Origin: Arthrobacter sp. PM3 | Lineage (GTDB): Bacteria; Actinomycetota; Actinomycetes; Actinomycetales; Micrococcaceae | Length of the DNA: 64,000 nt | NCBI RefSeq assembly: GCF_003352915.1 | Contig: NZ_CP022314.1 | Location: 3,508,020-3,572,019, forward strand | Reading direction: 5' to 3' | Shown: piece by piece, positions 1 through 64,000 of the stretch | Numbering within the stretch: the first letter of the stretch is position 1 | Layout: every line of letters begins with the position of its first letter | Position numbers and translations under genes: made by a program | Notes under the pieces: generated by a model | What the model saw: the letters and a program-made list of their open reading frames with translations, nothing else | What the model was told of the DNA's origin: nothing | Database searches by the model: none

Positions 1-639
1 ATCCGGCTCAACACCGCCGCCGCGCGGTTTACCGCGGACGCGTCCGGGGCCTCCGTCGCCGGCGTCGAACTTCAGGATGGCACCGTGCTGCCCGCTCAGA
101 TCGTCCTGATCGGGATCGGCGTCATCCCCAACACCCAGCTGGCCGAACAGCTCAGCCTGGCCGTTGACAACGGGATCGTCGTGGACCGGTATGCGCTGGC
201 CTCCGACGGCACCACGGTCGCGATCGGGGACTGCGCCAACATGCCCAACCCGGTGCCCGGCTCGGCGCCGGGGGAGCGGATCCGGCTCGAAAGCGTCAAC
301 AACGCGATCGAACACGCCAAGGTGGCCGCCTACTCGCTGACCGGCCGGCGCGAAGAATACGCGGGCATCCCGTGGTTCTGGTCCAACCAGGCCGACCTCA
401 AACTCCAGATCGCCGGCCTCTGCAACGGATACGACCAGACCGTGATCCGGCGCGACCAGGAACGCGGCAAATTCAGCGTCCTGTACTACCGGCAGGGCCA
501 GGTCATCGCGGCAGACTGCGTCAACGCACCCCTGGACTTCATGGCCGTCAAGAACGCCCTCGCCAAGGGCCAGAACATCCCCGCCGGCCCCGCCGCGGAC
601 CCTGCAACACCCCTCAAGACGATCACCACGGACAGCTGA
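1..639 (+). CDS. FAD-dependent ferredoxin reductase, C-terminal part (5' end outside window)
   Basis: The reading frame is open from base 1, so only the last 212 residues are seen. The fragment carries the second half of the NAD-binding domain, the FAD-contacting ATGD-like motif (AIGDCA, with the preceding TTV) and the C-terminal reductase domain with the PWFWSNQ signature typical of putidaredoxin/rhodocoxin reductases. Such flavoproteins pass electrons from NAD(P)H to a 2Fe-2S ferredoxin that serves a cytochrome P450 or ring-hydroxylating oxygenase. The partner is probably upstream of the window. The gene is followed after 41 bp by an HD-domain gene and an aldehyde dehydrogenase, which suggests one operon oxidising an organic substrate. 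Family call is firm; the physiological partner is inferred. Confidence 0.9.
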   Translation: MRLNTAAARFTADASGASVAGVELQDGTVLPAQIVLIGIGVIPNTQLAEQLSLAVDNGIVVDRYALASDGTTVAIGDCANMPNPVPGSAPGERIRLESVNNAIEHAKVAAYSLTGRREEYAGIPWFWSNQADLKLQIAGLCNGYDQTVIRRDQERGKFSVLYYRQGQVIAADCVNAPLDFMAVKNALAKGQNIPAGPAADPATPLKTITTDS

Positions 640-680
640 CTGCGCGCAGACAGTAAGTCGGCCGCCACCGAAGGAGCACC

Positions 681-1418
681 ATGAGCACCCCCCAGACCCC
701 GGTCACCGATACCGGCCCCGGCACCTCCGTAGACCCGGCGGCGGAGGCCTTTGCCGCCGCCTATCCCGTCAGGCCCGTCCCGGCACAGGGGCCGGTCGAC
801 ACCGCACCGATCGCCGCCACCCCCGCAGCCCGGGGCGAGCTCGACGGACTCTGGCGGGCCGTGTTGCACGAGACCCGGACCCGCGGCAACGACATCCACC
901 TGCCGATTTCCCTCGCCTTCGCCGAACGGCTGTGCCGGGCCCATCCGGACGCCGACGCCGAACTCGTGCGCGTGGCTACGCTGCTGCACGACACCGGCTG
1001 GGCCCACGTGGACGAATCCCGGATCATCTCCGAAGGGTTTGCCGGGGACTGGCGCAAGGCAGCGATACGGTACGAACACGAGAAGCAAGGCTGCGTCGTG
1101 GCCCGCAGGGTCCTGCCCGGGCTCGGCTATCCGGCGGAGTTCGTGGACCGGGTTTGCGCGATCATCGACGGGCACGACACCCGGTTCGTCGCACGCTCCC
1201 TGGAAGATGCCCTGGTGCGCGACGCGGACCGGCTATGGCGCTTCGACCAGGCGGGCATCGCGCTGGCCTCCTCCTGGTTCGGCCTGGACCCGGCCGCCTA
1301 CACCGACCGGCTCGCCGCAGAAATCGTGCCCGAGCTGATCACCCAGGCGGCCGTGGACATGGCCACCGCCGACCTCGGCCGGTCCACCGCCCTGCTCAAG
1401 ACGGCGGTCCTCCGATGA
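681..1418 (+). CDS. HD-domain phosphohydrolase-like protein
   Basis: This 245-residue protein has an HD-superfamily metal site: H63 in a helix (LHETRTRG), the HD pair at residues 103-104 (LLHDTGW), a downstream GHDTR near 163 and an aspartate in VRDADRLWRF near 178. The first 45 residues are Pro/Thr/Ala-rich and probably disordered. HD proteins are metal-dependent phosphohydrolases or oxygenases; the substrate cannot be read from sequence. An AAGGAG ribosome site lies 5-6 bases before the ATG. The stop overlaps the start of the aldehyde dehydrogenase gene (ATGA), so the two are translationally coupled and probably act in the same oxidative pathway. Confidence 0.8.
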   Translation: MSTPQTPVTDTGPGTSVDPAAEAFAAAYPVRPVPAQGPVDTAPIAATPAARGELDGLWRAVLHETRTRGNDIHLPISLAFAERLCRAHPDADAELVRVATLLHDTGWAHVDESRIISEGFAGDWRKAAIRYEHEKQGCVVARRVLPGLGYPAEFVDRVCAIIDGHDTRFVARSLEDALVRDADRLWRFDQAGIALASSWFGLDPAAYTDRLAAEIVPELITQAAVDMATADLGRSTALLKTAVLR

Positions 1419-2935
1419 CCGCCGGGACCCACGAAGCCCCGGCGCTGGCGGCACGCAAAGCGCTGAGGCTGCCGTACACCCACGTGGATGACTTTTTCAT
1501 CGACGGTGGCTGGACTCCGGCGCGCGGAACCGGCCGCAATCCGGTCACGGACCCCGCCACGGGCGAAGTCTGGGGCTCCGTCCCGGACGGCACGGCTGAC
1601 GACGTGGACGCCGCCGTCGGCGCCGCCCGCAGGGCATTCGACGGCGGCATGTGGCCCCGGCTCGCGCCCGCCGAACGGGCCGCCCACTTGGTCCGCATCG
1701 CCGAGGAAGTGGAGAAACGGGCCGAGGCGCTCTCGCTGACCAACAGCCGTGAGAACGGCACGCCGGTGTCCGAATCGGCCGGCGCCGCCGCAAACGCGGC
1801 GGGCATCTTCCGCTACTTCGCGACTCTGGCCGGGTACCTGGAACGTGAGGACGTACGGGCCTTCCCGAAGGGCGGCGGCGAATCGGTGGTGCGGCGTGAC
1901 CCCGTCGGCGTCTGCGCGCTGATCGCGCCATGGAACTTCCCCATCAACCTCGTGGTCATCAAGCTCGCGCCGGCGCTGCTGGCCGGCTGCACCGTGGTGA
2001 TCAAACCGGCGTCCCCGACGCCGCTGTCCATCCGGATCATTGTCGACGCCGTGGCGGCCGCCGGGGTTCCTGCCGGCGTCGTTAACCTGGTCACCGGCTC
2101 GGGCCGGCTGGGAGACGCCCTGGTCAAGCATCCGGACGTGGACAAGGTGGCATTCACGGGCTCGACTCCGGTGGGGCGGAAGATTGCGGCCGCCTGCGGA
2201 GAGTTGCTGCGCCCGGTCACCCTGGAACTCGGCGGCAAATCGAGCGCCATCGTGCTGCCGGACGCGGACCTGGATGCCATGTCGAAGGTCCTGATCCGCT
2301 CCTCGATGCGCAATACCGGACAGACCTGCTACATCTCCACCCGCATCCTGGCCCCCGCCAGCCGCTACGAAGAAGTCGTGGACATGGTCACGGCCACCAT
2401 CGCTGCCGGCAAGCAGGGCGACCCGCTGGACCCGGACACGGTGTTCGGGCCGTGCGCCACCGAATCCCAGTACCGGACAGTGCTGGATTACGTCGCCTCG
2501 GGGCTGGCCGAAGGCGCCCGCGCCACCACCGGCGGACACGCCGCGTCACCGGGCGGCGGCCTGGACGGCGGCTACTTCGCCGCGCCCACCGTCTTCGCCG
2601 GCGTCACGCCGGAGATGCGGATCGCCCGCGAGGAAATCTTCGGCCCGGTCATCTGCATCCTCAAATACGACGACGCCGGCGGCAACGTTGACGAGGCCGT
2701 CGGGCTCGCGAACAACACCGAGTTCGGGCTCGGCGGCCTGGTGTTCGGCACGGACCCGGCGGCGGCGCTTGCCGTTGCGGACCGGATGGACACCGGCTCC
2801 GTAGGCATCAACTTCTTCGCCTCCAACCACGCCGCCCCCTTCGGCGGCCGCCACGACTCCGGCCTGGGCACCGAGTACGGCATCGAGGGCCTGAACGCGT
2901 ACATCAGCTACAAATCGATCCACCGGAAGGTATGA
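1415..2935 (+). CDS. NAD(P)-dependent aldehyde dehydrogenase
   Basis: This 506-residue soluble enzyme has the full class-3 ALDH layout: the PWNFP oxyanion asparagine (N174), the coenzyme-binding FTGS motif (about 247-250), the general-base glutamate in LELGGKS (E271), the nucleophilic cysteine in GQTCYI (C305) and the EEIFGP motif. It oxidises an aldehyde to a carboxylate. The open frame continues far upstream, but the start was placed at the ATG that overlaps the previous stop because the residues after it match the usual ALDH N-terminus. The aldehyde is probably the product of the P450/oxygenase system whose reductase lies just upstream. Substrate unknown. Confidence 0.93.
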   Translation: MTAGTHEAPALAARKALRLPYTHVDDFFIDGGWTPARGTGRNPVTDPATGEVWGSVPDGTADDVDAAVGAARRAFDGGMWPRLAPAERAAHLVRIAEEVEKRAEALSLTNSRENGTPVSESAGAAANAAGIFRYFATLAGYLEREDVRAFPKGGGESVVRRDPVGVCALIAPWNFPINLVVIKLAPALLAGCTVVIKPASPTPLSIRIIVDAVAAAGVPAGVVNLVTGSGRLGDALVKHPDVDKVAFTGSTPVGRKIAAACGELLRPVTLELGGKSSAIVLPDADLDAMSKVLIRSSMRNTGQTCYISTRILAPASRYEEVVDMVTATIAAGKQGDPLDPDTVFGPCATESQYRTVLDYVASGLAEGARATTGGHAASPGGGLDGGYFAAPTVFAGVTPEMRIAREEIFGPVICILKYDDAGGNVDEAVGLANNTEFGLGGLVFGTDPAAALAVADRMDTGSVGINFFASNHAAPFGGRHDSGLGTEYGIEGLNAYISYKSIHRKV

Positions 2936-3052
2936 CCGGCAGCCCGACCGCGCCGGTCGCGCAGCCCGGTCAAGCCCTAACACGCGGCCCGGTCAAGTAA
3001 ATTGTCCTAGGGGCAATCCGGCGTACCGGCAGCAACTAACCTAGGGAGTAGC

Positions 3053-4258
3053 GTGAGCGAGCTGATCACGAGCCAGGAAGGGACCGGCAATGGCGCGGCA
3101 CCGTCCGGGACCGGCGCGGCGTATCCGCAGTTGCGGCTCAACACGGCGGCCCTGGAGAATAACATCCGGGTCATGGCGAACTGGTGCCGGGACCGGGGCG
3201 TTGAGCTGGCCCCGCACGTCAAGACCACGATGTCGGCGCCGATCATTGAACGGCAGCTGGCGGCCGGCGCGGTCGGCGTCACCGTCGCCACCGTGGACCA
3301 GGTCAAGTCGGCCCTGACCTGGGGACACAGCCGGGTCCTCGTCGCCAACGAGATCGTCGACGGGTACGGCCTGCGGCGCCTCCGCGGCTGGCTGGAGGAC
3401 GATCCGAACCGGGAAATCCGGTGCTTCGTCGATTCCGCCGCCGGCGTCGCAGCGGCGGCCGCAGCATTCGACGGCGCCGCGGCCGCCCTCGAGGTGCTGA
3501 TCGATGTCGGGACGCCCGGCGGGCGCACCGGGGTCCGCAGCCTGGACGAAGGCCTGGTCCTGGCCCGGACGGTCCATGCCACACCGGGCCTGAAGCTGGT
3601 GGGCGTCGCCGGTTATGAAGGCGTGGTGCCCAACAGCCGGGCGGAGGACACGGTCACGGCGGTTGACCGGCACTGCCGGCTGGTGCGCGACCTGTACATC
3701 GAAGCGTCAGGCTTCTTCGAGACCTCCGCCCCCGTCTATTCCATGGGCGGGTCCGCGTTCCCGGACCGGGTGGTGGAGTTCCTTCCCGACCCCGGCAGGG
3801 TGCCGGGAACCAGGAATGTCCTCCGTTCCGGGTGCTACGTCACGCACGACCACGGGACGTACGCCGCTGTGAGCCCCATTCCCGGACTGATCCCGGCGCT
3901 GTCCGTCCGCGCCGTCGTCCTGTCCACGCCCGAACCGGGGCTCGCCGTCGTCGGTGCCGGCAAGCGAGACCTTCCCTACGACGCCGGACTGCCCGCCTTC
4001 CTGTCGGCCCGGACGGCGGACGGCGCCGTCAAGGACGGCGCATCCGCACAGGTGCGGACTCTCTTCGATCACCACGCGGTGCTGGCCGGGGCGACCGGCC
4101 TGGACGTCACCGACACAGTCGATTTCGGGATCTCCCACCCCTGCTCGGCGTTCGACCGCTGGCCCGACTACGTCGTCACCGACGGCGACGGGCACGACAT
4201 TGACGTGTGGGGCACCGACTTCCACCGGTCATCCCTGGCAGGGAAGCGGCGTGCTTGA
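3053..4258 (+). CDS. PLP enzyme of the D-serine dehydratase/D-threonine aldolase family
   Basis: This 401-residue protein has an alanine-racemase-like PLP barrel at the N-terminus, with the Schiff-base lysine at K57 in APHVKTTM (usually PHxKTH), and a C-terminal beta domain ending in SHPCSAFDRWPDY. The H-x-C pair there matches the zinc ligands of eukaryotic-type D-serine dehydratases and related D-threonine aldolases. It should act on a D- or beta-hydroxy amino acid. The GTG start has AGGGAG about 5 bases upstream. The gene follows the ALDH gene after 117 bp, so it may have its own promoter, and its end overlaps the next gene by 8 bp. The threonine after the lysine in place of histidine is a small oddity. 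Confidence 0.85.
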   Translation: MSELITSQEGTGNGAAPSGTGAAYPQLRLNTAALENNIRVMANWCRDRGVELAPHVKTTMSAPIIERQLAAGAVGVTVATVDQVKSALTWGHSRVLVANEIVDGYGLRRLRGWLEDDPNREIRCFVDSAAGVAAAAAAFDGAAAALEVLIDVGTPGGRTGVRSLDEGLVLARTVHATPGLKLVGVAGYEGVVPNSRAEDTVTAVDRHCRLVRDLYIEASGFFETSAPVYSMGGSAFPDRVVEFLPDPGRVPGTRNVLRSGCYVTHDHGTYAAVSPIPGLIPALSVRAVVLSTPEPGLAVVGAGKRDLPYDAGLPAFLSARTADGAVKDGASAQVRTLFDHHAVLAGATGLDVTDTVDFGISHPCSAFDRWPDYVVTDGDGHDIDVWGTDFHRSSLAGKRRA

Positions 4259-4916
4259 ACTGGTCGCGGAACTGGTGCCGCAGGCCATTGGCGTGGCGGC
4301 CAGCCCGCTCCCGCTGATCGCGGTGCTCCTGATGGTCCTGTCCCCGGACGGCCGGGGCAGGAGTACCGCCTTCGCCGCCGGCCGGGTCCTCGGGGTCCTG
4401 ACCGCAGTGCTTGCGGTGGCCGCCCTGTCCGAATTTGTCACCCAAGCCTCGGGCGGGACGCGCGCGGGCGCCGTCATTCGCCTCGTGCTGGGTGCAGCGT
4501 TGATCGTCCTGGCCGTCGCCAAGCTCCGATCGCGACCAAAGGATGCAGCCGAGCCGAAGACCCCCGGCTGGATGCAGGCCCTGGACAGCATGCCGCCCGC
4601 GAAGGCCCTGAAGACCGGATTCATGGTGACAGTGGTCAATCCTGAGGAACTTATCTTCGCCATCGCGGCCGGCGTCGTGATCGGCAGCGCGACGGTCCCG
4701 CCCGGCATGGTTGCCGCGGCAGTGCTCGTTTATACGGCGATCGCCACTGGCACCGTCGTGGTGCCGGTGGTGGCATATCTCCTGGGCGGCGCACAGGTAC
4801 GCGATGTGCTGGAACCGGTCAGGACATGGCTGGTGCGCTATTACAACATCATCATCGCGGCGGTGCTGGCCATCATTGGCGCGGTCATGATCGGCAAAGG
4901 CCTCGCCGGCCTCTGA
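4251..4916 (+). CDS. GAP-family (Sap/LysE-like fold) membrane protein
   Basis: This 221-residue integral membrane protein has about six hydrophobic helices: near 10-28, 40-60, 70-88, then after a polar loop (residues about 90-115) three more at roughly 120-145, 150-175 and 190-220. The pattern, the SPLPLIAVLLMVLSP opening and the NPEELIFAIAAG segment match the actinobacterial GAP family, which includes the mycobacterial peptidoglycolipid-addressing protein. It probably exports a small or lipid-linked compound. The GTG start lies inside the 3' end of the PLP-enzyme gene (8-bp overlap), so the two are co-translated. A second, unlinked GAP gene lies at 19147-19836. Confidence 0.75.
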   Translation: MLELVAELVPQAIGVAASPLPLIAVLLMVLSPDGRGRSTAFAAGRVLGVLTAVLAVAALSEFVTQASGGTRAGAVIRLVLGAALIVLAVAKLRSRPKDAAEPKTPGWMQALDSMPPAKALKTGFMVTVVNPEELIFAIAAGVVIGSATVPPGMVAAAVLVYTAIATGTVVVPVVAYLLGGAQVRDVLEPVRTWLVRYYNIIIAAVLAIIGAVMIGKGLAGL

Positions 4917-4947
4917 CCGGTCCGGCGTTGGCTGGCCACGCTGCAGC

Positions 4948-5232
4948 TCAGCTCTTGAGCTGCCTTGTCAGGACTTCGAATTCCTCCACGCCCAGGACCT
5001 GCATGTGCTGCTCGGCGCTGGTTTCGGTGCGGATCTTCGTGGCGGCTTCCTCGCTGCCGGAGAGGGCGGCCTCGTCGTCCCACAGCGTGATGGACAGCGA
5101 TTTGTTGTCCTTCCCGAGCAGGTAGTAGATGCCGAGGCAGCCGGGCAGTTGGAGTACCCGGCTGACGGTCTCGTCCGAGGGAGCTCCGGAGCTGTCCGGG
5201 CCGGGCTGGTACGTGCTGACGCGAGCGAACAT
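4948..5232 (-). CDS. Small antibiotic-biosynthesis-monooxygenase-like (ABM fold) protein
   Basis: This 94-residue protein (start MFARVSTYQPG) has the size and pattern of a dimeric alpha/beta-barrel ABM protein: an RVSTYQ first strand, a helix, then GCLGIYYLLGKDNKSLSITLWDDEAAL and a final LGVEEFEVL strand. Many members are stress-related or heme/quinol-linked; no catalytic residues can be assigned. The ATG was chosen because AGGAGG lies directly upstream, although the frame stays open for about 260 more bases. It stands alone, convergent with the GAP gene. A similar ABM-like gene occurs at 28955-29251. Confidence 0.75.
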   Translation of the reverse strand: MFARVSTYQPGPDSSGAPSDETVSRVLQLPGCLGIYYLLGKDNKSLSITLWDDEAALSGSEEAATKIRTETSAEQHMQVLGVEEFEVLTRQLKS

Positions 5233-5493
5233 GTCGATCCTCCTGGATCCGGGTGTGTTGCGAAGGCCTGCCCTCCTCCCACCAGTAAGGACCCGTTCCG
5301 GCGGGATGCACAAGAGGGATGCACAAGGGTGGAGTTGCTTGATCCCGCCGGCAGGGGTCCCAAGACTCTGTCTTGCGGCCGGCGGACAGTGGGACGATCC
5401 GGGGGCGGGCGCAAGGATCCGGCTCACTGCTCCGTGCCCGGCGCGATCACCATCCGGTCCCGCCGGGCGGACGGGTCCGTCAAGGAGGTTCAC

Positions 5494-5865
5494 ATGATTA
5501 CTGCCACGATGGTTGTCGCAACGATTCCGGTCACCGACCTCGAGCGCGCGAAAGCATTCTACGCAGATACCCTCGGCCTGGAATTCCTGTGGGAGACCCC
5601 CGTCGGCGTCCGGTTCCGCTGCGGCACTGCCAGCGAGATCTCAATCTTCAAACGCCCGCCGGTCACAACGGAACACACGCTCGCCCACTTCGAAGTGGAG
5701 GATATCGAGGCCGTTGTCCGGGACCTGGGCGGAAAGGGCGTGGAATTCCTGGACTACACCGAAGGCCCGCTCGTCACCACCGGCCATATCGCGCAACTCG
5801 GCCCCGCGCGGGGCGCGTGGTTCCGCGACCCTGACGGCAACACCCTCGGACTGCGCCAGGGCTAG
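5494..5865 (+). CDS. Glyoxalase/bleomycin-resistance (VOC) family protein
   Basis: This 123-residue protein consists of a single VOC domain: an N-terminal beta-alpha-beta unit (VVATIPVTDLERAKAFY), the LGLEFLWE turn, the HFEVEDIEAVV unit and the closing GAWFRDPDGNTLGL strand typical of extradiol-dioxygenase/glyoxalase proteins. It probably binds a divalent metal and a small hydrophobic or electrophilic substrate. A near-perfect ribosome site (AAGGAGG) stands 6 bases before the ATG, which settles the start within a much longer open frame. No operon partner; the next gene is convergent. Confidence 0.88.
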   Translation: MITATMVVATIPVTDLERAKAFYADTLGLEFLWETPVGVRFRCGTASEISIFKRPPVTTEHTLAHFEVEDIEAVVRDLGGKGVEFLDYTEGPLVTTGHIAQLGPARGAWFRDPDGNTLGLRQG

Positions 5866-5890
5866 CGAACCGGCCCGGCAGGTTCCGCAT

Positions 5891-6556
5891 TCAGACGGGT
5901 GCCCCGCCGGACTGCGGGCACCGCGCCTGATCGCGGGCCTCGCGGGCCGCCGCGACGTCGGCGGCGCTGTCCATGTCGCCCCGCGCGTGCAGACCGGCCA
6001 CCACGCCGTCGATGTCGGCGTCGGGCCGGTTCTGGCTGAGCTTGTTCTTGGCCTCGATGCGCGTGATGAGGAGCTCGACGCCGACGATTGCGCGCAGCTG
6101 CCCCGCAATGTAGCGCTCGGGAGCGTCATCGACGCTCCAGGGCCGCTCCTCGCCTGCCTCGTTGTGTTCGCTGAGCCGCCGCACGTGGCTGGCGAGCCAG
6201 ACGGGATCTTCGTGGATGACGAGTGTGCCGTACACGTGGGCGATGGAGTAGTTCCAGGTCGGAACGACGCGCCCGTGCTCCGCCTTCGAGGCGTACCACG
6301 ACGGCGAGATGTAGGCGTCAGCGCCCTGGATGATGACAAGCGATTCGCCGAGCGCCGGTTCCGACCACTGCGGGTTGTTGCGGGCCAGATGCCCGCGCAG
6401 CGCCCCCTGCTCGCCGGCGTCGGGGTCGAAGACGAACGGCAGCAGGGTGGCCAGCATGCCCTGCGCGGTGGCGGTGATCAGGTTGGCCGCGGCCGGGCGG
6501 GTGAGCAGGTCCCGGACCGAGTCAGGGCTGGCGGCGAAGTGTGCGGGTGTGTACAA
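5891..6556 (-). CDS. PaiB-like FMN-binding protein
   Basis: This 221-residue protein matches the PaiB/FMN-binding split-barrel family end to end: MYTPAHFA at the start, GHLARNNPQW near 75, ISPSWYASKAEHGRVVPTWNY near 105-125 and the conserved HVYGTL segment. PaiB of Bacillus is described as a negative regulator of proteases and sporulation; in most bacteria the family is annotated as an FMN-binding or transcriptional-regulator protein. The start is TTG, chosen because AAGGGGAC lies just upstream and the translated N-terminus matches family members. The gene overlaps the 3' end of the EamA exporter gene by 35 bp, so the two form one unit. Confidence 0.9.
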   Translation of the reverse strand: MYTPAHFAASPDSVRDLLTRPAAANLITATAQGMLATLLPFVFDPDAGEQGALRGHLARNNPQWSEPALGESLVIIQGADAYISPSWYASKAEHGRVVPTWNYSIAHVYGTLVIHEDPVWLASHVRRLSEHNEAGEERPWSVDDAPERYIAGQLRAIVGVELLITRIEAKNKLSQNRPDADIDGVVAGLHARGDMDSAADVAAAREARDQARCPQSGGAPV

Positions 6557-7541
6557 GACGATCGTCCCCTTCGGAATGCGGCGTGAGGAATGCGGACTGC
6601 GGACTGGTGCGGCGCGGGGCGCGGGGGGACGGGCGGGACCGGACGGCCAGGCCCGCCAGGAGGACCACCGCGGCGCCGCCGATGATGGTGCTCCAGCCCA
6701 GGGTCTCGCCGAGGATGAGCCCGGCCCAGCAGATGCTCAGCACCGGTTGGACCAGCTGGACCTGGCTGACCCGCGCCATGGGGCCGATAGCCAGGCCGCG
6801 GTACCAGGCGAAAAAGCCGAGGAACATGCTCACGACCCCAAGGTACGCGAAGGCCGCCCACTGCGCAGGACTGGCGCTTGGCGGCTGCCCGGCGACGGAG
6901 AGGGCGGCCATGGACGCCATGACGGGGGCGGCGAGGACCAGTGCCCAGGAGACGGTCTGCCAGGCGCCGAGTTCGCGGGCCAGCGTGCCGCCCTCGGCGT
7001 AGCCGATCGCCGCGGCCACAACCGCGCCGAAGAGCAGGGCGTCCGCCAGGTGCAGTTGACCGATCCCGCCGGACTGCACCGACGCAAAGGCGATTGCCGC
7101 AACGGCGCCGACGCCGGTCATGGCCCAGAACGTAGTGGGCGGGCGTTCGTGGCCGCGCAGCACCGCCATGGTTGCCGTCGCGGCCGGGAGTAGCGCGATG
7201 ACGACGGCGCCGTGGCTGGCGGGGACCGAGGTGAGGGCAAAGGACGTCAACAGCGGGAATCCCGCAACTACCCCGCCGGCGACGACGGCGACGCGTGCCC
7301 ACTGGGTGCCGCGGGGCAGCCGCTGGCGGGTCACGGCCAAGGCGGCCGCGGCGAGAACGGCCGCGACAACGGCCCGGCCCGAACCGATGAACAAGGGGGA
7401 GAGGCCGGCGACCGCCACCCTCGTGAACGGAACCGTGAAGGAGAAGGCGGCGACGCCCAGCAGTCCCCACCACAGTCCGGCCGCCGGCCGGGGCGATAAC
7501 GGTTGGCGCAGAACGTGAGTAGCGCTACTATTGTGTCTCAT
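6522..7541 (-). CDS. EamA/DMT-family permease
   Basis: This 339-residue protein has ten predicted transmembrane helices arranged as two EamA repeats (first about residues 20-145, second about 160-300), with PFTRVAVAGLSPLFIGSGR at the start of the first and LAPVMA/GMLILGE-like segments (AGLILGETLGW) in the second. It probably exports a metabolite or amino-acid-like compound. The hydrophilic tail after about residue 305 overlaps the PaiB-like gene. Its ATG shares bases with the ATG of the divergent MocR-type gene (CATG at 7539-7542). An upstream GTG at 7556 is an alternative start. Such pairing suggests the MocR protein controls this exporter. Confidence 0.87.
   Translation of the reverse strand: MRHNSSATHVLRQPLSPRPAAGLWWGLLGVAAFSFTVPFTRVAVAGLSPLFIGSGRAVVAAVLAAAALAVTRQRLPRGTQWARVAVVAGGVVAGFPLLTSFALTSVPASHGAVVIALLPAATATMAVLRGHERPPTTFWAMTGVGAVAAIAFASVQSGGIGQLHLADALLFGAVVAAAIGYAEGGTLARELGAWQTVSWALVLAAPVMASMAALSVAGQPPSASPAQWAAFAYLGVVSMFLGFFAWYRGLAIGPMARVSQVQLVQPVLSICWAGLILGETLGWSTIIGGAAVVLLAGLAVRSRPSPRAPRRTSPQSAFLTPHSEGDDRLVHTRTLRRQP
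7518..7529. promoter_or_regulatory. 12-bp perfect palindrome between divergent starts (candidate MocR site)
   Basis: AGTAGCGCTACT is a perfect 12-bp palindrome. It lies 10 bases upstream of the MocR-type ATG and inside the first codons of the divergent EamA gene. TACTAT (7526-7531) overlaps its right arm and would be a -10 box for a leaderless MocR transcript starting at the ATG. A related half-site (GATAGCAC) follows at 7549-7556. Binding by the MocR protein is inferred. Confidence 0.5.
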
Positions 7542-8946
7542 GTCCAACGATAGCACTTCGAGAATTGCGGCAGGACTCCGCGACTGGATGGCGGGGGCGG
7601 CGCCCGGGGCCCGGCTCCCTTCGACCCGCTCCCTCGTGGCCGAGTATCAGGCCAGTCCCGTCACCGTGCAGAAGGCGCTCCGCACGCTCACCGCGCAGGG
7701 CCTGATCGAGAGCCGGCCCGGCGTGGGGACCTTCGTGCGGGCGGTCCGGGCGGCCCGCCCCGCCGACTACGGCTGGCAGACGGCCGCCCTGGGCACGCCG
7801 CGGGCGCCGCTGCGTCCCGTCTCCACCGCGATGCGCAGCGCGCCGAACGATGTGATCGCTTTCCACTCCGGGTACCCGGACCGCGAGCTGCTGCCCGAGC
7901 GGCTGGTGCGGGCAGCACTGGCCCGCACCAGCCGTTCGGAAGCGGCGTTGTCCCGTCCGCCCGCCGCGGGCCTGCCCGAGCTGCAGTCCTGGTTCGCCCA
8001 GGAACTCTTGGCCGCCACCCCGGCGGGCGTCACGCCGCCCACGCCGAGTGACGTCGTCGTGCTCCCCGGCAGCCAGAGCGGACTTAGTTCCGTGTTCCGG
8101 GCGCTCGTTGGCAGCGGACAACCGCTCCTGGTGGAATCGCCCACATACTGGGGAGCCCTCCTGGCCGCGGCCCAGGCCGGCGTCCGGGTTGTTCCCGTGC
8201 CCAGCGGCCCCGGAGGCCCCGACCCGGAGGAGCTGGACCGCGCCTTTGAGGAGACCGGGGCGCGGCTGTTCTATGCGCAGCCGAACTATGCCAATCCCAC
8301 CGGCGCCCAGTGGTCGCCGCGGGTGGGCGACGCGGTGCTGGACGTGGTGCGCCACCATGGCGCGTTCCTGGTCGAAGATGACTGGGCGCATGACTTCGGG
8401 ATTTCCACGGACGCCATGCCTGTTGCCGCCCGCGACGATTCCGGCCACGTGGTGTACCTGCGCTCGCTGACCAAGAGCGTGTCCCCGGGCATCCGGGTTG
8501 CCGCCGTCACCGCCCGCGGCCCGGCGCGCGACCGCATCCTGGCCGACCGGCGCGCCGAATCCATGTACGTCAGTGGCGTTCTCCAGGCGGCAGCGCTCGA
8601 CGTCGTGACCCAGCCGGCGTGGCAGACCCACCTCCGCGGGCTGCGGCATCAGCTCCAGTCCCGCCGGGATCTGCTGGTCGGCAGCCTGCGGGACCTCGCC
8701 CCGCGGGCCCATGTTGAACATGTGCCCGCGGGCGGGCTGAACCTGTGGGCCAGGCTGCCGGACGGGACCGACGTCGACCGCCTGGTCCGTGACTGCGAGG
8801 CAGCCGGGGTGATCATTGCGGCCGGCTCCGACTGGTTTCCGGCCGAACCGGCCGGGCCCTTCATCCGGCTCAACTATGCCGGACCCAATCCGGCAGCCTT
8901 CCGCGAAGGTGCACGGATCATCGGCCGGGTGCTCGACGCCTCGTGA
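7540..8946 (+). CDS. MocR-type (GntR-aminotransferase fusion) transcriptional regulator
   Basis: This 468-residue protein has a GntR winged-helix domain at residues about 5-70 (LPSTRSLVAEY recognition-helix region, SRPGVGTFV wing), a linker, and a fold-type I aminotransferase domain from about 95 to the end. The PLP-binding lysine is in YLRSLTKSVSPGIRVA, and NYANPTGAQW and DDWAHDF are the usual cofactor motifs. MocR proteins sense PLP or an amino compound and usually control a divergent gene, here the EamA exporter. No ribosome site precedes the ATG, so a leaderless mRNA is likely. A TTG at 7531 is a possible alternative start. Confidence 0.93.
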   Translation: MSNDSTSRIAAGLRDWMAGAAPGARLPSTRSLVAEYQASPVTVQKALRTLTAQGLIESRPGVGTFVRAVRAARPADYGWQTAALGTPRAPLRPVSTAMRSAPNDVIAFHSGYPDRELLPERLVRAALARTSRSEAALSRPPAAGLPELQSWFAQELLAATPAGVTPPTPSDVVVLPGSQSGLSSVFRALVGSGQPLLVESPTYWGALLAAAQAGVRVVPVPSGPGGPDPEELDRAFEETGARLFYAQPNYANPTGAQWSPRVGDAVLDVVRHHGAFLVEDDWAHDFGISTDAMPVAARDDSGHVVYLRSLTKSVSPGIRVAAVTARGPARDRILADRRAESMYVSGVLQAAALDVVTQPAWQTHLRGLRHQLQSRRDLLVGSLRDLAPRAHVEHVPAGGLNLWARLPDGTDVDRLVRDCEAAGVIIAAGSDWFPAEPAGPFIRLNYAGPNPAAFREGARIIGRVLDAS

Positions 8947-9125
8947 GCGCCGCCGTCCGTCTCCGCAAGGCACCCGGCTTCACGGAGCCTGGCGGGCCCG
9001 GATTCCTTACGCCACGTTTCGGCTGGTGAAGCCGCGTTTCCCCGCGCGTCCATCCGTTTCATCCGGTCTTGGGAACCGGCCGCCGCAGTGGTTGATTGGG
9101 TGCACACGCATCGAAAGGACACGCC

Positions 9126-9641
9126 ATGACGGTACACACCGACCTCAGCCCCCGCCGGCTCCGGACCATCCTGGGCCACTTCGCCACCGGCCTGACCGTG
9201 ATCACGGCGGCTACCAAGGACGGCCCTGCCGGCTTCACATGCCAGTCCTTCTCCTCGCTGTCGCTGGAACCGGCACTGGTGACCTTCAGCCCCTCCCGGA
9301 CCTCCAGCACCTGGCCGCTCCTGCGCGAGGCCGGGCGCTTCACCGTGAACATCCTGCCTGCCGAACATGAGCACCTGGCAACCCGGTTTGCCCGGTCGGG
9401 AACCGACAAATTCGCCGGCGTCAGCCACGCGCCGTCGCCCCTGGGCAACCCGGTGCTGGACCAGGCCCTGGCCTGGGTGGATTGCGAACTCCACCAGGAG
9501 TACGACGGCGGCGACCACACGATCGTGGTCGCCTCCGTCCGCGCCCTGCACGCCCGTGACGAGGCCGAGCCGCTGCTGTTCTTCAAGGGCAGCTACGCCG
9601 GGGTGCGGTCGCGGTCCGGCGCGCTGGAGAGCGTGGCATGA
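9126..9641 (+). CDS. Flavin reductase-like (FMN-binding split barrel) domain protein
   Basis: This 171-residue protein belongs to the flavin-reductase family of two-component monooxygenases (HpaC/HsaB type): LRTILGHFATGLTVITA at the start, GFTCQSFSSLSLEPALVTFS as the flavin-binding core and the closing FFKGSYAG strand. It would reduce FMN or FAD with NAD(P)H and release it to an oxygenase. The nearest such oxygenase is the RibA-monooxygenase fusion about 1.0 kb downstream. The ATG has GAAAGGAC upstream and starts a region preceded by 179 bp without genes. Pairing with the fusion protein is inferred from distance only. Confidence 0.9.
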   Translation: MTVHTDLSPRRLRTILGHFATGLTVITAATKDGPAGFTCQSFSSLSLEPALVTFSPSRTSSTWPLLREAGRFTVNILPAEHEHLATRFARSGTDKFAGVSHAPSPLGNPVLDQALAWVDCELHQEYDGGDHTIVVASVRALHARDEAEPLLFFKGSYAGVRSRSGALESVA

Positions 9642-9985
9642 CGACGGCCAGGAACGGTTCCCGACGACGCGTCCTCTGAGGCGGCCGCGCCGACCGGCAC
9701 CCGGACCCCTGGGCGTCCGCTGAAGACTGGAGCGGAATCGCCGAGGGAAGCAGCGTCGAAGTGCGCGTGTCGGCCCAGCAAGCCTACCTGGGCCGGGTGG
9801 ATGCAAAGACTCCCGACTCCAGCATTGTCTGGGTGGTCAGCGTCGCCGGTCTCGGCCGCCGGATGTACGGAAACCGCGATGGCGTCCGCCTGCGGCCGGA
9901 GTCCGATGATGCGGTGGGCGCCGTCGCGGCCGGTGACGACGGCGTGGGCGCGGGCTTCGCCGACTACTTCACGATCTATCCCTGA
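9638..9985 (+). pseudogene. Small hypothetical gene interrupted by an in-frame TGA
   Basis: An ATG at 9638 overlaps the flavin-reductase stop (ATGA), runs 13 codons and meets TGA at 9677-9679. The same frame then stays open for another 101 codons, beginning DPWASAEDWSGIAEGSSVEV a few codons later and ending FADYFTIYP. No ATG or GTG lies between the stop and this conserved-looking stretch; the first downstream GTG (9761) would leave a 74-residue protein. Either this is a gene broken by a nonsense change or base error, or a short protein starts at 9761. No family can be named with certainty. Confidence 0.45.
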
Positions 9986-10136
9986 AAGCCATGCCCCACA
10001 ACGGAGCAGCATGCAACACTGGTCCGATGCCCGAGTTCACCATCTCCACTTCCAGCCAGCCATCCGATGCCGAAGTCCGGAACCGGTTCGCGTGTTTGCC
10101 CAATTTCGTTAGCCGAAATTTACTGCGCGGCGGACG

Positions 10137-10475
10137 TCATCCGGCGCTGCGGGGCGCGAACATGATCACGGCGACTCCGAACAGGCAGATGACCGAGCCC
10201 GCGATGTCCCAGCGGTCCGGCCGGAAGCCGTCGAAGATCATGCCCCATGCCAGCGAGCCGGCTACGAACACGCCGCCGTACGCGGCGAGGATCCGGCCGA
10301 AATGCGCATCCGGCTGCAGCGTGGCCGCGAAGCCGTAGATGCCCAGCGCCACGACCCCCAGGCCGGCCAGCCACCAGCCTTTGCCCTCACGGACGGACTG
10401 CCAGACGAGCCACGCCCCGCCGATTTCAGCCGCCGCGGCCAGGACGAACAGCAGGATGGTTTTAGCGATAGTCAC
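10137..10475 (-). CDS. ynfA: YnfA/UPF0060-family membrane protein
   Basis: This 112-residue protein has four hydrophobic helices and the family hallmarks: [16 protein letters not shown] in the first helix, [18 protein letters not shown] in the second, [15 protein letters not shown] in the third and [22 protein letters not shown] in the fourth. It is a small SMR-like inner-membrane protein; transport function is likely but the substrate is not established. The start is GTG (VTIAKT), the point where similarity to the family begins; no strong ribosome site is seen. The 115 bases between it and the broken gene upstream hold only a short open stretch from 10027 (MPEFTIS) that resembles no known protein. 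Confidence 0.88.
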
Positions 10476-10584
10476 GCCATCATGATGGCATCCGGCACTG
10501 GGCCGCCCCGACCGGTGCACTGCGCTGGGTCCTGATGCCGTCACATGGGGTCATCGCTTGCGTCATCGGCTCCCCGCTCTTATA

Positions 10585-10600
10585 ACTTTAAGGTTCAAGT
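10585..10600. promoter_or_regulatory. MarR-like inverted repeat upstream of the RibA-monooxygenase fusion
   Basis: ACTTTAAGGTTCAAGT is a 16-bp imperfect palindrome (half-sites ACTTTAAG and, reversed, ACTTGAAC). It overlaps the AT-rich TATAACT box at 10581-10587 and is followed by AAAAT. The same architecture, with a perfect 16-bp repeat also followed by AAAAT, stands before the dioxygenase gene at 12635. MarR-family repressors of aromatic catabolism bind such sites. No MarR gene lies in the window. Confidence 0.6.
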
Positions 10601-10607
10601 AAAATTT

Positions 10608-10663
10608 CCGCGGGACGTGCCGCGGAGGGATGTCGTCCGGCCGGCGGATACCGCCGGCCGGAC
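10608..10663 (+). other. Structured 5' leader of the RibA-monooxygenase gene
   Basis: Two strong hairpins can form in the roughly 95-nt leader. The first pairs CCGCGG at 10608-10613 with CCGCGG at 10620-10625. The second is a perfect 13-bp stem (GTCCGGCCGGCGG at 10635-10647 with its complement at 10651-10663) closed by a 3-nt loop. No run of T follows, so it is not a classical terminator. The conserved blocks of the FMN riboswitch are not visible. Possible attenuator or mRNA-stability element. Confidence 0.5.
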
Positions 10664-10696
10664 GGTTGTCCCGTTGCCGAGGCCTGAGGATCTAAG

Positions 10697-12586
10697 ATGA
10701 CCGTTTCGCTGGAGTCCGTCGAATTGGCGGCCGCCGTCGCCGCGGCTGCCGTGCGCAGCCGGGTTTCCGTGCCGCTGCGCTTCCCGGACGGCTTCACGGC
10801 CGACGCCGAGGTGCTGACGTTCAGCGGCCTCGCCGACGGCAAGGAGCACTTGCTGCTCGCCTTCGGTGACTGGAGGCGGGCGTTGGGCGGTCAATCTGCG
10901 CGGCAGCATTCACCGGGGGAGCGGGAGCCGGCCGGGCCGGCGCCCCTGGTCCGGCTGCACAGCGAGTGCCTGACGGGCGACGTCTTCGGCAGCCAGCGGT
11001 GCGACTGCGGGCCGCAGCTGCGGGAGGCGGTGGAGCGCATCGACGCCGCCGGCGGGTTCCTTCTCTACCTCCGCCAGGAGGGCCGCGGCATCGGCCTGTA
11101 TTCCAAGTTGGACGCCTACGCCCTGCAGGACACCGGCCTGGACACCTACGAGGCCAACCTGGCCCTGGGGCACGGCGAGGACGAGCGGGACTACACGGCC
11201 GCCGCCCAGATGCTCGCCGCCGTCGGCGCCGGCTCGGTGCGGCTGCTCACCAACAACCCGGACAAGGCGGCCCAGTTGACCGCCCTCGGAATCGACGTCG
11301 CCGAGCAGATTGCCACGGGCGTCCATCTGTCCCCGGCCAACCGCCGCTACCTGGCCGCCAAGCGGGACCACACCGCCCACACCCTGGACCTCCCGCCAGC
11401 GGCGGCAGATGCTGCATCCTCGGCCGTCGTCCCGACCCATGAGGAGATGCTCGCCCGGGTTGACGGACTCGTCCCCGGCCTGCGTGCCCGGGCCGAGGAA
11501 ACTGAGCGCCTCCGCCGCCTGCCGGATGCCACCATCGCTGAGTTGCAGGCCGCGGGGGTCTTCCACGTGCTCTCCCCGAAGTCCGTCGGCGGATTCGGTA
11601 TGGGGCTTGAAACCTACGTCGAGGTGGTACGCCGGCTTGCCCGGGGATGTGCCTCCACGGCGTGGAGCGCCGGGCACCTGATCGAGCATGTGTGGATGCT
11701 CGCGCGCTGGCCCGAAGCGGCGCAGAGCGAGGTCTTCGCGAGCGGGCCGGCGCCGCTGGCGGCCGCGACCGGTGCCCCGGCAGGCACGGCCGAGCGCGTG
11801 CCGGGAGGGTATGCGATCTCGGGCCGGTGGACCTTCGCTTCCGGCGTCATGCATTCCGAATGGGCCCTGCTGGCCGCGCAGTACGACGGCGTGCGCCTGC
11901 AGTGCCTGGTCCCGCTGGCCGACGTCGAACTGCTCGACGTGTGGCACACGGCCGGCCTCCGGGGGACGGGAAGCAACGACATCCGGGCAGAGAGGCTCTT
12001 TGTCCCGGAGCGCCGGGCCCTGGACTGGGAGCGCCTGGGTGCGGAGGACAACCCCGGCAGCCTGCTTCATCGTGACCCGCTGATCCACACGCCCATGGGC
12101 TCGCTGCTGAATATGGTGGCCCCGGCCGCCGCCCTCGGCTCGGCCGAATACGCCGTCGAGATCTTCCGGGAAGTGGTGCTCGCCCGCAAGGTCAAGCACA
12201 CGGTGGAGGAACGCCAGGCGGATTCGCCCCTTGCGCAGGCCCGCTACGCGCAGGCCTACGGGCTGGTTGCCACCGCCAGGCTGCACTGGCAGGACGCGGT
12301 CCGGGTGGTTTCGTCCTCCCATGCGCGCAGGAGTTCAACGCTGACAGACGACGAGCGCTCGCGGTACCGGCTCTCGCTCGCCCTGAGTGGCGAGGCGTCG
12401 GCCGAGGCCGTCCGCCTGGTCCTGGCCGGTTCCGGCGGGAGCGTCCACCGGCTCTCGCATCCGCTGCAGCGCATCCAGCGGGATGTCAACGTCCTGCTGA
12501 ACCACGCGGCCCTGACCCGGGACCCCATCCTGGAGCAGGCGGGCCGCGGCCTGCTGGGCCTCGGATTCTCTGTGCCTTCATTCTGA
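10697..12586 (+). CDS. GTP cyclohydrolase II - flavin-dependent monooxygenase fusion
   Basis: This 629-residue protein has two enzyme domains. Residues about 20-225 are a GTP cyclohydrolase II (RibA): zinc cysteines C91, C102 and C104 in HSEC/GSQRCDCG, the LRQEGRGIGL catalytic loop (125-134) and the LLTNNPDK motif (183-190). Residues about 246-629 are an acyl-CoA-dehydrogenase-fold monooxygenase of the HsaA/HpaA group D type (GRWTFASGVMHSEW, LRGTGSNDI, SGGSVHRLSHPLQRIQRD). GTP cyclohydrolase II makes the first riboflavin precursor, and the partner domain consumes reduced flavin to hydroxylate a phenol. All key RibA residues are present, so the domain looks active. The gene lies behind a MarR-like repeat shared with the next gene. 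Confidence 0.9.
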   Translation: MTVSLESVELAAAVAAAAVRSRVSVPLRFPDGFTADAEVLTFSGLADGKEHLLLAFGDWRRALGGQSARQHSPGEREPAGPAPLVRLHSECLTGDVFGSQRCDCGPQLREAVERIDAAGGFLLYLRQEGRGIGLYSKLDAYALQDTGLDTYEANLALGHGEDERDYTAAAQMLAAVGAGSVRLLTNNPDKAAQLTALGIDVAEQIATGVHLSPANRRYLAAKRDHTAHTLDLPPAAADAASSAVVPTHEEMLARVDGLVPGLRARAEETERLRRLPDATIAELQAAGVFHVLSPKSVGGFGMGLETYVEVVRRLARGCASTAWSAGHLIEHVWMLARWPEAAQSEVFASGPAPLAAATGAPAGTAERVPGGYAISGRWTFASGVMHSEWALLAAQYDGVRLQCLVPLADVELLDVWHTAGLRGTGSNDIRAERLFVPERRALDWERLGAEDNPGSLLHRDPLIHTPMGSLLNMVAPAAALGSAEYAVEIFREVVLARKVKHTVEERQADSPLAQARYAQAYGLVATARLHWQDAVRVVSSSHARRSSTLTDDERSRYRLSLALSGEASAEAVRLVLAGSGGSVHRLSHPLQRIQRDVNVLLNHAALTRDPILEQAGRGLLGLGFSVPSF

Positions 12587-12634
12587 CCCGGCGCCGCGGG
12601 GTGCCGGCGAGGGCTGCTGTCCACTGAGATTTAT

Positions 12635-12650
12635 GCTTGAAGCTTCAAGC
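12635..12650. promoter_or_regulatory. Perfect 16-bp MarR-like operator before the extradiol dioxygenase
   Basis: GCTTGAAGCTTCAAGC is a perfect palindrome 22 bases before the dioxygenase ATG. It shares the CTTGAA/TTCAAG half-sites and the trailing AAAAT with the site at 10585-10600. Shared control of the monooxygenase fusion and the ring-opening enzyme by one MarR-type repressor is inferred. Confidence 0.65.
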
Positions 12651-12672
12651 AAAATGCGGTAGGCTTTTAGGT

Positions 12673-13470
12673 ATGACGCAGACAGCTGACCGCCCTCCGG
12701 TACTCTTCCTCAGCCACAGTGCCCCGCCGCTGGCAGACGATTCCACGTGGACCCGCGAACTTAATGCCTGGTCCGGTACCTTCGGGAAGCCGAAGGACAT
12801 CCTCATGGTCTCCGCCCACTGGGAGAACGCCCCGGTCACGCTGAGCGCCACCCGGCGCGACCCAGGCCTGGTCTATGATTTCTGGGGCTTCCCGCAGAAG
12901 TACTACGAAGTGGCGTATGACGCCCCGCAGGCCCCTGAGCTGGCCGCCGAGGTGGAGCGGCTGGTCAACGGCCACGGCCATCACGTGGAACGCGACGAGA
13001 GCCGCGGCCTGGACCACGGCGCTTATGTTCCGCTGAAGGAAATGTATCCGGAAGCGGACGTTCCCGTGGTGCAGATGTCCATGCCGACGCTGGATCCGCA
13101 AGGATTGTTTGAACTTGGCGTGTCCCTCGGGCCCCTGCGCGACCGGGGAACGCTGATCGTGGGATCGGGTTTCACCACCCACAACCTGCGCTGGTTCAAC
13201 CCCGCCGGCGGTCCGGACGTCGCGCCGCCCGCGGCCTCCAGCGAATTCGACCACTGGGCCGAAGAAGCGATGGCGCGCGGCGACGTCGACTCCATCCTGG
13301 ACTTCCTGAACAAGGCGCCGGCCGCCCGCGAAGCCCACCCCCGGAGTGAACACTGGGCCCCGCTCTATGTTGCCCTCGGTGCCGCCTACGGCTCGGGCGA
13401 CATTCAGGCCAGGACGGCGATCGACGGATTCTGGTTCGGACTCTCCAAGCGCTCCTGGACCCTCACGTAG
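12673..13470 (+). CDS. LigB/DODA-type extradiol ring-cleavage dioxygenase
   Basis: This 265-residue protein matches 4,5-DOPA extradiol dioxygenases (YgiD-like): LFLSHSAPP (His ligand near 17), VSAHWEN near 56-62, DHGAYVPLKEMYPEADVPVVQMS near 125-145 and GSGFTTHNLR near 178. These residues supply the Fe(II)/metal ligands and catalytic acid. It opens a catechol ring with molecular oxygen. The frame extends upstream but the ATG at 12673 gives the family N-terminus and lies just after the operator. With the preceding monooxygenase it would form a hydroxylate-then-cleave pair for a phenolic compound. Confidence 0.9.
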   Translation: MTQTADRPPVLFLSHSAPPLADDSTWTRELNAWSGTFGKPKDILMVSAHWENAPVTLSATRRDPGLVYDFWGFPQKYYEVAYDAPQAPELAAEVERLVNGHGHHVERDESRGLDHGAYVPLKEMYPEADVPVVQMSMPTLDPQGLFELGVSLGPLRDRGTLIVGSGFTTHNLRWFNPAGGPDVAPPAASSEFDHWAEEAMARGDVDSILDFLNKAPAAREAHPRSEHWAPLYVALGAAYGSGDIQARTAIDGFWFGLSKRSWTLT

Positions 13471-13489
13471 AACGATGTGAGCCCAGCCC

Positions 13490-14050
13490 ATGGTTCCCAT
13501 GCCGTCACCAGGCGATTCCACCGCGGGGGACTTCACCCGCGGTGATTTCGGGCCGGGCGATTTCGCGCAGGCCGGCGCCGGGGCGTGGTCGGACGGCCCG
13601 CTGGTGCTGGGCGTGCCGTGGGAATTCGACGGGCAGCTGGTGCGGTCGGCAGCCGGGCTGGCCGCCATCATGGAAAAGCATCTGATTTGCGCTTTCGTGG
13701 ACCCGGCGAGCTACCTTACGGAATGGGAACCGCCCGGCTCCCGCGACGGCACCTCCCTGGATCCGGTGCCCAGCATCGACGCCGAATTCCCCGCCCGCCA
13801 GATGCTCACCAAACTTGAGGATCTCTTGGGTCAGCCCGGCGGGGCATGGTCCTTCCGGGTGTTGAACGGCGAGGTTGCCCAGGCCCTGGTCCGGCTTGCC
13901 GAGAGCACGGATGCCGCCGCCTTGATAGTCGGCGGACAGCGGCCGGGACGGGTGGCCCGGATGGGCCGGCTCCTGGAAGGGTCGGTCAGCGTCTCCTTGA
14001 CCCGGCTGCAGGCCAGGCCCGTGCTGATCGTCCCGCACACGGCATCCTGA
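13490..14050 (+). CDS. Universal stress protein-like domain protein
   Basis: This 186-residue protein has a Gly/Asp/Phe-rich N-terminus (residues 1-35, repeated GDF units) followed by one UspA-like domain. The C-terminal half contains GGQRPGRVARMGRLLEGSVSVSLTRLQARPVLIVP, which follows the ATP-binding G-2x-G-9x-G(S) pattern. It is probably a cytoplasmic nucleotide-binding stress protein. It starts 20 bases after the dioxygenase stop, so it may be the third gene of that operon, although its promoter could be separate. The start could be either of two nearby ATGs (13490 or 13499). Confidence 0.75.
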   Translation: MVPMPSPGDSTAGDFTRGDFGPGDFAQAGAGAWSDGPLVLGVPWEFDGQLVRSAAGLAAIMEKHLICAFVDPASYLTEWEPPGSRDGTSLDPVPSIDAEFPARQMLTKLEDLLGQPGGAWSFRVLNGEVAQALVRLAESTDAAALIVGGQRPGRVARMGRLLEGSVSVSLTRLQARPVLIVPHTAS

Positions 14051-14084
14051 CAGTCAGCGGCGTGACCGCCGGCGCCGCTCGTTT

Positions 14085-14099
14085 CATCCGTTTCGGATG
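14085..14099. repeat. Perfect inverted repeat CATCCG-TTT-CGGATG
   Basis: A 6-bp perfect inverted repeat with a 3-base spacer lies 117 bp upstream of the DUF998-like gene. The right part (TTTCGGATGA) recurs as a tandem pair at 24914-24942, and the left part (CATCCGTTTC) recurs at 9051-9060. It may be a protein-binding site or a short hairpin; function unknown. Confidence 0.4.
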
Positions 14100-14216
14100 A
14101 CGGTCCGTGGCGGGACCCGGCATAGCGTTGGAGTACCGCCGACGGGGGAACGCCCGGGCTGCTGCCCCCGACGGCGGACCAGGACGAGCCGGAACGCCAG
14201 CGAATCGAAGTGAGCG

Positions 14217-15338
14217 ATGTCAGAGCCGAACAAGCACGCCGCCGTGGCTGCCGAGGCGCGGGCACTCTTCGTAGGCAGCGCGGGCTTCGTGGTACTCGGC
14301 GCGGTAGCGTTCCTGCTGCTCGGCCGGGAGCCTGTTGCCTTGTCCGGCCGGGGTTCCGCCGGCGACATTTCGGCCATGGGCACGGCGGTTCTTGGTGCCG
14401 GCGCGGTGGTGGCCGGCTCCCTGCAGCGACGCGCACCGCGCTCACCCCAGCTTCGGAAGAGCCGCGGGACACGTCGCGTGATCGACATCGCCGGACTCGC
14501 CCTGGCCCACGCCTGCATCTTCCTGCTCGGCTGGCTGGCGCTATTCTGGATCTTCCAGCAGGCGTTCATCGGCGCGGTCCTCTATCCCGTGTCAGCCGCG
14601 GTCCTGATCGGCACCACGGGCGCCGTCAGCGCCTACGCTGCGTACCTCTCGGCGCTCGGCATGACCGCGTACCGGCTTGCCGCGCTCCTGGCAGGATTCC
14701 TGGTCATCGGGATCCTGACGAGCATGCTGACCGCCGCGGATCCGCAATGGTGGCAGAAGAACCTCAGCGCCCTCGGCATGAACTCCGGCATTTCCGCGGT
14801 GGCATTCAACTTCACCCTGATCGTCGCCGGTGTCGTGGTCACCACCCTCGCCGGATACTCGACGACGACGCTCGCGGCGGCCGCCACGACCCCGTCCGAG
14901 CTGCACCGGGTCAGGCGGCTCGAACGCGGCCTTATCCTCATGGGGATCTTTCTGGCATGCGTCGGCCTGTTCCCGGTCGATGAACGCTTCGGGCTCCACA
15001 CCCTGGTCGCGTCCGGCATGGTGGTGGTCTTCGCTTCGCTCATCGTCCGCATCCGGACCCTCGTCCCGTCCGTCTCGTCGACCTTCGCGGCGCTCGGCTG
15101 GGTGTTCCTCGCGGTCATCGTCGCCGCTGCCGTGCTGTGGTTTCCCGTCGGCTACTACAACCTGACCGCGGTGGAGCTCATCGCCGCCTCGCTGATTTTC
15201 GCCTGGCTCATTGTCCTGATCCGGAACCTTGCCGCCGTCGACGCCGACCTGTTGAGTGTTGATCAGTCCGGTGTTGAGCCCGGAGTCGATCAGCCCGATG
15301 TTCCCGACGCCGAACGGCCGGCCAGACCGCTGGCCTAG
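14217..15338 (+). CDS. DUF998-like polytopic membrane protein
   Basis: This 373-residue protein has about eight transmembrane helices (starting near residues 18, 50, 88, 122, 150, 185, 245, 270 and 305) and a charged, Asp/Pro-rich C-terminal tail. The segment QKNLSALGMNSGISAVAFN and the later GLFPVDERFGLHTLVASG resemble the N-x-S-x-L-G and G-x-F-P-x(n)-H motifs of DUF998 proteins, whose function is unknown. The ATG follows GAAGTGAGCG, a weak ribosome site. It is monocistronic; the 166 bases before it hold only the inverted repeat at 14085. Confidence 0.65.
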   Translation: MSEPNKHAAVAAEARALFVGSAGFVVLGAVAFLLLGREPVALSGRGSAGDISAMGTAVLGAGAVVAGSLQRRAPRSPQLRKSRGTRRVIDIAGLALAHACIFLLGWLALFWIFQQAFIGAVLYPVSAAVLIGTTGAVSAYAAYLSALGMTAYRLAALLAGFLVIGILTSMLTAADPQWWQKNLSALGMNSGISAVAFNFTLIVAGVVVTTLAGYSTTTLAAAATTPSELHRVRRLERGLILMGIFLACVGLFPVDERFGLHTLVASGMVVVFASLIVRIRTLVPSVSSTFAALGWVFLAVIVAAAVLWFPVGYYNLTAVELIAASLIFAWLIVLIRNLAAVDADLLSVDQSGVEPGVDQPDVPDAERPARPLA

Positions 15339-15368
15339 GCTTCCGATCCCAGCCAGCCTGTTTCAAAC

Positions 15369-15398
15369 GCAGGGGGAATAGAAGCAGGGGGAATAGAA
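15369..15398 (+). repeat. 15-bp tandem duplication covering the ribosome-binding site
   Basis: GCAGGGGGAATAGAA is repeated exactly twice in tandem. Each copy contains an AGGGGGAA Shine-Dalgarno-like core; only the second is at a workable distance (about 12 bases) from the ATG at 15406. The duplication may be a recent slippage event that alters translation of the transporter. Confidence 0.6.
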
Positions 15399-15405
15399 TC
15401 CGTCC

Positions 15406-16605
15406 ATGCGTCTGGCGATCATTGGTGCGGTGTTGCTGGCGGCCGGTGCCGTGGCGGTGGCCGTGGGGGCGTTGCCCTGGGCCGATCTTGTGGCGCTCGT
15501 TGACCGGGTGGCTCCGATCCTGCTGTTCGTCCTCGCCATGACCGTCGTGACCGAGTTGGCCAGCGAGGCCGGCGTCTTCCTCTGGACGGCCCGCCGGCTC
15601 CGGCACTGGGGCCGCGGACGCAGCGTGGTGTTGTGGCTGCTCCTGGCGGTCTTCGCGACGCTGAGCACCATCTTCCTGTCCCTGGATACGACGGCGGTGC
15701 TGCTGACACCGGTGGTGGTCAGTGTCACCCGGCAGGCGGGACTGCCGGCGCTGCCGTTCGCGCTGACCACAGTGTGGCTTGCCAACACGGCCAGCCTGCT
15801 GCTGCCCATCTCCAACCTGACCAACCTCCTGGCCCAGCACAGCCTGGGCGGCATCAGCCCGGCCGGCTTCGCGGCCCTGATGTGGGCTCCGTCCCTGGCG
15901 GCCGTCGTGGTCCCGCTGGTGTTCATCGGCATCGTGTTCCGCCGGGACCTCCGCAAGCGCTACGCGCGGATCCCGGTCCGGCGGATCCGGCCGGATCAGG
16001 CCGGCGGCGCAGGTTCCGTTCCCGCGGCGACCGACCGGGTGCTGCTTGGCGCCAGCGCACTTGTCCTGGCGCTGCTCCTGCCGGCGCTCGTGTCCGGCGT
16101 TCCGGTCTGGATCCCGGCCCTGGCGGCCGCCGCCGTGCTGACGGCGGTGTTCGCCCGCCGGCGGCCGCAAGTGCTGAAGATCTCCATGATCCCGTGGTCG
16201 CTGCTGCTGTTCGCCTCAGGCCTCTTCCTGGTGATGGAAACGATCCGGCAGCTGGGTGCACCGGTGGTGCTCAGCCAGCTGGCCGGGCAGGGCCAGGGCA
16301 CCGCGGACCTGCTGCGCCTCGCCGCGACGGGCGCCGCCGGGTCCAACCTGCTGAACAACCTGCCGGCCTACCTGCTGGCCGAGCCGCTGGCCGACTCGCC
16401 GCAGCGCATGGCGGCGTTGCTGATCGGCGTCAATGCCGGCCCGCTCATCACCCCATGGGCCTCGCTGGCCACCTTGCTCTGGCACGAGCGGCTCGTGCGG
16501 ATGAGGGTCCTCATCACGTGGAAGGGCTACGCGGTCTTCGGCCTGATCGTCGCACCCCTGACGGTTCTGGCCGCCGTGTTGGCCCTGGCGGCAGCCCGGC
16601 CCTGA
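15406..16605 (+). CDS. ArsB/NhaD-superfamily (SLC13-like) anion permease
   Basis: This 399-residue protein has about ten hydrophobic helices. It shows two pseudo-repeats ending in the signature re-entrant loops: PISNLTNLLAQ near residue 140 and GAAGSNLLNNLPAYLLAEPL near 310-330. The NNLPA motif is characteristic of ArsB and NhaD transporters. It may export arsenite, move a dicarboxylate or exchange ions; no ars genes are nearby, so arsenic resistance is not supported by context. It is monocistronic with a duplicated ribosome site. Confidence 0.85.
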   Translation: MRLAIIGAVLLAAGAVAVAVGALPWADLVALVDRVAPILLFVLAMTVVTELASEAGVFLWTARRLRHWGRGRSVVLWLLLAVFATLSTIFLSLDTTAVLLTPVVVSVTRQAGLPALPFALTTVWLANTASLLLPISNLTNLLAQHSLGGISPAGFAALMWAPSLAAVVVPLVFIGIVFRRDLRKRYARIPVRRIRPDQAGGAGSVPAATDRVLLGASALVLALLLPALVSGVPVWIPALAAAAVLTAVFARRRPQVLKISMIPWSLLLFASGLFLVMETIRQLGAPVVLSQLAGQGQGTADLLRLAATGAAGSNLLNNLPAYLLAEPLADSPQRMAALLIGVNAGPLITPWASLATLLWHERLVRMRVLITWKGYAVFGLIVAPLTVLAAVLALAAARP

Positions 16606-16722
16606 ACCGGCCCGCGCCGTTCTTTGGGGACTCCGCCCTTTCTGAATCTGCGCAGACCGGCGAGAATGGAGTGCGGCCGGCACGGAATCCTTGCCCGCCG
16701 CAACCGCGACGGAGGGGCCCTC

Positions 16723-17316
16723 ATGATCAGCCTGCAGGACATCGACAACATCGTCCTCAACGGAGGCATCGTGGTGGACGCGGCCGGGGAGAAAATCGGC
16801 TCCGTGGAGCAGATTTTCACGAGCGGCGACTCAGGCGATCCGGCCTTTGTCACCGTGCGGACCGGGCTGTTCGGGATGTCCGAGACCTTCGCGCCGCTGT
16901 CCGGGGCCAGCCTCGAGGACTCCGTCATCAAGGTTGCGTTCGACAAGGACACGATCAGGAACGGACCGCGCATCGACAGCGACCGCGGCGCGATCACGGA
17001 GGCCCAGGAACAGGAACTCTACCGCTACTACGGGCTGCCGGCCGGCACCGGTGCCAGCCCCGCCGACACCACCGCCGCTGACGCGGTGACCACGGCGCCG
17101 CACCCGCCGCCGCCAGGTCCGCCGCCTCCGCCGCCGCATGGCGGGCCGGGCCACCCGCCGCCTCCGCCGCCGCATGGCGGGCCGGGCCACCCCCCGCCGC
17201 CTCCGCCGCCGCATGGCGGGCCGGGCCACCCCCCGCCGCCTCCGCCGCCGCATGGCGGGCCGGGCCACCCCCCGCCGCCTCCGCCTCATCTGCACCGACA
17301 CGTGCCCCCGCGCTGA
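16723..17316 (+). CDS. PRC-barrel protein with proline-rich tandem-repeat tail
   Basis: This 197-residue protein has a PRC-barrel domain at residues 1-85 (NIVLNGGIVVDAAGEKIGSVEQIFTS, then a second strand set ending IKVAFDKDTI), a short helix with QEQELYRYYGL, and a C-terminal tail of four HGGPGHPPPPPP units. PRC barrels bind other proteins or surfaces, and the actinobacterial form with ELYRYYG is common and of unknown role. GGAGGGG lies 9 bases before the ATG, which fixes the start. The tail has no charged residues until the final HRHVPPR and is likely extended and sticky. Confidence 0.85.
   Translation: MISLQDIDNIVLNGGIVVDAAGEKIGSVEQIFTSGDSGDPAFVTVRTGLFGMSETFAPLSGASLEDSVIKVAFDKDTIRNGPRIDSDRGAITEAQEQELYRYYGLPAGTGASPADTTAADAVTTAPHPPPPGPPPPPPHGGPGHPPPPPPHGGPGHPPPPPPPHGGPGHPPPPPPPHGGPGHPPPPPPHLHRHVPPR
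17128..17290 (+). repeat. Coding tandem repeat (36/39/39-bp units)
   Basis: Four near-identical units encode H-G-G-P-G-H-P(6-7). The core CATGGCGGGCCGGGCCACC begins at 17137, 17173, 17212 and 17251, so spacings are 36, 39 and 39 bp. The extra codon adds one proline. Near identity at synonymous positions indicates recent expansion by slippage or unequal recombination. Confidence 0.9.
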
Positions 17317-17511
17317 AACCTCACCTGCCGGGAATGATCCGGCGGGGACGCCGGACGGCTAACTTGGCATTGACATCGCACTGCGCTGGGTCCCGCGGCA
17401 TGCACTCCCGCAGCACCACAAAGCCGTGTGCGCCCGTCCCGTCGACGCCAGAGGAGGCGACATGTCCGGTGAAGCAGCCCCGGATGCTGCGGGCCAAGGG
17501 AGGGGCCGGCC

Positions 17512-19119
17512 ATGAGCGCGTCCGACGACGCCGGGACCGTTCCCCTGCCCGTTCCCGTGCAGTTCAACCAGAGGCTCGCATTGCTGCTGGCGATGGCGAT
17601 GTTCGTGCTCGTTGTCGACACGTCGATCATGAACGTTTCGATCTCCGCCGTGGTCAGGGACATCAACAGCACGGTCAGTGACCTGCAGGCCACCATCGCC
17701 CTGGAAGCGCTTGTGTCGGCGGCCTTCATCCTGATCGGCGGCAAGGTGGGAGACCTGATCGGCCGCAAGCGCGCCTATGTCCTGGGCCTGTGCGGCTACG
17801 CCGTGGGCGCTGTGGCGATGACCCTGGCCCAGAGCATCGTCCCGATCCTCATTTTCTGGGCTCTGGTCGGCGGCCTCGGCGCGTCGCTCCTGCTGCCGGC
17901 CATGCAGTCGCTCATCCATGGAAATTTCGACGGCGAGGCCCGCAAACGGGTCTATGCCTTCGTCGGGGCCTCGGCGGCGATCGCCGCCGCCGTCGGGCCG
18001 CTGCTCGGCGGTTTCATCACGACGTTCCTGTCCTGGCGCATCGCCTTCCTGCTCGAGGCGATCATCATCGCCGTCGTGCTGTCCGGTATCGGGCTCGTCA
18101 AAGACGTTCCGTACACGGGACCGCGGGAGTTCGACGTCGTCGGCTCCGTCCTTTCCGTCGTGGGCATGGGCGGCATTGTCCTCGGCATCCTGCTCTGGCA
18201 GGAGGGCGCCGAATCCGTGGCGGCAGTCCTGGCCATAGGCGCGGCCGGACTGGCCGGTTTGTTCTATTGGCTCCGGCGGCGGGAGCGGCTCACCAAGCCG
18301 ATGCTGCTGGACCCGGGGCTGTTCCGGTCGGAGGGCTTCCGGTTCGGCGCGACGCAGCAGATGCTTCAGCAGGTCGCCCTCGGCGGCACCATGATCGTGC
18401 TGCCGATCTACCTCCAGATGGTGCTCGAATACAACGCGATGCAGGCGGGGTTGTCCATCGCCCCGCTCTCGCTGAGCATGTTCGGGATCGCGCTGCTCGC
18501 CGGGAAGAGGGCCGGCAAGCGGCGCCCGGCAGCCATCATCCGGTGGGGCTTCCTCCTTCTGCTCGCCGGATTGCTCGCGATCCTGCCGGTCGTGCCGCGC
18601 GCCGACTCCGGCTGGTGGCTCCTGATCCCGCTGATCATCGCCGGCTGCGGTCTTGGCCTGCTGGTGTCGCAGCTGAACAACTACACCTTGTCCCCGATCT
18701 CCGACGAACGCGTCAGCGAGGCGGCGGGCGTGAACTCGGCCGCCGGCTCGTTTGGCTTGTCGTTCGGCCTCGCCTTTGCCGGTGCCATCATGCTGGCCTC
18801 ACTCTCGCTCGTCTTCACCGCCATGGCGACGTCGAGCACGGTCCTCCCGCCCGCCGAGCAGCAGCAGGTCGCCCAGGTCCTGGAGGAGGACGCGCAGGTG
18901 CTCAGCAACACCCAGCTCGCCTCGCTGCTGGCAGGGCAGCCGGCCGAGATCCAGAACGAGATCATCCGGATCAATACCGAGGCACGGCCCATCGCGCTGC
19001 AGATCGGGCTCTTCGTTCCGATCCTCGCCAGCCTCGCGGGGCTCCTCATGTCGCTGCGGATGATGCGCATTCCCGATCCCAAGCCGGCCGGCAGCGGCGA
19101 GGGCGCGTTCCTGGACTGA
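17512..19119 (+). CDS. MFS multidrug exporter, DHA2 (EmrB/QacA) family
   Basis: This 535-residue protein has fourteen predicted helices. Motif C-like and A-like elements are visible: VVDTSIMNVSISAVVRDI near residue 40, GGKVGDLIGRKRAYVLG near 85 and GPLLGGFITTFLSWRIAFLL near 160. A periplasmic loop between the last two helices (about 430-490) is polar and Gln/Glu-rich. DHA2 proteins export drugs or metabolites using the proton gradient. The 195 bases upstream hold no gene. No regulator adjoins it. Confidence 0.92.
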   Translation: MSASDDAGTVPLPVPVQFNQRLALLLAMAMFVLVVDTSIMNVSISAVVRDINSTVSDLQATIALEALVSAAFILIGGKVGDLIGRKRAYVLGLCGYAVGAVAMTLAQSIVPILIFWALVGGLGASLLLPAMQSLIHGNFDGEARKRVYAFVGASAAIAAAVGPLLGGFITTFLSWRIAFLLEAIIIAVVLSGIGLVKDVPYTGPREFDVVGSVLSVVGMGGIVLGILLWQEGAESVAAVLAIGAAGLAGLFYWLRRRERLTKPMLLDPGLFRSEGFRFGATQQMLQQVALGGTMIVLPIYLQMVLEYNAMQAGLSIAPLSLSMFGIALLAGKRAGKRRPAAIIRWGFLLLLAGLLAILPVVPRADSGWWLLIPLIIAGCGLGLLVSQLNNYTLSPISDERVSEAAGVNSAAGSFGLSFGLAFAGAIMLASLSLVFTAMATSSTVLPPAEQQQVAQVLEEDAQVLSNTQLASLLAGQPAEIQNEIIRINTEARPIALQIGLFVPILASLAGLLMSLRMMRIPDPKPAGSGEGAFLD

Positions 19120-19146
19120 GCGTCCGGGAAAAGCCCCGTCTTTCGG

Positions 19147-19836
19147 TCAGAGCTGCACGGCGCTGTAGCCGACCATGAGAAGCCCGATTGCCAGTGTGGC
19201 GATCGCCGCGATCCTGCGGCCGTTGCGCTGCAGCCACTCGTAGAGGGCGGTCAACGGTGCATTTGCGCGCTCCGGGGACCGCAGCCACACGGCGATGGGG
19301 ACCACCACGGCTGACTGGACCACAGTGGCGTAGGCAAGGACCAGCAGGCCCGCCTGCAGCGGGGGCAGTTCCCGGACGCTGATCAGGGCACCGGCCGTGA
19401 CCGCCAGCAGGAGTGCCTTGGGACGCAGGTTCTGGGCCAGGCCCAGGAGCAGGAATTCCCAGGGCCGGGCGGAATGAAACCTGGCCTTGATCTTTCCCAG
19501 CATGGCGCTGTCTGACTCCCGCATGTGGGCGAAGAGGTACACGGAGTAGGCAACCAGGATCACGCCTGCGGCCAGGGTGAACGAGGCGAGCACTTCGTCC
19601 TTCATCCGGGGCCGGACGGGCAGGAGCTGGAGCCCGACGGCGGACATCCCCACGATCACGGCAGATCCCGCGAGGCTGCCGACCAGGAACGGCACGGCGC
19701 CGCGGCGTGGATCGGGGGAGAGCAGGATCATGATGGTCGCGCTGGCAGGCACCGTGCTCATCGCTCCGGCGAGGGCAAAGAGAACCAGGCTGGTCAGGGT
19801 GCTCAGCACGGGACCGTCACCCGCCTCCGGCGGCAC
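19147..19836 (-). CDS. GAP-family membrane protein (second copy)
   Basis: This protein of up to 229 residues has six hydrophobic helices and the same design as the protein at 4251-4916: helix, STVPASATIMILLSPDPRRGA turn, two helices, a basic loop around residue 115-130 (KARFHSARPWEF), LGLAQNLRPKALLLAV and a C-terminal helix. The GTG at 19836 gives 229 residues; a GTG at 19809 (VLSTLTS) gives 220 and starts directly at the first helix, so the true start is open. It follows the AI-2E-type transporter gene after 12 bp and is probably in its operon. Substrate unknown. Confidence 0.75.
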   Translation of the reverse strand: MPPEAGDGPVLSTLTSLVLFALAGAMSTVPASATIMILLSPDPRRGAVPFLVGSLAGSAVIVGMSAVGLQLLPVRPRMKDEVLASFTLAAGVILVAYSVYLFAHMRESDSAMLGKIKARFHSARPWEFLLLGLAQNLRPKALLLAVTAGALISVRELPPLQAGLLVLAYATVVQSAVVVPIAVWLRSPERANAPLTALYEWLQRNGRRIAAIATLAIGLLMVGYSAVQL

Positions 19837-19848
19837 CCGGCGGCCACG

Positions 19849-21003
19849 TCATGCCTTGGGGGCACTGCCGGCGTCCGGGCGGCCTGTCCGCGGCCGGCCA
19901 CGGCGTGCGCGGATCGCGTCGTCTTCTTCCTTGAGGAGCACTTGCAGGTCCGTCCGGTCGCCAGTCAACGGCCTCCACCATGAGATGGAAGGGTCGGCAT
20001 CCAGCAGGATCGTGCGCACAAACAGCGTCAGCGGAACCGCCAGGACGGCGCCGATGGGTCCGAGGAGCACCGCCCAGAACAGGACGGAGGCGAAGGTCAG
20101 GGTTTCGCTGAGGGATACGGCGTTGCCCACGTATTTGGGCTGGATGATGGACTGGATGACGCTGTTGATCCCGCCGTAGATCACGATGATGGCGACGACG
20201 GTCGGCCAGCCGCCGGTGAGGAACCCGAAGAACAGCGGCGGAACGATCGCAATGAAGTAGCCAATGTTGGGGATGAAGCTGCAGATGAAGGACAGCAGCC
20301 CCCAGAGCAGCGCGCCCGGGACGTGCAGGATGACCAGCACCAGCCAGTTGAACAGGCCCTGGGCGATTCCGAGGACCGTGGTGGCGACCATGTAGCGCCG
20401 GACGCCGTTGCCGAAGCCGTTGAAGGCCGTGACCAGGGCCGGCCGGTGGTAGTTCAGATGGGTCAGGAGCGCCGGCACCCGCGAGCCGTCGACCGCCATG
20501 AGGATGAGCATTGTCAGGATGATCACGAGGCCGGTCACCATGCTCGTGATGTTCCCCAGAATGCCCGCGAGGAAACTCAGGATACGGCCCGGCGTAAACC
20601 CGGTCAGGACTTCCTGCACCTGCTCCGGGCCGAATCCCACCGATTCCAGCATGGCGGAGAGGTTGGCGCCGAGCTGGGCGATCTCGGGCGCGTATTGCGG
20701 CAGCAACGCGGAGAACTGCGCGATTGCGGCAACCAGGACTGCCGCGAAGGCGGTCAACAGTCCAAAGACGGCCGCGATGGTGGTCCCGGTCGCTATGCCC
20801 CGGGAAATTCCCCTCGCCTGCATCCAGCGGCGGATGGGATGAACGCAGAGCGTGAGCACGAAGGCCAGGAAGACCGGGGTGACGATGCCCCGTGCCGCGG
20901 AAACGCCGAAAGCTGCCACGGTGGCGCCGGCCAGGGCGAGCAGGATGGTTACCGTACGGGGGAGGACCGGGCGTGGATGGGATTCCGATGATTCCGGCTC
21001 CAT
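19849..21003 (-). CDS. AI-2E-family transporter-like permease
   Basis: This 384-residue protein is of the UPF0118/AI-2E type: two N-terminal helices (residues about 20-65), a long amphipathic extracytoplasmic segment (about 95-150), then five to six helices with the family signature IPNIGYFIAIVPPLFFGFLTGGW and the later VGNAVSLSETLTFASVLFWAVLLGPIGAVLAVPLT. Family members have been linked to autoinducer-2 export, Na+/H+ exchange and osmostress. AAGGAGG stands 6 bases before the ATG, which fixes the start. The polar tail (about 350-384) is Arg/Gly-rich. Confidence 0.9.
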   Translation of the reverse strand: MEPESSESHPRPVLPRTVTILLALAGATVAAFGVSAARGIVTPVFLAFVLTLCVHPIRRWMQARGISRGIATGTTIAAVFGLLTAFAAVLVAAIAQFSALLPQYAPEIAQLGANLSAMLESVGFGPEQVQEVLTGFTPGRILSFLAGILGNITSMVTGLVIILTMLILMAVDGSRVPALLTHLNYHRPALVTAFNGFGNGVRRYMVATTVLGIAQGLFNWLVLVILHVPGALLWGLLSFICSFIPNIGYFIAIVPPLFFGFLTGGWPTVVAIIVIYGGINSVIQSIIQPKYVGNAVSLSETLTFASVLFWAVLLGPIGAVLAVPLTLFVRTILLDADPSISWWRPLTGDRTDLQVLLKEEDDAIRARRGRPRTGRPDAGSAPKA

Positions 21004-21086
21004 TGAGCCCTCCTTGACTCTGAGTGTCCCTATCTTAGGGGCGAGGGGGTGTGAAGAGTAGTGCCGGGATCCCCTGTCGGCCTGAG

Positions 21087-21473
21087 TCAAACAACGGCTT
21101 TGCCCTTGATCTGTTCAAACTCCGCCGCGCTGATCGTCCCGGCGTCCAGGAGCGCCTTCGCCTTGGCGATTTCGTCACTGGGGCTCGCCGCGGCGACCTG
21201 GCGGATATACGCATCCGCCGCTTCCTGGTCCCTGCGGGCGTGCGCCATGGAGCGCTCCGTCATTCCCTTACCCCGGGCAACCATGTAGACCAGCAGCGAA
21301 AGGAACGGCACGAAGGCCAGGAAGACGATCCACACCGCCTTCCACCAGCCACTGAGCTTGTGGTCGCGGAACAGGTCAGTGATCACCATGAACAACGCGT
21401 ACAGGAAGGCGAAAATCGCGTAGACGCAGAACAACCACCAGAAAATACTCCAGAAGTTCTCGAAGAAATCCAT
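21087..21473 (-). CDS. Small membrane protein with PLDc_N-like helices and SHOCT domain
   Basis: This 128-residue protein has two N-terminal helices (about 5-32 and 43-65) with an intervening WWKAVWIVFLAFVPFLSLLVYM segment like phospholipase-D-nuclease N-terminal (PLDc_N) membrane regions, and a C-terminal SHOCT motif (DEIAKAKALLDAGTISAAEFEQIKGKAV). SHOCT is an oligomerisation-type motif common in actinobacterial stress proteins. Function unknown. It lies 53 bp downstream of the lipoprotein gene on the same strand and may be co-transcribed with it. Confidence 0.82.
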   Translation of the reverse strand: MDFFENFWSIFWWLFCVYAIFAFLYALFMVITDLFRDHKLSGWWKAVWIVFLAFVPFLSLLVYMVARGKGMTERSMAHARRDQEAADAYIRQVAAASPSDEIAKAKALLDAGTISAAEFEQIKGKAVV

Positions 21474-21526
21474 TTGGCTTCCCTGCTTTCAACTCATGCG
21501 GCGCCGGTTGGGAATGCAGCCGCGGC

Positions 21527-21964
21527 TTAGCACTTAATCTCGGTCGTGAGGTCGCTGACGGCTTTTTGCACGTTCGCGGCTTCATCCCGCAGCGAGTTGA
21601 CCGCCTGGGACAAGGTTGCCGAGTCGGGAACAGCGTCCACGGCGGCAGCAAATTTCTGCTGGGCTGCCTTGACGGCATCCACCCGGTCTTTGGCGACGTC
21701 GGACGCTGCGGTGACGAGGCTGTCAAAAGTACTGCGGACCTGGTCCCGGGCCGCGCGGATCTGGTCCAGGGTGGCGCCGGACTTGAGCGTGTCCTTGAAA
21801 TTGGCCAGGGCAGCGGAGTAGGCGGCGGAAGCGCTGCAAACCGCTGAGATGCTGGGCGTGGGGCTGGCACTGGGGCTGGTGCCCGTGCTGCCGCACCCGG
21901 CGAGCAGGCACAGCGCCGCGCCGAGCGCGGCCATTCGTGCGGCGACTGATCGTGGTCTCGACAT
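21527..21964 (-). CDS. Putative lipoprotein with helical domain
   Basis: This 145-residue protein has a signal peptide with lipobox LLAGC (cysteine about residue 24), a Ser/Pro/Thr linker, and then a domain of about 100 residues that is almost entirely helical and Ala/Asp-rich (coiled-coil-like heptads in SAALANFKDTLKSGATLDQI and VKAAQQKFAAAVDAV), ending in a cysteine. It should be anchored on the outer face of the membrane. GAGAGGAG lies about 6 bases before the chosen ATG. No family recognised. Confidence 0.75.
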   Translation of the reverse strand: MSRPRSVAARMAALGAALCLLAGCGSTGTSPSASPTPSISAVCSASAAYSAALANFKDTLKSGATLDQIRAARDQVRSTFDSLVTAASDVAKDRVDAVKAAQQKFAAAVDAVPDSATLSQAVNSLRDEAANVQKAVSDLTTEIKC

Positions 21965-22256
21965 CCGAGGCTCCTCTCTGGCAGACCTTGCGGTCCCCAT
22001 GGGCTTTCGCCTGGCAGCGCAAGCGCTTGCATGTACCACCAGTGTTGGCTTCGGCCCCCAACAGGCGCCTCACCCGCCGGGGGTGATCCTTCGTTCCGCC
22101 GGGTCCCGGCTGCCGGGAGGCCGCGCCCGGGACTCACCCGGTTCGTGCCCGGACGCTGCCGGACCGCCGCAAACGTCGACGCCGAATCACCCCCGGGTGA
22201 TGATGTGCGGCCCTCCGGCCCGTGATGGACTGCTGTCCACACCAGAGGAGGATGCC

Positions 22257-23087
22257 ATGTGCCGTTGGCTTGCGTATTCGGGGTCACCTGTCAGGCTTGA
22301 TGAGCTGCTGTACAAACCGGCCAACTCGCTCGTGATGCAGAGCAAGCACGCGCGCATGGGCGTTGAAACTACCAACGGGGACGGCTTCGGTGTCGGCTGG
22401 TATGGTTCGGTGCCGAACCCCGGAGTTTTTCACAGCACGGAGCCGGCCTGGCACGACCGCAACCTCCGGGAACTGGCGGGCCAGGCCTCGGCCGGGCGCG
22501 TCTTCGCGCATATCCGTGCCTCCACCGGCTCGGCAGTGCAGCAGACAAACTGCCACCCGTTCCGTCACGGCCACTGGCTGTGGATGCACAACGGCCTCAT
22601 CAGGGACTTCCCGACCGTGAAGCGGGACCTCACCATGGCCGTGGATCCTGAGCTGTTTCCGCTTATCGAAGGGGCCACGGACTCCGAGCTGTTCTTCTTC
22701 CTGGCCCTCACGTTCGGCCTGGAGCAGGACCCGCCCTCGGCCGTCGCAGCCGCCGTCGGGCTGATCGAGGACACCGGCCGGCGCCACGGCGTCGAACACC
22801 CGATCCAGATGACTGTGGCCACCACCGACGGCAAGACCACCTGGGCGTTCCGCTACTCAAGCGAGGGCCAGTCCCGGTCGCTCTTCCACAGCACCGACAT
22901 CTCGACCCTCCGCGCCCAGTACCCGGACAACCCGATGCTGCACGGACTGTCGGACGACACACGCCTGGTGGTCTCCGAACCGCTGGGGGACCTGGTCGGG
23001 GCGTGGCGCGAAGTGCCGGAGTCAACGTGCGTCGTGGTGCACGGTGCCGGGGAAGACCTGCTGCCGTTCTCGCCCGCAGTCGCCTAG
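22257..23087 (+). CDS. Class II glutamine amidotransferase (YafJ/EgtC-like)
   Basis: This 276-residue protein begins MCRWLAYSG, so the nucleophilic cysteine is residue 2 after removal of methionine. Other glutaminase residues are in NGDGFGVGWY (about 40-50), AHIRASTG (about 85), NCHPF (about 98) and LWMHNG (about 107). It hydrolyses glutamine or a gamma-glutamyl compound; similarity to EgtC suggests gamma-glutamyl hydrolysis, but no ergothioneine genes are near. AGAGGAGGATG precedes the start. The 292 bases upstream contain no gene; the divergent lipoprotein is transcribed away from them. Confidence 0.9.
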   Translation: MCRWLAYSGSPVRLDELLYKPANSLVMQSKHARMGVETTNGDGFGVGWYGSVPNPGVFHSTEPAWHDRNLRELAGQASAGRVFAHIRASTGSAVQQTNCHPFRHGHWLWMHNGLIRDFPTVKRDLTMAVDPELFPLIEGATDSELFFFLALTFGLEQDPPSAVAAAVGLIEDTGRRHGVEHPIQMTVATTDGKTTWAFRYSSEGQSRSLFHSTDISTLRAQYPDNPMLHGLSDDTRLVVSEPLGDLVGAWREVPESTCVVVHGAGEDLLPFSPAVA

Positions 23088-23097
23088 AAAGGCGCCG

Positions 23098-24690
23098 TCA
23101 GGCCTCCGGGGAATCGCTCTCCCGGGGGATCGGAAGCGTGGGGTTCAACTTTTCCGGGTTCAGCTTCTCCGTGTCGCGGACCCCCGCTGTCCCGGTCCCG
23201 GCTGCTGCGGGAACGGTTACCGCTTCAGGCACGGTTACCGCTTCGGGCACGGCTGCTGTTTCGGACACGACCGCTGGTTCTGCCCCGGGTGCCGGCTCGG
23301 CCGTGGACACTGCACCGGGCATGGGCTCTGCACCGGCGTCGGGGCCGGCGCCCGGCGCCGGTGCAACGGCCGGGCGGCACAACAGTTCGACAATCAGGAC
23401 GGCCAGCAAGGCAAAGACCGCTGTCCAGATGGCGACCGCCGCCGTCGGATCCTGCCAGAAGATCAGTACCAGGACCGCGATGCCGATGACGACGGCCTCG
23501 AGGATCCGCCGGTAGCGGGCCAGCCAGAGCTGCCAGGGCCTGGCCTGGCCGGCGCCGACCTTTCCGTTAATGTAGTCTCCCGCCCGTCCCAGGCCGTGCC
23601 GGACAAATTCCGCCGACCGGGAGTGACCGCTGAGGAACGCGGCAAGAGCGATCAGCAGGCCGACGACGAAGACCAGGCGCACACTGGTGCGCAGGGGAAC
23701 CAGGAGCGTCTCGACAAGGCCCTGCGCCGCCGCCGGGGAAACCGTGTCCGGCGGGATCGAATTCAGCAGGATGCCCCGTCCGATCACGAGACCCAGCGCC
23801 AGCACGGCCATCGACACCGCCACGGCCAGGCCGACGCCGCTGGTAATGCTCCGCCGCCGGCCACGCGGTGCCACGGCGACGGCACCCACGGCGCTGATCA
23901 CTGTCAGCCACGCCAGAATGGGTGCCGTCTGGTTCAGCGTCCTGATCGCATCCGTGGCCCGGACCAGTTCCTTCGACTGGAACACCGGGATTTGCGCGTC
24001 GACCTCCGGGATCCTGGCCGCGATGTCCACCCCCTGCTGGACCAGGAGGGCCTTAACCCGGGCAATGATGTCCTTGGTGGAGATTGTCACCGTGCCGTTT
24101 GCATCGATACTGACGGTGCCGCCCGTGTTCCCGGTGGCGAGGTTCACCAGTCCCTGGTGCGCCACCCGGTTCACCTGGATCCAAAGGTCCTGGAACTGCG
24201 GTGTGGCCACGAATTTGGCGACGGCGGTGTGGATGAGCTGTTTGGTCTGCTCGGCAATCATCGGCGCCAGGCCAGTGATCACCGCGGCTGCGCGCGGCGC
24301 CGTCTTGCTGAGCTCGTTCAGCGCATCCCGGGTGATGGCTTCGAAGTCCACGGCCTCGGTGATCTGCTGCGTGACTTTGTCAGCGATCTCGGCCTGGATC
24401 GCCGGGTTCGATGCCAGGGGCGCTACCGTGGCTACGTAGCGGTCGGTGTCGATCAGTTCGCTGCGCAGGTACAGGGCCGGGACCGCGGCGAACGTCAGTA
24501 TGCCTGTCAGGACCACCAGGATGATCGCCACGATTCTCCGGGCCAGCCCCGGGTGCGTACGGGACGGCTTCGGGTGGGCCTTCATGGCGTCGTCGCGCTC
24601 GGCCTGCAGCCGGGCGACTTCCGCACGCAGCCGCAGTATTTCTTCCTGTTCCGGGCCGCTGGGGCTCGCGGACTGATCGTCGAGAGACAT
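23098..24690 (-). CDS. Conserved actinobacterial multi-pass membrane protein, function unknown
   Basis: This 530-residue protein starts with a coiled coil (EILRLRAEVARLQAERDDAM, about 17-36), followed by a helix (about 52-74), a large extracytoplasmic domain (about 75-290; repeated ATVAPLASNPAIQAEIADKV-like helices) and four helices between about 290 and 450. The tail (about 455-530) is Ala/Pro/Glu-rich with short internal duplications (PEAVTV twice, KLNP twice). The architecture is seen widely in Arthrobacter and relatives without a defined role. The start has GGAG upstream. It ends 11 bp from the convergent amidotransferase gene. Confidence 0.75.
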   Translation of the reverse strand: MSLDDQSASPSGPEQEEILRLRAEVARLQAERDDAMKAHPKPSRTHPGLARRIVAIILVVLTGILTFAAVPALYLRSELIDTDRYVATVAPLASNPAIQAEIADKVTQQITEAVDFEAITRDALNELSKTAPRAAAVITGLAPMIAEQTKQLIHTAVAKFVATPQFQDLWIQVNRVAHQGLVNLATGNTGGTVSIDANGTVTISTKDIIARVKALLVQQGVDIAARIPEVDAQIPVFQSKELVRATDAIRTLNQTAPILAWLTVISAVGAVAVAPRGRRRSITSGVGLAVAVSMAVLALGLVIGRGILLNSIPPDTVSPAAAQGLVETLLVPLRTSVRLVFVVGLLIALAAFLSGHSRSAEFVRHGLGRAGDYINGKVGAGQARPWQLWLARYRRILEAVVIGIAVLVLIFWQDPTAAVAIWTAVFALLAVLIVELLCRPAVAPAPGAGPDAGAEPMPGAVSTAEPAPGAEPAVVSETAAVPEAVTVPEAVTVPAAAGTGTAGVRDTEKLNPEKLNPTLPIPRESDSPEA

Positions 24691-24913
24691 GGGACTCCAC
24701 CTATGCATCTGCTCGTCGCGCCGGCCCGTTGTCACAGGCGGCCACGGTTGGGCACTCGTGGCTGCTTCGATTGTCCGCCCGTCGCGCCGGTGCAGCCCCA
24801 TCCACAGCGGGTGATCTCTCACGCCGCACCGGATCCCGGATCGGCCGCGGGGTCCGGGTGCCGGTGTCGTGGCGCGCCGCTTCCTTCGTGGCCCGCCGGC
24901 CGGCCTCATCTCC

Positions 24914-24942
24914 TTCGGATGATGACTCTTTCGGATGATGAC
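24914..24942 (+). repeat. Tandem direct repeat TTCGGATGATGAC
   Basis: Two exact 13-bp copies begin at 24914 and 24930, 16 bases apart, in the 275-bp gap between the membrane-protein gene and the channel gene (both on the minus strand). The shared core TTTCGGATGA also forms half of the inverted repeat at 14085. It could bind a regulator of the membrane-protein gene. The rest of the gap shows nothing recognisable. Confidence 0.5.
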
Positions 24943-24965
24943 GACGGCGGACCCTTCGGCGGTAG

Positions 24966-25532
24966 CTAGGGTCGCCGTCCCAGCCGCCGGCCGGCCGCGA
25001 AGAATGCAACCCTCGCGATCAGCAGGAGAGCGCCCAGATCGGCGATCATTTGCACCGACACGACACCCCGCGCCAATTCAGTCGTTGGCGTGATGTCGCC
25101 GAAACCGACCGTGGCGAACGTGGACGTGGTGAAGTACAGCGCGTCGGTTTTGGTGAGAGGTTCGCTGAAGGACGCCTGGTCTGTGGTCGACATCGACGTG
25201 TAAAGCAGGGCGAACAGGCACAGGAACATCAGGACGGATTCCACGACTGCCACGGCGGCGCGGACCTGCGGGATGTGCGCAGTGAGGATCATCCGCAATT
25301 CGAGGATCAGCGTGGCCAGAAAAATCACGACGATTGCCGCCAGTCGGATCCACGCGGCCGCCGGGTTGTCGTCGTTGAAGCCGCTGATCGGAACAACGTA
25401 GTAGAACCCGAGGACGACCACTGCGAATCCGGACAGGCGTATCAGCGCGGACAAAACGACGTTCCTCCGGCTTGCCTTATCGAGGTCGCGGAGGAAAACC
25501 GGGTCCACCTGGCCGTCCTGCTTCGAAGCCAT
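24966..25532 (-). CDS. Potassium channel-like ion channel (TVGFGD filter)
   Basis: This 188-residue protein has four hydrophobic helices (about 28-48, 60-80, 95-112 and 155-178) and a pore helix-filter segment YFTTSTFATVGFGDITP at 133-149. TVGFGD is the potassium selectivity filter; the layout of two extra helices before the pore-flanking pair is common in Ion_trans_2 proteins of actinobacteria. It should conduct K+ passively across the membrane. No RCK domain is present, so gating is unknown. It is divergent from the LuxR regulator gene with 144 bp between starts. Confidence 0.87.
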   Translation of the reverse strand: MASKQDGQVDPVFLRDLDKASRRNVVLSALIRLSGFAVVVLGFYYVVPISGFNDDNPAAAWIRLAAIVVIFLATLILELRMILTAHIPQVRAAVAVVESVLMFLCLFALLYTSMSTTDQASFSEPLTKTDALYFTTSTFATVGFGDITPTTELARGVVSVQMIADLGALLLIARVAFFAAGRRLGRRP

Positions 25533-25623
25533 GACTGATGATACCCCCGCCCGCTTTCTGCGCACCGTGCCGCCTCCCGGCCCTGCTGCTGGCCCCAAAA
25601 CCACGCCGCAGAGCTCCCCAACA

Positions 25624-25640
25624 AGGGGTCTTTGCGCCCT
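25624..25640. promoter_or_regulatory. 17-bp dyad in the LuxR-regulator promoter
   Basis: AGGGGTCTTTGCGCCCT is a near-palindrome 37 bases before the regulator start. It matches the perfect-armed AGGGGTCAGAGGCCCCT at 28335-28351 before the stress-protein gene at 12 of 17 positions, including both arms apart from one base. A further TTTGCGCCC lies at 25652-25660, 21 bp (two helical turns) after the one inside the dyad. Autoregulation by the LuxR protein is a reasonable inference. Confidence 0.5.
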
Positions 25641-25676
25641 GTTGGAGCCATTTTGCGCCCGCCTAGCATCTGAAAC

Positions 25677-28322
25677 GTGGGAGACATGCAAAACGCAGGA
25701 CGGGTCCCAGGTCCGCAATTCAAGATCCGGCCGCCGCTGCGCGGCCTCGGAGACGTTGAGCGGCCCCGGCTGGTCGACGCCCTGTCCGCGGCGGCCGACT
25801 CACACCGGCTGACGCTTGTCGCGGCCCCGGCCGGCTACGGCAAAACCACGCTCCTGGGTGACTGGGTCCGCACGAACGGCCTGACCAGCGCCTGGCTGTC
25901 GCTCGACCGGTTCGATACCCAGCCCGCCCGGCTCTTTCACGGCGTCGTCGGAGCCATCCAGGCAGCGGCCGCCCGGCTGCCCCTGCCCGGCAACGACGCC
26001 CTGCTGGCACTCGACCGGGGACTCGCCCCCGATCAGGCGTCCTCCTACGACCTGCTTCTCGGCGCGCTCGAACACCTCACGGAACCGATTGTCCTGGTGA
26101 TCGACGACGTCCACCTGGCCGGACCGGGGCTCGCGAACGGAGTCGTCGGCGTGCTCGCGGCCTCCGGGCCGCCCTCATTGCGGCTGGTTTTCTCGGGCCG
26201 CGGCCATACGTCCATCCAGCTGGAAAGGTTCCGGTACGGCGAGGGCCTGGGCGAACTTCGCGCCGCCGAACTCGCCTTTACCCGGGAGGAAGTTGCCCGT
26301 TTTGCCTCCTCAATGGGCGAAGACGATACGTTCGACGCCGGATCCCTCTGGAAGGCCACTGCCGGCTGGCCCGTCGCCGTCCACGCCAGCCTTGTCGCCC
26401 TGGCGCAGTCCCGGAACGTTCCGGCGGCCCCGCCGGGCACCGTCCCCACGCACATACCCCTGACCGATTACGTCGGCGAAGAAGTCCTGGGCCAGCTCGA
26501 AGCGCCGCTGGCGGAGTTCATTCTGCGGGCCGCCACCTGCGACTGGCTGGACCGGCGCCTCGCCGTCGAACTCTATGGTCGGCCCCAGGGTGGCATGCTG
26601 CTGGAGGAATGCCTCCGCAACGGTCTGTTCATCGAAGAGCATGACTATAGCGGCGGTGAACCGGTGTACCGCTGGCACTCCCTCTTCGCGGCGCAGTGCC
26701 GCCGGCTGCTGGAGCGAAGGGACCCGCTGTTGGCCGAGCGCCTGCACCGGATCGCGGCGCGACACTACCAGGACGCCGACGTCGTCGAATGCGTGGCCCA
26801 GGCGCTGCAGGGGCGGGCGCCCCGGCAGGCAGTGATGTCGTTGGGTGCGCACTGGCTCGACTATGTGCTCAGAAACGACGTGCACGATCTTGACCAGGCG
26901 TGCAGGAACCTCCCGACTCCGTGGAACGATGACCCCGAAATCCTCATGGTCAGATCCGTCTGCAAAGCCCTTGCCGGCGATGGGACCGCCGCGTCCGAGC
27001 TCGCCGACCGGGCGCTGTCCAGAACCTACGTGCTGGATGCGATCCGCCGGCGGCGGCTGGAAGGCTGCCGGGAACTGTTTGAACCCCCGCCCGACGGCGG
27101 CCAGCCGGGGCACCGGGTGATCCCTGCGGACGATGACCGGTCAGCCAGGGAGGTGCGGACCGGGACCCGTCCGGCCGCCGGCTCCACAGCCCAGTTCCTG
27201 CTGGCCCAGGCCGAGTTCCGGCTGCACCGTGGCGGCGAGTTCGCGGCCGCGATACTCAATGCGGCCGGAGGCGCCGGCCGCCCGGAGCAGTCGGAGGCGA
27301 TGGAAATCTCCGCCCAAGCGGACCTCGCGCTGGCGTTCGCGGCGGCGGGTGACCTGGCAGCCGCCGAGACGAACGCCACGGAGGCGTTGGAGCGGGCCGA
27401 CGCACTGGGCTGGACGTCGCAGGAGCTGATGGCGCCGGCGTGGGTGGCGCGCGGTATTGCGTGCTACTGGAAGGACGAGCTGAAAGCTGCACGGACCTGG
27501 TTGGTCAAAGCCCAGCGCCTGGGCAGCGACCTCCGCCCGTCCGGGCGTCTTGGGGCCATCTATCGGGTGCTGGTTGATTGCGCCGCCGGCGATCTGACCC
27601 GGCTTGCCGACTCCGCCGCCGCGCTGGAAACCTCCCACGGACGCGGTCTGTTCGCGGTGTCGTGGCATGCCCTGTACACGGTCGCCGTGGCTAAGGTTGC
27701 CGAAGCCAGGGATGACCTCACCGGTGCCATGCGGATTGTTCAACCCCTGGGTGCCGGAGGACACGGGGCGCTGGCCGACACGCTGCTGGCGGAGCTGCTG
27801 CGCCGGGGAGGGGAGTTCACCACGGCGCGGAAATGCGTAGAGTCACTGGCCGGCCGCCGCAAGAATCCGTACGTCGACACGTGCCTGAGCCTGACCGAGG
27901 CGCTCCTGGCGCACGGCGTCGAAGACACCGTGGCGGCCCATGAGCGGCTGGAACATGCCGTGCACCGGGCTGAGCCGGCGACGGTCCTGCGGCCCTTCGC
28001 CGCGACAAGCGACGAACTCGCGGATCTGCTCGTGCAGCACGCCGTCTGGGGTACCGCCCACGAATCGTTCATCGCAGCGCTGATGGCACGCGATGCGCAG
28101 GGCGGAGCCCGGCTCCGGGCGCAGTCCTACTGGAGCCTGACCGAGCGCGAACGCGAGGTCCTCGCGTACATGCGGTCCATCATGACCGCGGCGGAAATCG
28201 CCGATGCGCTGTACATCTCCGTCAACACGGTGAAAACCCACGAACGGTCCATCTACCGCAAACTCGGGGCAGGAAGCCGGCGGGACGCCCTCAAGACGGC
28301 GGCCAAGCGCGGCATCCTCTGA
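25677..28322 (+). CDS. MalT-like LuxR-family ATP-binding regulator (LAL)
   Basis: This 881-residue protein has a STAND-type P-loop NTPase domain (Walker A APAGYGKTT at 50-58; Walker B VLVIDDVHLA about 139-148), a long helical TPR-like sensor region (about 350-800) and a C-terminal LuxR helix-turn-helix (LTEREREVLAYMRS through VNTVKTHERSIYRKLGAGSRRDAL, about 817-875). Such proteins are activated by a ligand and ATP. No sugar gene adjoins it; the next gene is a stress protein sharing a promoter dyad. Start GTG 25677; ATG 25686 is an alternative. Confidence 0.92.
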   Translation: MGDMQNAGRVPGPQFKIRPPLRGLGDVERPRLVDALSAAADSHRLTLVAAPAGYGKTTLLGDWVRTNGLTSAWLSLDRFDTQPARLFHGVVGAIQAAAARLPLPGNDALLALDRGLAPDQASSYDLLLGALEHLTEPIVLVIDDVHLAGPGLANGVVGVLAASGPPSLRLVFSGRGHTSIQLERFRYGEGLGELRAAELAFTREEVARFASSMGEDDTFDAGSLWKATAGWPVAVHASLVALAQSRNVPAAPPGTVPTHIPLTDYVGEEVLGQLEAPLAEFILRAATCDWLDRRLAVELYGRPQGGMLLEECLRNGLFIEEHDYSGGEPVYRWHSLFAAQCRRLLERRDPLLAERLHRIAARHYQDADVVECVAQALQGRAPRQAVMSLGAHWLDYVLRNDVHDLDQACRNLPTPWNDDPEILMVRSVCKALAGDGTAASELADRALSRTYVLDAIRRRRLEGCRELFEPPPDGGQPGHRVIPADDDRSAREVRTGTRPAAGSTAQFLLAQAEFRLHRGGEFAAAILNAAGGAGRPEQSEAMEISAQADLALAFAAAGDLAAAETNATEALERADALGWTSQELMAPAWVARGIACYWKDELKAARTWLVKAQRLGSDLRPSGRLGAIYRVLVDCAAGDLTRLADSAAALETSHGRGLFAVSWHALYTVAVAKVAEARDDLTGAMRIVQPLGAGGHGALADTLLAELLRRGGEFTTARKCVESLAGRRKNPYVDTCLSLTEALLAHGVEDTVAAHERLEHAVHRAEPATVLRPFAATSDELADLLVQHAVWGTAHESFIAALMARDAQGGARLRAQSYWSLTEREREVLAYMRSIMTAAEIADALYISVNTVKTHERSIYRKLGAGSRRDALKTAAKRGIL

Positions 28323-28334
28323 GGCCCGGACAAG

Positions 28335-28351
28335 AGGGGTCAGAGGCCCCT
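28335..28351. promoter_or_regulatory. 17-bp dyad before the universal stress protein gene
   Basis: AGGGGTCAGAGGCCCCT has perfect 5-bp arms (AGGGG/CCCCT) around TCAGAGG and stands 35 bases before the stress-protein ATG. The spacing to the start is nearly the same as for the related site before the LuxR gene (35 versus 37 bases), which supports a shared regulator. Confidence 0.55.
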
Positions 28352-28385
28352 AGGCGCGTGAAACCCGACATGAAAAGCTGGAACC

Positions 28386-28850
28386 ATGACAAACGCGGAT
28401 CCCTACGTGATCGTGATCGGGTTTGACGGCTCGAAGCAGTCGCGCAGCGCCCTGGAGTGGGCTATTGAAGAGTCCCGGTACCGTGACGCGGAACTGCGCG
28501 TCGTGACGGTCTGGAACAAAGCGCCGATGTCCTGGTATCCAGCGCTGCTGGAAACGGCGGCAGGCGAAATCGTGGCGGAGGACTCTCCGGAGCAACAGGC
28601 CAAGGCGATCAGCGCGGACGCGGCGCAGGCCGCAACGGGTGTAAACGTGGTGACGCAGACGGTCCATAACGACTCGGCGGCGTCGGCCATCCTCGAAGCG
28701 GCGCGGGGCGCCGACCTGGTGGTGGTCGGGTCCCGTGGCCACGGCGGTTTCGCGGGCCTGCACATCGGCTCGGTCTCCTCCCAGGTGGCAGGGCACGCGC
28801 CATGCCCTGTCCTGGTGGTCCGGCCGAAAACCGCGGCGGCGACCCACTGA
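28386..28850 (+). CDS. Universal stress protein (UspA family)
   Basis: This 154-residue protein is a single USP domain with the complete ATP-binding signature: IGFDGSKQSRSALEWA at the start and GSRGHGGFAGLHIGSVSSQVAGHAPCPVLVV at about 115-146 (G-2x-G-9x-G-S). It is a cytoplasmic ATP-binding protein, commonly induced by starvation, hypoxia or oxidative stress. It lies 63 bp after the LuxR-type regulator on the same strand but has its own dyad. It differs from the longer Usp-like protein at 13490. Confidence 0.93.
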   Translation: MTNADPYVIVIGFDGSKQSRSALEWAIEESRYRDAELRVVTVWNKAPMSWYPALLETAAGEIVAEDSPEQQAKAISADAAQAATGVNVVTQTVHNDSAASAILEAARGADLVVVGSRGHGGFAGLHIGSVSSQVAGHAPCPVLVVRPKTAAATH

Positions 28851-28954
28851 AGGGTGGCGTGGCCGGCTGCTGGCGTTGAGGGGGCCCGACGGCCGGCCCA
28901 GCCGGTGGAACACCCCGCGGGCGCTACGTGTCCTGGACTGGTATGAGGCAGGGG

Positions 28955-29251
28955 TCAGGGCATGACCTTGTAGAGGTCGATGACGGTCTCTTCGGGCGGG
29001 GACGTGAAACCGCCCGCAATGCCCTGCTGCATCCGCGGCATGAGAATGGTGTCCCGGAACTTTTCCCAACTCTCCTTCGATTCATGAACCGCCATGACCG
29101 TCCACCCGCCGGCGGACGCCCCGGCCGCATGGAAGATCTGGCCCTCAGGCATGAGCCCCGCGCCCGGATGGACGGCCGCAATTGAGGCCTCATATTGCTC
29201 CTTGGTGCCTCCCGGGAAGAAATGCACGATTCCGTACGGTGCGGTTGCCAT
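28955..29251 (-). CDS. Small ABM-fold-like protein
   Basis: This 98-residue protein opens with TAPYGIVHFFPGGTKEQYEASIAAVHP and has a central GWTVMAVHESKESWEKFRD and a terminal ETVIDLYKVM, a pattern of two beta-alpha-beta units like dimeric alpha/beta-barrel (ABM/stress-responsive) proteins. Such proteins are often annotated as hypothetical; no active site is evident. It is divergent from the DUF2235 gene with 193 bp between starts, so the two may share a promoter region, but nothing else links them. Confidence 0.72.
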   Translation of the reverse strand: MATAPYGIVHFFPGGTKEQYEASIAAVHPGAGLMPEGQIFHAAGASAGGWTVMAVHESKESWEKFRDTILMPRMQQGIAGGFTSPPEETVIDLYKVMP

Positions 29252-29444
29252 TGCTGCTCCTAGGCTGCTAGTCGGGACTCGACAAGGCCAGTCCTAGACT
29301 CCGCCGCCGGACGTGTCAAGTACCCGCTCAAGCAGGCCCGTTAGCGGATTTCGCGGGGCGTCTACCCAAGGCCTCTTCCCATGGCCGGGCTCGAGGGGGA
29401 TGATACGCAACAGGTGCCGCAGGTGCTTGACGGGGAGGTGTCCG

Positions 29445-30551
29445 ATGTCCCGGAATCTGGTGGTCTGTCTGGATGGGACGGGTGCGCAACTGCGCGCCAA
29501 AGGCAACACCAACGTCCTGCTGCTCTACAAGCTCCTCGACCACTCCGATCCCGCCCGACAGGTCGCCTACTACGACCCCGGCGTCGGCACCTTCGCCTCG
29601 GCCGGCGCGTGGAGCCCGCTCGCCAGATCCGTCTCCCGCCTGGGCGGCCTCGCCTTCGGATCCGGGCTGCGACAGAACCTGGGGGAGGCCTACACGTGGC
29701 TGATGCGCAACTGGGTCCCCGGCGACCAGGTGTTTATCTTCGGGTTCAGCCGCGGCGCCTACACGGCGCGCGCCCTCGTGGGGATCCTCCGCACCATCGG
29801 TGTGATGCGCCCGGGGTCGGAGAACCTCGTTCCGTACGTGATCGCCACCTACGCCCGGCGCGGCGGTGAGGCAAAGATCGATTGGGACGAAGTCCACCTC
29901 ACCTCGGACGTCTTCGCCCAGCACGTTGACGGCAGGTCCACGGTGCCGGTGAAATACCTGGGGCTCTGGGACACCGTCAAGGCTGCCGGGTTCCTGCGGT
30001 GGGAAATCCGCTGGCCCTTCACCAGCGAACTGCCGAACGCCCTGCGCATCCGGCACGCCGTGTCTATCCATGAGGAGCGTGCCCCGTTCAAGGAGTCGCT
30101 GGTCGATCCCCGCACGGACGGAACCCTCGAGGAAGTCTGGTTCGCCGGTGTCCACAGCGATGTCGGAGGGACCTTCACCGACAAGCCGACCGCCGGCCCG
30201 GGCGCCCGCCCCGGGACGAAGGCGCCTGACCCCCGGCTGTCCACCATCGCACTGAAGTGGATCATCGAGGGCGGCATCGCAGAGGGACTGCTGGTCCGCT
30301 CCCGTGCCGTCGGTGCGGCCTGCGCCGTCACTCAGGCCGACGCGACATCCACGCTGCACCGCCGCGGCCGGGCCTGGGTGCTCCTTGGCACGCGCCGCAG
30401 GAAAATCCCCGCCGGCGCCTCCGTCCACTCCAGCGTGCAGGCCCGCGCCCTGGCCGATCCGGGGTTTGAGGCGCCGCCGGACGTCACATGGGTCGACCCC
30501 GACTGGACGGGGGAGCCTCGGGTGCGTTCCTCGGCCGGGGCCGACCAGTGA
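29445..30551 (+). CDS. DUF2235 alpha/beta hydrolase (Tle1-like phospholipase fold)
   Basis: This 368-residue protein is a DUF2235 domain, the fold of T6SS phospholipase effector Tle1. Catalytic elements are intact: LVVCLDGTGAQ at the start, the GFSRGAY nucleophile elbow (S102), LWDTV with D176 and GVHSDVGG with H237. No signal peptide or membrane segment is seen, so it is cytoplasmic. It is expected to hydrolyse a lipid or other ester. The start was set at 29445 because GGGGAGG lies 8 bases upstream. The stop overlaps the next start (GTGA), tying it to a metallopeptidase and an MBL-fold gene. Confidence 0.88.
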   Translation: MSRNLVVCLDGTGAQLRAKGNTNVLLLYKLLDHSDPARQVAYYDPGVGTFASAGAWSPLARSVSRLGGLAFGSGLRQNLGEAYTWLMRNWVPGDQVFIFGFSRGAYTARALVGILRTIGVMRPGSENLVPYVIATYARRGGEAKIDWDEVHLTSDVFAQHVDGRSTVPVKYLGLWDTVKAAGFLRWEIRWPFTSELPNALRIRHAVSIHEERAPFKESLVDPRTDGTLEEVWFAGVHSDVGGTFTDKPTAGPGARPGTKAPDPRLSTIALKWIIEGGIAEGLLVRSRAVGAACAVTQADATSTLHRRGRAWVLLGTRRRKIPAGASVHSSVQARALADPGFEAPPDVTWVDPDWTGEPRVRSSAGADQ

Positions 30552-32401
30552 CTGCACCCAGGCGGGGCCGGCCCGAGCCCGTGCTGCCCGCCCGGCGGTT
30601 GCTGCGCGCCTACGCCTTCGATCCGATGTCCACCCGCCTGTCCGGCAGGTTCCTCACGGTCGATATCCCTTTCGAAAAGGACCTCCGGCCCGGGCCGTCC
30701 GGACGGCTCCTGCAGGTAGTCGACTACGACGCGGCCCGGGACCTCTGGTACTTGCCGGTGGACCTGAATGACGCCGCGATCCTCGCCCAGCGGGGCATGC
30801 GTCCCGCCGAAAGCGATCCCAGAACCCACCAGCAGGTGGTCTACGCCGTGGCGATGAGCGTGATCGAACGCGTGGAACGGTTCGGCGGCTTCCGCTTCCG
30901 CTGGCGCGGGGACGACAAACTCCGCGTCGTCCCGCACGCGTTCGAAGGACGGAACGCCTACTTCGACAAGGACCGGAGGGCCGTCCTGTTCGGCTACTTC
31001 CACGCCGACGCGAAGGACCCCGGCGCCAACCTGCCGGGGCAGCTGATTTTCACGTGCCTGTCCGTTGACGTGGTCGCCCACGAAGTGACCCACGCCCTGG
31101 TGCACCGTATGCGCAAATACTTTTCCGAACCGACCCACCCCGACGTGCTGGCCTGGCACGAGGCCTTCGCCGATCTCGTGGCGCTGTTCAACCACTTCGG
31201 CTTCCCCGAGGTGGTGGCCGAGGCGGTGGCGAAATCCGAAGGGACCCTCGAAAAGGGTTCGGCGCTGCTGGACCTCGCCGCGGAATTCGGGGAGTCCACC
31301 GGCCGCGGTGCGGCGCTGAGGTCGGCCCTCGGATCCCCGCGGACCCCGGACGCGTTCCTGCACGCCGTGGAACCGCACGACCGCGGCGCCTGCTTTGTCG
31401 CCGCCGTATTCGACGCGTTCCTCGACACCTACAAGGCGCAGATCGCTGATCTGCGCAGGCTCGCCAGCGCCGGCACCGGCATCCTTCCGCCGGGCGCGCT
31501 CCCGACAGACCTCGTCAAACGCGTCACTGCCGCGGCGGCCATGAACGCCGACCGGTTCCTGGAAATGGTGGTCCGCGCCTTCGAATACCTGCCCGTCGTC
31601 GACGTGACCTTCGGCGACGTCGTCCGGGCGATCGTCACCGCCGACCAGGCGCTCTACCCCGACGACGCCGCGCAACTGCGTGCCATCCTGGTGGAGGCCT
31701 TCCGCCGGCGCGGCATCTACCCGCCGGGCGTGACCTCCCTCGCCGACGAGGCCCTGGTCTGGCCCAAACCGCCCGTGCCCCTGGATCTGAGCACCGGTCG
31801 CAGGGCCTTCGGCCTGGCCCCGCTCATCCTGGAGGCAACCCTTGACCTCGACCCCGGCAGCACCGTGTCCTTCGACGACGACCCCGGAAGCCTGCCGGAC
31901 CGCATCCACGAATGGGCGCGGGAACATGCGTACGAACTGGGCCTGGACCGGGCGGCGGGGGAGATCGAAGTAGTCAGCGCCCGGGTCGCCTACCCCCGGG
32001 CCGCCGACGGGCAGCCGCGGCCTAACGTCGTCCTCCAGTTCGCGCAGCGCCGGGACGACCTGGAAGATCAGCGAACCGACGCGGCCGGGGCGCAGATCCC
32101 GCGAAGCCAGCGCGCCGCGATCCGCGCCGGCACCACCGTCATTGCCCGCGTGGACGGCCACGTCGAATTCCTGGTCACCAAACCTCTGCCGCTCGCCGAC
32201 CCCGCACGACTCGACGCCGTCCCGCCGGAGATCAAAGAGTGCGCCCTCGCTTTCCATACGGCCGGCACCGAACGGCTGGAGCTCATCCGTGACTGGATGG
32301 GCGACGTCGAAGATCAGGACGCGCTCTCGGCCTGGACGGTCGAGCCAGCGACACTCCGGCTCTCCTTCGCCCGCCTCCACGCCGACCAGTTCGGAACCTG
32401 A
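30548..32401 (+). CDS. Cytoplasmic HEXXH metallopeptidase (gluzincin-like)
   Basis: This 617-residue protein has a zinc-peptidase core VVAHEVTHALVHRM (H178, E179, H182) with the likely third ligand E205 in WHEAFADLVALF, a gluzincin arrangement like thermolysin (M4). The catalytic domain spans about 90-400. The remaining 200 residues form a beta-rich region with no recognised domain (TLDLDPGSTVSFDDD, then VVLQFAQRRDD). It lacks a signal peptide and propeptide, unlike secreted M4 enzymes, so it should act inside the cell. Start GTG overlaps the DUF2235 stop by 4 bp; the MBL gene begins 2 bp after its end. Substrate unknown. Confidence 0.82.
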   Translation: MTAPRRGRPEPVLPARRLLRAYAFDPMSTRLSGRFLTVDIPFEKDLRPGPSGRLLQVVDYDAARDLWYLPVDLNDAAILAQRGMRPAESDPRTHQQVVYAVAMSVIERVERFGGFRFRWRGDDKLRVVPHAFEGRNAYFDKDRRAVLFGYFHADAKDPGANLPGQLIFTCLSVDVVAHEVTHALVHRMRKYFSEPTHPDVLAWHEAFADLVALFNHFGFPEVVAEAVAKSEGTLEKGSALLDLAAEFGESTGRGAALRSALGSPRTPDAFLHAVEPHDRGACFVAAVFDAFLDTYKAQIADLRRLASAGTGILPPGALPTDLVKRVTAAAAMNADRFLEMVVRAFEYLPVVDVTFGDVVRAIVTADQALYPDDAAQLRAILVEAFRRRGIYPPGVTSLADEALVWPKPPVPLDLSTGRRAFGLAPLILEATLDLDPGSTVSFDDDPGSLPDRIHEWAREHAYELGLDRAAGEIEVVSARVAYPRAADGQPRPNVVLQFAQRRDDLEDQRTDAAGAQIPRSQRAAIRAGTTVIARVDGHVEFLVTKPLPLADPARLDAVPPEIKECALAFHTAGTERLELIRDWMGDVEDQDALSAWTVEPATLRLSFARLHADQFGT

Positions 32402-32403
32402 CC

Positions 32404-33696
32404 ATGGCTGCAAACTCCGTCACCGTCCGGATGTACGACGTCGGCTTCGGCGACGCCTTCCTGGTCACCGTCAGGCAGGATGACTTGGCCTGGCGAATGC
32501 TGGTGGACTGCGGCGTCCACAGCCTGGGCAAGGCGCGGCCCCTCCTCGACGTCGTGCGTGCGATCATCGCCGACCTCACCGAGGCGGCTGCCCCGGGAAC
32601 CCCGCCGGCCCTCGACGTGGTGGTGGCAACACACCACCATGCCGACCACATCACCGGGTTCGCCTACGACGACTGGACTGCGGTCCGGGTCGGCGAAGTC
32701 TGGGTGTCGTTTGTCGAAGACGACGCCGATGAGGACGCCGTAGTGCTGAAGAACGGGCTGACCCGTGCGGCACGCAACCTGAACACGCTGGTCGGACGCG
32801 CCGCGATGACGCCAGGCGATGAAACGCGGACCCTCGCGCTGGGCCTGGCCGGGGCCCTCGCCGTGAATTCGCTCGGCAACGAGGACGCCATGGACCGGTT
32901 GCTGGGGCGCAACGGCAAACACTTCCTCAACGTCCCGGCGATCCGCTACCTCCCGGAGAAGTTCGCCCTGCTCAACGTCATCCGAACGCCGCTGCCGGGG
33001 GTCACTGTGCATGTCCTGGGACCGTCGCGCGATCCTGGTCAGCTTGCCCGGATGAACCCGCCCCAGTCCGCCCGGTGGCTTGCCCTCCAGGAGGCCCTGG
33101 CCGCCGGGCCCGACGGCGGTCCCGCTTCCGGCCCGGCGCCCGTCGGGCCCCTCTTCGACGAGATCTACAGCGTCAGCCCCGACGAAGCCGGCCAGGTGAT
33201 CGGAATCGAACTCCTTAGCACCTTGGCAAGCCTGGACTTGGGCACCCTGGCGGACGACGCCGTCGAAATTCTGGCCGCGGCGTCGATCCTGGAACGCTCG
33301 GTCAACAACACCAGCATCTTCTTCGTACTCGACGTCGACGGCACCAGGCTGGTCTTCGTGGGCGACTCGCAGCAAGGCGCCTGGGACCATGTGCTCCAGG
33401 ACCCTGCCGCCCGCGCCCTGGTCTCGGACCCGGCCTTCTACAAAGTCGGCCATCACGGCTCACACAACGCCACCCCGCGCGACTATGTCACCCACGCGCT
33501 CGGCAACCAGGGTGCCTACGCCATGCTCCCGTACGGGAAAGTCGAGCAGTGGGGAGACATCCCAAACGAGCACCTGCTGACCGCCCTGGCCGGCATGAAC
33601 GCCCGGATCGTCAGGGCCGACGCTCCCGTCGCCGACGCCCGGGTCCGGGTGGGACCGGGAAACCTCTGGAGCGAAATCACGTTCCCCGCACCCTGA
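32404..33696 (+). CDS. MBL-fold metallo-hydrolase (ComEC/Rec2-like)
   Basis: This 430-residue protein has the dinuclear metal motif ATHHHADHITG (H77, H79, D81, H82) and downstream metal-site elements VFVGDSQQGAW and KVGHHGSHNATP, the latter typical of the ComEC-type MBL domain. The opening VRMYDVGFGDAFLVTV matches the strand-plus-GDA pattern of the same group. No membrane part is present, so it is a soluble hydrolase, possibly of nucleic acid, cyclic nucleotide or phosphoester. The insert at about 95-300 is unusually long. It is the third gene of the cassette. Confidence 0.87.
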   Translation: MAANSVTVRMYDVGFGDAFLVTVRQDDLAWRMLVDCGVHSLGKARPLLDVVRAIIADLTEAAAPGTPPALDVVVATHHHADHITGFAYDDWTAVRVGEVWVSFVEDDADEDAVVLKNGLTRAARNLNTLVGRAAMTPGDETRTLALGLAGALAVNSLGNEDAMDRLLGRNGKHFLNVPAIRYLPEKFALLNVIRTPLPGVTVHVLGPSRDPGQLARMNPPQSARWLALQEALAAGPDGGPASGPAPVGPLFDEIYSVSPDEAGQVIGIELLSTLASLDLGTLADDAVEILAAASILERSVNNTSIFFVLDVDGTRLVFVGDSQQGAWDHVLQDPAARALVSDPAFYKVGHHGSHNATPRDYVTHALGNQGAYAMLPYGKVEQWGDIPNEHLLTALAGMNARIVRADAPVADARVRVGPGNLWSEITFPAP

Positions 33697-33731
33697 CCGC
33701 AGGGCCGTTGACGCCGCAGGTGCCGCGGCCG

Positions 33732-34577
33732 TCAGTCCTCCGCCAGGGTACGGATGTCATCGGCCGGGGCTGTCCGGAAGCCCAGGTTCCGGGACACGGC
33801 CCTGGCCGTGGCCATCACGGCAGGGGCCAGGACATTGGGCGGGGTGGTCCCGTCCGGCACCACGATCGACAACGCGGCCGCCACAGTGCCCTGGGCATCA
33901 AAAACCGGGGCGGCGACCGAAACCGTCAGCGAGGGCGCGGAGCGGCGGATCATGGCGACACCGGTCCGGTGGACGTCGGAGAGGGTGCGCCGCAACTGGC
34001 CTTCGGGCATGGCCGCCACACCGGGCTCGGCTTCCGCCGGTTCCTTCAGTATCTTCTCCTGGAACGCGGCGCCGGCACCGGCCAGCAGCACCAGGCCGAC
34101 GGCGGTGGACCGCAACGGGAGCCGCCCGCCCACCCGGTAGGCCACCTCCGTGGCCTGCTTGGACGACAGCCGCTCGATCAGGACCGCCTCTTCCTTGTCC
34201 CGCACCGCCAGCAGGACGTGATGCCGGGTGACCTCGAACAGGTCCTCCAGGTAGGGCAGGGCGATGTCGCGGATGCCGTGTCCCCGCGGGCAGAGGGACG
34301 CGATCTCCCACAGCCGCACGCCCACGACGTACCGGCCGTCATCGAGCCGCTCCAGGGCGCCCCAGGCAACCAGCCGGGCGATGAGCCGCAGCGCCGTCGG
34401 GGCCGGCATGCCGGCGTAACGGGCCATTTCGGACAGCGTCAAGGCCCGGCGGCGGTCCGTGAAGACGGCGAGCAGGCTCAGGGCCCGGTCGATCACCGGC
34501 TCGCCCTGTTTGGGGCGCTTGCCGCGCGCGGCGGCTGGTGTTTCGGGACCGGAAAGCGTGTCCTCGGGTGCCGTCAT
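33732..34577 (-). CDS. IclR-family transcriptional regulator
   Basis: This 281-residue protein has an N-terminal winged helix (about 28-90; VIDRALSLLAVFTDRRRALTLSEMARYAG and TALRLIARLVAWG) and an IclR effector-binding GAF-like domain (about 105-270; RHHVLLAVRDKEEAVLIERL, GRLPLRSTAVGLVLLAG, SVAAPVFDAQGTVAAALSI). It is divergent from the ABC importer operon, and a 15-bp operator-like sequence lies between them and recurs twice in the island. It is the likely master regulator of flavonoid-glycoside catabolism here, probably responding to an aromatic intermediate. Confidence 0.92.
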   Translation of the reverse strand: MTAPEDTLSGPETPAAARGKRPKQGEPVIDRALSLLAVFTDRRRALTLSEMARYAGMPAPTALRLIARLVAWGALERLDDGRYVVGVRLWEIASLCPRGHGIRDIALPYLEDLFEVTRHHVLLAVRDKEEAVLIERLSSKQATEVAYRVGGRLPLRSTAVGLVLLAGAGAAFQEKILKEPAEAEPGVAAMPEGQLRRTLSDVHRTGVAMIRRSAPSLTVSVAAPVFDAQGTVAAALSIVVPDGTTPPNVLAPAVMATARAVSRNLGFRTAPADDIRTLAED

Positions 34578-34625
34578 TCGTGTTGTGTCCTTACTTTGCC
34601 GCCAGTGACCTTCACCACAATAGTG

Positions 34626-34640
34626 TTCCAACCATTGAAA
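34626..34640. promoter_or_regulatory. IclR operator candidate, site 1
   Basis: TTCCAACCATTGAAA lies between the IclR gene and the divergent importer operon, 121 bases before the binding-protein ATG and 49 from the regulator ATG. It is an imperfect palindrome (TTCCAA.../...TTGAAA). Near-identical copies stand at 45213-45227 and 51348-51362, giving the consensus TTCCAAYSRWTGAAA. Confidence 0.7.
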
Positions 34641-34760
34641 TTCTCGTGTGACGGGACTGCGTCTGCCCACGACTCTTGATGAAGCCGGTCCCCGCTCTAC
34701 CGGACCCCAGCCAGATGTCGAAAATCCCGTTGTTTTAGAGAGAATGCGAAGGCGCACCAC

Positions 34761-36317
34761 ATGAAAGTTCTGAACCCCACTGCCCGACGGAGCGCGGCCG
34801 TTTTGGCCGGTGTCCTGCTGCTTAGCTCCGTGACTGCCTGCGGCGGTTCCGGCCAGGCGGCCTCCGCCGCGGACAAGAGCACCCTCACCATCGGCGTCGA
34901 GAGTGACAGCGCGTCCTTTGGTTTCGACCCCTTGCGGGTCTCGGACGCTCAGCGGCAGTTCTTCGAGGGCCTCTACGAGAACCTTATGACCCTCCGGCCG
35001 GATGGTTCGGTGGGGCCGGGCCTGGCCACCGGGTTCAGCTACAACGCCGACAACACCGTCCTGACGCTGACACTCAAGCAAGGCGTCACCTTCACGGACG
35101 GCTCCACCCTGGACGCGGCACTCGTCAAGGCCAACCTGGACCGCCGCACCGATCCTGCCCTCTCGGCCTACTCGGCGATCGCCAAGGGCGGCGCCCAGGA
35201 AGTGACGTCCGTGGACGTGGTCAGCCCCACCCAGGTGTCCCTGACCTTCGCCACGGCGCAGCCCGGCTTCGAGAAAAACCTGGCCTCCACACTGGGCATG
35301 ATCGTCGGTAAGGCCGGCGCAGCCGACACGGCGAGCCTCGCCGCCACGCCGGACGGGTCCGGTCCGTACACCCTGGACACGGGGAGCACCGTGAAGGGCA
35401 ACAAGTACGTCCTGCAAAAGAATGACAAGAGCACGGACGCCGCGAAGTACCCGTACAGCAAGATCGTCTTCAGCGTCATCCAGGACCCGCAGGCCCGCGC
35501 CAACGCCCTCGTCTCCGGCCAGGTGGACGTCGCCCAGCTGACGTCACCGACCGTTGACTTCGCCAAATCCAAGGGCGCGGGCGTCTCCCAGATCGGCGGC
35601 ACCATCCAGACCATGATCTCCTTCGACAAGACCGGCAAGACCGCGCCCGCGTTCGCCAGCGAAAAAGTCCGCCAGGCCATCCAGTACGCCATCAACCGCC
35701 AGGCCCTGGTCGACGCCCTGCACAAGGGCGACATCCCGGCCTGGAACGCTCTTCCCAAGGATTCGGCCGGCTTCACCCAAGAACTGAACACCAGGTTCGC
35801 CTACGATCCCGCCAAGGCCAAGAGCCTGCTGGCCGAGGCGGGCTACGCTAACGGCTTCGAATTCACCATCGTCGCGAGCGCCACCACGCAGACCGACCTC
35901 CAGGCCGTCCAGAAGGATCTCGCCGCCGTCGGCATCACCATGAAGGTCAAGATGGCCACCTCCACCGACGAGGCGTTCGCCGCCGTCGCCACCACCCCGC
36001 TGGGCTACGCGCCGCTGGGCTGGGACAACCCGGTGGGACTGATGTACGGTGCCATCCTCAATGGCTTCACCAACGTCCAAAAGGCCACGGACGACCAGCT
36101 CAGTGCCGCCACCGGCGAGGTCGCCGCCGCCAAGGACGATGCCGCCCGGAAAGCCGCGCTCACCAAGCTCAACACCCGGCTCGTCGAATCCGGCTGGATG
36201 ATCCCGCTCTTCGAATCCCTCACCAGCCAGGGCTACAACACCAAGAAGGTCAAGCCGGTGGAGTTCGCCGGCAGCAACGTGTACCCGCTGCTCTCGTCCT
36301 ACGCCCCGGCCAACTGA
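34761..36317 (+). CDS. ABC-transporter substrate-binding lipoprotein (family 5)
   Basis: This 518-residue protein has a signal peptide with lipobox (SVTACG; cysteine about residue 27) and the SBP_bac_5 fold: FFEGLYENLMTLRPDGSVGPGLATG near 73-95, the TLKQGVTFTDGS stretch near 110-125 and VRQAIQYAINRQALVDALHKGD near 305-325. It captures substrate on the cell surface for the permeases encoded next. Family 5 proteins bind peptides, nickel or oligosaccharides and glycosides; linkage with an alpha-L-rhamnosidase suggests a rhamnosylated aromatic. It opens the importer operon. Confidence 0.93.
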   Translation: MKVLNPTARRSAAVLAGVLLLSSVTACGGSGQAASAADKSTLTIGVESDSASFGFDPLRVSDAQRQFFEGLYENLMTLRPDGSVGPGLATGFSYNADNTVLTLTLKQGVTFTDGSTLDAALVKANLDRRTDPALSAYSAIAKGGAQEVTSVDVVSPTQVSLTFATAQPGFEKNLASTLGMIVGKAGAADTASLAATPDGSGPYTLDTGSTVKGNKYVLQKNDKSTDAAKYPYSKIVFSVIQDPQARANALVSGQVDVAQLTSPTVDFAKSKGAGVSQIGGTIQTMISFDKTGKTAPAFASEKVRQAIQYAINRQALVDALHKGDIPAWNALPKDSAGFTQELNTRFAYDPAKAKSLLAEAGYANGFEFTIVASATTQTDLQAVQKDLAAVGITMKVKMATSTDEAFAAVATTPLGYAPLGWDNPVGLMYGAILNGFTNVQKATDDQLSAATGEVAAAKDDAARKAALTKLNTRLVESGWMIPLFESLTSQGYNTKKVKPVEFAGSNVYPLLSSYAPAN

Positions 36318-36327
36318 CCCCCACCCT

Positions 36328-36366
36328 GCCGGCCGGCCTTCACCTTCCAGCCGAAGGCCGGCCGGC
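36328..36366 (+). other. Long intercistronic hairpin after the binding-protein gene
   Basis: GCCGGCCGGCCTTC at 36328-36341 pairs perfectly over 14 bp with its complement at 36353-36366, enclosing an 11-nt loop. It lies between the substrate-binding gene and the first permease gene, with no T-run. Such stems often block 3' exonucleases so that the binding-protein mRNA outlasts the rest of the operon. Confidence 0.7.
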
Positions 36367-36386
36367 CCTGACCGATGGAGGTCATC

Positions 36387-37328
36387 ATGGCGATTTACGT
36401 CGCAAAGCGCCTGCTGATGGCGCTGGCCACCGTGCTGCTGGTTGCGCTCCTGGCGTTCCTGTTGGTGCACGCCATGCCCGGCAGCCCGGGAGCCGTGTCC
36501 CTCGGCGCCGGCGCCACCCAGCAAGCCATTGACGAGGTCAACGGCCGGCTCGGCTGGTCCGATCCGCTTCCCGTCCAGTTCTTCCGCTGGCTCGGCAGCG
36601 CGGCGCAGGGAGACTTCGGGGTGTCGCTGATCGACGGCCGGTCCGTCAGCGCCGACCTCGCCAACAGGCTGCCCGTGACGGCGGCCCTGGCAGCCGGGGC
36701 CACGCTCCTGAGCGCCGTCCTCGGCATCGGTCTTGGCGTGACGGCGGCCGTGCGCGGCGGGCTGGTCGACCGGGCCGTTGGTGCCCTGTGCGGCCTCGCC
36801 GTGGCGCTGCCCGCCTTCTGGATCGGCATCATCTTCGTGTACCTCTTCGCCGTCCAGTCCTCGGTGTTTCCGGCCACCGGCTACGTCCCCTTCGAGGTCT
36901 CGCCCCGGGACTGGGCCCTGTCCCTGGCCCTGCCGGTGATTACCCTGGCCGTGGGCGGGGCGGCTTTCATCGCACGCCAGACCCGCGCGTCCATGCTCGA
37001 GGCGCTGCAGCAGGAACACATCCGGACCCTGCGGGCAACGGCCACCCCGACATGGAAGATCCTGTACGTGCACGCCCTGCGCTACGCCAGCCTGCCGATC
37101 GTGGCCGGCATTGCCCTGCAGTTCATCGGACTGTTCGGCGGCTCCGTGATCGCGGAGCAGTTGTTCGCCATGCCGGGCCTCGGCCAGGCAGTCCAGAGCT
37201 CCGTCAGCACCCACGATGCCCCGTCCGTGCAGGGCGTGGTGGTGGTCGCCACCGTGGTGGTGGTGGCCGTGAACCTGGTGCTGGAGCTCGCCACCAAATT
37301 TCTCGACCCGAAGTTGCGTGCCTCATGA
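36387..37328 (+). CDS. ABC transporter permease, DppB type
   Basis: This 313-residue protein has six transmembrane helices and the binding-protein-dependent permease loop (RQTRASMLEALQQEHIRTLRATA, EAA motif about 200-220). It begins IYVAKRLLMALATVLLVALLAF, as DppB/OppB do, and carries the DFGVSL element in the first external loop. The ATG at 36387 was chosen because GGAGGT lies 6 bases upstream (an ATG at 36375 is in the ribosome site itself). Its stop overlaps the next start (ATGA). It forms the channel with the permease half of the next protein. Confidence 0.93.
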   Translation: MAIYVAKRLLMALATVLLVALLAFLLVHAMPGSPGAVSLGAGATQQAIDEVNGRLGWSDPLPVQFFRWLGSAAQGDFGVSLIDGRSVSADLANRLPVTAALAAGATLLSAVLGIGLGVTAAVRGGLVDRAVGALCGLAVALPAFWIGIIFVYLFAVQSSVFPATGYVPFEVSPRDWALSLALPVITLAVGGAAFIARQTRASMLEALQQEHIRTLRATATPTWKILYVHALRYASLPIVAGIALQFIGLFGGSVIAEQLFAMPGLGQAVQSSVSTHDAPSVQGVVVVATVVVVAVNLVLELATKFLDPKLRAS

Positions 37329-39484
37329 TCCCTCCCGCCGCCCCCGCCTCAACGGCGCCCCCCACGATCCCTGCCGCCGCGGAGGGCCCCGGCGAGGGCC
37401 CCGGCGCGGATGCCGGCACCGCCGCCGGCCCCGGCCCGGGCCGCTCCGGGCGCGGTCCCAAGACCCGTTCCGCCCGGTTCTCCGCCCGCCGCCTGGCCGG
37501 CTCGCCCGGCGCCCTGGCCGGCGTGCTCTGGCTGGCGGCCCTGGTGGCTGCCTCGCTCACCGCCCGCTGGTGGCTGCCCTACAAGACCGAAGACCAGGAT
37601 TTCACCGCCATCCTGTCCGGGCCCACGGCCGCCCACTGGCTTGGTACCGACGAACTCGGGCGGGACCTGCTCAGCCGCATCTTCGCCGCGGCCGCCGGCA
37701 CCTTGGGGACATCGCTCATCACGGTGATGGTCGGCGTCGGGCTCGGCACCGCCCTGGCTCTGCTGGCTGCCGCCGGACCACGGACCGAAGGGCCGATCAG
37801 CCGCGTCACAGAGATCATGATGTCCCTGCCCGGCACCGTCATCATCCTGGCCGTCATCGGCGCCGTCGGAACCAACATTCCCGTCATCATGGCAATCCTG
37901 GGCGTGCTGATCTCTGCCGGCATCTACCGCGTGATGCTGGGCCAGGCGGCGTCGCTGCAGTCGCAGCTCTACGTCGACGCCGCCAAGGTGGACGGCGTGG
38001 GTCCCCTCGCCATCAGCCTTCGCCACGTCCTGCCCGGCCTGGCCACCACGATCGTGGTGCAGTCCGCCCTGATCTTCGCGGTGGGCATGCTGATCCAGGC
38101 CGGCCTGGCCTTCATCGGGTTCGGCCCACCCATCCCGGAACCCAGCTGGGGCGGCATGATCCAGAGCGCATCCCAGCACATCTACGACGCCCCGTGGCTC
38201 ATGGTTCCCACCGGCGCGGTCCTGGCCCTGACGGTCCTGGCGGCCAACGCGATCGGCAATGCCCTGGGCACGTCGCCGAACGCGGCCGCCTCCCACCTTC
38301 CCCCGGCTGCCGAGCGCCGACGCCGCGCCGCGCGCTCCGCATCCTCATCCACCGTCCCGGCGGCGGCAGCGGAAGCCCCGGCCACTCCGGGCCACCTCAG
38401 CGTCCGCGGCCTGTCGGTGGGGGTCGACGGCGGCACTCCGCTGGTCACGGACGTTTCCTTCGACGTCGCGCAGGGCACCGTGCTCGGGCTCGTGGGCGAA
38501 TCGGGCTGCGGCAAGACCATGACGGCACTGTCCCTGCCCGGTCTGCTGCCCTCCGGCGTCTCGGTCACGGGAGGCCGGATCCTGTGGGACGGCCGCGACC
38601 TCGCGGGTGCCGCCGAAAACGCCATGGCCGGCATCCGGGGCCGGGACATTGCGCTGATCTCCCAGGAACCCATGCGGGCCTTGGACCCGATGTTCACGAT
38701 CGGCTACCAGCTCATCTCCACCGTGCGGCGCTTGCGGAACACCGGAAAAGCCGAAGCCCGGTCCGAGGCGCTGAGCCTGCTCGAGAAGGTGGGCATCGTG
38801 GACGCCACGCGCATCCTCGCCACCTACCCCCACCAGATATCCGGCGGCATGGCCCAGCGCGTGGCCATCGCCCTGGCGCTGGCCGGGCGTCCCAGGTTGC
38901 TCGTCGCGGACGAGCCCACCACGGCACTGGATGTGACAGTGCAGGCCGAAATCCTGTCGCTGCTGCGGGCCCTGGTCCGGGACACCGGCATGTCCGTGGT
39001 GATGGTGACCCACGACCTCGGCGTGGTGGCGGACATCTGTGACAGCGTCGCCGTCATGTATGCAGGACAGGTCGTGGAAAGCGGCCGGACCGCCAGCATC
39101 CTGGACAACCCGCGGCACCCCTATACCCTGGCGCTTCTGGCCGCTGACCCGCACGCCGCGACCGCCGGCGGCATGCCCGGCCGCCTGGCCACCATCAGCG
39201 GCCAGGTTCCCCAGCCCAAGGACTGGCCGGGCGGCTGCCGGTTCGCGGCACGCTGCCAGTTCGCCGGCTCCGCCTGCGTGGAACCGGTCCCGCTGGTGCC
39301 CTCCGGCTCTGAAAACGGCGAGGTGCGCTGCGTCAAAGCGGACGAACTGGCCGTCGAAGGCCTCGCCTGGGTGGCCACCGACGTGCCCGCGCACCAGGCA
39401 TCCGGGCCGCGTGAGGTCGCCAGGACAGCTGAGAAGGACACGCCATGTGCGACGGACAAAACGATCGAGAGGGACAGGGCATGA
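37325..39484 (+). CDS. Fused ABC permease (DppC) and ATPase (DppD)
   Basis: This 719-residue protein joins two normally separate subunits. Residues about 50-315 form a DppC permease after a Pro/Gly-rich tail (1-50): [15 protein letters not shown], the EAA loop around 215-235 and [19 protein letters not shown] 45-residue Ala-rich linker leads to a DppD ATPase (about 360-700): Walker A GESGCGKT (392-399), Q-loop SQEPMRAL, signature ISGGMAQR (about 502), Walker [10 protein letters not shown]-loop THD, and the C-terminal oligopeptide domain with [11 protein letters not shown]...C cysteines. Both parts look functional. Start and stop overlap the neighbours. Confidence 0.93.
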
Positions 39485-40488
39485 GCATCGACACTTCGCC
39501 AGGGCAGGACGGAACGGCGCAGGTTCCCGGCCGGCCGCTTCTGGAAGTGGCGGACCTGGTGGTCCGGTACGGCAGGGGCCGGAAGGCCGCCGCGGCGCCG
39601 CCGGCCGTGGACGGTGTGAGCTTCGGCATCCTGCCCGGCGAAACCGTGGGCCTGGTGGGGGAGTCCGGCTCCGGCAAGTCGACCATCGGGAAGGCCATTC
39701 TTGGCCTGGAGAAGTGCAGCGCGGGTTCGGTCCGGTACAACGGAACCGACATCACCCACGCCGGCGCGGCCCGGCGCCGGGAACTGGGCGGGGAATTGCG
39801 CGCCGTGTTCCAGGATCCGAACTCGTCCCTGAACCCCCGGCAGAGCATCGGCGCGTCCCTGGCCGAACCGCTGCGGATCCGCGGCGTGGCCGCCGGGGAC
39901 GCCCGGCGGCGTGCCGCGGACATGCTGGCAAGGGTGGGCCTGCCCCGCGAGGCCGTTGACCGCCATCCGGCCCAGTTTTCCGGCGGGCAGCGGCAACGGA
40001 TCGCGGTTGCCCGGGCCCTGATCTGCGAACCGAAGCTCGTGGTCTGCGATGAAGCGGTCAGTGCACTGGACCTCTCCACCCAGGCCCAGGTGCTAAACCT
40101 TCTGGCCGACCTCCGCGACGAACGGGGGCTGAGCTACCTGTTCATCGCCCACGACATCTCCGTGGTCCGGTTCCTCGCCCAGCGGGTGGTGGTCCTGTAC
40201 CGGGGACAGGTCATGGAATCCGGGCCTGCGGCGGCGGTCACGGAGTCGCCCAAACACCCGTTCACCCAGGCGCTCGTGGCGGCCTCGCCCGTGCCCCGCC
40301 CGGCCGAGCAGGCCGCACGCCGGCACCAACGCGAAGCACTGGGCGTCCGGACCGCGGCCGCCGCGGCCGCCGCCCCCGCTGGCTGCCCCTTCAGCAACAG
40401 GTGCCCCCTGGCCACGGACCTGTGCCGCACCCAACGCCCGGCGCTGCGGACGGCGGGCATGTCCGACGTCGCCTGCCATTACGCGTAA
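39481..40488 (+). CDS. ABC transporter ATP-binding protein, DppF type
   Basis: This 335-residue protein is the second ATPase of the importer: Walker A GESGSGKS (about 61-68), Q-loop FQDPNSSLNPRQSIG, signature FSGGQRQR (about 167), Walker B LVVCDEAVSALD and a C-terminal cysteine-containing oligopeptide/dipeptide domain (GCPFSNRCPLATDLC...). CDEAVSALD is the usual DppF variant. The ATG overlaps the previous stop (ATGA), with an in-frame ATG-like GTG extension upstream rejected. It pairs with the ATPase half of the fusion protein to power uptake. Confidence 0.93.
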   Translation: MSIDTSPGQDGTAQVPGRPLLEVADLVVRYGRGRKAAAAPPAVDGVSFGILPGETVGLVGESGSGKSTIGKAILGLEKCSAGSVRYNGTDITHAGAARRRELGGELRAVFQDPNSSLNPRQSIGASLAEPLRIRGVAAGDARRRAADMLARVGLPREAVDRHPAQFSGGQRQRIAVARALICEPKLVVCDEAVSALDLSTQAQVLNLLADLRDERGLSYLFIAHDISVVRFLAQRVVVLYRGQVMESGPAAAVTESPKHPFTQALVAASPVPRPAEQAARRHQREALGVRTAAAAAAAPAGCPFSNRCPLATDLCRTQRPALRTAGMSDVACHYA

Positions 40489-40564
40489 GCAAGAACTGAA
40501 CCGCCATGACCCTCACACCCCGGTCCGCCACGATGATTGCCCCCGGGCACGACAGGAGACAGCA

Positions 40565-43252
40565 ATGAACAGGCCCACGCGCCTGAAGGCCGAACACCTC
40601 AGCGAGGCCTTCGGCATCACCATCACCCGTCCGCGGCTCAGCTGGACCCAGCCGGAGGGCACTCTGCGGCAGACCGCGTACCGGATCACCGCCAGCAACG
40701 GCTGGGACAGCGGCCGGGTGGAGTCGGCTGGACACTCCCTGGTGCCCTACGGCGGCCCGGCGCTGGATTCACGGGACCGTTTCGACTGGAAAGTCCGCAC
40801 CTGGGACTTGGGCCCGGACGGCAGCGAACGCGCCTCTGCCTGGTCCGTACCGATGCCGGTTGAACTCGGACTATTGCACCCCGCCGACTGGACCGCCCGG
40901 TGGATCGGCCCCCGGGAAACCGCCCTCCCCGCAGCCGGCGCCCGCCCCGGCCACGCCTTGAGCACCACGTTCGACCTCGCGGTGCTGCCGCACTCCGCAA
41001 GGGCGTACGCCACCGCCCACGGGATCTACGAACTCTTCATCAACGGGAACCGGGCCGGGGACCAGGAGCTCACGCCCGGCTCCACGAGCTACCACACCAC
41101 CCTCCAGGTCCAGGCGTTCGACGTCGGGCCCCTGCTCCGCCCCGGCCGCAACACCGTCACCGCGGTGCTCACCGATGGCTGGTACCGCGGCACGTTCGGG
41201 TACACCCGCGACGCCGACAGGTACGGCACCGCGACGGCGCTGCTGGCGCAGATCGAGCTCACCACCCCGGAAGGACGGACGGTGATCGGAACCGACGGCA
41301 CCTGGCTGGTGACCGCGACGGAGATCGCCAGCGCCGACCTCATGGCCGGCCAGCACGTCGACTTCCGCTCCCGCCGGCTCCCCGGCAGCGGGGACCGCGA
41401 GCGCGCAGTGCTCCGGGCCGGAAGCTTCACGACCCTGACGGGTCCGGTCGCGCCGCCCACCAGGGTTGTCGCGGACATCACGCCCGTGTCCGTCACGCGC
41501 CTGGCCACCGGGCACCAGGTGGTGGACCTGGGGCAGAACATCAATGGCTGGGTGCGCCTGACCCGGCTGGGCGCCCCGGGCCGGCCGGTGACCCTCGTCT
41601 ACGGGGAGGCGCTGGACGGCCGGGGCGACGTGACGCAGGAGAACCTGCGGCCGCACGATTTCCGCAATCCGGGCCGGTTCCTGTCCGCCGGGCAGGTCGA
41701 CTCGGTGGTGTCCTCCGGTGCGCCGGGGGAAGTTTTCGAGCCCCGCCACACGACGCACGGCTTCCGCTACGTTTCGGTCAGGGGCCTGTCAGAGCCCCTG
41801 GGAACGGGGGACATCACGGGCCGTATGGTCCAGACCGACCTCGAACGCGCCGGCACATTCAGCTGCAGCGACCCCCGGCTCAACAAACTCCACGAGATCG
41901 TCGACTGGAGTTTCCGCGGCAATGCCTGCGAGGTCCCCACGGACTGCCCGCAACGGGAAAAGGCCGGATGGACCGGCGACTGGCAGGTGTTCGTCCCCAC
42001 CGCGGCCTACCTCTACGACGTTGCAGGATTCACCCGGAAATGGCTCAACGATGTCCGGGCGGACCAATGGGACAACGGCGTGATCGTCAACATTTCGCCG
42101 TCGCCGGGCCCTGAAGCCACCGCCGCCGACCACATGGCGTTTGTCAACGGCTCCGCCGGCTGGGGAGACGCGATCGTCCTGGTCCCGTGGGAAATCTATC
42201 GGGCCACGGGAGACACGGACATCCTGGAACAGAACTGGGAGGCCATGAACCGCTGGCTCGGGTTCATCCGCAGCACGGCCACTGACGGCCGGCACCCGGC
42301 CCGGATCGCCGCCCGCCCGACGCCGGAACCGTACGAACAGTATCTCTGGGACACCGGCTTCCACTGGGGTGAATGGCTGGAACCCGACGGGCCGGAACCA
42401 GACCTGTTCGCCGCCCGGACCGCGGACCACGGCATCGTGGCCACCGCCTTCTACCGCCACTCCACCCGCATCATGGCCGGAATCGCCGCCGTCCTGGGCC
42501 GCGACACCGAGGCCCGTGCCCTCGACGAACTCTCCGCCAAAGTCCGCGACGCCTGGGAACGGGAATACCTCACCGCCGCCGGGCAGGTCTCCGACGCCAG
42601 CCAGGCCAACTGCGTGCGGGCGCTCGCCTTCGACCTCGTCCCTGAGCGGCACCGGCCGGCGGTCGCCGCGCAACTGGTGTCCCTCATCCGCGGCGCCGGC
42701 ACCCACCTGGGCACCGGCTTCCTCGCCACCGGAGACCTGCTGCCCGTCCTGGCCGACAACGGCCACCTCGACCTCGCCTATGAACTGCTCATGCAGGACA
42801 CCGAACCGTCCTGGCTGGTGATGGTGGACCGCGGAGCCACCACCATGTGGGAAGCCTGGGACGGCATCGGCCGGGACGGAACCGTGCGGCAATCGCTGAA
42901 CCACTACAGCAAAGGAGCCGTGGTGTCCTTCCTGCACCGCTACACCGCCGGACTCCGGCAGGCGCCGGGCAGTGCAGCATATGAGGAGATCATCATCGAA
43001 CCGCGCCCGGGCGCCGGCCTCACCTCCGCCAGCACCTCGCACCGCGGCCCCCGGGGCCTGATCGAAACCGGCTGGCGGATCGACGACGGCGCGCTCAGCG
43101 TGCATGTTCTCGTGCCGCCGGGCACCACGGCGGAAGTCCGGCTTCCCGGCCGGCCGGCCGCCGTCGTCGGCCCCGGAACGCACACCTTCTCAGTTCCGTA
43201 TGGCCCGGCTGTCCCGGCATCCCTGTCCCACCTCATCAGGAGCGCACCATGA
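40565..43252 (+). CDS. Alpha-L-rhamnosidase, GH78
   Basis: This 895-residue enzyme has the GH78 domain order: N-terminal beta-sandwich (about 1-120; PRLSWTQPEG), Bac_rhamnosid_N (about 120-310; ARAYATAHGIYELFINGNR), a concanavalin-like module, the (alpha/alpha)6 catalytic barrel (about 430-760; DCPQREKAGWTGDWQVF and WGDAIVLVPWEIY contain the catalytic acids) and a C-terminal beta-sandwich. It removes terminal alpha-L-rhamnose from glycosides such as quercitrin or rutin. It has no signal peptide, so it works on imported glycoside. AGGAGACAGCA precedes the ATG. Its stop overlaps the next start. Confidence 0.95.
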   Translation: MNRPTRLKAEHLSEAFGITITRPRLSWTQPEGTLRQTAYRITASNGWDSGRVESAGHSLVPYGGPALDSRDRFDWKVRTWDLGPDGSERASAWSVPMPVELGLLHPADWTARWIGPRETALPAAGARPGHALSTTFDLAVLPHSARAYATAHGIYELFINGNRAGDQELTPGSTSYHTTLQVQAFDVGPLLRPGRNTVTAVLTDGWYRGTFGYTRDADRYGTATALLAQIELTTPEGRTVIGTDGTWLVTATEIASADLMAGQHVDFRSRRLPGSGDRERAVLRAGSFTTLTGPVAPPTRVVADITPVSVTRLATGHQVVDLGQNINGWVRLTRLGAPGRPVTLVYGEALDGRGDVTQENLRPHDFRNPGRFLSAGQVDSVVSSGAPGEVFEPRHTTHGFRYVSVRGLSEPLGTGDITGRMVQTDLERAGTFSCSDPRLNKLHEIVDWSFRGNACEVPTDCPQREKAGWTGDWQVFVPTAAYLYDVAGFTRKWLNDVRADQWDNGVIVNISPSPGPEATAADHMAFVNGSAGWGDAIVLVPWEIYRATGDTDILEQNWEAMNRWLGFIRSTATDGRHPARIAARPTPEPYEQYLWDTGFHWGEWLEPDGPEPDLFAARTADHGIVATAFYRHSTRIMAGIAAVLGRDTEARALDELSAKVRDAWEREYLTAAGQVSDASQANCVRALAFDLVPERHRPAVAAQLVSLIRGAGTHLGTGFLATGDLLPVLADNGHLDLAYELLMQDTEPSWLVMVDRGATTMWEAWDGIGRDGTVRQSLNHYSKGAVVSFLHRYTAGLRQAPGSAAYEEIIIEPRPGAGLTSASTSHRGPRGLIETGWRIDDGALSVHVLVPPGTTAEVRLPGRPAAVVGPGTHTFSVPYGPAVPASLSHLIRSAP

Positions 43253-44265
43253 CCTTTATCGAATCCGCAGCGACTGACAGCGAGGCACGCCCCGACGCCG
43301 CAGGAAAGGACGGGCCGTCTTCTGGCCCAGCGTTCCCCGGGTTCCCTGCCTTTGATGGCCCGGGCATGGCCGTGCCGGTATCCGAGGGCTCCGCGGTACA
43401 CCGCGAAGTCAGGTACGCCCGGACCGTCGGGTTCCGGCCGCTGACCATGGACATCTGGCTTCCGCGGACGGCCGGGCGTCCGCTGCTGCGGCCCGTTCCG
43501 CTGGTGCTGTGGATCCACGGCGGCGCTTTCCAGCTGGGGGACCGCCGTGAGCTGCCGCCCACTTTCCCTGTGAATTCCGTCTTTTCCCGGCTTAACGCGG
43601 CGGGGATCGCCTGCGCCACCGTCGACTACCGGCTGGCCCTCGAAGCCGCCTTCCCGGCCCAACTGCATGACCTGAAAGCGGCGGTCCGCTACCTCCGCGC
43701 GCACGCACAGGAGCTGCGGATCGATCCGAAACGGTTTGGCGCCTGGGGCGAATCCGCCGGCGGCCACCTGGCTGCTCTGCTGGGCCTAACCGGCAGGCGG
43801 GAAGACCTCGAGGGAGAACTCGGCGCGCAGGGACACTCCAGTGCCGTCAGCGCCGTCGTGGACTTCTACGGTGTGTCCTCGCTGCCCCTCATGCCCCCGA
43901 TGCAGCTCCCGGCCCGCCTCCTCACCGGACCCATGGTGGCCGCCGTTCCGGCAGGCATGAGCATGGAACCGGGGCCCATGCTCATTGGCGGTTCCAGGGA
44001 CCCGGACCGACTGGCGGCCGCGAGTCCGCTCGGCCACGTCAGCGCCGGGGCGCCGCCGTTCCTGCTGATCCACGGCGACACCGACGCCCTCGTGCCCCTG
44101 TCCCAGAGCGAGCTCCTCGCGCAGGCCCTCAGCGCCGCCGGAGTCCGCAACGACGTCGTCGTCATCGAGGGCGCCGACCACTGCTTCTTCGGCGCAGAAG
44201 ACCGGATAGACAGCATCCTGGACACAGCCATCACTTTCCTCGCCACAGAGCTGGGCCGGCCATGA
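43249..44265 (+). CDS. Alpha/beta hydrolase, BD-FAE/carboxylesterase type (first of three)
   Basis: This 338-residue protein has the HGG oxyanion motif at 90-92, the nucleophile elbow GESAGG (S169) and a late HGDTDALVPL (Asp) and GADHCFF (His), completing the triad. After a 45-residue polar N-terminus it resembles BD-FAE/acetyl-esterase proteins that deacylate sugars or cleave phenolic esters. Its start overlaps the GH78 stop and its stop overlaps the next hydrolase, so it is expressed with them. It may remove acyl groups from acylated rhamnosides or cleave the depside made by quercetinase; sequence cannot decide. Confidence 0.9.
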   Translation: MTFIESAATDSEARPDAAGKDGPSSGPAFPGFPAFDGPGMAVPVSEGSAVHREVRYARTVGFRPLTMDIWLPRTAGRPLLRPVPLVLWIHGGAFQLGDRRELPPTFPVNSVFSRLNAAGIACATVDYRLALEAAFPAQLHDLKAAVRYLRAHAQELRIDPKRFGAWGESAGGHLAALLGLTGRREDLEGELGAQGHSSAVSAVVDFYGVSSLPLMPPMQLPARLLTGPMVAAVPAGMSMEPGPMLIGGSRDPDRLAAASPLGHVSAGAPPFLLIHGDTDALVPLSQSELLAQALSAAGVRNDVVVIEGADHCFFGAEDRIDSILDTAITFLATELGRP

Positions 44266-45221
44266 CCCTGGACCCGGACCTGGCCGGCACCCTCCATCAC
44301 CTGGCGGGGGCGGGTTCGCTGGCGGAGCTCCTGTCCCGACCCGGCGGCGCGGACCGGCTGGAGGCGTTCAGCGGCGGCCCCGTGCCCTACCAGGCTCCGG
44401 ACGTCCGTGTCCGCGACGCCGAGGCGCCCGGCCCGAACGGGCCCGTCCCGGTCACGATCTACGGTGCCGGCAGCCATGGCGGTCCTGCGCTCGTCTGGAT
44501 GCACGGCGGGGGATTCGCCGGCGGCGGCCCGGAGATGCGCGAAGCGGACCAGCTGGCCCGGGAAGTCGCGGCCCGCAGCGGCGGCGTGGTGGTGTCCGTG
44601 GACTACCGGCTGGCCCGCGACGGTGTGCACTTCCCCGTCCCGCACGAGGACGTCCTGGCCGCCTGGCTCTGGACCGTGGAGCACGCCGCGGAGCTGGGCG
44701 CCCGCCCCGACCGCGTGTGCCTGGGCGGCGCCAGCGCGGGCGGCAACCTGGCCGTCGGGGCCGCGCTCTTCCTCAAAGACGCCGGCCTGCCCATGCCGGC
44801 CAAACTGCTGCTCGCGTACCCGTTCCTGCACGCCGACCTGTCGGTGTCCGGCGCCGCCACGGCGCGGGACATCCTCGACGCGCTCCCGCGGCCCCTGCGG
44901 TTCACCCCCGATGACTGCCGCGCCCTCGTGGAGAACTACATCGGCGGCCCCGTCGCCGTGGCGCCCTCCTATGCGATGCCCGGCAAAGCGGACCCTTCCG
45001 GGCTGCCGCCCGCGGCGATCATCGCTTGCGAATACGACGACCTGCGCCCCTCGGCAGAGGCGTTCGCGGCAGGACTCCGACGTGCCGGAACTGACGTCGA
45101 CTTTCGCCTCGAAGCCGGTGCCGTCCACGGCTACCTCAACCATTCCGCGGGGCTTAGGATCGTGCAGGACGGCCTCGCCTTCCTGGCCCGGGCCCTGGTG
45201 GAGACAAAGCCGTTCCAATGA
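44262..45221 (+). CDS. Alpha/beta hydrolase, HSL-type esterase (second of three)
   Basis: This 319-residue protein belongs to the hormone-sensitive-lipase branch: HGGGF at 81-85, GASAGGN with S158, EYDDLRPSAEAF (Asp) near 265 and AVHGYLNH (His) near 290. The N-terminal 50 residues form the cap region. Family members hydrolyse short acyl or aryl esters. It is the last gene of the importer-rhamnosidase operon. The stop codon lies inside the second operator-like site (45213-45227), which marks the start of a new transcription unit. Candidate depside esterase. Confidence 0.9.
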   Translation: MTLDPDLAGTLHHLAGAGSLAELLSRPGGADRLEAFSGGPVPYQAPDVRVRDAEAPGPNGPVPVTIYGAGSHGGPALVWMHGGGFAGGGPEMREADQLAREVAARSGGVVVSVDYRLARDGVHFPVPHEDVLAAWLWTVEHAAELGARPDRVCLGGASAGGNLAVGAALFLKDAGLPMPAKLLLAYPFLHADLSVSGAATARDILDALPRPLRFTPDDCRALVENYIGGPVAVAPSYAMPGKADPSGLPPAAIIACEYDDLRPSAEAFAAGLRRAGTDVDFRLEAGAVHGYLNHSAGLRIVQDGLAFLARALVETKPFQ

Positions 45222-45227
45222 TTGAAA
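45213..45227. promoter_or_regulatory. IclR operator candidate, site 2
   Basis: TTCCAATGATTGAAA is almost a perfect palindrome (TTCCAAT/ATTGAAA around G) and overlaps the stop of the HSL-type esterase gene. It matches site 1 at 13 of 15 positions, with GTTCCAA...ATTGAAAT conserved beyond the core. It stands 92 bases before the next gene, where an internal promoter would be needed. Confidence 0.7.
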
Positions 45228-45318
45228 TCCCCGCTGTCCGGAGACGGCGGCATCAGCGACCCTTGATTCAGACGCCGGAACACCACCACACGCCGGCCAG
45301 CAGCGGATGGAGCCGACG

Positions 45319-46188
45319 ATGACATCAGAACAGATCCTGCAGGGGATCGAGTTCGCCTGCCCCACGGGCGCAGGACCCCTGCTGCTGGACGTGTACCTGC
45401 CCGCCGCAGAAGAACAGCCCGCCGAAGGGCGGACCCCGAAACTGTTCCCCGCCATCGTGCACTTCCACGGCGGCGGCTGGCGGACGGGGGAGCGATCCTC
45501 CCTCGGCCCGGTCCTGGACGGCTTCGGCTTCAGCCCGTTCCGGCGGCTCACGGACGCGGGCTTCGTCGTGGTGTCCGCCGACTACCGGCTCAGTACGGCC
45601 GCCCGGTTCCCGGCGCAGCTGGAGGACGCGAAGGCCGCAGTGCATTGGCTACGGAACCACGCGGCGGAGTTCCGCGTGGATCCTGACCGGATCTTCGCGT
45701 GGGGCGACTCCGCGGGCGGGCATCTCGCCAGCCTCGTGGGGCTCACCCCCGGCGACGCCGCCACCACCACCGCCGCGGTTGCTGCCGTGGCCGCCTGGTA
45801 CGCGCCCACGAACCTGGCCACGATGGCTGAACAAAGCCTGCCCCACGCCGTCGCCCGTGCCGACGACCCCGCCTCGCGCGAAGAACTGCTCATCGGAGCG
45901 GTGCTGGCCGAGGCCCCCGGCAAGGCCGCCGCCGCCAGTCCCATGGGCCATGTGACCCCGGCGGCGCCCCCGTTCCTCCTGATCCACGGGACCGCCGACC
46001 GGTTCGTCCCGCCGGCCCAGTCGACGTCCCTCGCGGCGGCGCTGGAAGCCGCCGGTACCGACGTCGAACTGCTCCTGATCGAGGACGCGGACCACATGTG
46101 GGTACTGCCCGATCACAGCCAGGAGGCTGCGGAGAAGGCCATGGATGCCACCGTCGACTTCTTCCTCCGCCAGGCCCACGTCCCCTGA
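45319..46188 (+). CDS. Alpha/beta hydrolase, BD-FAE type (third of three)
   Basis: This 289-residue protein has HGGGW at 50-54, GDSAGG with S131, HGTADRFVP (Asp) near 220 and DADHMW (His) near 255. It is closely patterned on the first hydrolase of the island (HFHGGGW, DYRLSTAARFPAQLEDAKAAVHWLR), suggesting a duplication followed by divergence. It opens the second transcription unit behind operator site 2. The ATG at 45319 has GGAG about 9 bases upstream; an ATG at 45307 is possible. Substrate probably an aromatic or acyl ester from flavonoid breakdown. Confidence 0.88.
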   Translation: MTSEQILQGIEFACPTGAGPLLLDVYLPAAEEQPAEGRTPKLFPAIVHFHGGGWRTGERSSLGPVLDGFGFSPFRRLTDAGFVVVSADYRLSTAARFPAQLEDAKAAVHWLRNHAAEFRVDPDRIFAWGDSAGGHLASLVGLTPGDAATTTAAVAAVAAWYAPTNLATMAEQSLPHAVARADDPASREELLIGAVLAEAPGKAAAASPMGHVTPAAPPFLLIHGTADRFVPPAQSTSLAAALEAAGTDVELLLIEDADHMWVLPDHSQEAAEKAMDATVDFFLRQAHVP

Positions 46189-46328
46189 CGGACCCGTCCC
46201 CGCGAAGCCAGTGCAGGACTCAGCAGGACAGGCCTCGGCAGGACCCGGGCAGCTTTGCCGTGCCAACTTTCCACGATCATCATTTCCCTCACCGTGCCCG
46301 CCCGGGCCGAACCCGAAAGGCCCTTCAC

Positions 46329-47177
46329 ATGCAGTACATCGGCATCATCCACGACGGCGCAGCATGGGTCGCGGCCCTGGCCGGACCGCGGGTCTACCCG
46401 CTGGCTCCCGTGCAGGACTTCTGGGCCGATGCCCCCGGTTGGCAGGAAAAGTCCGTGGCATTGACAGCCGACGGCGGTCCGGCACTGAACCGCTCCGACG
46501 TCACCGAAGTGCCCCCGGTCCCGCCGTCCGCCCGCATCATCTGCGTGGGACTGAACTACAAAGCCCACGCCGCCGAGGGCTCCTTCGCGGTCCCGGAGTA
46601 CCCCACGCTGTTCGGGCGCTGGACGGCGTCGCTCTCGGTCGGCAACGTGCCCGTGCCGGTCCCGGCCGGCGAGGCCGGACTGGACTGGGAAGGCGAAGTG
46701 GCCGCCTACCTCGGCCAACGGGTCGAATCCGCCGACGAAGCCACCGCCGCAGAGGCCGTCTTCGGCTACTCCACCTTCAATGACCTCACGGCCCGCCGGG
46801 CCCAAAAGCTCACCGCGCAGTGGACCCTGGGCAAGAACGGCGACTTCAGCGGGCCACTCGGCCCGCTGGTCAGCCGCGACGAAGCCGGTGACCTCCGCGA
46901 CGGCCTGCAGGTCCGGACCCGGGTCAACGGCACCGAAGTCCAGAACGGCAACACCCGGGACATGATCTTCTCCGTGCCCGCCATCATCGCGCTGATCAGC
47001 CAGACCCTGACCCTCCACCCCGGCGACATCATCGCCACGGGAACCCCCGAGGGCGTGGGCTACGTCCGCACCCCGCCGTGGCTCCTGCAGCCCGGCGACA
47101 CGGTCGAAGTGGAGATCGACACCCTGGGCACACTGACCACGCCCGTCGGCGCCCCGTCACTGCGGGCACGGGCCTGA
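46329..47177 (+). CDS. Fumarylacetoacetate hydrolase-family enzyme
   Basis: This 282-residue protein has the FAH catalytic core in its C-terminal two-thirds: VGLNYKAHAAE near 75-85, the metal ligands in DWEGEVAAYLG (about 119-129), TFNDLTARRAQK and TGTPEGVGYVRTPP near 240-253. FAH enzymes cleave acylpyruvates, fumarylpyruvate or decarboxylate oxaloacetate-type compounds. The gene precedes an FAD hydroxylase (stop and start share one base), so it probably hydrolyses the carbon-carbon bond in the ring-fission product of that pathway. GAAAGG lies upstream of the ATG. Confidence 0.92.
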   Translation: MQYIGIIHDGAAWVAALAGPRVYPLAPVQDFWADAPGWQEKSVALTADGGPALNRSDVTEVPPVPPSARIICVGLNYKAHAAEGSFAVPEYPTLFGRWTASLSVGNVPVPVPAGEAGLDWEGEVAAYLGQRVESADEATAAEAVFGYSTFNDLTARRAQKLTAQWTLGKNGDFSGPLGPLVSRDEAGDLRDGLQVRTRVNGTEVQNGNTRDMIFSVPAIIALISQTLTLHPGDIIATGTPEGVGYVRTPPWLLQPGDTVEVEIDTLGTLTTPVGAPSLRARA

Positions 47178-48895
47178 TGACCGCCATCCCCAACGCGGCC
47201 CTCGCGGACCTGCCCGATCACACACCCGTGCTGATCGCCGGCGGGGGACCCAGCGGACTGTTCCTCGCCCTGGACCTGGCGCACCGCGGCATCCCGAGCC
47301 TCGTGATCGAGCCGCGGACGGCGATCGACCCCGACCGGCCCCGGGCCAAGACCACCAACGCCCGGACCATGACACACCTGCGCCGCCTGGGACTGGCCGA
47401 CAGGCTCCGCGCCGCCGCGCCGCTGCCGGTCGGCTACGCCCAGGACGTCATCTTCTGCTCCGCCCTGACCGGTCACGAAGTCACCCGCTTCCGCGAGGCC
47501 TTCCAACTGGTCCCGGGCCGCTACGGGCCCCAGCCGGAATGCGGCCAGCAGGTCCCGCAGCCTGTCATGGAAGGCGTGCTCCGCGACGCGGCCGGCGAAT
47601 CCCCCCTCATCACACTGCTGACCGGCCTTCGGGTCGAGGACCTGGACGCCACCGGGGGCAACGGCCCCCGGGTGACGGTGTCCGACGCAGCGGGACAGCG
47701 CAAGGACGTGGACTGCAGCTTCGTGGCCGCGGCCGACGGCGGTTCCTCCACCGTGCGCCGCCGCCTGGGCATCCGGCTGGCCGGCAGCTCGGCAGAGCTG
47801 TCCAACATCAGCGTCCTGTTCCGTTCGGACACCCTGGCCGCGGCGATCACGCTGGAGCCGGCCGTCCAATACTGGGTCCTGGGCCCGGACGTCGCGGGCA
47901 TGGTGGGGCGGCTGGATCTCGGGAATACCTGGTGGGCCATTATCCAGGGCGTGGACGGCACCGGATCCGTCGGGGCCGAAAGCCTCGTCCGGTCCCTCGT
48001 GGGGACCGACGTCGACGTCGAAGTCATCGCCACCGATCCCTGGACAGCCCGCATGCTGCTCGCCCCGGACTACGGACACCACCGTGTGTTCCTGGTGGGG
48101 GACGCGGCGCACCTGAACCCGCCCTGGGGCGGCCACGGCTTCAACACTTGCATCGGCGACGCCGCCAACCTGGCCTGGAAAATCGCGGCCGCCCTCGGCC
48201 ACTGGGCCGGCCCGGCGCTGCCCGGCAGCTACGCACTGGAGCGGCGGCCCGTGGCGGCCCGCACCATCCGCGACGCGGCAGCCAACGGGCAGGCGCTCGC
48301 CTATCACTTCGCGGACCCTGCCCTCGGCCTGGACGGTGCAGCCGGGGACGCGGCCCGGCAGGCGGCCAAAGCAGCGCTCGCGGTCAAACAGAGTGAGTTC
48401 GATTCGCTCGGACTGGTGCTCGGGTACGGATACGGCTCCTCGCCGCTGGTCGTTCCGGACGGCCTGCCCGTCCCCGAGGAGCACCCTGTCCGCTATGTCC
48501 CCTCGGCCAGCCCGGGATCGCTGCTGCCGCATGCCTGGCTCGACGAGTCGACGTCGCTCTATGACCTCCTGGGGTCCGGCTTTACCCTCCTCGTGGACCG
48601 GGAACGCCTGGCCGGCCGGGCAGCCCCGGAGGCTTACGCGGCGGTACTGGCCGCCGCCGCGGTGCACGGCATCCCCGTGGCCTTCGCCGGCGTCGGCCCC
48701 GACCGGGACGGGACCGCCATGTCCACGCACTGGCAGGCCGACGCGGTGCTGGTCCGCCCGGACCAGCACGTCGCCTGGCGGGGCGCCGACCCGGTGCAGG
48801 CCGCCGCCGCTATTGGCGTGGCGGCCGGATGGCCTCCGGCTACCACTTCCGAAGACCCAGACAGGAGTTCGCGTGTCCGAGCCCACTTTCCGTGA
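47177..48895 (+). CDS. FAD-dependent aromatic hydroxylase (class A, MhpA/PheA type)
   Basis: This 572-residue protein has the N-terminal ADP-binding fold (VLIAGGGPSGLFLALDL, about 18-34), the ARTMTHLRRLG motif, the second FAD site VFLVGDAAHLNPPWGGHGFNT (about 304-324) and a thioredoxin-like C-terminal domain (about 440-560; LVRPDQHVAWRG). It inserts oxygen into a phenolic ring using NAD(P)H. Next to a quercetinase island, a plausible substrate is phloroglucinol carboxylate or phloroglucinol. Its start shares a base with the FAH stop and its end overlaps the DUF3500 gene by 23 bp. Confidence 0.93.
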   Translation: MTAIPNAALADLPDHTPVLIAGGGPSGLFLALDLAHRGIPSLVIEPRTAIDPDRPRAKTTNARTMTHLRRLGLADRLRAAAPLPVGYAQDVIFCSALTGHEVTRFREAFQLVPGRYGPQPECGQQVPQPVMEGVLRDAAGESPLITLLTGLRVEDLDATGGNGPRVTVSDAAGQRKDVDCSFVAAADGGSSTVRRRLGIRLAGSSAELSNISVLFRSDTLAAAITLEPAVQYWVLGPDVAGMVGRLDLGNTWWAIIQGVDGTGSVGAESLVRSLVGTDVDVEVIATDPWTARMLLAPDYGHHRVFLVGDAAHLNPPWGGHGFNTCIGDAANLAWKIAAALGHWAGPALPGSYALERRPVAARTIRDAAANGQALAYHFADPALGLDGAAGDAARQAAKAALAVKQSEFDSLGLVLGYGYGSSPLVVPDGLPVPEEHPVRYVPSASPGSLLPHAWLDESTSLYDLLGSGFTLLVDRERLAGRAAPEAYAAVLAAAAVHGIPVAFAGVGPDRDGTAMSTHWQADAVLVRPDQHVAWRGADPVQAAAAIGVAAGWPPATTSEDPDRSSRVRAHFP

Positions 48896-50111
48896 CTATC
48901 TCTATCCCCCCGACCACCCGCGGCTGGCCGCGATCCGGGGCCTCGATGCCCGCGGCTATGCCGAGGCGGCGAAGACCGACGCTTTCGCCGGTCCCATGAT
49001 CCACGGCTGGGCTGCCCTGTACCCCAAGCCTTTTACGGGGGTGACGAACGACGGCGTGCTGCGGCCGGGGTTGTACCCGCTGCGGCCCGCAGCGGCGGGG
49101 GAGGAGGCCCCGGCAGCAGCGATGGCATCCGCCGCGCGGGAACTCCTGGCCGGGCTCACGCCGGCCCAGGCCGGGCGGCTCCGCTACGCCGTGGACGCCC
49201 AGGAATGGCAAAGCTGGGCCAACCCGGAATTCATGCAGCACGACACCGGCCTGCGGCTGGACGAGCTGGCCCCGGCAGCCCGCGAGCTGATCCTGGCCGT
49301 CGTGGAGGCGAGCCTGAGCCGTGCGGGCTATGACCTGGTGCGGAACCTCATGCGGATCAACGGGTTCCTGGGCGGGCTGGTGGCGTTGCCGGACCTGATG
49401 AACGAGTACAGCTACAACTTTGCGCTCTATGGTGCACCGTCGGAGACGGAGCCGTGGGGCTGGCAGCTGTTCGGGCACCATGTGGCGCTCAACGTCCTGG
49501 TCGTCGGGACGCAGTTGGTCGTTTCGCCGGTGTTCCTGGGCGCGGAACCCGATGTCATCGACGCCGGCCCGCACCGGGGCGTGAAGGTCTTCAAGGAGCG
49601 CATCGCCCTGGCGCGGCAGCTCATGGCGACCCTGCCGGGGCCGCTGGGCCGCAAGGCCACAGTCTTTGAGGACATGCAGGACCCGGCGATGCCCGCGGGC
49701 CGGCTGCACGCCGGGGACGAACGGCACCTGGCCGGTTGCTTCCAGGACAACCGCGTGATTCCCTACGAGGGCATTCCGGTCAGCGCGATGCCGGCCGCGG
49801 CACGCGGGATCCTGGACCGCCTCGTGGACGACTTCATCGCCCTGCTCCCGGACGGGCCGCGGTCTGCCCGGCGCCGGGAGATTGCCGCCCACTGGGACGA
49901 GACCTGGTTCTGCTGGATCGGCGGCCGGGAAGCGCAGGACGCCTTCTATTTCCGCCTGCAGAGCCCCGTAGTGGTCATGGAACTGGACCACCACACGGGC
50001 GTGTTCCTCAGCAACGAGACGCCGGCCCCGTTCCACATGCACACCGTCATGCGCACGCCGAACGGCAACGACTACGGGCGCGCACTGGTCCGCCAGGCAC
50101 AGGGTTCCTGA
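48873..50111 (+). CDS. DUF3500-family protein
   Basis: This 412-residue cytoplasmic protein matches DUF3500 proteins in its conserved blocks: QEWQSWANPEF near 108-120, WGWQLFGHHVALNVLVVG near 195-212, HWDETWFCWIGG near 340 and a His-rich C-terminus MELDHHTGVFLSN...PFHMHTVMRTPNGNDYG (about 368-405). The biochemical role of the family is not established to my knowledge. The repeated His/Asp motifs suggest metal binding. It is the last gene of the FAH-hydroxylase unit, overlapping it by 23 bp, with GTG start behind CAGGAG. Likely an enzyme of the ring-degradation branch. Confidence 0.85.
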   Translation: MSEPTFRDYLYPPDHPRLAAIRGLDARGYAEAAKTDAFAGPMIHGWAALYPKPFTGVTNDGVLRPGLYPLRPAAAGEEAPAAAMASAARELLAGLTPAQAGRLRYAVDAQEWQSWANPEFMQHDTGLRLDELAPAARELILAVVEASLSRAGYDLVRNLMRINGFLGGLVALPDLMNEYSYNFALYGAPSETEPWGWQLFGHHVALNVLVVGTQLVVSPVFLGAEPDVIDAGPHRGVKVFKERIALARQLMATLPGPLGRKATVFEDMQDPAMPAGRLHAGDERHLAGCFQDNRVIPYEGIPVSAMPAAARGILDRLVDDFIALLPDGPRSARRREIAAHWDETWFCWIGGREAQDAFYFRLQSPVVVMELDHHTGVFLSNETPAPFHMHTVMRTPNGNDYGRALVRQAQGS

Positions 50112-50122
50112 GCCAACAGCGG

Positions 50123-50155
50123 AAGCCCGGACCCCTTGGGGAGTCCGGGCTTTCG
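50123..50155 (+). terminator. Bidirectional terminator between convergent genes
   Basis: AAGCCCGGAC at 50123-50132 pairs with GTCCGGGCTT at 50143-50152 (10-bp perfect stem), followed by TTCG. On the opposite strand the stem also begins with AAGCC, so it can stop both the DUF3500 operon and the quercetinase gene that meets it head-on. Confidence 0.8.
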
Positions 50156-50186
50156 TCGTCGCACGTCCAAAAGCAGCCAGTCCGGC

Positions 50187-51254
50187 CTAGATGTCCAGCG
50201 CCGCGCGGCGCTGCGGCGGCGGGCCGACCACCGTCAGGTCCATCTCCGCCTGTGCCCGGCCGAAACCCTCCATGTCCATGTAGGGTTCGCCGCCCTCGGT
50301 ATACATGTAGTCCTCGGTGGGCTTGTTGAAGTATTCGAAAAAGCCGTTGAAGACCGACGGCGTCAGGAACCCGAGCATCTGCGTGTTGTGGGAGTCGAAC
50401 GCGAAGGAGTGGATGGTTCCGGCGGGAGCGTGCAGGAAGTCGCCCTTGGTGAGAAGGACCTCGCGCCCGTTGGCATAAATCCACATCCGGCCCTCCGTGC
50501 AGAGGAAGTTCTCCGTGTGCTGTTCGTGGAAATGCAGCGGGATGTAGGGCGACTTGGCGCCTTTGGTGTGGACGGCAAAGTAGTTCGAACCCGTGTTCGC
50601 CGGCCGGGACAGGTACGTGAACATCGTCTGGTAGCTGACCATCCGCTCGCCTTCGCCGGCGCTGAGGAAGTACGGGCTCTGGGCGGCCGGCAGGCCGGCG
50701 TCCTGCCGGAACGCCGGGGCCACGCGCTCGATCTCCGGAAACGTCATCCCGAATTCCGCGCCGACGTCGGCGTACTCCCGCAGGCTGGGCTTCCGGCCCG
50801 GCGTCACCGGCGGGACGTGCGAATCCACGGGCGTCCCGATGCGTTCGTAATACGCTTCGGCGCCGCCGGGCGTCATCCAGTTCAGGAAGCGCGTGTAGTG
50901 GCTTGCCATCCGGTAGGCGTGCGGGGTTCCCGGCGGAATCACCACGGAATCTCCCGGCGTCAGGATGCGGCTTTCGCCGGGAAGCCAGACGTGCAGGATC
51001 CCATCGAACACGTAGAGGGTCTTGTGTTCCACCGTGTGGCTCACAAACGGTGATTCGGCCCCCATGCCGCCGGAGACATAGGCAGCACTGAAGATCCCGC
51101 CGGTGTCCGACGCGCGGGCGATCACCGTGACGAGCTGCCCGTTGATTTCGTAGCGGGCGCCCTCCCCGGAGGCCATGTAGTAGGGGACCGCAGCGCCCGG
51201 CAGCGCGTTGGCCACGGGCAGCTGTTTGTTCATTTCCTCAACGCTGAGGGACAT
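50187..51254 (-). CDS. Quercetin 2,3-dioxygenase (bicupin)
   Basis: This 355-residue protein has two cupin domains. The first includes SHTVEHKTLYVFDG (H73, H77 and nearby acid) and PGTPHAY (H112); the second has the canonical HFHEQHTEN (H241, H243, E248) and PAGTIHSF. Length and motifs match bacterial quercetinases, which use a divalent metal and O2 to open the central ring of quercetin, giving a depside and carbon monoxide. It is convergent with the esterase/hydroxylase operon and carries the third copy of the island operator 94 bases upstream. GAAGGAAGAG precedes the ATG. Confidence 0.93.
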   Translation of the reverse strand: MSLSVEEMNKQLPVANALPGAAVPYYMASGEGARYEINGQLVTVIARASDTGGIFSAAYVSGGMGAESPFVSHTVEHKTLYVFDGILHVWLPGESRILTPGDSVVIPPGTPHAYRMASHYTRFLNWMTPGGAEAYYERIGTPVDSHVPPVTPGRKPSLREYADVGAEFGMTFPEIERVAPAFRQDAGLPAAQSPYFLSAGEGERMVSYQTMFTYLSRPANTGSNYFAVHTKGAKSPYIPLHFHEQHTENFLCTEGRMWIYANGREVLLTKGDFLHAPAGTIHSFAFDSHNTQMLGFLTPSVFNGFFEYFNKPTEDYMYTEGGEPYMDMEGFGRAQAEMDLTVVGPPPQRRAALDI

Positions 51255-51347
51255 CTCTTCCTTCTTTCCTGTGGGTCGACCTTGTCTGTCGGTCGAGCGC
51301 GGTCTGCCCCAAGACTGCCTTCGATTCTGCCCCGGGACGACTCCCGT

Positions 51348-51362
51348 TTCCAATGGATGAAA
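51348..51362. promoter_or_regulatory. IclR operator candidate, site 3
   Basis: TTCCAATGGATGAAA, embedded in the longer inverted repeat GTTTC-N8-GAAAC (51346-51363), stands upstream of the quercetinase gene. It agrees with sites 1 and 2 in TTCCAA and TGAAA. A second short dyad (ATGAA...TTCAT, 51357-51370) overlaps it. Confidence 0.65.
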
Positions 51363-51370
51363 CACTTCAT

Positions 51371-51975
51371 AGTCGGGTGGCCGCGCCGGGCCTAGAGTGC
51401 CGGGGCGGCCACGGATACGGTCCTAAGTCCCTATTTCGGCGTCAGCGGACCCGGTTAGGGTGGCGTGAGGCGCATGGCGGTCCGTGATTCGAGCCGGTGC
51501 GCCCCCATTCATGAATCAGGCAGTCAGGCAGCTCTGCATCAATCGGTGTCAGGCAGCCAGGAATCCGGGGGGTACGTTGTCCAATGATTCAGTCATGACC
51601 TGGTGTCCGGGCGATCCGGGCCGTGCGGCGGCAACGGAGCCGTCGGAACGGAACGACACCCAACACAACGATTCCACCGGGCAGTCGTGGGACGGAGTGT
51701 TCCAGCCGGCAATCCCGGCGGCCAGCCGCGGCGGCTACTGTCGCGACCACTGGCCGCCGCTCTAGTGCCACCGGCAGTGCGCGGTTGACTGCTATTTACC
51801 CAGGATTTACGTGACCGGCCTTGTGGGCGTCTGCGGGCCGCAGAAAGACTAAGTAGACGGGCTGACGCCATCGGTTCAGCCGGCAGAACCAAACCAGCGG
51901 GCAGCAGCGAAGCTTCCCTTTCCACTCCAGGGCAACGTTGTCCGGACAGGGAGCCCGCGGACCGGGAGGACCATC
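51371..51975. other. Gene-poor stretch
   Basis: About 600 bases separate the quercetinase promoter from the YegP-like gene. Short open frames exist on both strands (for example 51595-51765, plus), but none has a ribosome site, usual codon pattern or a recognisable product. No tRNA, repeat or insertion element is seen. It probably holds promoters only. Confidence 0.55.
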
Positions 51976-52311
51976 ATGGCAGGCACATTTGAACTCTTCG
52001 TCGACGCCGATGCCCGCTTCAGGTTCCGGCTCCGGGCACCTGACGGGGCGGTGCTGGCCGTCTCCAAGGCCTTCATGGACAAACCTGCAGCCGTAGCCGG
52101 CATCACCGCCGTGCGCGAGTACGCCGGCATGGGCCTCATCAGTGACCTCTGCCCCGCGGGCCCTGCCCCGGAACCGGCCGCGCCCCGCCCCAGGCCGGCC
52201 TCCACACCGGTTCCCGCCGTGGACCGCCGGGTGCACGACAACGACCTCCGCATCCGCGCCAGGGCCCTCCGCCGCCCGTCGCACGGGGCCGGGGCGGTCG
52301 GCGTCTCCTGA
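51976..52311 (+). CDS. YegP/DUF1508-domain protein
   Basis: This 111-residue protein begins with one DUF1508 unit (GTFELFVDADARFRFRLRAPDGAVLAVSKAFMDKPAAVAGITAVRE, residues 3-48), the fold of YegP proteins, which usually carry two such units. The C-terminal half (about 58-111) is Pro/Ala/Arg-rich with no predicted fold. Function is unknown; members are small stress-associated proteins. The ATG follows GGGAGGACCATC. It is convergent with the next small gene. Confidence 0.85.
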   Translation: MAGTFELFVDADARFRFRLRAPDGAVLAVSKAFMDKPAAVAGITAVREYAGMGLISDLCPAGPAPEPAAPRPRPASTPVPAVDRRVHDNDLRIRARALRRPSHGAGAVGVS

Positions 52312-52327
52312 GGACTCCGGGACAGGC

Positions 52328-52594
52328 CTAGGGGACCATTCCGGCGTGCACCGGAACGAAATCGATCTTGTTGGCCGGGTGCACCGTCTTCTTTGGGGCA
52401 CGTGAGTACCCCTTGGCATCCAAGTGGTTCTGCAACCGGTAGTCTGCCAGGGCTTCGTCATAGATGCCGTTGAGCCGCCGGCCGGTGTAGACCTGCTCTG
52501 AGCCGTCCGTGAACACGATGCTGATGAGTGCCGTGTCCGGGAAATGCCGGTTCATGCGGATGAAGCCTTCGGCGTCCTGTTTGAGATTGATCAT
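52328..52594 (-). CDS. Small hypothetical protein
   Basis: This 88-residue soluble protein (MINLKQDAEGFIRMNRHF) reads as a small mixed alpha/beta domain: ALISIVFTDGSEQVYTGRRL looks like a beta hairpin and DEALADYRLQNHLDAKGYSR like a helix, followed by a basic KKTVHPANK tail. No family is recognised. GGGAACCAC precedes the ATG. Codon usage (strong GC3) agrees with a real gene. Confidence 0.65.
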   Translation of the reverse strand: MINLKQDAEGFIRMNRHFPDTALISIVFTDGSEQVYTGRRLNGIYDEALADYRLQNHLDAKGYSRAPKKTVHPANKIDFVPVHAGMVP

Positions 52595-52692
52595 GTGGTT
52601 CCCACTTTCGCGATCGAGATGATCCAGTCTGACGCTTCCGCCCTGCGTCCTCCAACCTGTTGGCGGTCCTCGTCCGCTGACCGGGCATGCGC

Positions 52693-53340
52693 CTACTCGG
52701 CGGCGTAGGCGTTCACTGCCTGCTCCAGCACCGGGCTGTAGAGGTCCCAGGAATCGGCGGGTGCGGCAGCCACCACAACACTGCTGCCCCGGGTTCCTGT
52801 AACGAGGCACGCTATTTCCCGGTACTTGTGGGAGCCGACGCGGGTGACATACGTGTCCTCCACGCAGGAACCGGAGCCTCCGCGGAACGCCATGCCGGCG
52901 CGGAAGGACAGCCGGTCCGCTGAGGCGGCGTTCTCACCCGTGAGGTGGGCCAGCCGGAACTCGGACCAGTTGGCCTGCGATTCCTCACCCTCCTGCGGCG
53001 TGGCGTTGAGATACAGCCTGAGCTCGCCGCCGGGGCCCGTCACGGTCGCGGAGACGCTGCCGGGGTCGCCCGGCGCCGGTGTGGCCTCAGGCGGGACGGA
53101 CAGCACGGCGGTGGCGTCCGGAAGTTCCAGCGACTGCCAGCCTGCAGGCGCCGGGCCGCTGCGGAACCACGCGAACGGCGTTGCGCCGGACACAGGCGCG
53201 GCCGGCCCCCGGTTGCCCGGCGAACCGCAACCGGCGGCGGCCAGCACCGCCGTCGTCCCCAGCAACACAGCGCAGAGCAGCGTCCCGGAGTTTCGCGGGC
53301 GACGCCGGCCAGCGGTGCTACCTGTTGCCGTCACCGTCAT
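52693..53340 (-). CDS. Putative secreted lipoprotein
   Basis: This 215-residue protein has an Arg-rich N-terminus, a hydrophobic stretch and a lipobox (LAAAGC, cysteine about residue 38), so it is probably an exported lipoprotein. The mature part (LELPDATAVLSVPPEATPAPG ... VTGPGGELRLYLNATPQEG ... CVEDTYVTRVGSHKYREIACLV) contains two cysteines that could form a disulfide and looks like a beta-rich ligand-binding domain. No family recognised. Its start overlaps the end of the proline-rich lipoprotein gene by 23 bp, so both are one operon divergent from the ECF sigma gene. Confidence 0.75.
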   Translation of the reverse strand: MTVTATGSTAGRRRPRNSGTLLCAVLLGTTAVLAAAGCGSPGNRGPAAPVSGATPFAWFRSGPAPAGWQSLELPDATAVLSVPPEATPAPGDPGSVSATVTGPGGELRLYLNATPQEGEESQANWSEFRLAHLTGENAASADRLSFRAGMAFRGGSGSCVEDTYVTRVGSHKYREIACLVTGTRGSSVVVAAAPADSWDLYSPVLEQAVNAYAAE

Positions 53341-53743
53341 CCGGTCCTCCGTTGTTATCGGCGTCGTGGTCGTTCCCTGCGGGCGGCCGGCCCGGCGGAA
53401 CCATGGGCCGCGGGGCCGGGGCGGCTGGAGGTACCACCTGTCGGGGCGCCGGCGGCCGGACGGCCGGAACCGGTGCCGGGGCAGGCACGGCCGGTACGAC
53501 GGGTTGCGGTGCTGCAGGCTTTGGTGGAAGGGGCTGTGGTGGAAGGGGCTGTGGTGCCACCGCCGGCGGCGCGGCGGGGACAACGCTGGCGGGGTCCTTG
53601 GGCGGCGGCGGGGCCGCCTTCGTTGCCGGCGCCGGTGTGACGGTGGCCGGTGACGGAACTCCTGCTGGCCCGGCGAAACAGGCGCCGAGCAGCAGGGTGG
53701 TGCCCAACGCGGCAGCAGCATACGCCGGGCGGGAAAACTTCAT
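53318..53743 (-). CDS. Proline-rich lipoprotein
   Basis: This 141-residue protein has a signal peptide with lipobox LLGAC (cysteine about residue 22), then a mature chain made almost wholly of Pro, Ala and Val (repeats of PQPLPPQPLPPKP type) ending in an acidic tail (GNDHDADNNGGPDDGDGN). It is likely an extended spacer through the cell wall; the acidic tail could bind cations. AAGGAG lies 7 bases before the ATG. It heads the two-gene unit whose promoter resembles that of the ECF sigma gene. Confidence 0.8.
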   Translation of the reverse strand: MKFSRPAYAAAALGTTLLLGACFAGPAGVPSPATVTPAPATKAAPPPPKDPASVVPAAPPAVAPQPLPPQPLPPKPAAPQPVVPAVPAPAPVPAVRPPAPRQVVPPAAPAPRPMVPPGRPPAGNDHDADNNGGPDDGDGNR

Positions 53744-53792
53744 GGTGCGCTCCTTGGTGGGAAGGCCGGCCGTGTTCAGCCGGGCTGTCGCT

Positions 53793-53820
53793 AGAACGGC
53801 CCCGGCAGCGTGCGGGTTCA
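53793..53820 (-). promoter_or_regulatory. Candidate ECF-type promoter for the lipoprotein pair
   Basis: Read on the minus strand: TGAACC (53820-53815), 16-base spacer, CGTTCT (53798-53793), 50 bases before the ATG at 53743. The same -35 element, spacer length and CGT core occur before the divergent sigma gene. ECF factors typically recognise an AAC-containing -35 and a CGT-containing -10. Confidence 0.55.
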
Positions 53821-53855
53821 ACGCGGTCCCCGTTTCCCAAGGAAGCGGGGACCGG

Positions 53856-53883
53856 TGAACCGTTGGGCCGCTGGCGTCGTAGT
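53856..53883 (+). promoter_or_regulatory. Candidate autoregulated promoter of the ECF sigma gene
   Basis: TGAACC (53856-53861), 16-base spacer, CGTAGT (53878-53883), ending 19 bases before the sigma-factor ATG. It matches the divergent lipoprotein promoter in the whole -35 hexamer, the spacer length and four of six -10 bases. Confidence 0.55.
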
Positions 53884-53902
53884 ACTTCCAGGGAGGCGGA
53901 AA

Positions 53903-54409
53903 ATGGCCGATCAGGAGGCCGAGCTGCTGCGGTCGCTGCACGAGGCCTACGCTCCGGCGCTACGGCGCTTCGTCATGAAGCTGACCGGTGACGGTACGCT
54001 GGCCGACGACGTCGTACAGGAAACGCTGATCCGCGCATGGCAGCACCCGGCGGTCCTGCAACGCCCGGAGGCGGCCGTGAGGGCGTGGCTCTACACTGTT
54101 GCCCGCAACCTGGTGATCGATGACCGGCGCAGTGCCCGCCGGCGCCATGAAGCCCGGACCGACCAGTTCCCCGAGGTTCCGGAAGCTGACCGGGTGGACC
54201 GGATCCTGGACGGCTGGGTGGTGTCGGATGCCCTGGCCGGGCTGACCGCCGAGCACCGCGCCGTTGTTATCCACGCCTATTACCGGCGCGAGACGACGGC
54301 GGAGATCGCGCAGAGCCTCCAACTGGCGGAGGGAACGGTGAAGTCCCGGCTTCACTATGCCCTGAAGGCGATGCGGCTGGCGTTGCAGGAGGGTGGCGTG
54401 ACGCCATGA
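53903..54409 (+). CDS. ECF RNA polymerase sigma factor
   Basis: This 168-residue protein has sigma region 2 (about 10-78; DDVVQETLIRAWQHP and VRAWLYTVARNLVIDDRR) and region 4 (about 105-160; LTAEHRAVVIHAYYRRETTAEIAQSLQLAEGTVKSRLHYALKAMR). It is an ECF factor of the SigK/SigL-like type paired with a zinc-finger anti-sigma encoded by the overlapping next gene (ATGA). GGGAGG precedes the ATG. The promoter shows a TGAACC-N16-CGT pattern shared with the divergent lipoprotein operon, its likely target. Confidence 0.92.
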   Translation: MADQEAELLRSLHEAYAPALRRFVMKLTGDGTLADDVVQETLIRAWQHPAVLQRPEAAVRAWLYTVARNLVIDDRRSARRRHEARTDQFPEVPEADRVDRILDGWVVSDALAGLTAEHRAVVIHAYYRRETTAEIAQSLQLAEGTVKSRLHYALKAMRLALQEGGVTP

Positions 54410-55131
54410 ACCACAGCGGGACGGATGAGTACCGGAGCTGGGATGCCGCGTACGTCCTGGGGTCCCTGGTGTCCGCGGAGCGCCGTGAGTTCGAAGAACA
54501 CCTGGCCGTCTGCCCGGGATGCCGGGCCGCCGTGGCCGAACTCGCCGGGCTGCCGCCGCTGCTGGCCGCGTTGTCGCCGGACGAAGCCCAGGCGATCGGG
54601 ACGGCCGGGAGTGAACGGCCGGCCCGGGAGTTGGTTCCTGCACTGGCGCAAAGGGTCCGGCGGGGGCGCCGGCGCACGCGTCTGGCAGTCACCGGACTGG
54701 TGCTGGGCGCGGCCGCTGCCTCCGGCGCGCTCGCCGTTGCGGTCACGGCCCCCGCCCCGGTGGCCGTGCAGACGCAGGCGGTACCGCAAACGGTCCTGAA
54801 GTTTTCCCCCGTGACGGGGAGCGCGCTGGTGGCACAGGGGACGCTCACGGGTCAGTCGTGGGGAACCCGGATCGACTGGGAGTGCACCTACACGCCGTCC
54901 CCGGCGGACATCCCCTCGCCGGCGGGGCCCGGCGGGCATCGCGCACCGGAAGAGTACGGTCTGGTGGTTGTCGACGCCAGGGGGATCTCCACGCAGGTGG
55001 CCACCTGGACGGCAACGCCGGGTACGACGGCCACCCCGACGGCGACCACCGCGGTCCGGATCGAGGACATCCGCCGCGTCGACATCGTTGCCGTCGGGAG
55101 CGGGCGCACGTTGCTGAGCGCTCCCGTGTGA
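54406..55131 (+). CDS. Membrane anti-sigma factor with zinc-finger (ZAS) domain
   Basis: This 241-residue protein starts with an anti-sigma domain: AAYVLGSLVSAERREFEEHLAVCPGCRAAV (about 14-43) contains the H-x3-C-x2-C metal motif. A single transmembrane helix follows (about 90-110, after a basic RRGRRRTR). The extracytoplasmic part (about 112-241) is a beta-rich anti-sigma-K C-like domain (TGQSWGTRIDWECTYTPSP, YGLVVVDARG). It should hold the sigma factor inactive until an envelope signal arrives. Its start overlaps the sigma stop. Confidence 0.9.
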   Translation: MNHSGTDEYRSWDAAYVLGSLVSAERREFEEHLAVCPGCRAAVAELAGLPPLLAALSPDEAQAIGTAGSERPARELVPALAQRVRRGRRRTRLAVTGLVLGAAAASGALAVAVTAPAPVAVQTQAVPQTVLKFSPVTGSALVAQGTLTGQSWGTRIDWECTYTPSPADIPSPAGPGGHRAPEEYGLVVVDARGISTQVATWTATPGTTATPTATTAVRIEDIRRVDIVAVGSGRTLLSAPV

Positions 55132-55167
55132 GGCGCGATGGACTCTCCGGAAGTTGCGGACTTGCCC

Positions 55168-55860
55168 TCACTCAAGGGGAATGAGCCGGGCCGTGTTCGC
55201 AGTGAGCCAATCCCTGAGCGAGATGCCCAGATGGTTGTCCCCCCGGGGGTACGTGATCCAGACCTTGCCCTTGCGGTCAAAGTCCACGTTCACCAGGTTG
55301 TCGAAGCCAGTGCGTGGCCAGCGGGGGACGGGACGATCGTCGGTGAACTCGACAAGGCGCTGCGGAGCCGTCAGCCAAGCGGGCTCCTTCCCGGGCTTAC
55401 GGGCAGGTAGGGAGACAACGCGGCCCGACGCCGGGATGAGGCCCTTCGGATTGACCAGTTTCCGTGTGGCGCTGCCGCCTTCGAACGTGCTCAGGACAGT
55501 GTCGATGTTGACAAAGTCGTCGCCACCGAAGGTGGTTGAACGGCGGTAGAAGCAGATCCGGCCGTCGACAGTGAGGAAGGCCGTGCCGTCATCTTCGTTT
55601 TCCAGGGGCCAGCCGAGTGACTGGGCGACGAAATGCCACGTGGCCCAGTCGGTGCCCGCGGTGACGGCGGCAAGGCTGGTCGGCACGGCGTGCTTTCGCA
55701 GCCGCTTGCTCGCGCGTCCCAAAAGACGTTCCATCCGATCAGCCGCGACACGGCGTGCCGACTCGTAGATACCGGGGACACTCTCGTTGCCGGCGCGTCC
55801 GGCGGCGTGAGTGCGCGCCATGACCCGTTGCGTTCCATTCCCCGCATTTTCAAACGACAT
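55168..55860 (-). CDS. Hypothetical protein
   Basis: This 230-residue soluble protein has a helical, Arg/Ala-rich N-terminal half (ESARRVAADRMERLLGRASKRLRKH) and a C-terminal half rich in strands and tryptophans (TDWATWHFVAQSLGWPLENEDDG, FLTVDGRICFYRR, WITYPRGDNHLGISLRDWL). No family or catalytic motif is recognised. Codon use agrees with a real gene. The ATG at 55860 was preferred over an upstream start because it is the first with normal spacing to the next gene, but its ribosome site is weak. It is convergent with the anti-sigma gene. Confidence 0.65.
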   Translation of the reverse strand: MSFENAGNGTQRVMARTHAAGRAGNESVPGIYESARRVAADRMERLLGRASKRLRKHAVPTSLAAVTAGTDWATWHFVAQSLGWPLENEDDGTAFLTVDGRICFYRRSTTFGGDDFVNIDTVLSTFEGGSATRKLVNPKGLIPASGRVVSLPARKPGKEPAWLTAPQRLVEFTDDRPVPRWPRTGFDNLVNVDFDRKGKVWITYPRGDNHLGISLRDWLTANTARLIPLE

Positions 55861-56061
55861 CGCAGCTCCCCGTTCGACCGCCTCGCATCCAGGGAACCGG
55901 CGGTTCCGGGGCAAGGCAGGGACTCCCGTTTCAGCCTAGGTCCATGGCGGCGGCGGGGCGCCCCGAAGCGCTAAATGTTCATCGAACGATCACCAGCCCC
56001 GTTTCGTGACGTCTCCGTCAGCCGGTGCGGAGCCCGCGGGTTTTGCAGAGACAATGGAGAC

Positions 56062-58707
56062 GTGACCTCCCCGACCGCCCCCCTGGACCCCGCCCGCCTC
56101 AAGCGAGTCTTCGACCTCGGCGCCATCGGGGCCGGCCTGACTTTTGCCGGGTCCTTGCGGGATCTCGCCGCGGCACTGCAGTCCGGGGGAGGCGCCGCCG
56201 TCGTGCAGGCTCCGCCGGGTACGGGCAAGACGACGCTGGTACCGCCACTGCTGGCCAACATCGCTTCCGGCGGCAGCACCGGCTTGCCACGGATCGTGGT
56301 CACCCAGCCGCGCCGCGTGGCCGCACGCTCGGCCGCCCGGCGGCTCGCCGCCCTGGACGGCACCCGGCTCGGCGACCGGGTCGGCTACACGGTCCGCGGC
56401 GAACGCCAGTCCGGCCCGGATACCATGATCGAGTTCGTCACCCCGGGCATCCTGCTGCGCCGCCTGCTCGCCGATCTGGGCCTTGACGGCACCGACGCCG
56501 TGATCCTCGACGAGGTCCACGAACGCGGCCTGGAAACGGACCTCCTGGTCGGGATGCTCGCCGAAGTCCGCCAGCTGCGCGGCGACCTCGCGCTCGTCGC
56601 GATGTCGGCAACCCTCGACGCACCCCGCTTCGCCGCCCTGATCGGTGCACCGGCAACAGGTGATGACGACGGCGGCCCGGCGCCGGTGGTGGACTGCCCC
56701 TCCGCGCTGTTTCCCCTGGATGTGGAGTGGGCCCCGGCCCAGGCGGCACGGCTCGACGAGCGGGGTGTCACCCGGGCATTCCTGGACCACGTGGCCGACA
56801 CCGCGGCGGCGGGGCACAGTGCCGCGCTGGCTGCCGGGCACGACATCGACGCCCTGGTGTTCGTTCCCGGCGCCCGGGAGGTCTCCCACGTGGCCGCCCG
56901 GCTTCGCAGCCGGAGCCGCGCCGGGATTCTCGAACTCCACGGCCAGGCGGCCCCGGCCGAGCAGGACCGCGCCGTCTCCGGACGCCGTCCCGGCGAGGCC
57001 GCCCGGATCATCGTCTCCACGGCGCTCGCCGAATCCTCCCTCACCGTCCCCGGCGTCCGCCTGGTCATCGACTCCGGGCTCGCGCGCGAGCCGCGGCGCG
57101 ATTCCGGCCGCGGGATGTCCGGCCTTGTCACGGTGTCCTGCTCCCGGGCGTCCGCGGACCAGCGCGCCGGCCGTGCCGCACGCCAGGGCCGGGGCACCGT
57201 GATCCGCTGCTACGACCAGAAGGCCTACGGCGCCGCGCCGGCACACCCGACGCCGGAAATTGCGGCCGCGGACCTGACCGGCGCCGCCCTGGTCCTTGCC
57301 TGCTGGGGCGCCCCCGGCGGCCGCGGCCTGGCCCTGCCGGACGCGCCGCCCGCAGCCGCGATGGACGACGCCGTTGAAGTGCTCCGGGAGCTGGGCGCCG
57401 TGACACCGGCCGGCCAGGCCACCGCCTTGGGCAAGGTCCTGGCCCGGATCCCCACGGACCCCCGGCTGGGCCGCGCACTCCTGGACGGTGCGGCGATCGT
57501 GGGCCAGCGCAGTGCGGCCGAGGCCGTGGCCGCCGTCTCGGGGGACCAGCGCGCCCCGGGCGCCGACCTCACGCGACTGGTGGCCGCGCTGCGCACCGGC
57601 ACGGATCCCGGGTCCCGGCGCTGGGCCGAGGACGTCCGCCGGATGGAAGGAATCGCACGGCAGGAGGCATCGGGCCCCGGGGCCGCCGCACCGTACGGCC
57701 CCACGGGCTCCGGCGAGGCGGTCGGCGTCGTCGTGGCCCTGGCCTTTCCGGACCGGGTGGCGCGCCGCGTCCCGGGCGACGGACCGGAACGGTACCAGCT
57801 GACATCCGGGACGCGGGCCGGGCTGCCGGCCGGCAGCCCCCTGTCCGGGCATGAATGGCTGGCGGTGGCAGAGGTTACGCGTGCGGACGGCCGCGACGCC
57901 GCGGGGACAGGCGCCGTTATCCGGGCGGCGGCGCCTCTGACACCGGAGAACGCTGAGAATGCCGCCCGCCATCTGCTCGTCGAGACGCTGGAGGCGCGGT
58001 TCAGCCAGGGCCGCGTCTCGGCCCGGCGGGAACGGCGCCTCGGCTCGATCCTGCTCTCGTCCACCCCGGTGCGGCCCTCAGCGGAGGAAGGCCGGGCGGC
58101 CGTTGCCCGCGGTTTGGCCAACGAGGGGCTGGCAGCCATCGGCTGGTCCGGCGCGGCAGAGGCCTTGCGCCGCCGGCTGGCCCTCCTGCACCGGGAACTG
58201 GGCGAGCCGTGGCCGGACGTGGCCGAACCGGCTCTGCTGAGGAGGCTGGACGAGTGGCTGGCACCGGAACTCACAGCGCTGGCAGGCGGGGCACCGACCG
58301 GCGGGATCGACCTCGCCGGACCGCTGAGCCGGCTGCTGCCCTGGCCCGAGGCATCACGGCTGGGTGATCTGGCCCCGGAAACCCTGGCGGTCCCCAGCGG
58401 CTCCCGGATCCGGATCGACTACCCCGCGGCGGACGACGCCACCGGACGACCGGTAGTCGCCGTCAAGCTGCAGGAATGTTTCGGCTGGGCCGAAACGCCG
58501 CGACTGGCCGGCGGGCGTGTGCCCGTCCTGTTCCACCTGCTCTCACCGGCCCGGCGGCCGCTGGCCGTGACTGATGACCTCGCCTCGTTCTGGTCCGGAC
58601 CCTACGCCCAGGTCAGAGCGGAAATGCGTGGCCGTTACCCCAAGCATCCGTGGCCTGAAGACCCCTGGACCGCACCCGCGACGGCCCGAACCAAGCCGCG
58701 GGCCTGA
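56062..58707 (+). CDS. hrpB: ATP-dependent RNA helicase HrpB
   Basis: This 881-residue DEAH-box helicase has Walker A APPGTGKTT (50-58), QPRRVAARSAARRLA (motif Ia), DEVHERG (motif II, about 158), SATLD (motif III), the C-terminal RecA domain with STALAESSLTVPGV and QRAGRAARQ (motif VI), a winged-helix/HA2 region and the HrpB-specific C-terminal domain (about 650-870; VKLQECFGWAETP, PVLFHLLSPARRPLAVT). The role of HrpB in bacteria is poorly defined. The GTG was chosen because AATGGAGAC precedes it; the frame is open 87 bases further upstream. It is monocistronic. Confidence 0.93.
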   Translation: MTSPTAPLDPARLKRVFDLGAIGAGLTFAGSLRDLAAALQSGGGAAVVQAPPGTGKTTLVPPLLANIASGGSTGLPRIVVTQPRRVAARSAARRLAALDGTRLGDRVGYTVRGERQSGPDTMIEFVTPGILLRRLLADLGLDGTDAVILDEVHERGLETDLLVGMLAEVRQLRGDLALVAMSATLDAPRFAALIGAPATGDDDGGPAPVVDCPSALFPLDVEWAPAQAARLDERGVTRAFLDHVADTAAAGHSAALAAGHDIDALVFVPGAREVSHVAARLRSRSRAGILELHGQAAPAEQDRAVSGRRPGEAARIIVSTALAESSLTVPGVRLVIDSGLAREPRRDSGRGMSGLVTVSCSRASADQRAGRAARQGRGTVIRCYDQKAYGAAPAHPTPEIAAADLTGAALVLACWGAPGGRGLALPDAPPAAAMDDAVEVLRELGAVTPAGQATALGKVLARIPTDPRLGRALLDGAAIVGQRSAAEAVAAVSGDQRAPGADLTRLVAALRTGTDPGSRRWAEDVRRMEGIARQEASGPGAAAPYGPTGSGEAVGVVVALAFPDRVARRVPGDGPERYQLTSGTRAGLPAGSPLSGHEWLAVAEVTRADGRDAAGTGAVIRAAAPLTPENAENAARHLLVETLEARFSQGRVSARRERRLGSILLSSTPVRPSAEEGRAAVARGLANEGLAAIGWSGAAEALRRRLALLHRELGEPWPDVAEPALLRRLDEWLAPELTALAGGAPTGGIDLAGPLSRLLPWPEASRLGDLAPETLAVPSGSRIRIDYPAADDATGRPVVAVKLQECFGWAETPRLAGGRVPVLFHLLSPARRPLAVTDDLASFWSGPYAQVRAEMRGRYPKHPWPEDPWTAPATARTKPRA

Positions 58708-59020
58708 CGCCCGGCCGCTCCCACGAACCCGCGCGCGCTCCTCCTGTTTCCCCAACGGTCACAGATCAGGCATCCAGTCTTCACCCGCGCGAAACACCCC
58801 ATCCGGCACACTGGAACCAGCACCGGACGCGGAGAACCGCATCCTGCTCCCTCGCCCGCCGGACTGGATCCGGCCGGCCGCGGCCCGCGGAAGGGGCCGC
58901 CACCCTCGCCGCACACCCGGACCACATCGCTCCGGACTGCGCCGCAGCCATCCTGCCGGCAGCCTGCAACCGCGGCGCCCGGCAACCCTTGATTCCCGTA
59001 CCCCTTGGAAGGACCATGCC
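58708..59020. other. Intergenic stretch without recognised gene
   Basis: About 310 bases between the helicase gene and a 70-residue gene show no ribosome-site-supported frame, no hairpin terminator with a T-run and no repeat. They probably contain the promoter of the small gene. Confidence 0.5.
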
Positions 59021-59233
59021 ATGATCAAGACCAGAGCCGGCCTCGTACTCGAAATCGAGGCAGAGACCGCAGCCCTCCTGGCCGAAGAACTGGACGCCGC
59101 CGTCGCCGTGGCCCGTGCCCGCGCCATGGAAGAGAGCCGGCACGGCATCCTCGTCACGCGCCACAGCCCGACACTGTTCACCGTGGCGGTCAGCGCCGAA
59201 GTGCCGTACGGACTGACCCTCGAGCGCGGCTGA
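59021..59233 (+). CDS. Small hypothetical protein
   Basis: This 70-residue protein (MIKTRAGLVLEIEAETAALL) is mostly one long helix (EAETAALLAEELDAAVAVARARAMEESR) followed by a beta hairpin (HGILVTRHSPTLFTVAVSAEVPYG). The frame is open upstream for 450 bases, but this ATG has GGAAGGACC upstream and gives a compact protein. No family is recognised. It precedes the glycosyltransferase gene after 129 bp. Confidence 0.55.
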   Translation: MIKTRAGLVLEIEAETAALLAEELDAAVAVARARAMEESRHGILVTRHSPTLFTVAVSAEVPYGLTLERG

Positions 59234-59362
59234 CAGACACCTTGCCGGCCGCCCGGCCCTCGCGCCCCGGGAACAACAGGCGCATGATGAAGGAGGACGA
59301 CGCCGGCGGACCTCCCGGCACGCGGGACGCCGCCTAACCGCTGCCCCGCCAAGGTATGAAGA

Positions 59363-60595
59363 GTGATGGCCATGCACTTCGCGTTCGTCTCCATTCCCGC
59401 GCACGGCCACGTGAACCCGACGCTGCCGCTTGTGGCCGAACTGGTCCGCCGCGGGCACCGCGTCACCTTCTTCACCGCCGCCGACTTCGAACCACAGATC
59501 CGCAACGCCGGTGCGGACTTCCAGGCTTCCGGCGTTAACTGGCTCGCATCGCTGCCTGCCCTGGGCCCCGGCCAGCGGACCCAGGCGCACCTGATGCTGC
59601 CGCTCATGAACGAGGTGTTCGAAAACCTTCGCTCGAGCTTTCCCGCCCTCGTGGACCGGCTCCGGCAGGACCCGCCCGACGCCGTCTGCTTCGACGCGAT
59701 GACCCTCAGCGGCGGCATGGCGGCGGAGAAGATCGGTGCCCCGGCCATCGCACTGATGCCCACCTACGCCACCAATGAACACTTTTCGCTGCGGAAACTG
59801 ATGCCGGCCCCGCCGCCGGAAGGGGCCGATGACATGGCGAAAGTCGCGATGGCCATGGGCCGGCTGGTGGCCGAGTTCGCAGCCGAGCAAGGGGTGCGCA
59901 CACCGCGGATGTTCGACGGGCCGCCTGCGCCGTTCAACATCGTCTTCCTGCCCCGCGAATTCCAGCCCATGGGGGAGACCTTCGATGACCGCTTCCGGTT
60001 CGTGGGCCCCAGCGTCAGTGGCCGGGACGACGGCGGCGGTTGGGCCCGGGAGGGAACAGGCCCGCTGCTTTTCATCTCGCTCGGGACCACCCCACTGAAT
60101 AACCGGCCCGACTTCTTCCGGATGTGCCTTGAGGCGTTCGGCGGGAGCGAATGGGAGGTTGCCATGGCCGTCGGGGAGCAGGCCGGGCCGGCCGGATTCG
60201 GCGCCGTGGCGCCCAACGTCCGGATCCGGCCTTTCTTCCCGCAACTGCAGGTGCTCCGCGAAGCCGATGTGTTCATCACCCACGCCGGCATGAACTCCAC
60301 CATGGAAGCGCTCTACTTCGCGGTCCCGATGCTGGCCGTGCCGCAGCAGCCTGAACAGGCAGCCACCGCCCGCCGGCTGGAGGAGCTGGGACTCGGCCGG
60401 CAGGTGGCGGCCGAAGATGTGACGCCGGAGGTGCTCCGGGCCGGAGCCGATGGGCTCCGTGCCGACGCTGAGGTCCGGCGGAAAGTGGCCGCCATGAGCG
60501 AGATCGTCCGCAGCGCCGGCGGAGCCGCGGCCGCCGCCGACGCCATCGAAGCGCACGTGCGGCACGGGGCCGGCAGGTTCGGGGCCGTCGGCTAG
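59363..60595 (+). CDS. Glycosyltransferase, macrolide (MGT/UGT) family
   Basis: This protein of about 410 residues has the GT-B fold of GT1 enzymes: IPAHGHVNPTLPLVAELVRRGH at the N-terminus, ISLGTTPLN at the start of the nucleotide-sugar domain (about 232) and the donor motif near 290-345 (FFPQLQVLREADVFITHAGMNSTMEALYFAVPMLAVPQQPEQ). HAGMNS replaces the more common HGGxNS. It transfers a sugar from a nucleotide donor to a small acceptor, often inactivating a macrolide or phenolic. The start could be GTG 59363 or ATG 59366/59372. Its stop shares the CTAG palindrome with the convergent hydrolase. Confidence 0.9.
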   Translation: MMAMHFAFVSIPAHGHVNPTLPLVAELVRRGHRVTFFTAADFEPQIRNAGADFQASGVNWLASLPALGPGQRTQAHLMLPLMNEVFENLRSSFPALVDRLRQDPPDAVCFDAMTLSGGMAAEKIGAPAIALMPTYATNEHFSLRKLMPAPPPEGADDMAKVAMAMGRLVAEFAAEQGVRTPRMFDGPPAPFNIVFLPREFQPMGETFDDRFRFVGPSVSGRDDGGGWAREGTGPLLFISLGTTPLNNRPDFFRMCLEAFGGSEWEVAMAVGEQAGPAGFGAVAPNVRIRPFFPQLQVLREADVFITHAGMNSTMEALYFAVPMLAVPQQPEQAATARRLEELGLGRQVAAEDVTPEVLRAGADGLRADAEVRRKVAAMSEIVRSAGGAAAAADAIEAHVRHGAGRFGAVG

Positions 60596-61281
60596 GGCAG
60601 CGGATTCCCGGCGGTCCCGCCGCGGGTCTTGAGGAACTCCGCCACCGCGGGCGCCAGGGACGCCCCGGTCTCGTCCGCGCCGCGCTTCACGCCGGCCACG
60701 GCAAAGGAGTGGTCGCCGTCCTCACACCACTGCACGGTGGCCGACGGCCCGATCCTGGCGGCCACAGCCTCCAGCAGTTCCGGGGTGGCGAACGTATCGC
60801 GCGTACCCTGCAGGAACAGCATCGGCAGGGTGAGCCCGTACAGGTGCTCATCACGGAGCTTCTCCGGTTTCCCGGGCGGGTGCAGCGGATAGCCCAGGTA
60901 CACCAGTCCGGCGGCGGGCATGCCCTCGGCCACCGCCATGGAGGCCATGCGCCCGCCGAAGGACTTCCCGGCGGCCCACAACGGCTGCCCGCCGGACCGC
61001 GACGCGGCGGCGTCCATGGCTGCCCGCCAGGCAGCGATCGCCGCCGGCGGCCGGTCCGGAAACTTCTTTCCGGCCTCGCGGTACGGAAAATTGAACCGCA
61101 GCGTGGCGACGCCGAGACCGTTCAGGGCCCTCGTGAATCCCGACAGGAACGGATGGTCCATCCCTGCGCCCGCACCGTGGGCGACCACCAGGGTGGCGAA
61201 GGCGCCGTCAGGGCCGGCGAAAACGCCCGACACGGTGGTGCCGCCGACGTCGATGGTGATTGGGGACTCGGGGGAGCTCAT
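60592..61281 (-). CDS. KANL3/TEX30-like alpha/beta hydrolase
   Basis: This 229-residue protein is a compact alpha/beta hydrolase: VVAHGAGAGMDHPFLSGF near 33-50, AGKSFGGRMAS with the nucleophile serine (about 107), LFLQGTRDTFATPELL (Asp) and EDGDHSF (His). The GKSFGGR elbow and the APHGAGA-like oxyanion strand place it in the KANL3/TEX30 branch (DUF1749/dienelactone-hydrolase-like). Substrate unknown. The divergent LigD-polymerase gene starts 60 bp away, so a bidirectional promoter is possible. Confidence 0.9.
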   Translation of the reverse strand: MSSPESPITIDVGGTTVSGVFAGPDGAFATLVVAHGAGAGMDHPFLSGFTRALNGLGVATLRFNFPYREAGKKFPDRPPAAIAAWRAAMDAAASRSGGQPLWAAGKSFGGRMASMAVAEGMPAAGLVYLGYPLHPPGKPEKLRDEHLYGLTLPMLFLQGTRDTFATPELLEAVAARIGPSATVQWCEDGDHSFAVAGVKRGADETGASLAPAVAEFLKTRGGTAGNPLP

Positions 61282-61340
61282 GCGTCCATCATGCCGGTTC
61301 CGCTCTTCAAATGCCCACGTCAGGAGCGTACGTTGTCCCC

Positions 61341-62363
61341 ATGGCCAGGGAAGAAGCGCATCTGACTGTCAGCGGACCCAGCGGCGACCGGGAGCTCAGG
61401 GTGTCCAGCCCCGGCCGGATACTCTGGCCCGGACCGGGGCTGACCAAGCTGGACCTCGCCCGGTACCTGGTCGACGTCGGCGATGCCTTCATGGCTGCGA
61501 ACGGGGGCCGGCCCGTGACCCTGCAAAGGTTCAAGGACACCGTGGACGGCGAACAGTTCTTCTCCAAGAACCCGCCCAAAGGGGCCCCGGACTACATCAG
61601 GTCGGTCGACGTCGTCTATCCCAGCGGGCGCTCGCATCCCCAGCTGGTCATCGACGAAATCGCTGCCGCGGTGTGGGCGGTGCAGATGAACACGGTGGTG
61701 TTCCACCCCTGGGCCTCCCGGGCCGCCAACCCGGACAACCCGGACGAACTGCGGATCGACCTTGACCCGCAGCCGGGCACCGGGTTCGCCGAGGCCGTGC
61801 CGGTCGCGCACGAACTGCGGCGTGTGCTCGCCGAGGCCGGCCTCGAGGCCTTCATCAAGACCTCGGGAAGCCGTGGCATCCATGTTTTCGCCCCGATCGA
61901 GCCCGCCAGGGAATTCCTTGACGTACGCCACGCCGTCATCGCAGCAGCGCGCGAACTTGAACGGCGCATGCCCGCCCAGGTCACCACGGCCTGGTGGAAG
62001 GAAGAACGCGGTCCCCGGACTTTCGTCGACTTCAACCAGGCCAACCGCGACCGCACTATGGCGGGGGCCTACAGCCCGCGCGCCCTGGCGAACGCAACGG
62101 TGTCGTGTCCGATCCGCTGGGAGGAACTCGACGGCGCCGATCCGGATTCCTTCACGATCCTGACTGTGCCGGACCGGCTCAAAGCGGCCGGGGACCCGTG
62201 GGCCGGCATGCATTCCAGCGCGGGCACCATCGACCTTCTCCTTCAGTGGTGGGAGCGGGACCTCGCGGCCGGGCTGGGGGAACTGCCGTTCCCGCCGGAC
62301 TTCCCGAAGATGCCGGGGGAGCCGCCGCGGGTGCAGCCCAGCCGGGCGCGCAGTAAGGGCTGA
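61341..62363 (+). CDS. Stand-alone LigD-type polymerase (primase-like) domain
   Basis: This 340-residue protein is the polymerase domain of bacterial NHEJ ligase D, without ligase or nuclease parts. The catalytic aspartates are in RIDLDPQPGTG (D140, D142), with KTSGSRGIHVFAP (about 202-214) and FVDFNQANRDRTMAGAYSPRA (about 244-264) supplying the other metal and nucleotide contacts. It fills gaps and adds ribonucleotides during end joining. No ku gene adjoins it. The ATG at 61341 gives the conserved N-terminus (the LSSPGRILWPGPGLTK region follows at about 22-36). Confidence 0.92.
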   Translation: MAREEAHLTVSGPSGDRELRVSSPGRILWPGPGLTKLDLARYLVDVGDAFMAANGGRPVTLQRFKDTVDGEQFFSKNPPKGAPDYIRSVDVVYPSGRSHPQLVIDEIAAAVWAVQMNTVVFHPWASRAANPDNPDELRIDLDPQPGTGFAEAVPVAHELRRVLAEAGLEAFIKTSGSRGIHVFAPIEPAREFLDVRHAVIAAARELERRMPAQVTTAWWKEERGPRTFVDFNQANRDRTMAGAYSPRALANATVSCPIRWEELDGADPDSFTILTVPDRLKAAGDPWAGMHSSAGTIDLLLQWWERDLAAGLGELPFPPDFPKMPGEPPRVQPSRARSKG

Positions 62364-62380
62364 CCGCGGCCCTTGGACTC

Positions 62381-62746
62381 CTACCAGGTCAGGTCCTGGG
62401 CCTTGATCTCGTAGTGGCCGTCGCGTTCGGTAAACGTGGCCCGGTATCCGCGCTTGACGCCGTTGACCACCATTTGGCAGTCCGTGTGCGTGTTCACCTT
62501 GATGTCCGGGAAGTTCTTGCACTCGACCTCGGAGATGGTGACCCCGGGATCCTTGGGCTTGGCGCGGGCCTTGATCCGCTCCGCCAGGATCCTGCCGCTG
62601 GTCTGCGGGTCGAAGACCAGTATCGACGGCAGCGGCGTGGCGGTCACGGTGGTGGTGGCACCGGGGGTGGCGGCGGGGGCTGCGCAGCCTGCCATCAGGA
62701 GGGCCGCTGCCACGGATGCCGCACATGCTGACCAGAGGTTCTTCAT
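62381..62746 (-). CDS. DUF4333-like lipoprotein
   Basis: This 121-residue protein has a signal peptide with lipobox LLMAGC (cysteine about residue 21), a Thr/Pro linker and a small domain (about 45-121) with two cysteines in VECKNFPDIKVNTHTDCQMVV and a closing GYRATFTERDGHYEIKAQ. This spacing is like DUF4333 lipoproteins of actinobacteria, whose role is unknown. An ATG at 62758 is an alternative start. It is convergent with the LigD-polymerase gene and 17 bp from it. Confidence 0.72.
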   Translation of the reverse strand: MKNLWSACAASVAAALLMAGCAAPAATPGATTTVTATPLPSILVFDPQTSGRILAERIKARAKPKDPGVTISEVECKNFPDIKVNTHTDCQMVVNGVKRGYRATFTERDGHYEIKAQDLTW

Positions 62747-62893
62747 CGCCGACCACATCCATTCGACGCCCGTCCAGAGACCGCCGGGGACCCGGGCTGC
62801 CCAAAACCCAACGATGTCCTGCCCGGCTTGGGGAATTCTTGGGTCGGCAGCCGGTGACCGTGCGGGGGACGAGCGGTGGCCCGGTTTGTCTGT

Positions 62894-62909
62894 ATACCCC
62901 GGGGGGTAT
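62894..62909. promoter_or_regulatory. CsoR/CstR-type operator
   Basis: ATACCCCGGGGGGTAT consists of perfect ATACCCC/GGGGTAT arms around GG. This is the hallmark of sites bound by CsoR-family repressors (copper-sensing CsoR or persulfide-sensing CstR). It stands 76 bases before the GTG of the TauE/SafE gene. Because TauE exporters and CstR are linked in sulfide detoxification, CstR is the more likely regulator. No such regulator gene is in the window. Confidence 0.75.
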
Positions 62910-62969
62910 TACTCTTGAGGGGTGACAAAGAGGTGAGCGATCCTGGCCGTCCCCGCCCTCGTATACGGG

Positions 62970-63632
62970 GTGGGTATTCCGCTGGCCGCGGCCATCCCCA
63001 GCTCGCTCGTGGTGGTCGGGGCGTCCTCCGCCGTCGCGGTACTGCCCCGGCTGCGGGGCGGCGTGAACTGGCGGCTCGCGCTGATCATCGGTGCGGCCGG
63101 GACGGCCACCGCCTATCTCGGCGCCATGGTCAACCGGCTGCTGGACCCACGGGTCCTGCTCCTGGCGTTTGCCGCCATCATGGTTCTCGCCGGCCTCCGG
63201 ATGCTGCGCCCCACGCAGGCCGAGGGCGGTGCCTGTGCGCTGCCCGGCGGCGGAGTCAACTGGCGCAGCTGCCTGCCCAAGGCCGTTGCCACGGGCGCCG
63301 TCGTAGGGTTTCTGACCGGGCTGCTGGGCGTTGGCGGCGGGTTCCTGATCGTTCCCGCGCTGTCTCTGGTCCTGGGGCTGCCCATGGCACTGACGGTGGG
63401 ATCGTCACTGGTGATTATCGTCATCAACTCGATCGCCGGCTTCACCGCCCACCTCGGCGACCTGCATCTGGACTGGGCCGTCACCGGGGCCTTCGCCGGG
63501 GCGGCGATGATCGCATCGCTGGCAGCGGGGCGGCTCGGCACGAACATCCCGGACAAAGCGCTCAAACGCGGCTTCGGCGTCCTGGTCCTCGTCATCGCCG
63601 CCTATGTGGCGGGGCAGGCGGTCATGAGCTGA
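62970..63632 (+). CDS. TauE/SafE sulfite-exporter family protein, N-terminus lost
   Basis: From this GTG the product has 220 residues and about six helices. The second TauE repeat is complete (GAVVGFLTGLLGVGGGFLIVPALSLVLGLP...GSSLVIIVINS). The first lacks its opening helix. The same frame upstream reads AILAVPALVYGVG, which belongs to that repeat, but is closed by TGA at 62934-62936, four codons after a GTG (62922) with a ribosome-like AGGGG. The usual G-rich helix (about 20 residues) is absent. The gene looks damaged by deletion or frameshift; it could still make a shortened protein. Confidence 0.7.
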   Translation: MGIPLAAAIPSSLVVVGASSAVAVLPRLRGGVNWRLALIIGAAGTATAYLGAMVNRLLDPRVLLLAFAAIMVLAGLRMLRPTQAEGGACALPGGGVNWRSCLPKAVATGAVVGFLTGLLGVGGGFLIVPALSLVLGLPMALTVGSSLVIIVINSIAGFTAHLGDLHLDWAVTGAFAGAAMIASLAAGRLGTNIPDKALKRGFGVLVLVIAAYVAGQAVMS

Positions 63633-63665
63633 ACAGGAAACGAATAACCAACAACGACACGAGGA

Positions 63666-63698
63666 CGAAACGCCGGAGGCCGCGCCTCCGGCGTTTCG
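63666..63698. terminator. Strong bidirectional terminator
   Basis: CGAAACGCCGGAGGC (63666-63680) pairs perfectly over 15 bp with its complement at 63684-63698, with a CGC loop. The stem begins and ends with A/T-rich triplets (AAA/TTT), giving a U-tract-like edge on both strands. It separates the TauE gene from the convergent GerW-like gene. Confidence 0.9.
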
Positions 63699-63773
63699 GC
63701 GTTTGGGCATTTGGTGTTGCTGCGGCAGCGGTAGCCCGCAACCCGCAGCCGCCTGCGGTCGGGAGGGCGAGTG

Positions 63774-64000
63774 TCAGCTGTGGGAGCGGCGCAGCAGGCC
63801 GCGGAAGGAAACCCCGACGGCGCACACCAGGGGAGCCAGCACCGCCAGCAGCACCACAGTGTTGGGCCGGAACATCATCCGGCCCGAGGGGCCCTTGGCG
63901 TAGACGCCGAGCGGAAGCACGAAGCCCCCGCCCCCGCCGCCGCTCCCGCCGGGGCCGGGCTCGCCTTCGGGACTGCTGCCTCCGCCGAAACCGAAGGACA
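63774..64000 (-). CDS. GerW-like glycine-rich membrane protein, C-terminal part (5' end outside window)
   Basis: The minus-strand frame is open from the window edge to TGA at 63776-63774, giving the last 75 residues. They read FGFGGGSSPEGEPGPGGSG, then GGGGGFVLPLGVYAKGPSG, a hydrophobic helix (NTVVLLAVLAPLVCAVGVSF) and a basic end RGLLRRSHS. A glycine-rich stretch followed by a V-x-P-x-G-V-x-V-like strand and a C-terminal helix resembles the GerW/YtfJ sporulation-protein family, widespread also in non-sporulating actinobacteria. The identification is tentative because only the end is visible. Confidence 0.6.
   Translation of the reverse strand, partial: SFGFGGGSSPEGEPGPGGSGGGGGGFVLPLGVYAKGPSGRMMFRPNTVVLLAVLAPLVCAVGVSFRGLLRRSHS

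Follow-up and report, generated by a model that had tools for sequence, protein, structure and literature searches.

The gene at 10697..12586 (+ strand) of the window, as we call the whole stretch of 64,000 nucleotides of Arthrobacter sp. PM3 DNA analysed here, raises the question of why a GTP cyclohydrolase II (RibA) should be joined to a flavin-dependent oxygenase. As the initial annotation had it, the gene is a single uninterrupted ORF of 629 codons. It encodes a GTP cyclohydrolase II domain (10793..11311, +; residues 33-205; Pfam GTP_cyclohydro2, PF00925, above the cut-off with E 1.8e-53), a variable linker (11390..11440, +; residues 232-248) and an HsaA/HPAH-like oxygenase domain (11441..12562, +; residues 249-622) with the Pfam domains Acyl-CoA_dh_N (PF02771; 263-345, 2.6e-8) and Acyl-CoA_dh_2 (PF08028; 476-606, 9.7e-17). 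The NCBIfam RibA model NF001591 matched residues 27-231 with 245.9 bits, above its cut-off of 148, and TIGR00505 scored 180 on the RibA half, below its cut-off of 205.85. In an alignment with 2bz0, Cys91, Cys102, Cys104, Tyr141, Asp162 and Arg164 correspond to E. coli C54, C65, C67, Y105, D126 and R128; we take the cysteines to be zinc ligands and the Tyr/Asp/Arg set to belong to the active site. Ser382 and His603 of the oxygenase half align with S143 and H368 of HsaA, where the pair is catalytic. The two acyl-CoA-dehydrogenase-type domains and the Ser/His pair uphold the assignment to the group D hydroxylases; phenol, the substrate first proposed, is a fair guess from the sequence. On residues 252-622 the HsaA equivalog NF045629 reached 234.1 bits against a curated cut-off of 450, and by this score the oxygenase half is HsaA-like, not HsaA. 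The nearest solved structures by sequence were HsaA (2rfq, 3afe), XiaF (5lvu) and C2-HPAH (2jbr) for the oxygenase half, and RibBA (4i14) and E. coli GCH II (2bz0) for the RibA half. Structure prediction of the fusion gave a mean pLDDT of 69.3 and a pTM of 0.56.

A search for the architecture of RibA plus acyl-CoA dehydrogenase, an idea already present in the initial annotation, found all three domains, RibA and the acyl-CoA-dehydrogenase pair, in every one of the best 120 of 7735 protein matches (from 7999 scored candidates). These 120 relatives are 596-656 aa long and, the window's own protein excepted, 71-80% identical to the query; where organism names are given they are Arthrobacter or Pseudarthrobacter. 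The source names, where given, read GTP cyclohydrolase only, so that the oxygenase half is concealed in annotation. Among these best 120 of 7735 matches, Cys91, Cys102, Cys104, Tyr141, Asp162 and His603 were invariant (120/120), and Arg164 and Ser382 were retained in 119. In the same sequences the share of positions conserved at the 95% level was 12% for the linker, 60% for RibA and 51% for the oxygenase portion. The pN/pS values of ten pairs ranged from 0.08 to 0.31 for the RibA half and from 0.10 to 0.24 for the oxygenase half; both halves are under purifying selection. Residue conservation and selection together rule out a decayed RibA half. FAPy-type cyclohydrolases have Met at the position of Tyr105, where all 120 of these best-matching relatives have Tyr, and this type is not supported. 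The RibA half is apparently intact, as first annotated, and turnover of GTP is predicted for it.

A full-length match to the fusion was found in 50 of 198 genus genomes, including one (G030) with two in-frame stops. In four others (G015, G149, G179, G082) the genome search returned two pieces and the fetched loci showed a single frame. A sequencing error at the junction, raised at the outset as a possible objection, is ruled out by the 120 three-domain relatives and these 50 genomes; with residue conservation and purifying selection added, the fusion is no artefact. Outside the genus, no full-length fusion was detected in samples of 245 family, 297 order and 396 phylum genomes with E limits between 1e-60 and 1e-75, which a distant fusion could escape. 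None of 529 matching plasmid records reached 80% query coverage.

The physical link between flavin supply and flavin use, which the initial annotation regarded as unusual, is dispensable. In seven fetched genus loci (L086, L089-L094) both halves are intact adjacent separate genes on the same strand, overlapping by ATGA in L089 and by 17 bp in L093 and lying 16-33 bp apart in the others when the likeliest start is taken. An eighth locus (L095) is split-like with the oxygenase called in two pieces, and L100 may be a frameshifted fusion, as its frames overlap and its nearest kin are fused. Three loci (L102, L103, L105) have RibA and the MarR-type gene that recurs beside the fusions but gave no match to the oxygenase, L098 shows the converse, an unbroken oxygenase gene with no RibA match, and L096, L097 and L101 are damaged; the RibA-only and oxygenase-only copies indicate that the pairing can be lost. 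In trees restricted to long enough pieces (38 oxygenase rows, 58 RibA rows), split copies were scattered among fused ones. A single clade of split copies was rejected with L100 included (p-AU 7.5e-5) but not without it (p-AU 0.098, with three changes counted on that tree), and a single clade of fused copies was rejected on the RibA tree with L100 included. Because the rejection of a split clade hung on L100, we conclude that both forms exist and draw no conclusion of repeated fusion or fission.

The genome of the strain contains two PF00925 genes and one PF00926 gene. The other ribA sits in a normal operon of the order ribD-ribE-ribB-ribA-ribH (names from translations), preceded by an FMN riboswitch (RF00050, 96.9 bits); a normal rib operon has been reported for an Arthrobacter strain in the available text of PMC9608346. 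No Rfam match at gathering score, and hence no FMN riboswitch, was found in the 4.9-kb fusion locus. A normal ribA elsewhere had been named beforehand as a point against the fusion; it exists, and redundancy does not follow from it, since the riboswitch precedes the normal copy alone. With the strain's other copy the fused RibA shares 54% identity; with a RibA subfamily that occurs as stand-alone genes throughout Actinomycetota, for which we use the label RibA-2, identity is 60-81%.

The main new result is regulatory: one operator is common to the fused and split copies and to dioxygenase-type genes. A MarR-type operator, TAACTTTAAGGTTCAAGTAA, is predicted before the fusion gene at 10583..10602 (29.4 bits), and a second, ATGCTTGAAGCTTCAAGCAA, before the LigB gene at 12633..12652, the latter site being within the matrix training set. 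Both fit TTnAAnnnTCAA, the published consensus for the MarR protein SCO3205, which was present upstream of 37/37 fused or split copies and of 35/847 other genes. The 14-bp core of the LigB-promoter site, CTTGAAGCTTCAAG, has one exact copy in the 4.35 Mb genome, 23 bp ahead of the LigB start. With at most two mismatches it occurs at five places, compared with eight for a control pattern, a number not above chance. These five include the fusion-promoter site, 97 bp before the fusion start, and, as the sole one-mismatch place, a site 12 bp ahead of a 305-aa VOC gene, measured from its longest ORF; the other two, with two mismatches, fall inside called genes (L173, L174).

The operator was further scanned with at most one mismatch in 26 hand-chosen genus genomes, of which 15 carry the fusion, 5 the split form and 6 no strong fusion match. 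This analysis revealed 39 sites, spread over 25 of the 26 genomes; the control pattern gave 20. Of these, 36 precede a VOC-type dioxygenase-like gene (24), a LigB gene (5), ribA or the fusion (6) or a MarR gene (1); the remaining three lie before a DoxX gene, at a divergent pair (another MarR and an F420-reductase-like gene) and inside a called gene. A broader pattern gave 47 sites and 18 control sites in 14 genomes. A matrix was trained on 29 VOC and LigB sites only, so that the ribA promoters were unseen in training, and it gave each of the 37 genus copies, whether fused or split and counting L095 and L100, at least 17.8 bits. Scoring covered the 56 loci with a called RibA gene (L096-L098, L101 and L112 have none): at least 10 bits were reached at 45/56 RibA loci compared with 36/829 other genes, and the top-scoring non-RibA genes were largely LigB and MarR genes or genes of the same intergenic region. 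Within the 64 kb window, scores above 8 bits occurred only at the fusion and LigB promoters, with none near the flavin reductase gene. The VOC label is based on a Pfam superfamily together with weak matches in NCBIfam, and a PDB search with the VOC protein returned short matches to designed repeat proteins and nothing else. In three of these 14 genomes, including G000, a similar palindrome abuts the start of a gene for a luciferase-like monooxygenase (L220, L222, L223), a weak hint that this gene may be a further regulon member.

Neighbourhoods were counted in 41 oxygenase-bearing genus loci, namely the window and 40 fetched ones. They vary widely, the recurrent partner being a divergent MarR-type gene, which lies directly upstream in 12/41. 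The best structure match of this MarR was 3ZPL, which is SCO3205 of Streptomyces coelicolor (E 1.4e-35). In the available text of PMC3737563, SCO3205 binds the consensus ahead of a class III extradiol dioxygenase gene, its Trp16 and His119 are tied to a salicylate-type pocket, and the authors could ascribe no function to this structurally characterised protein. Both residues are retained in the MarR of L063, as read from an alignment. In the window strain no MarR gene adjoins the fusion. The best homologue, 47% identical and likewise most similar to 3zpl among solved structures, is at G000:C1:1210822, and our guess is that it is the best candidate regulator of the fusion there.

The same module recurs in other actinobacterial families. 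The arrangements observed were RibA>LigB>MarR (L142, L144), MarR|LigB>RibA>RibD (L147, L148), RibA>VOC (L157, L158), RibA>nitroreductase>RibD_C>deaminase (L138) and RibA>MarR (L132, L133), with L148, L144 and the L138 deaminase assigned by likeness only. The consensus stands before RibA-2 in 6/27 loci (L132-L158; background 2/444 other genes) and before the divergent MarR gene in three more (L146-L148). In a set of loci with organism names, 48 of 80 were analysed (L230-L277; L278-L309 are less alike and mostly of other groups), and 47 had a readable RibA gene (all except L242). An SCO3205-type MarR gene was within two genes of RibA-2 in 23/47, a LigB gene in 4/47 and a nitroreductase gene in 2/47, and no MarR or LigB match was found among 251 genes farther away. 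Two of the 47 are Arthrobacter fusions; other examples are Actinacidiphila glaucinigra (L233), Saccharothrix yanglingensis (L239) and Nocardia miyunensis (L267). RibD_C lay within two genes of RibA-2 in 21/47, and many RibA-2 genes in RibD_C/PTPS/glycosyltransferase clusters were searched for the operator with none found, which disfavours a single common role of RibA-2.

Several RibA-2 genes were seen in other settings. In L149-L152, L154 and L156, and likewise in L237, L238, L240, L243, L244, L247, L259 and L270, a recurrent cluster without the operator holds RibD_C reductase, glycosyltransferase-like and PTPS-like genes (the last where the flank reaches, checked in L152 alone). Such clusters possibly make a pterin- or lumazine-type product. 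In another genus of the family (L109, L111, L113, L115) a short deaminase gene, checked against PF00383 in L109, comes after RibA-2, and a similar palindrome, TTGATTGAAGATTCAAGCAT, lies upstream. A stand-alone RibA-2 lies on a conjugative plasmid of Paenarthrobacter ureafaciens (L007:8932-9648), a strain from a nicotine environment, and a further RibA-2 in a Streptomyces plasmid biosynthetic cluster annotated with lantibiotic dehydratase, AMP-binding and condensation-domain genes (L008:6932-7597).

The reading we favour, and hold to be rather probable, is that the fusion belongs to a regulon for aromatic compounds of catechol or quinone type and would provide a MarR-controlled, riboswitch-independent flavin supply for aromatic or quinone oxidation. 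Its strongest competitor, which we nevertheless consider unlikely, is that RibA would supply a substrate and not a cofactor: its product (diaminopyrimidinone ribotide) or a RibD derivative would be acted on by the oxygenase or LigB, or would trap reactive carbonyls. The operon that RibA-2 shares with LigB and a complete RibD gene in L147 and L148, the RibD_C and deaminase genes beside RibA-2 in L138 and L141, and the PTPS/RibD_C/glycosyltransferase clusters that may make pterin-like products all speak for it. Yet riboflavin synthesis simply begins with RibA and RibD, and flavin supply thus accounts for these operons too; moreover, the oxygenase resembles phenol-type hydroxylases and retains Ser382 and His603, and an oxygenase-only copy exists (L098).

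Poorer still are the prospects of the proposal that the RibA half has lost its enzymatic importance and is now just a dimerising or solubilising tag. A second ribA in the genome and the intact oxygenase without RibA in L098 speak for a tag, but the near-invariant zinc and active-site residues (119-120 of 120 relatives), the RibA-half pN/pS in ten pairs (0.08-0.31) and the RibA-only copies with the same MarR (L102, L103, L105) argue against one.

The window also contains the two neighbours named in the initial annotation. The HsaB-like flavin reductase gene (9126..9641, +; PF01613; 192.7 bits against a cut-off of 230) starts at 9126 according to the gene caller and at 9096 as the longest ORF. 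The ring-opening dioxygenase directly downstream is indeed present as a LigB-type gene (12673..13470, +, gene-caller start; PF02900; 4,5-DOPA extradiol dioxygenase-like) with its own promoter region; the LigB family occurs in 8/41 genus loci and adjoins the fusion or oxygenase in 7/41. The least probable account, a local catabolic operon of reductase, fusion and LigB as the initial annotation implies, has the gene order and the HsaB-like score in its favour, but a reverse-strand gene (10137-10475) separates the reductase from the fusion, LigB has its own operator and adjoins in few loci, and the reductase family occurs in just 2/41 loci. The reductase stands as a neighbour and is not supported as a dedicated partner, given that count and the missing operator nearby. 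Elsewhere in the window, 16723-17316 encodes a short protein whose long repeat tail, of the PPPPHGGPGHP type, is rich in proline, glycine and histidine, and 33732-50111, by eye, holds IclR-type regulator, peptide ABC transport, glycosidase, fumarylacetoacetate-hydrolase-like and FAD-monooxygenase-like genes.

In the favoured account of on-demand flavin supply, an SCO3205-type MarR would repress the fusion, the LigB dioxygenase, the VOC-type gene and probably others through the operators described above, and an aromatic effector would release it. The RibA half would then turn GTP into the committed riboflavin precursor outside FMN-riboswitch control, and flavin availability would rise. Given reduced flavin by some reductase, the oxygenase half would hydroxylate an aromatic substrate whose ring the co-regulated dioxygenases could open. 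The fusion would be one arrangement that couples both activities, and adjacent separate genes would serve equally. The earlier suggestion that induction of the pathway could also raise flavin synthesis is backed by the operator common to dioxygenase-type genes, and suggests that extra flavin may be made on demand when soil Arthrobacter cells meet aromatic compounds. Conservation, selection, the shared operator, MarR neighbours, the lone riboswitch at the rib operon and recurrence in other families support this account. It is weakened by the lack of a MarR gene beside the fusion in the window strain, the HsaA score far below the cut-off, the many related RibA genes in other clusters without the operator, the weakly based VOC label and the existence of RibA-only and oxygenase-only copies.

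A wider view, which we advance tentatively as a possibility, is a widespread and unrecognised actinobacterial programme. In it, SCO3205-type MarR repressors would switch on a riboswitch-free second GTP cyclohydrolase II. Extradiol dioxygenases, nitroreductases or, in Arthrobacter, the fused flavin oxygenase would be switched on along with it, to provide flavin or an intermediate of its pathway on demand, perhaps as a reagent, for aromatic or quinone detoxification. The system described here suggests a concrete role for SCO3205, left without one in PMC3737563, and a natural route by which flavin could be increased when needed, bypassing the FMN riboswitch. The RibA-oxygenase chain could serve biocatalysis where flavin is limiting.

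Compared with known RibA enzymes (E. coli 2bz0; RibBA 4i14), the fusion shares the domain, the three Cys ligands and the Tyr/Asp/Arg positions, and differs in its C-terminal oxygenase, its MarR-type operator and the missing FMN riboswitch. With HsaA, the oxygenase of 3-HSA hydroxylase (2rfq, 3afe), XiaF and C2-HPAH it shares the fold family by sequence and the aligned Ser/His pair; unlike HsaA, it reaches about half of the HsaA model cut-off and is joined to RibA. The S. coelicolor SCO3205 regulon has the operator consensus, the MarR homologue and a LigB-type target in common with our loci, whereas ribA, VOC and oxygenase targets are not named in the available text of PMC3737563. In the MhqR quinone regulon of Bacillus and Staphylococcus a MarR repressor likewise stands over ring-cleavage dioxygenases and nitroreductases, but the available text of PMC6798810 mentions no ribA or oxygenase fusion, and the fusion operator differs in sequence from the MhqR operator TATCTCGAA-aTCGAaATA when the two are compared. 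E. coli ribA belongs to the SoxRS regulon and is induced by a stress regulator (Koh 1996, as cited in the available text of PMC6092379); the likeness is a stress regulator that raises ribA, and the differences are the regulator and the absence of a fusion. PMC13028884, available in part, provided background only. The initial annotation knew of no characterised enzyme of this architecture, and in the open-access literature we too found no title or abstract describing a RibA-oxygenase fusion or a link between MarR and GTP cyclohydrolase II. Styrene monooxygenase StyA2B is self-sufficient, with a reductase-oxygenase make-up. It resembles the fusion in combining flavin provision and use in one chain (PMC10251532, available text), but there the partner activity reduces flavin, whereas in the fusion the partner would start flavin synthesis.
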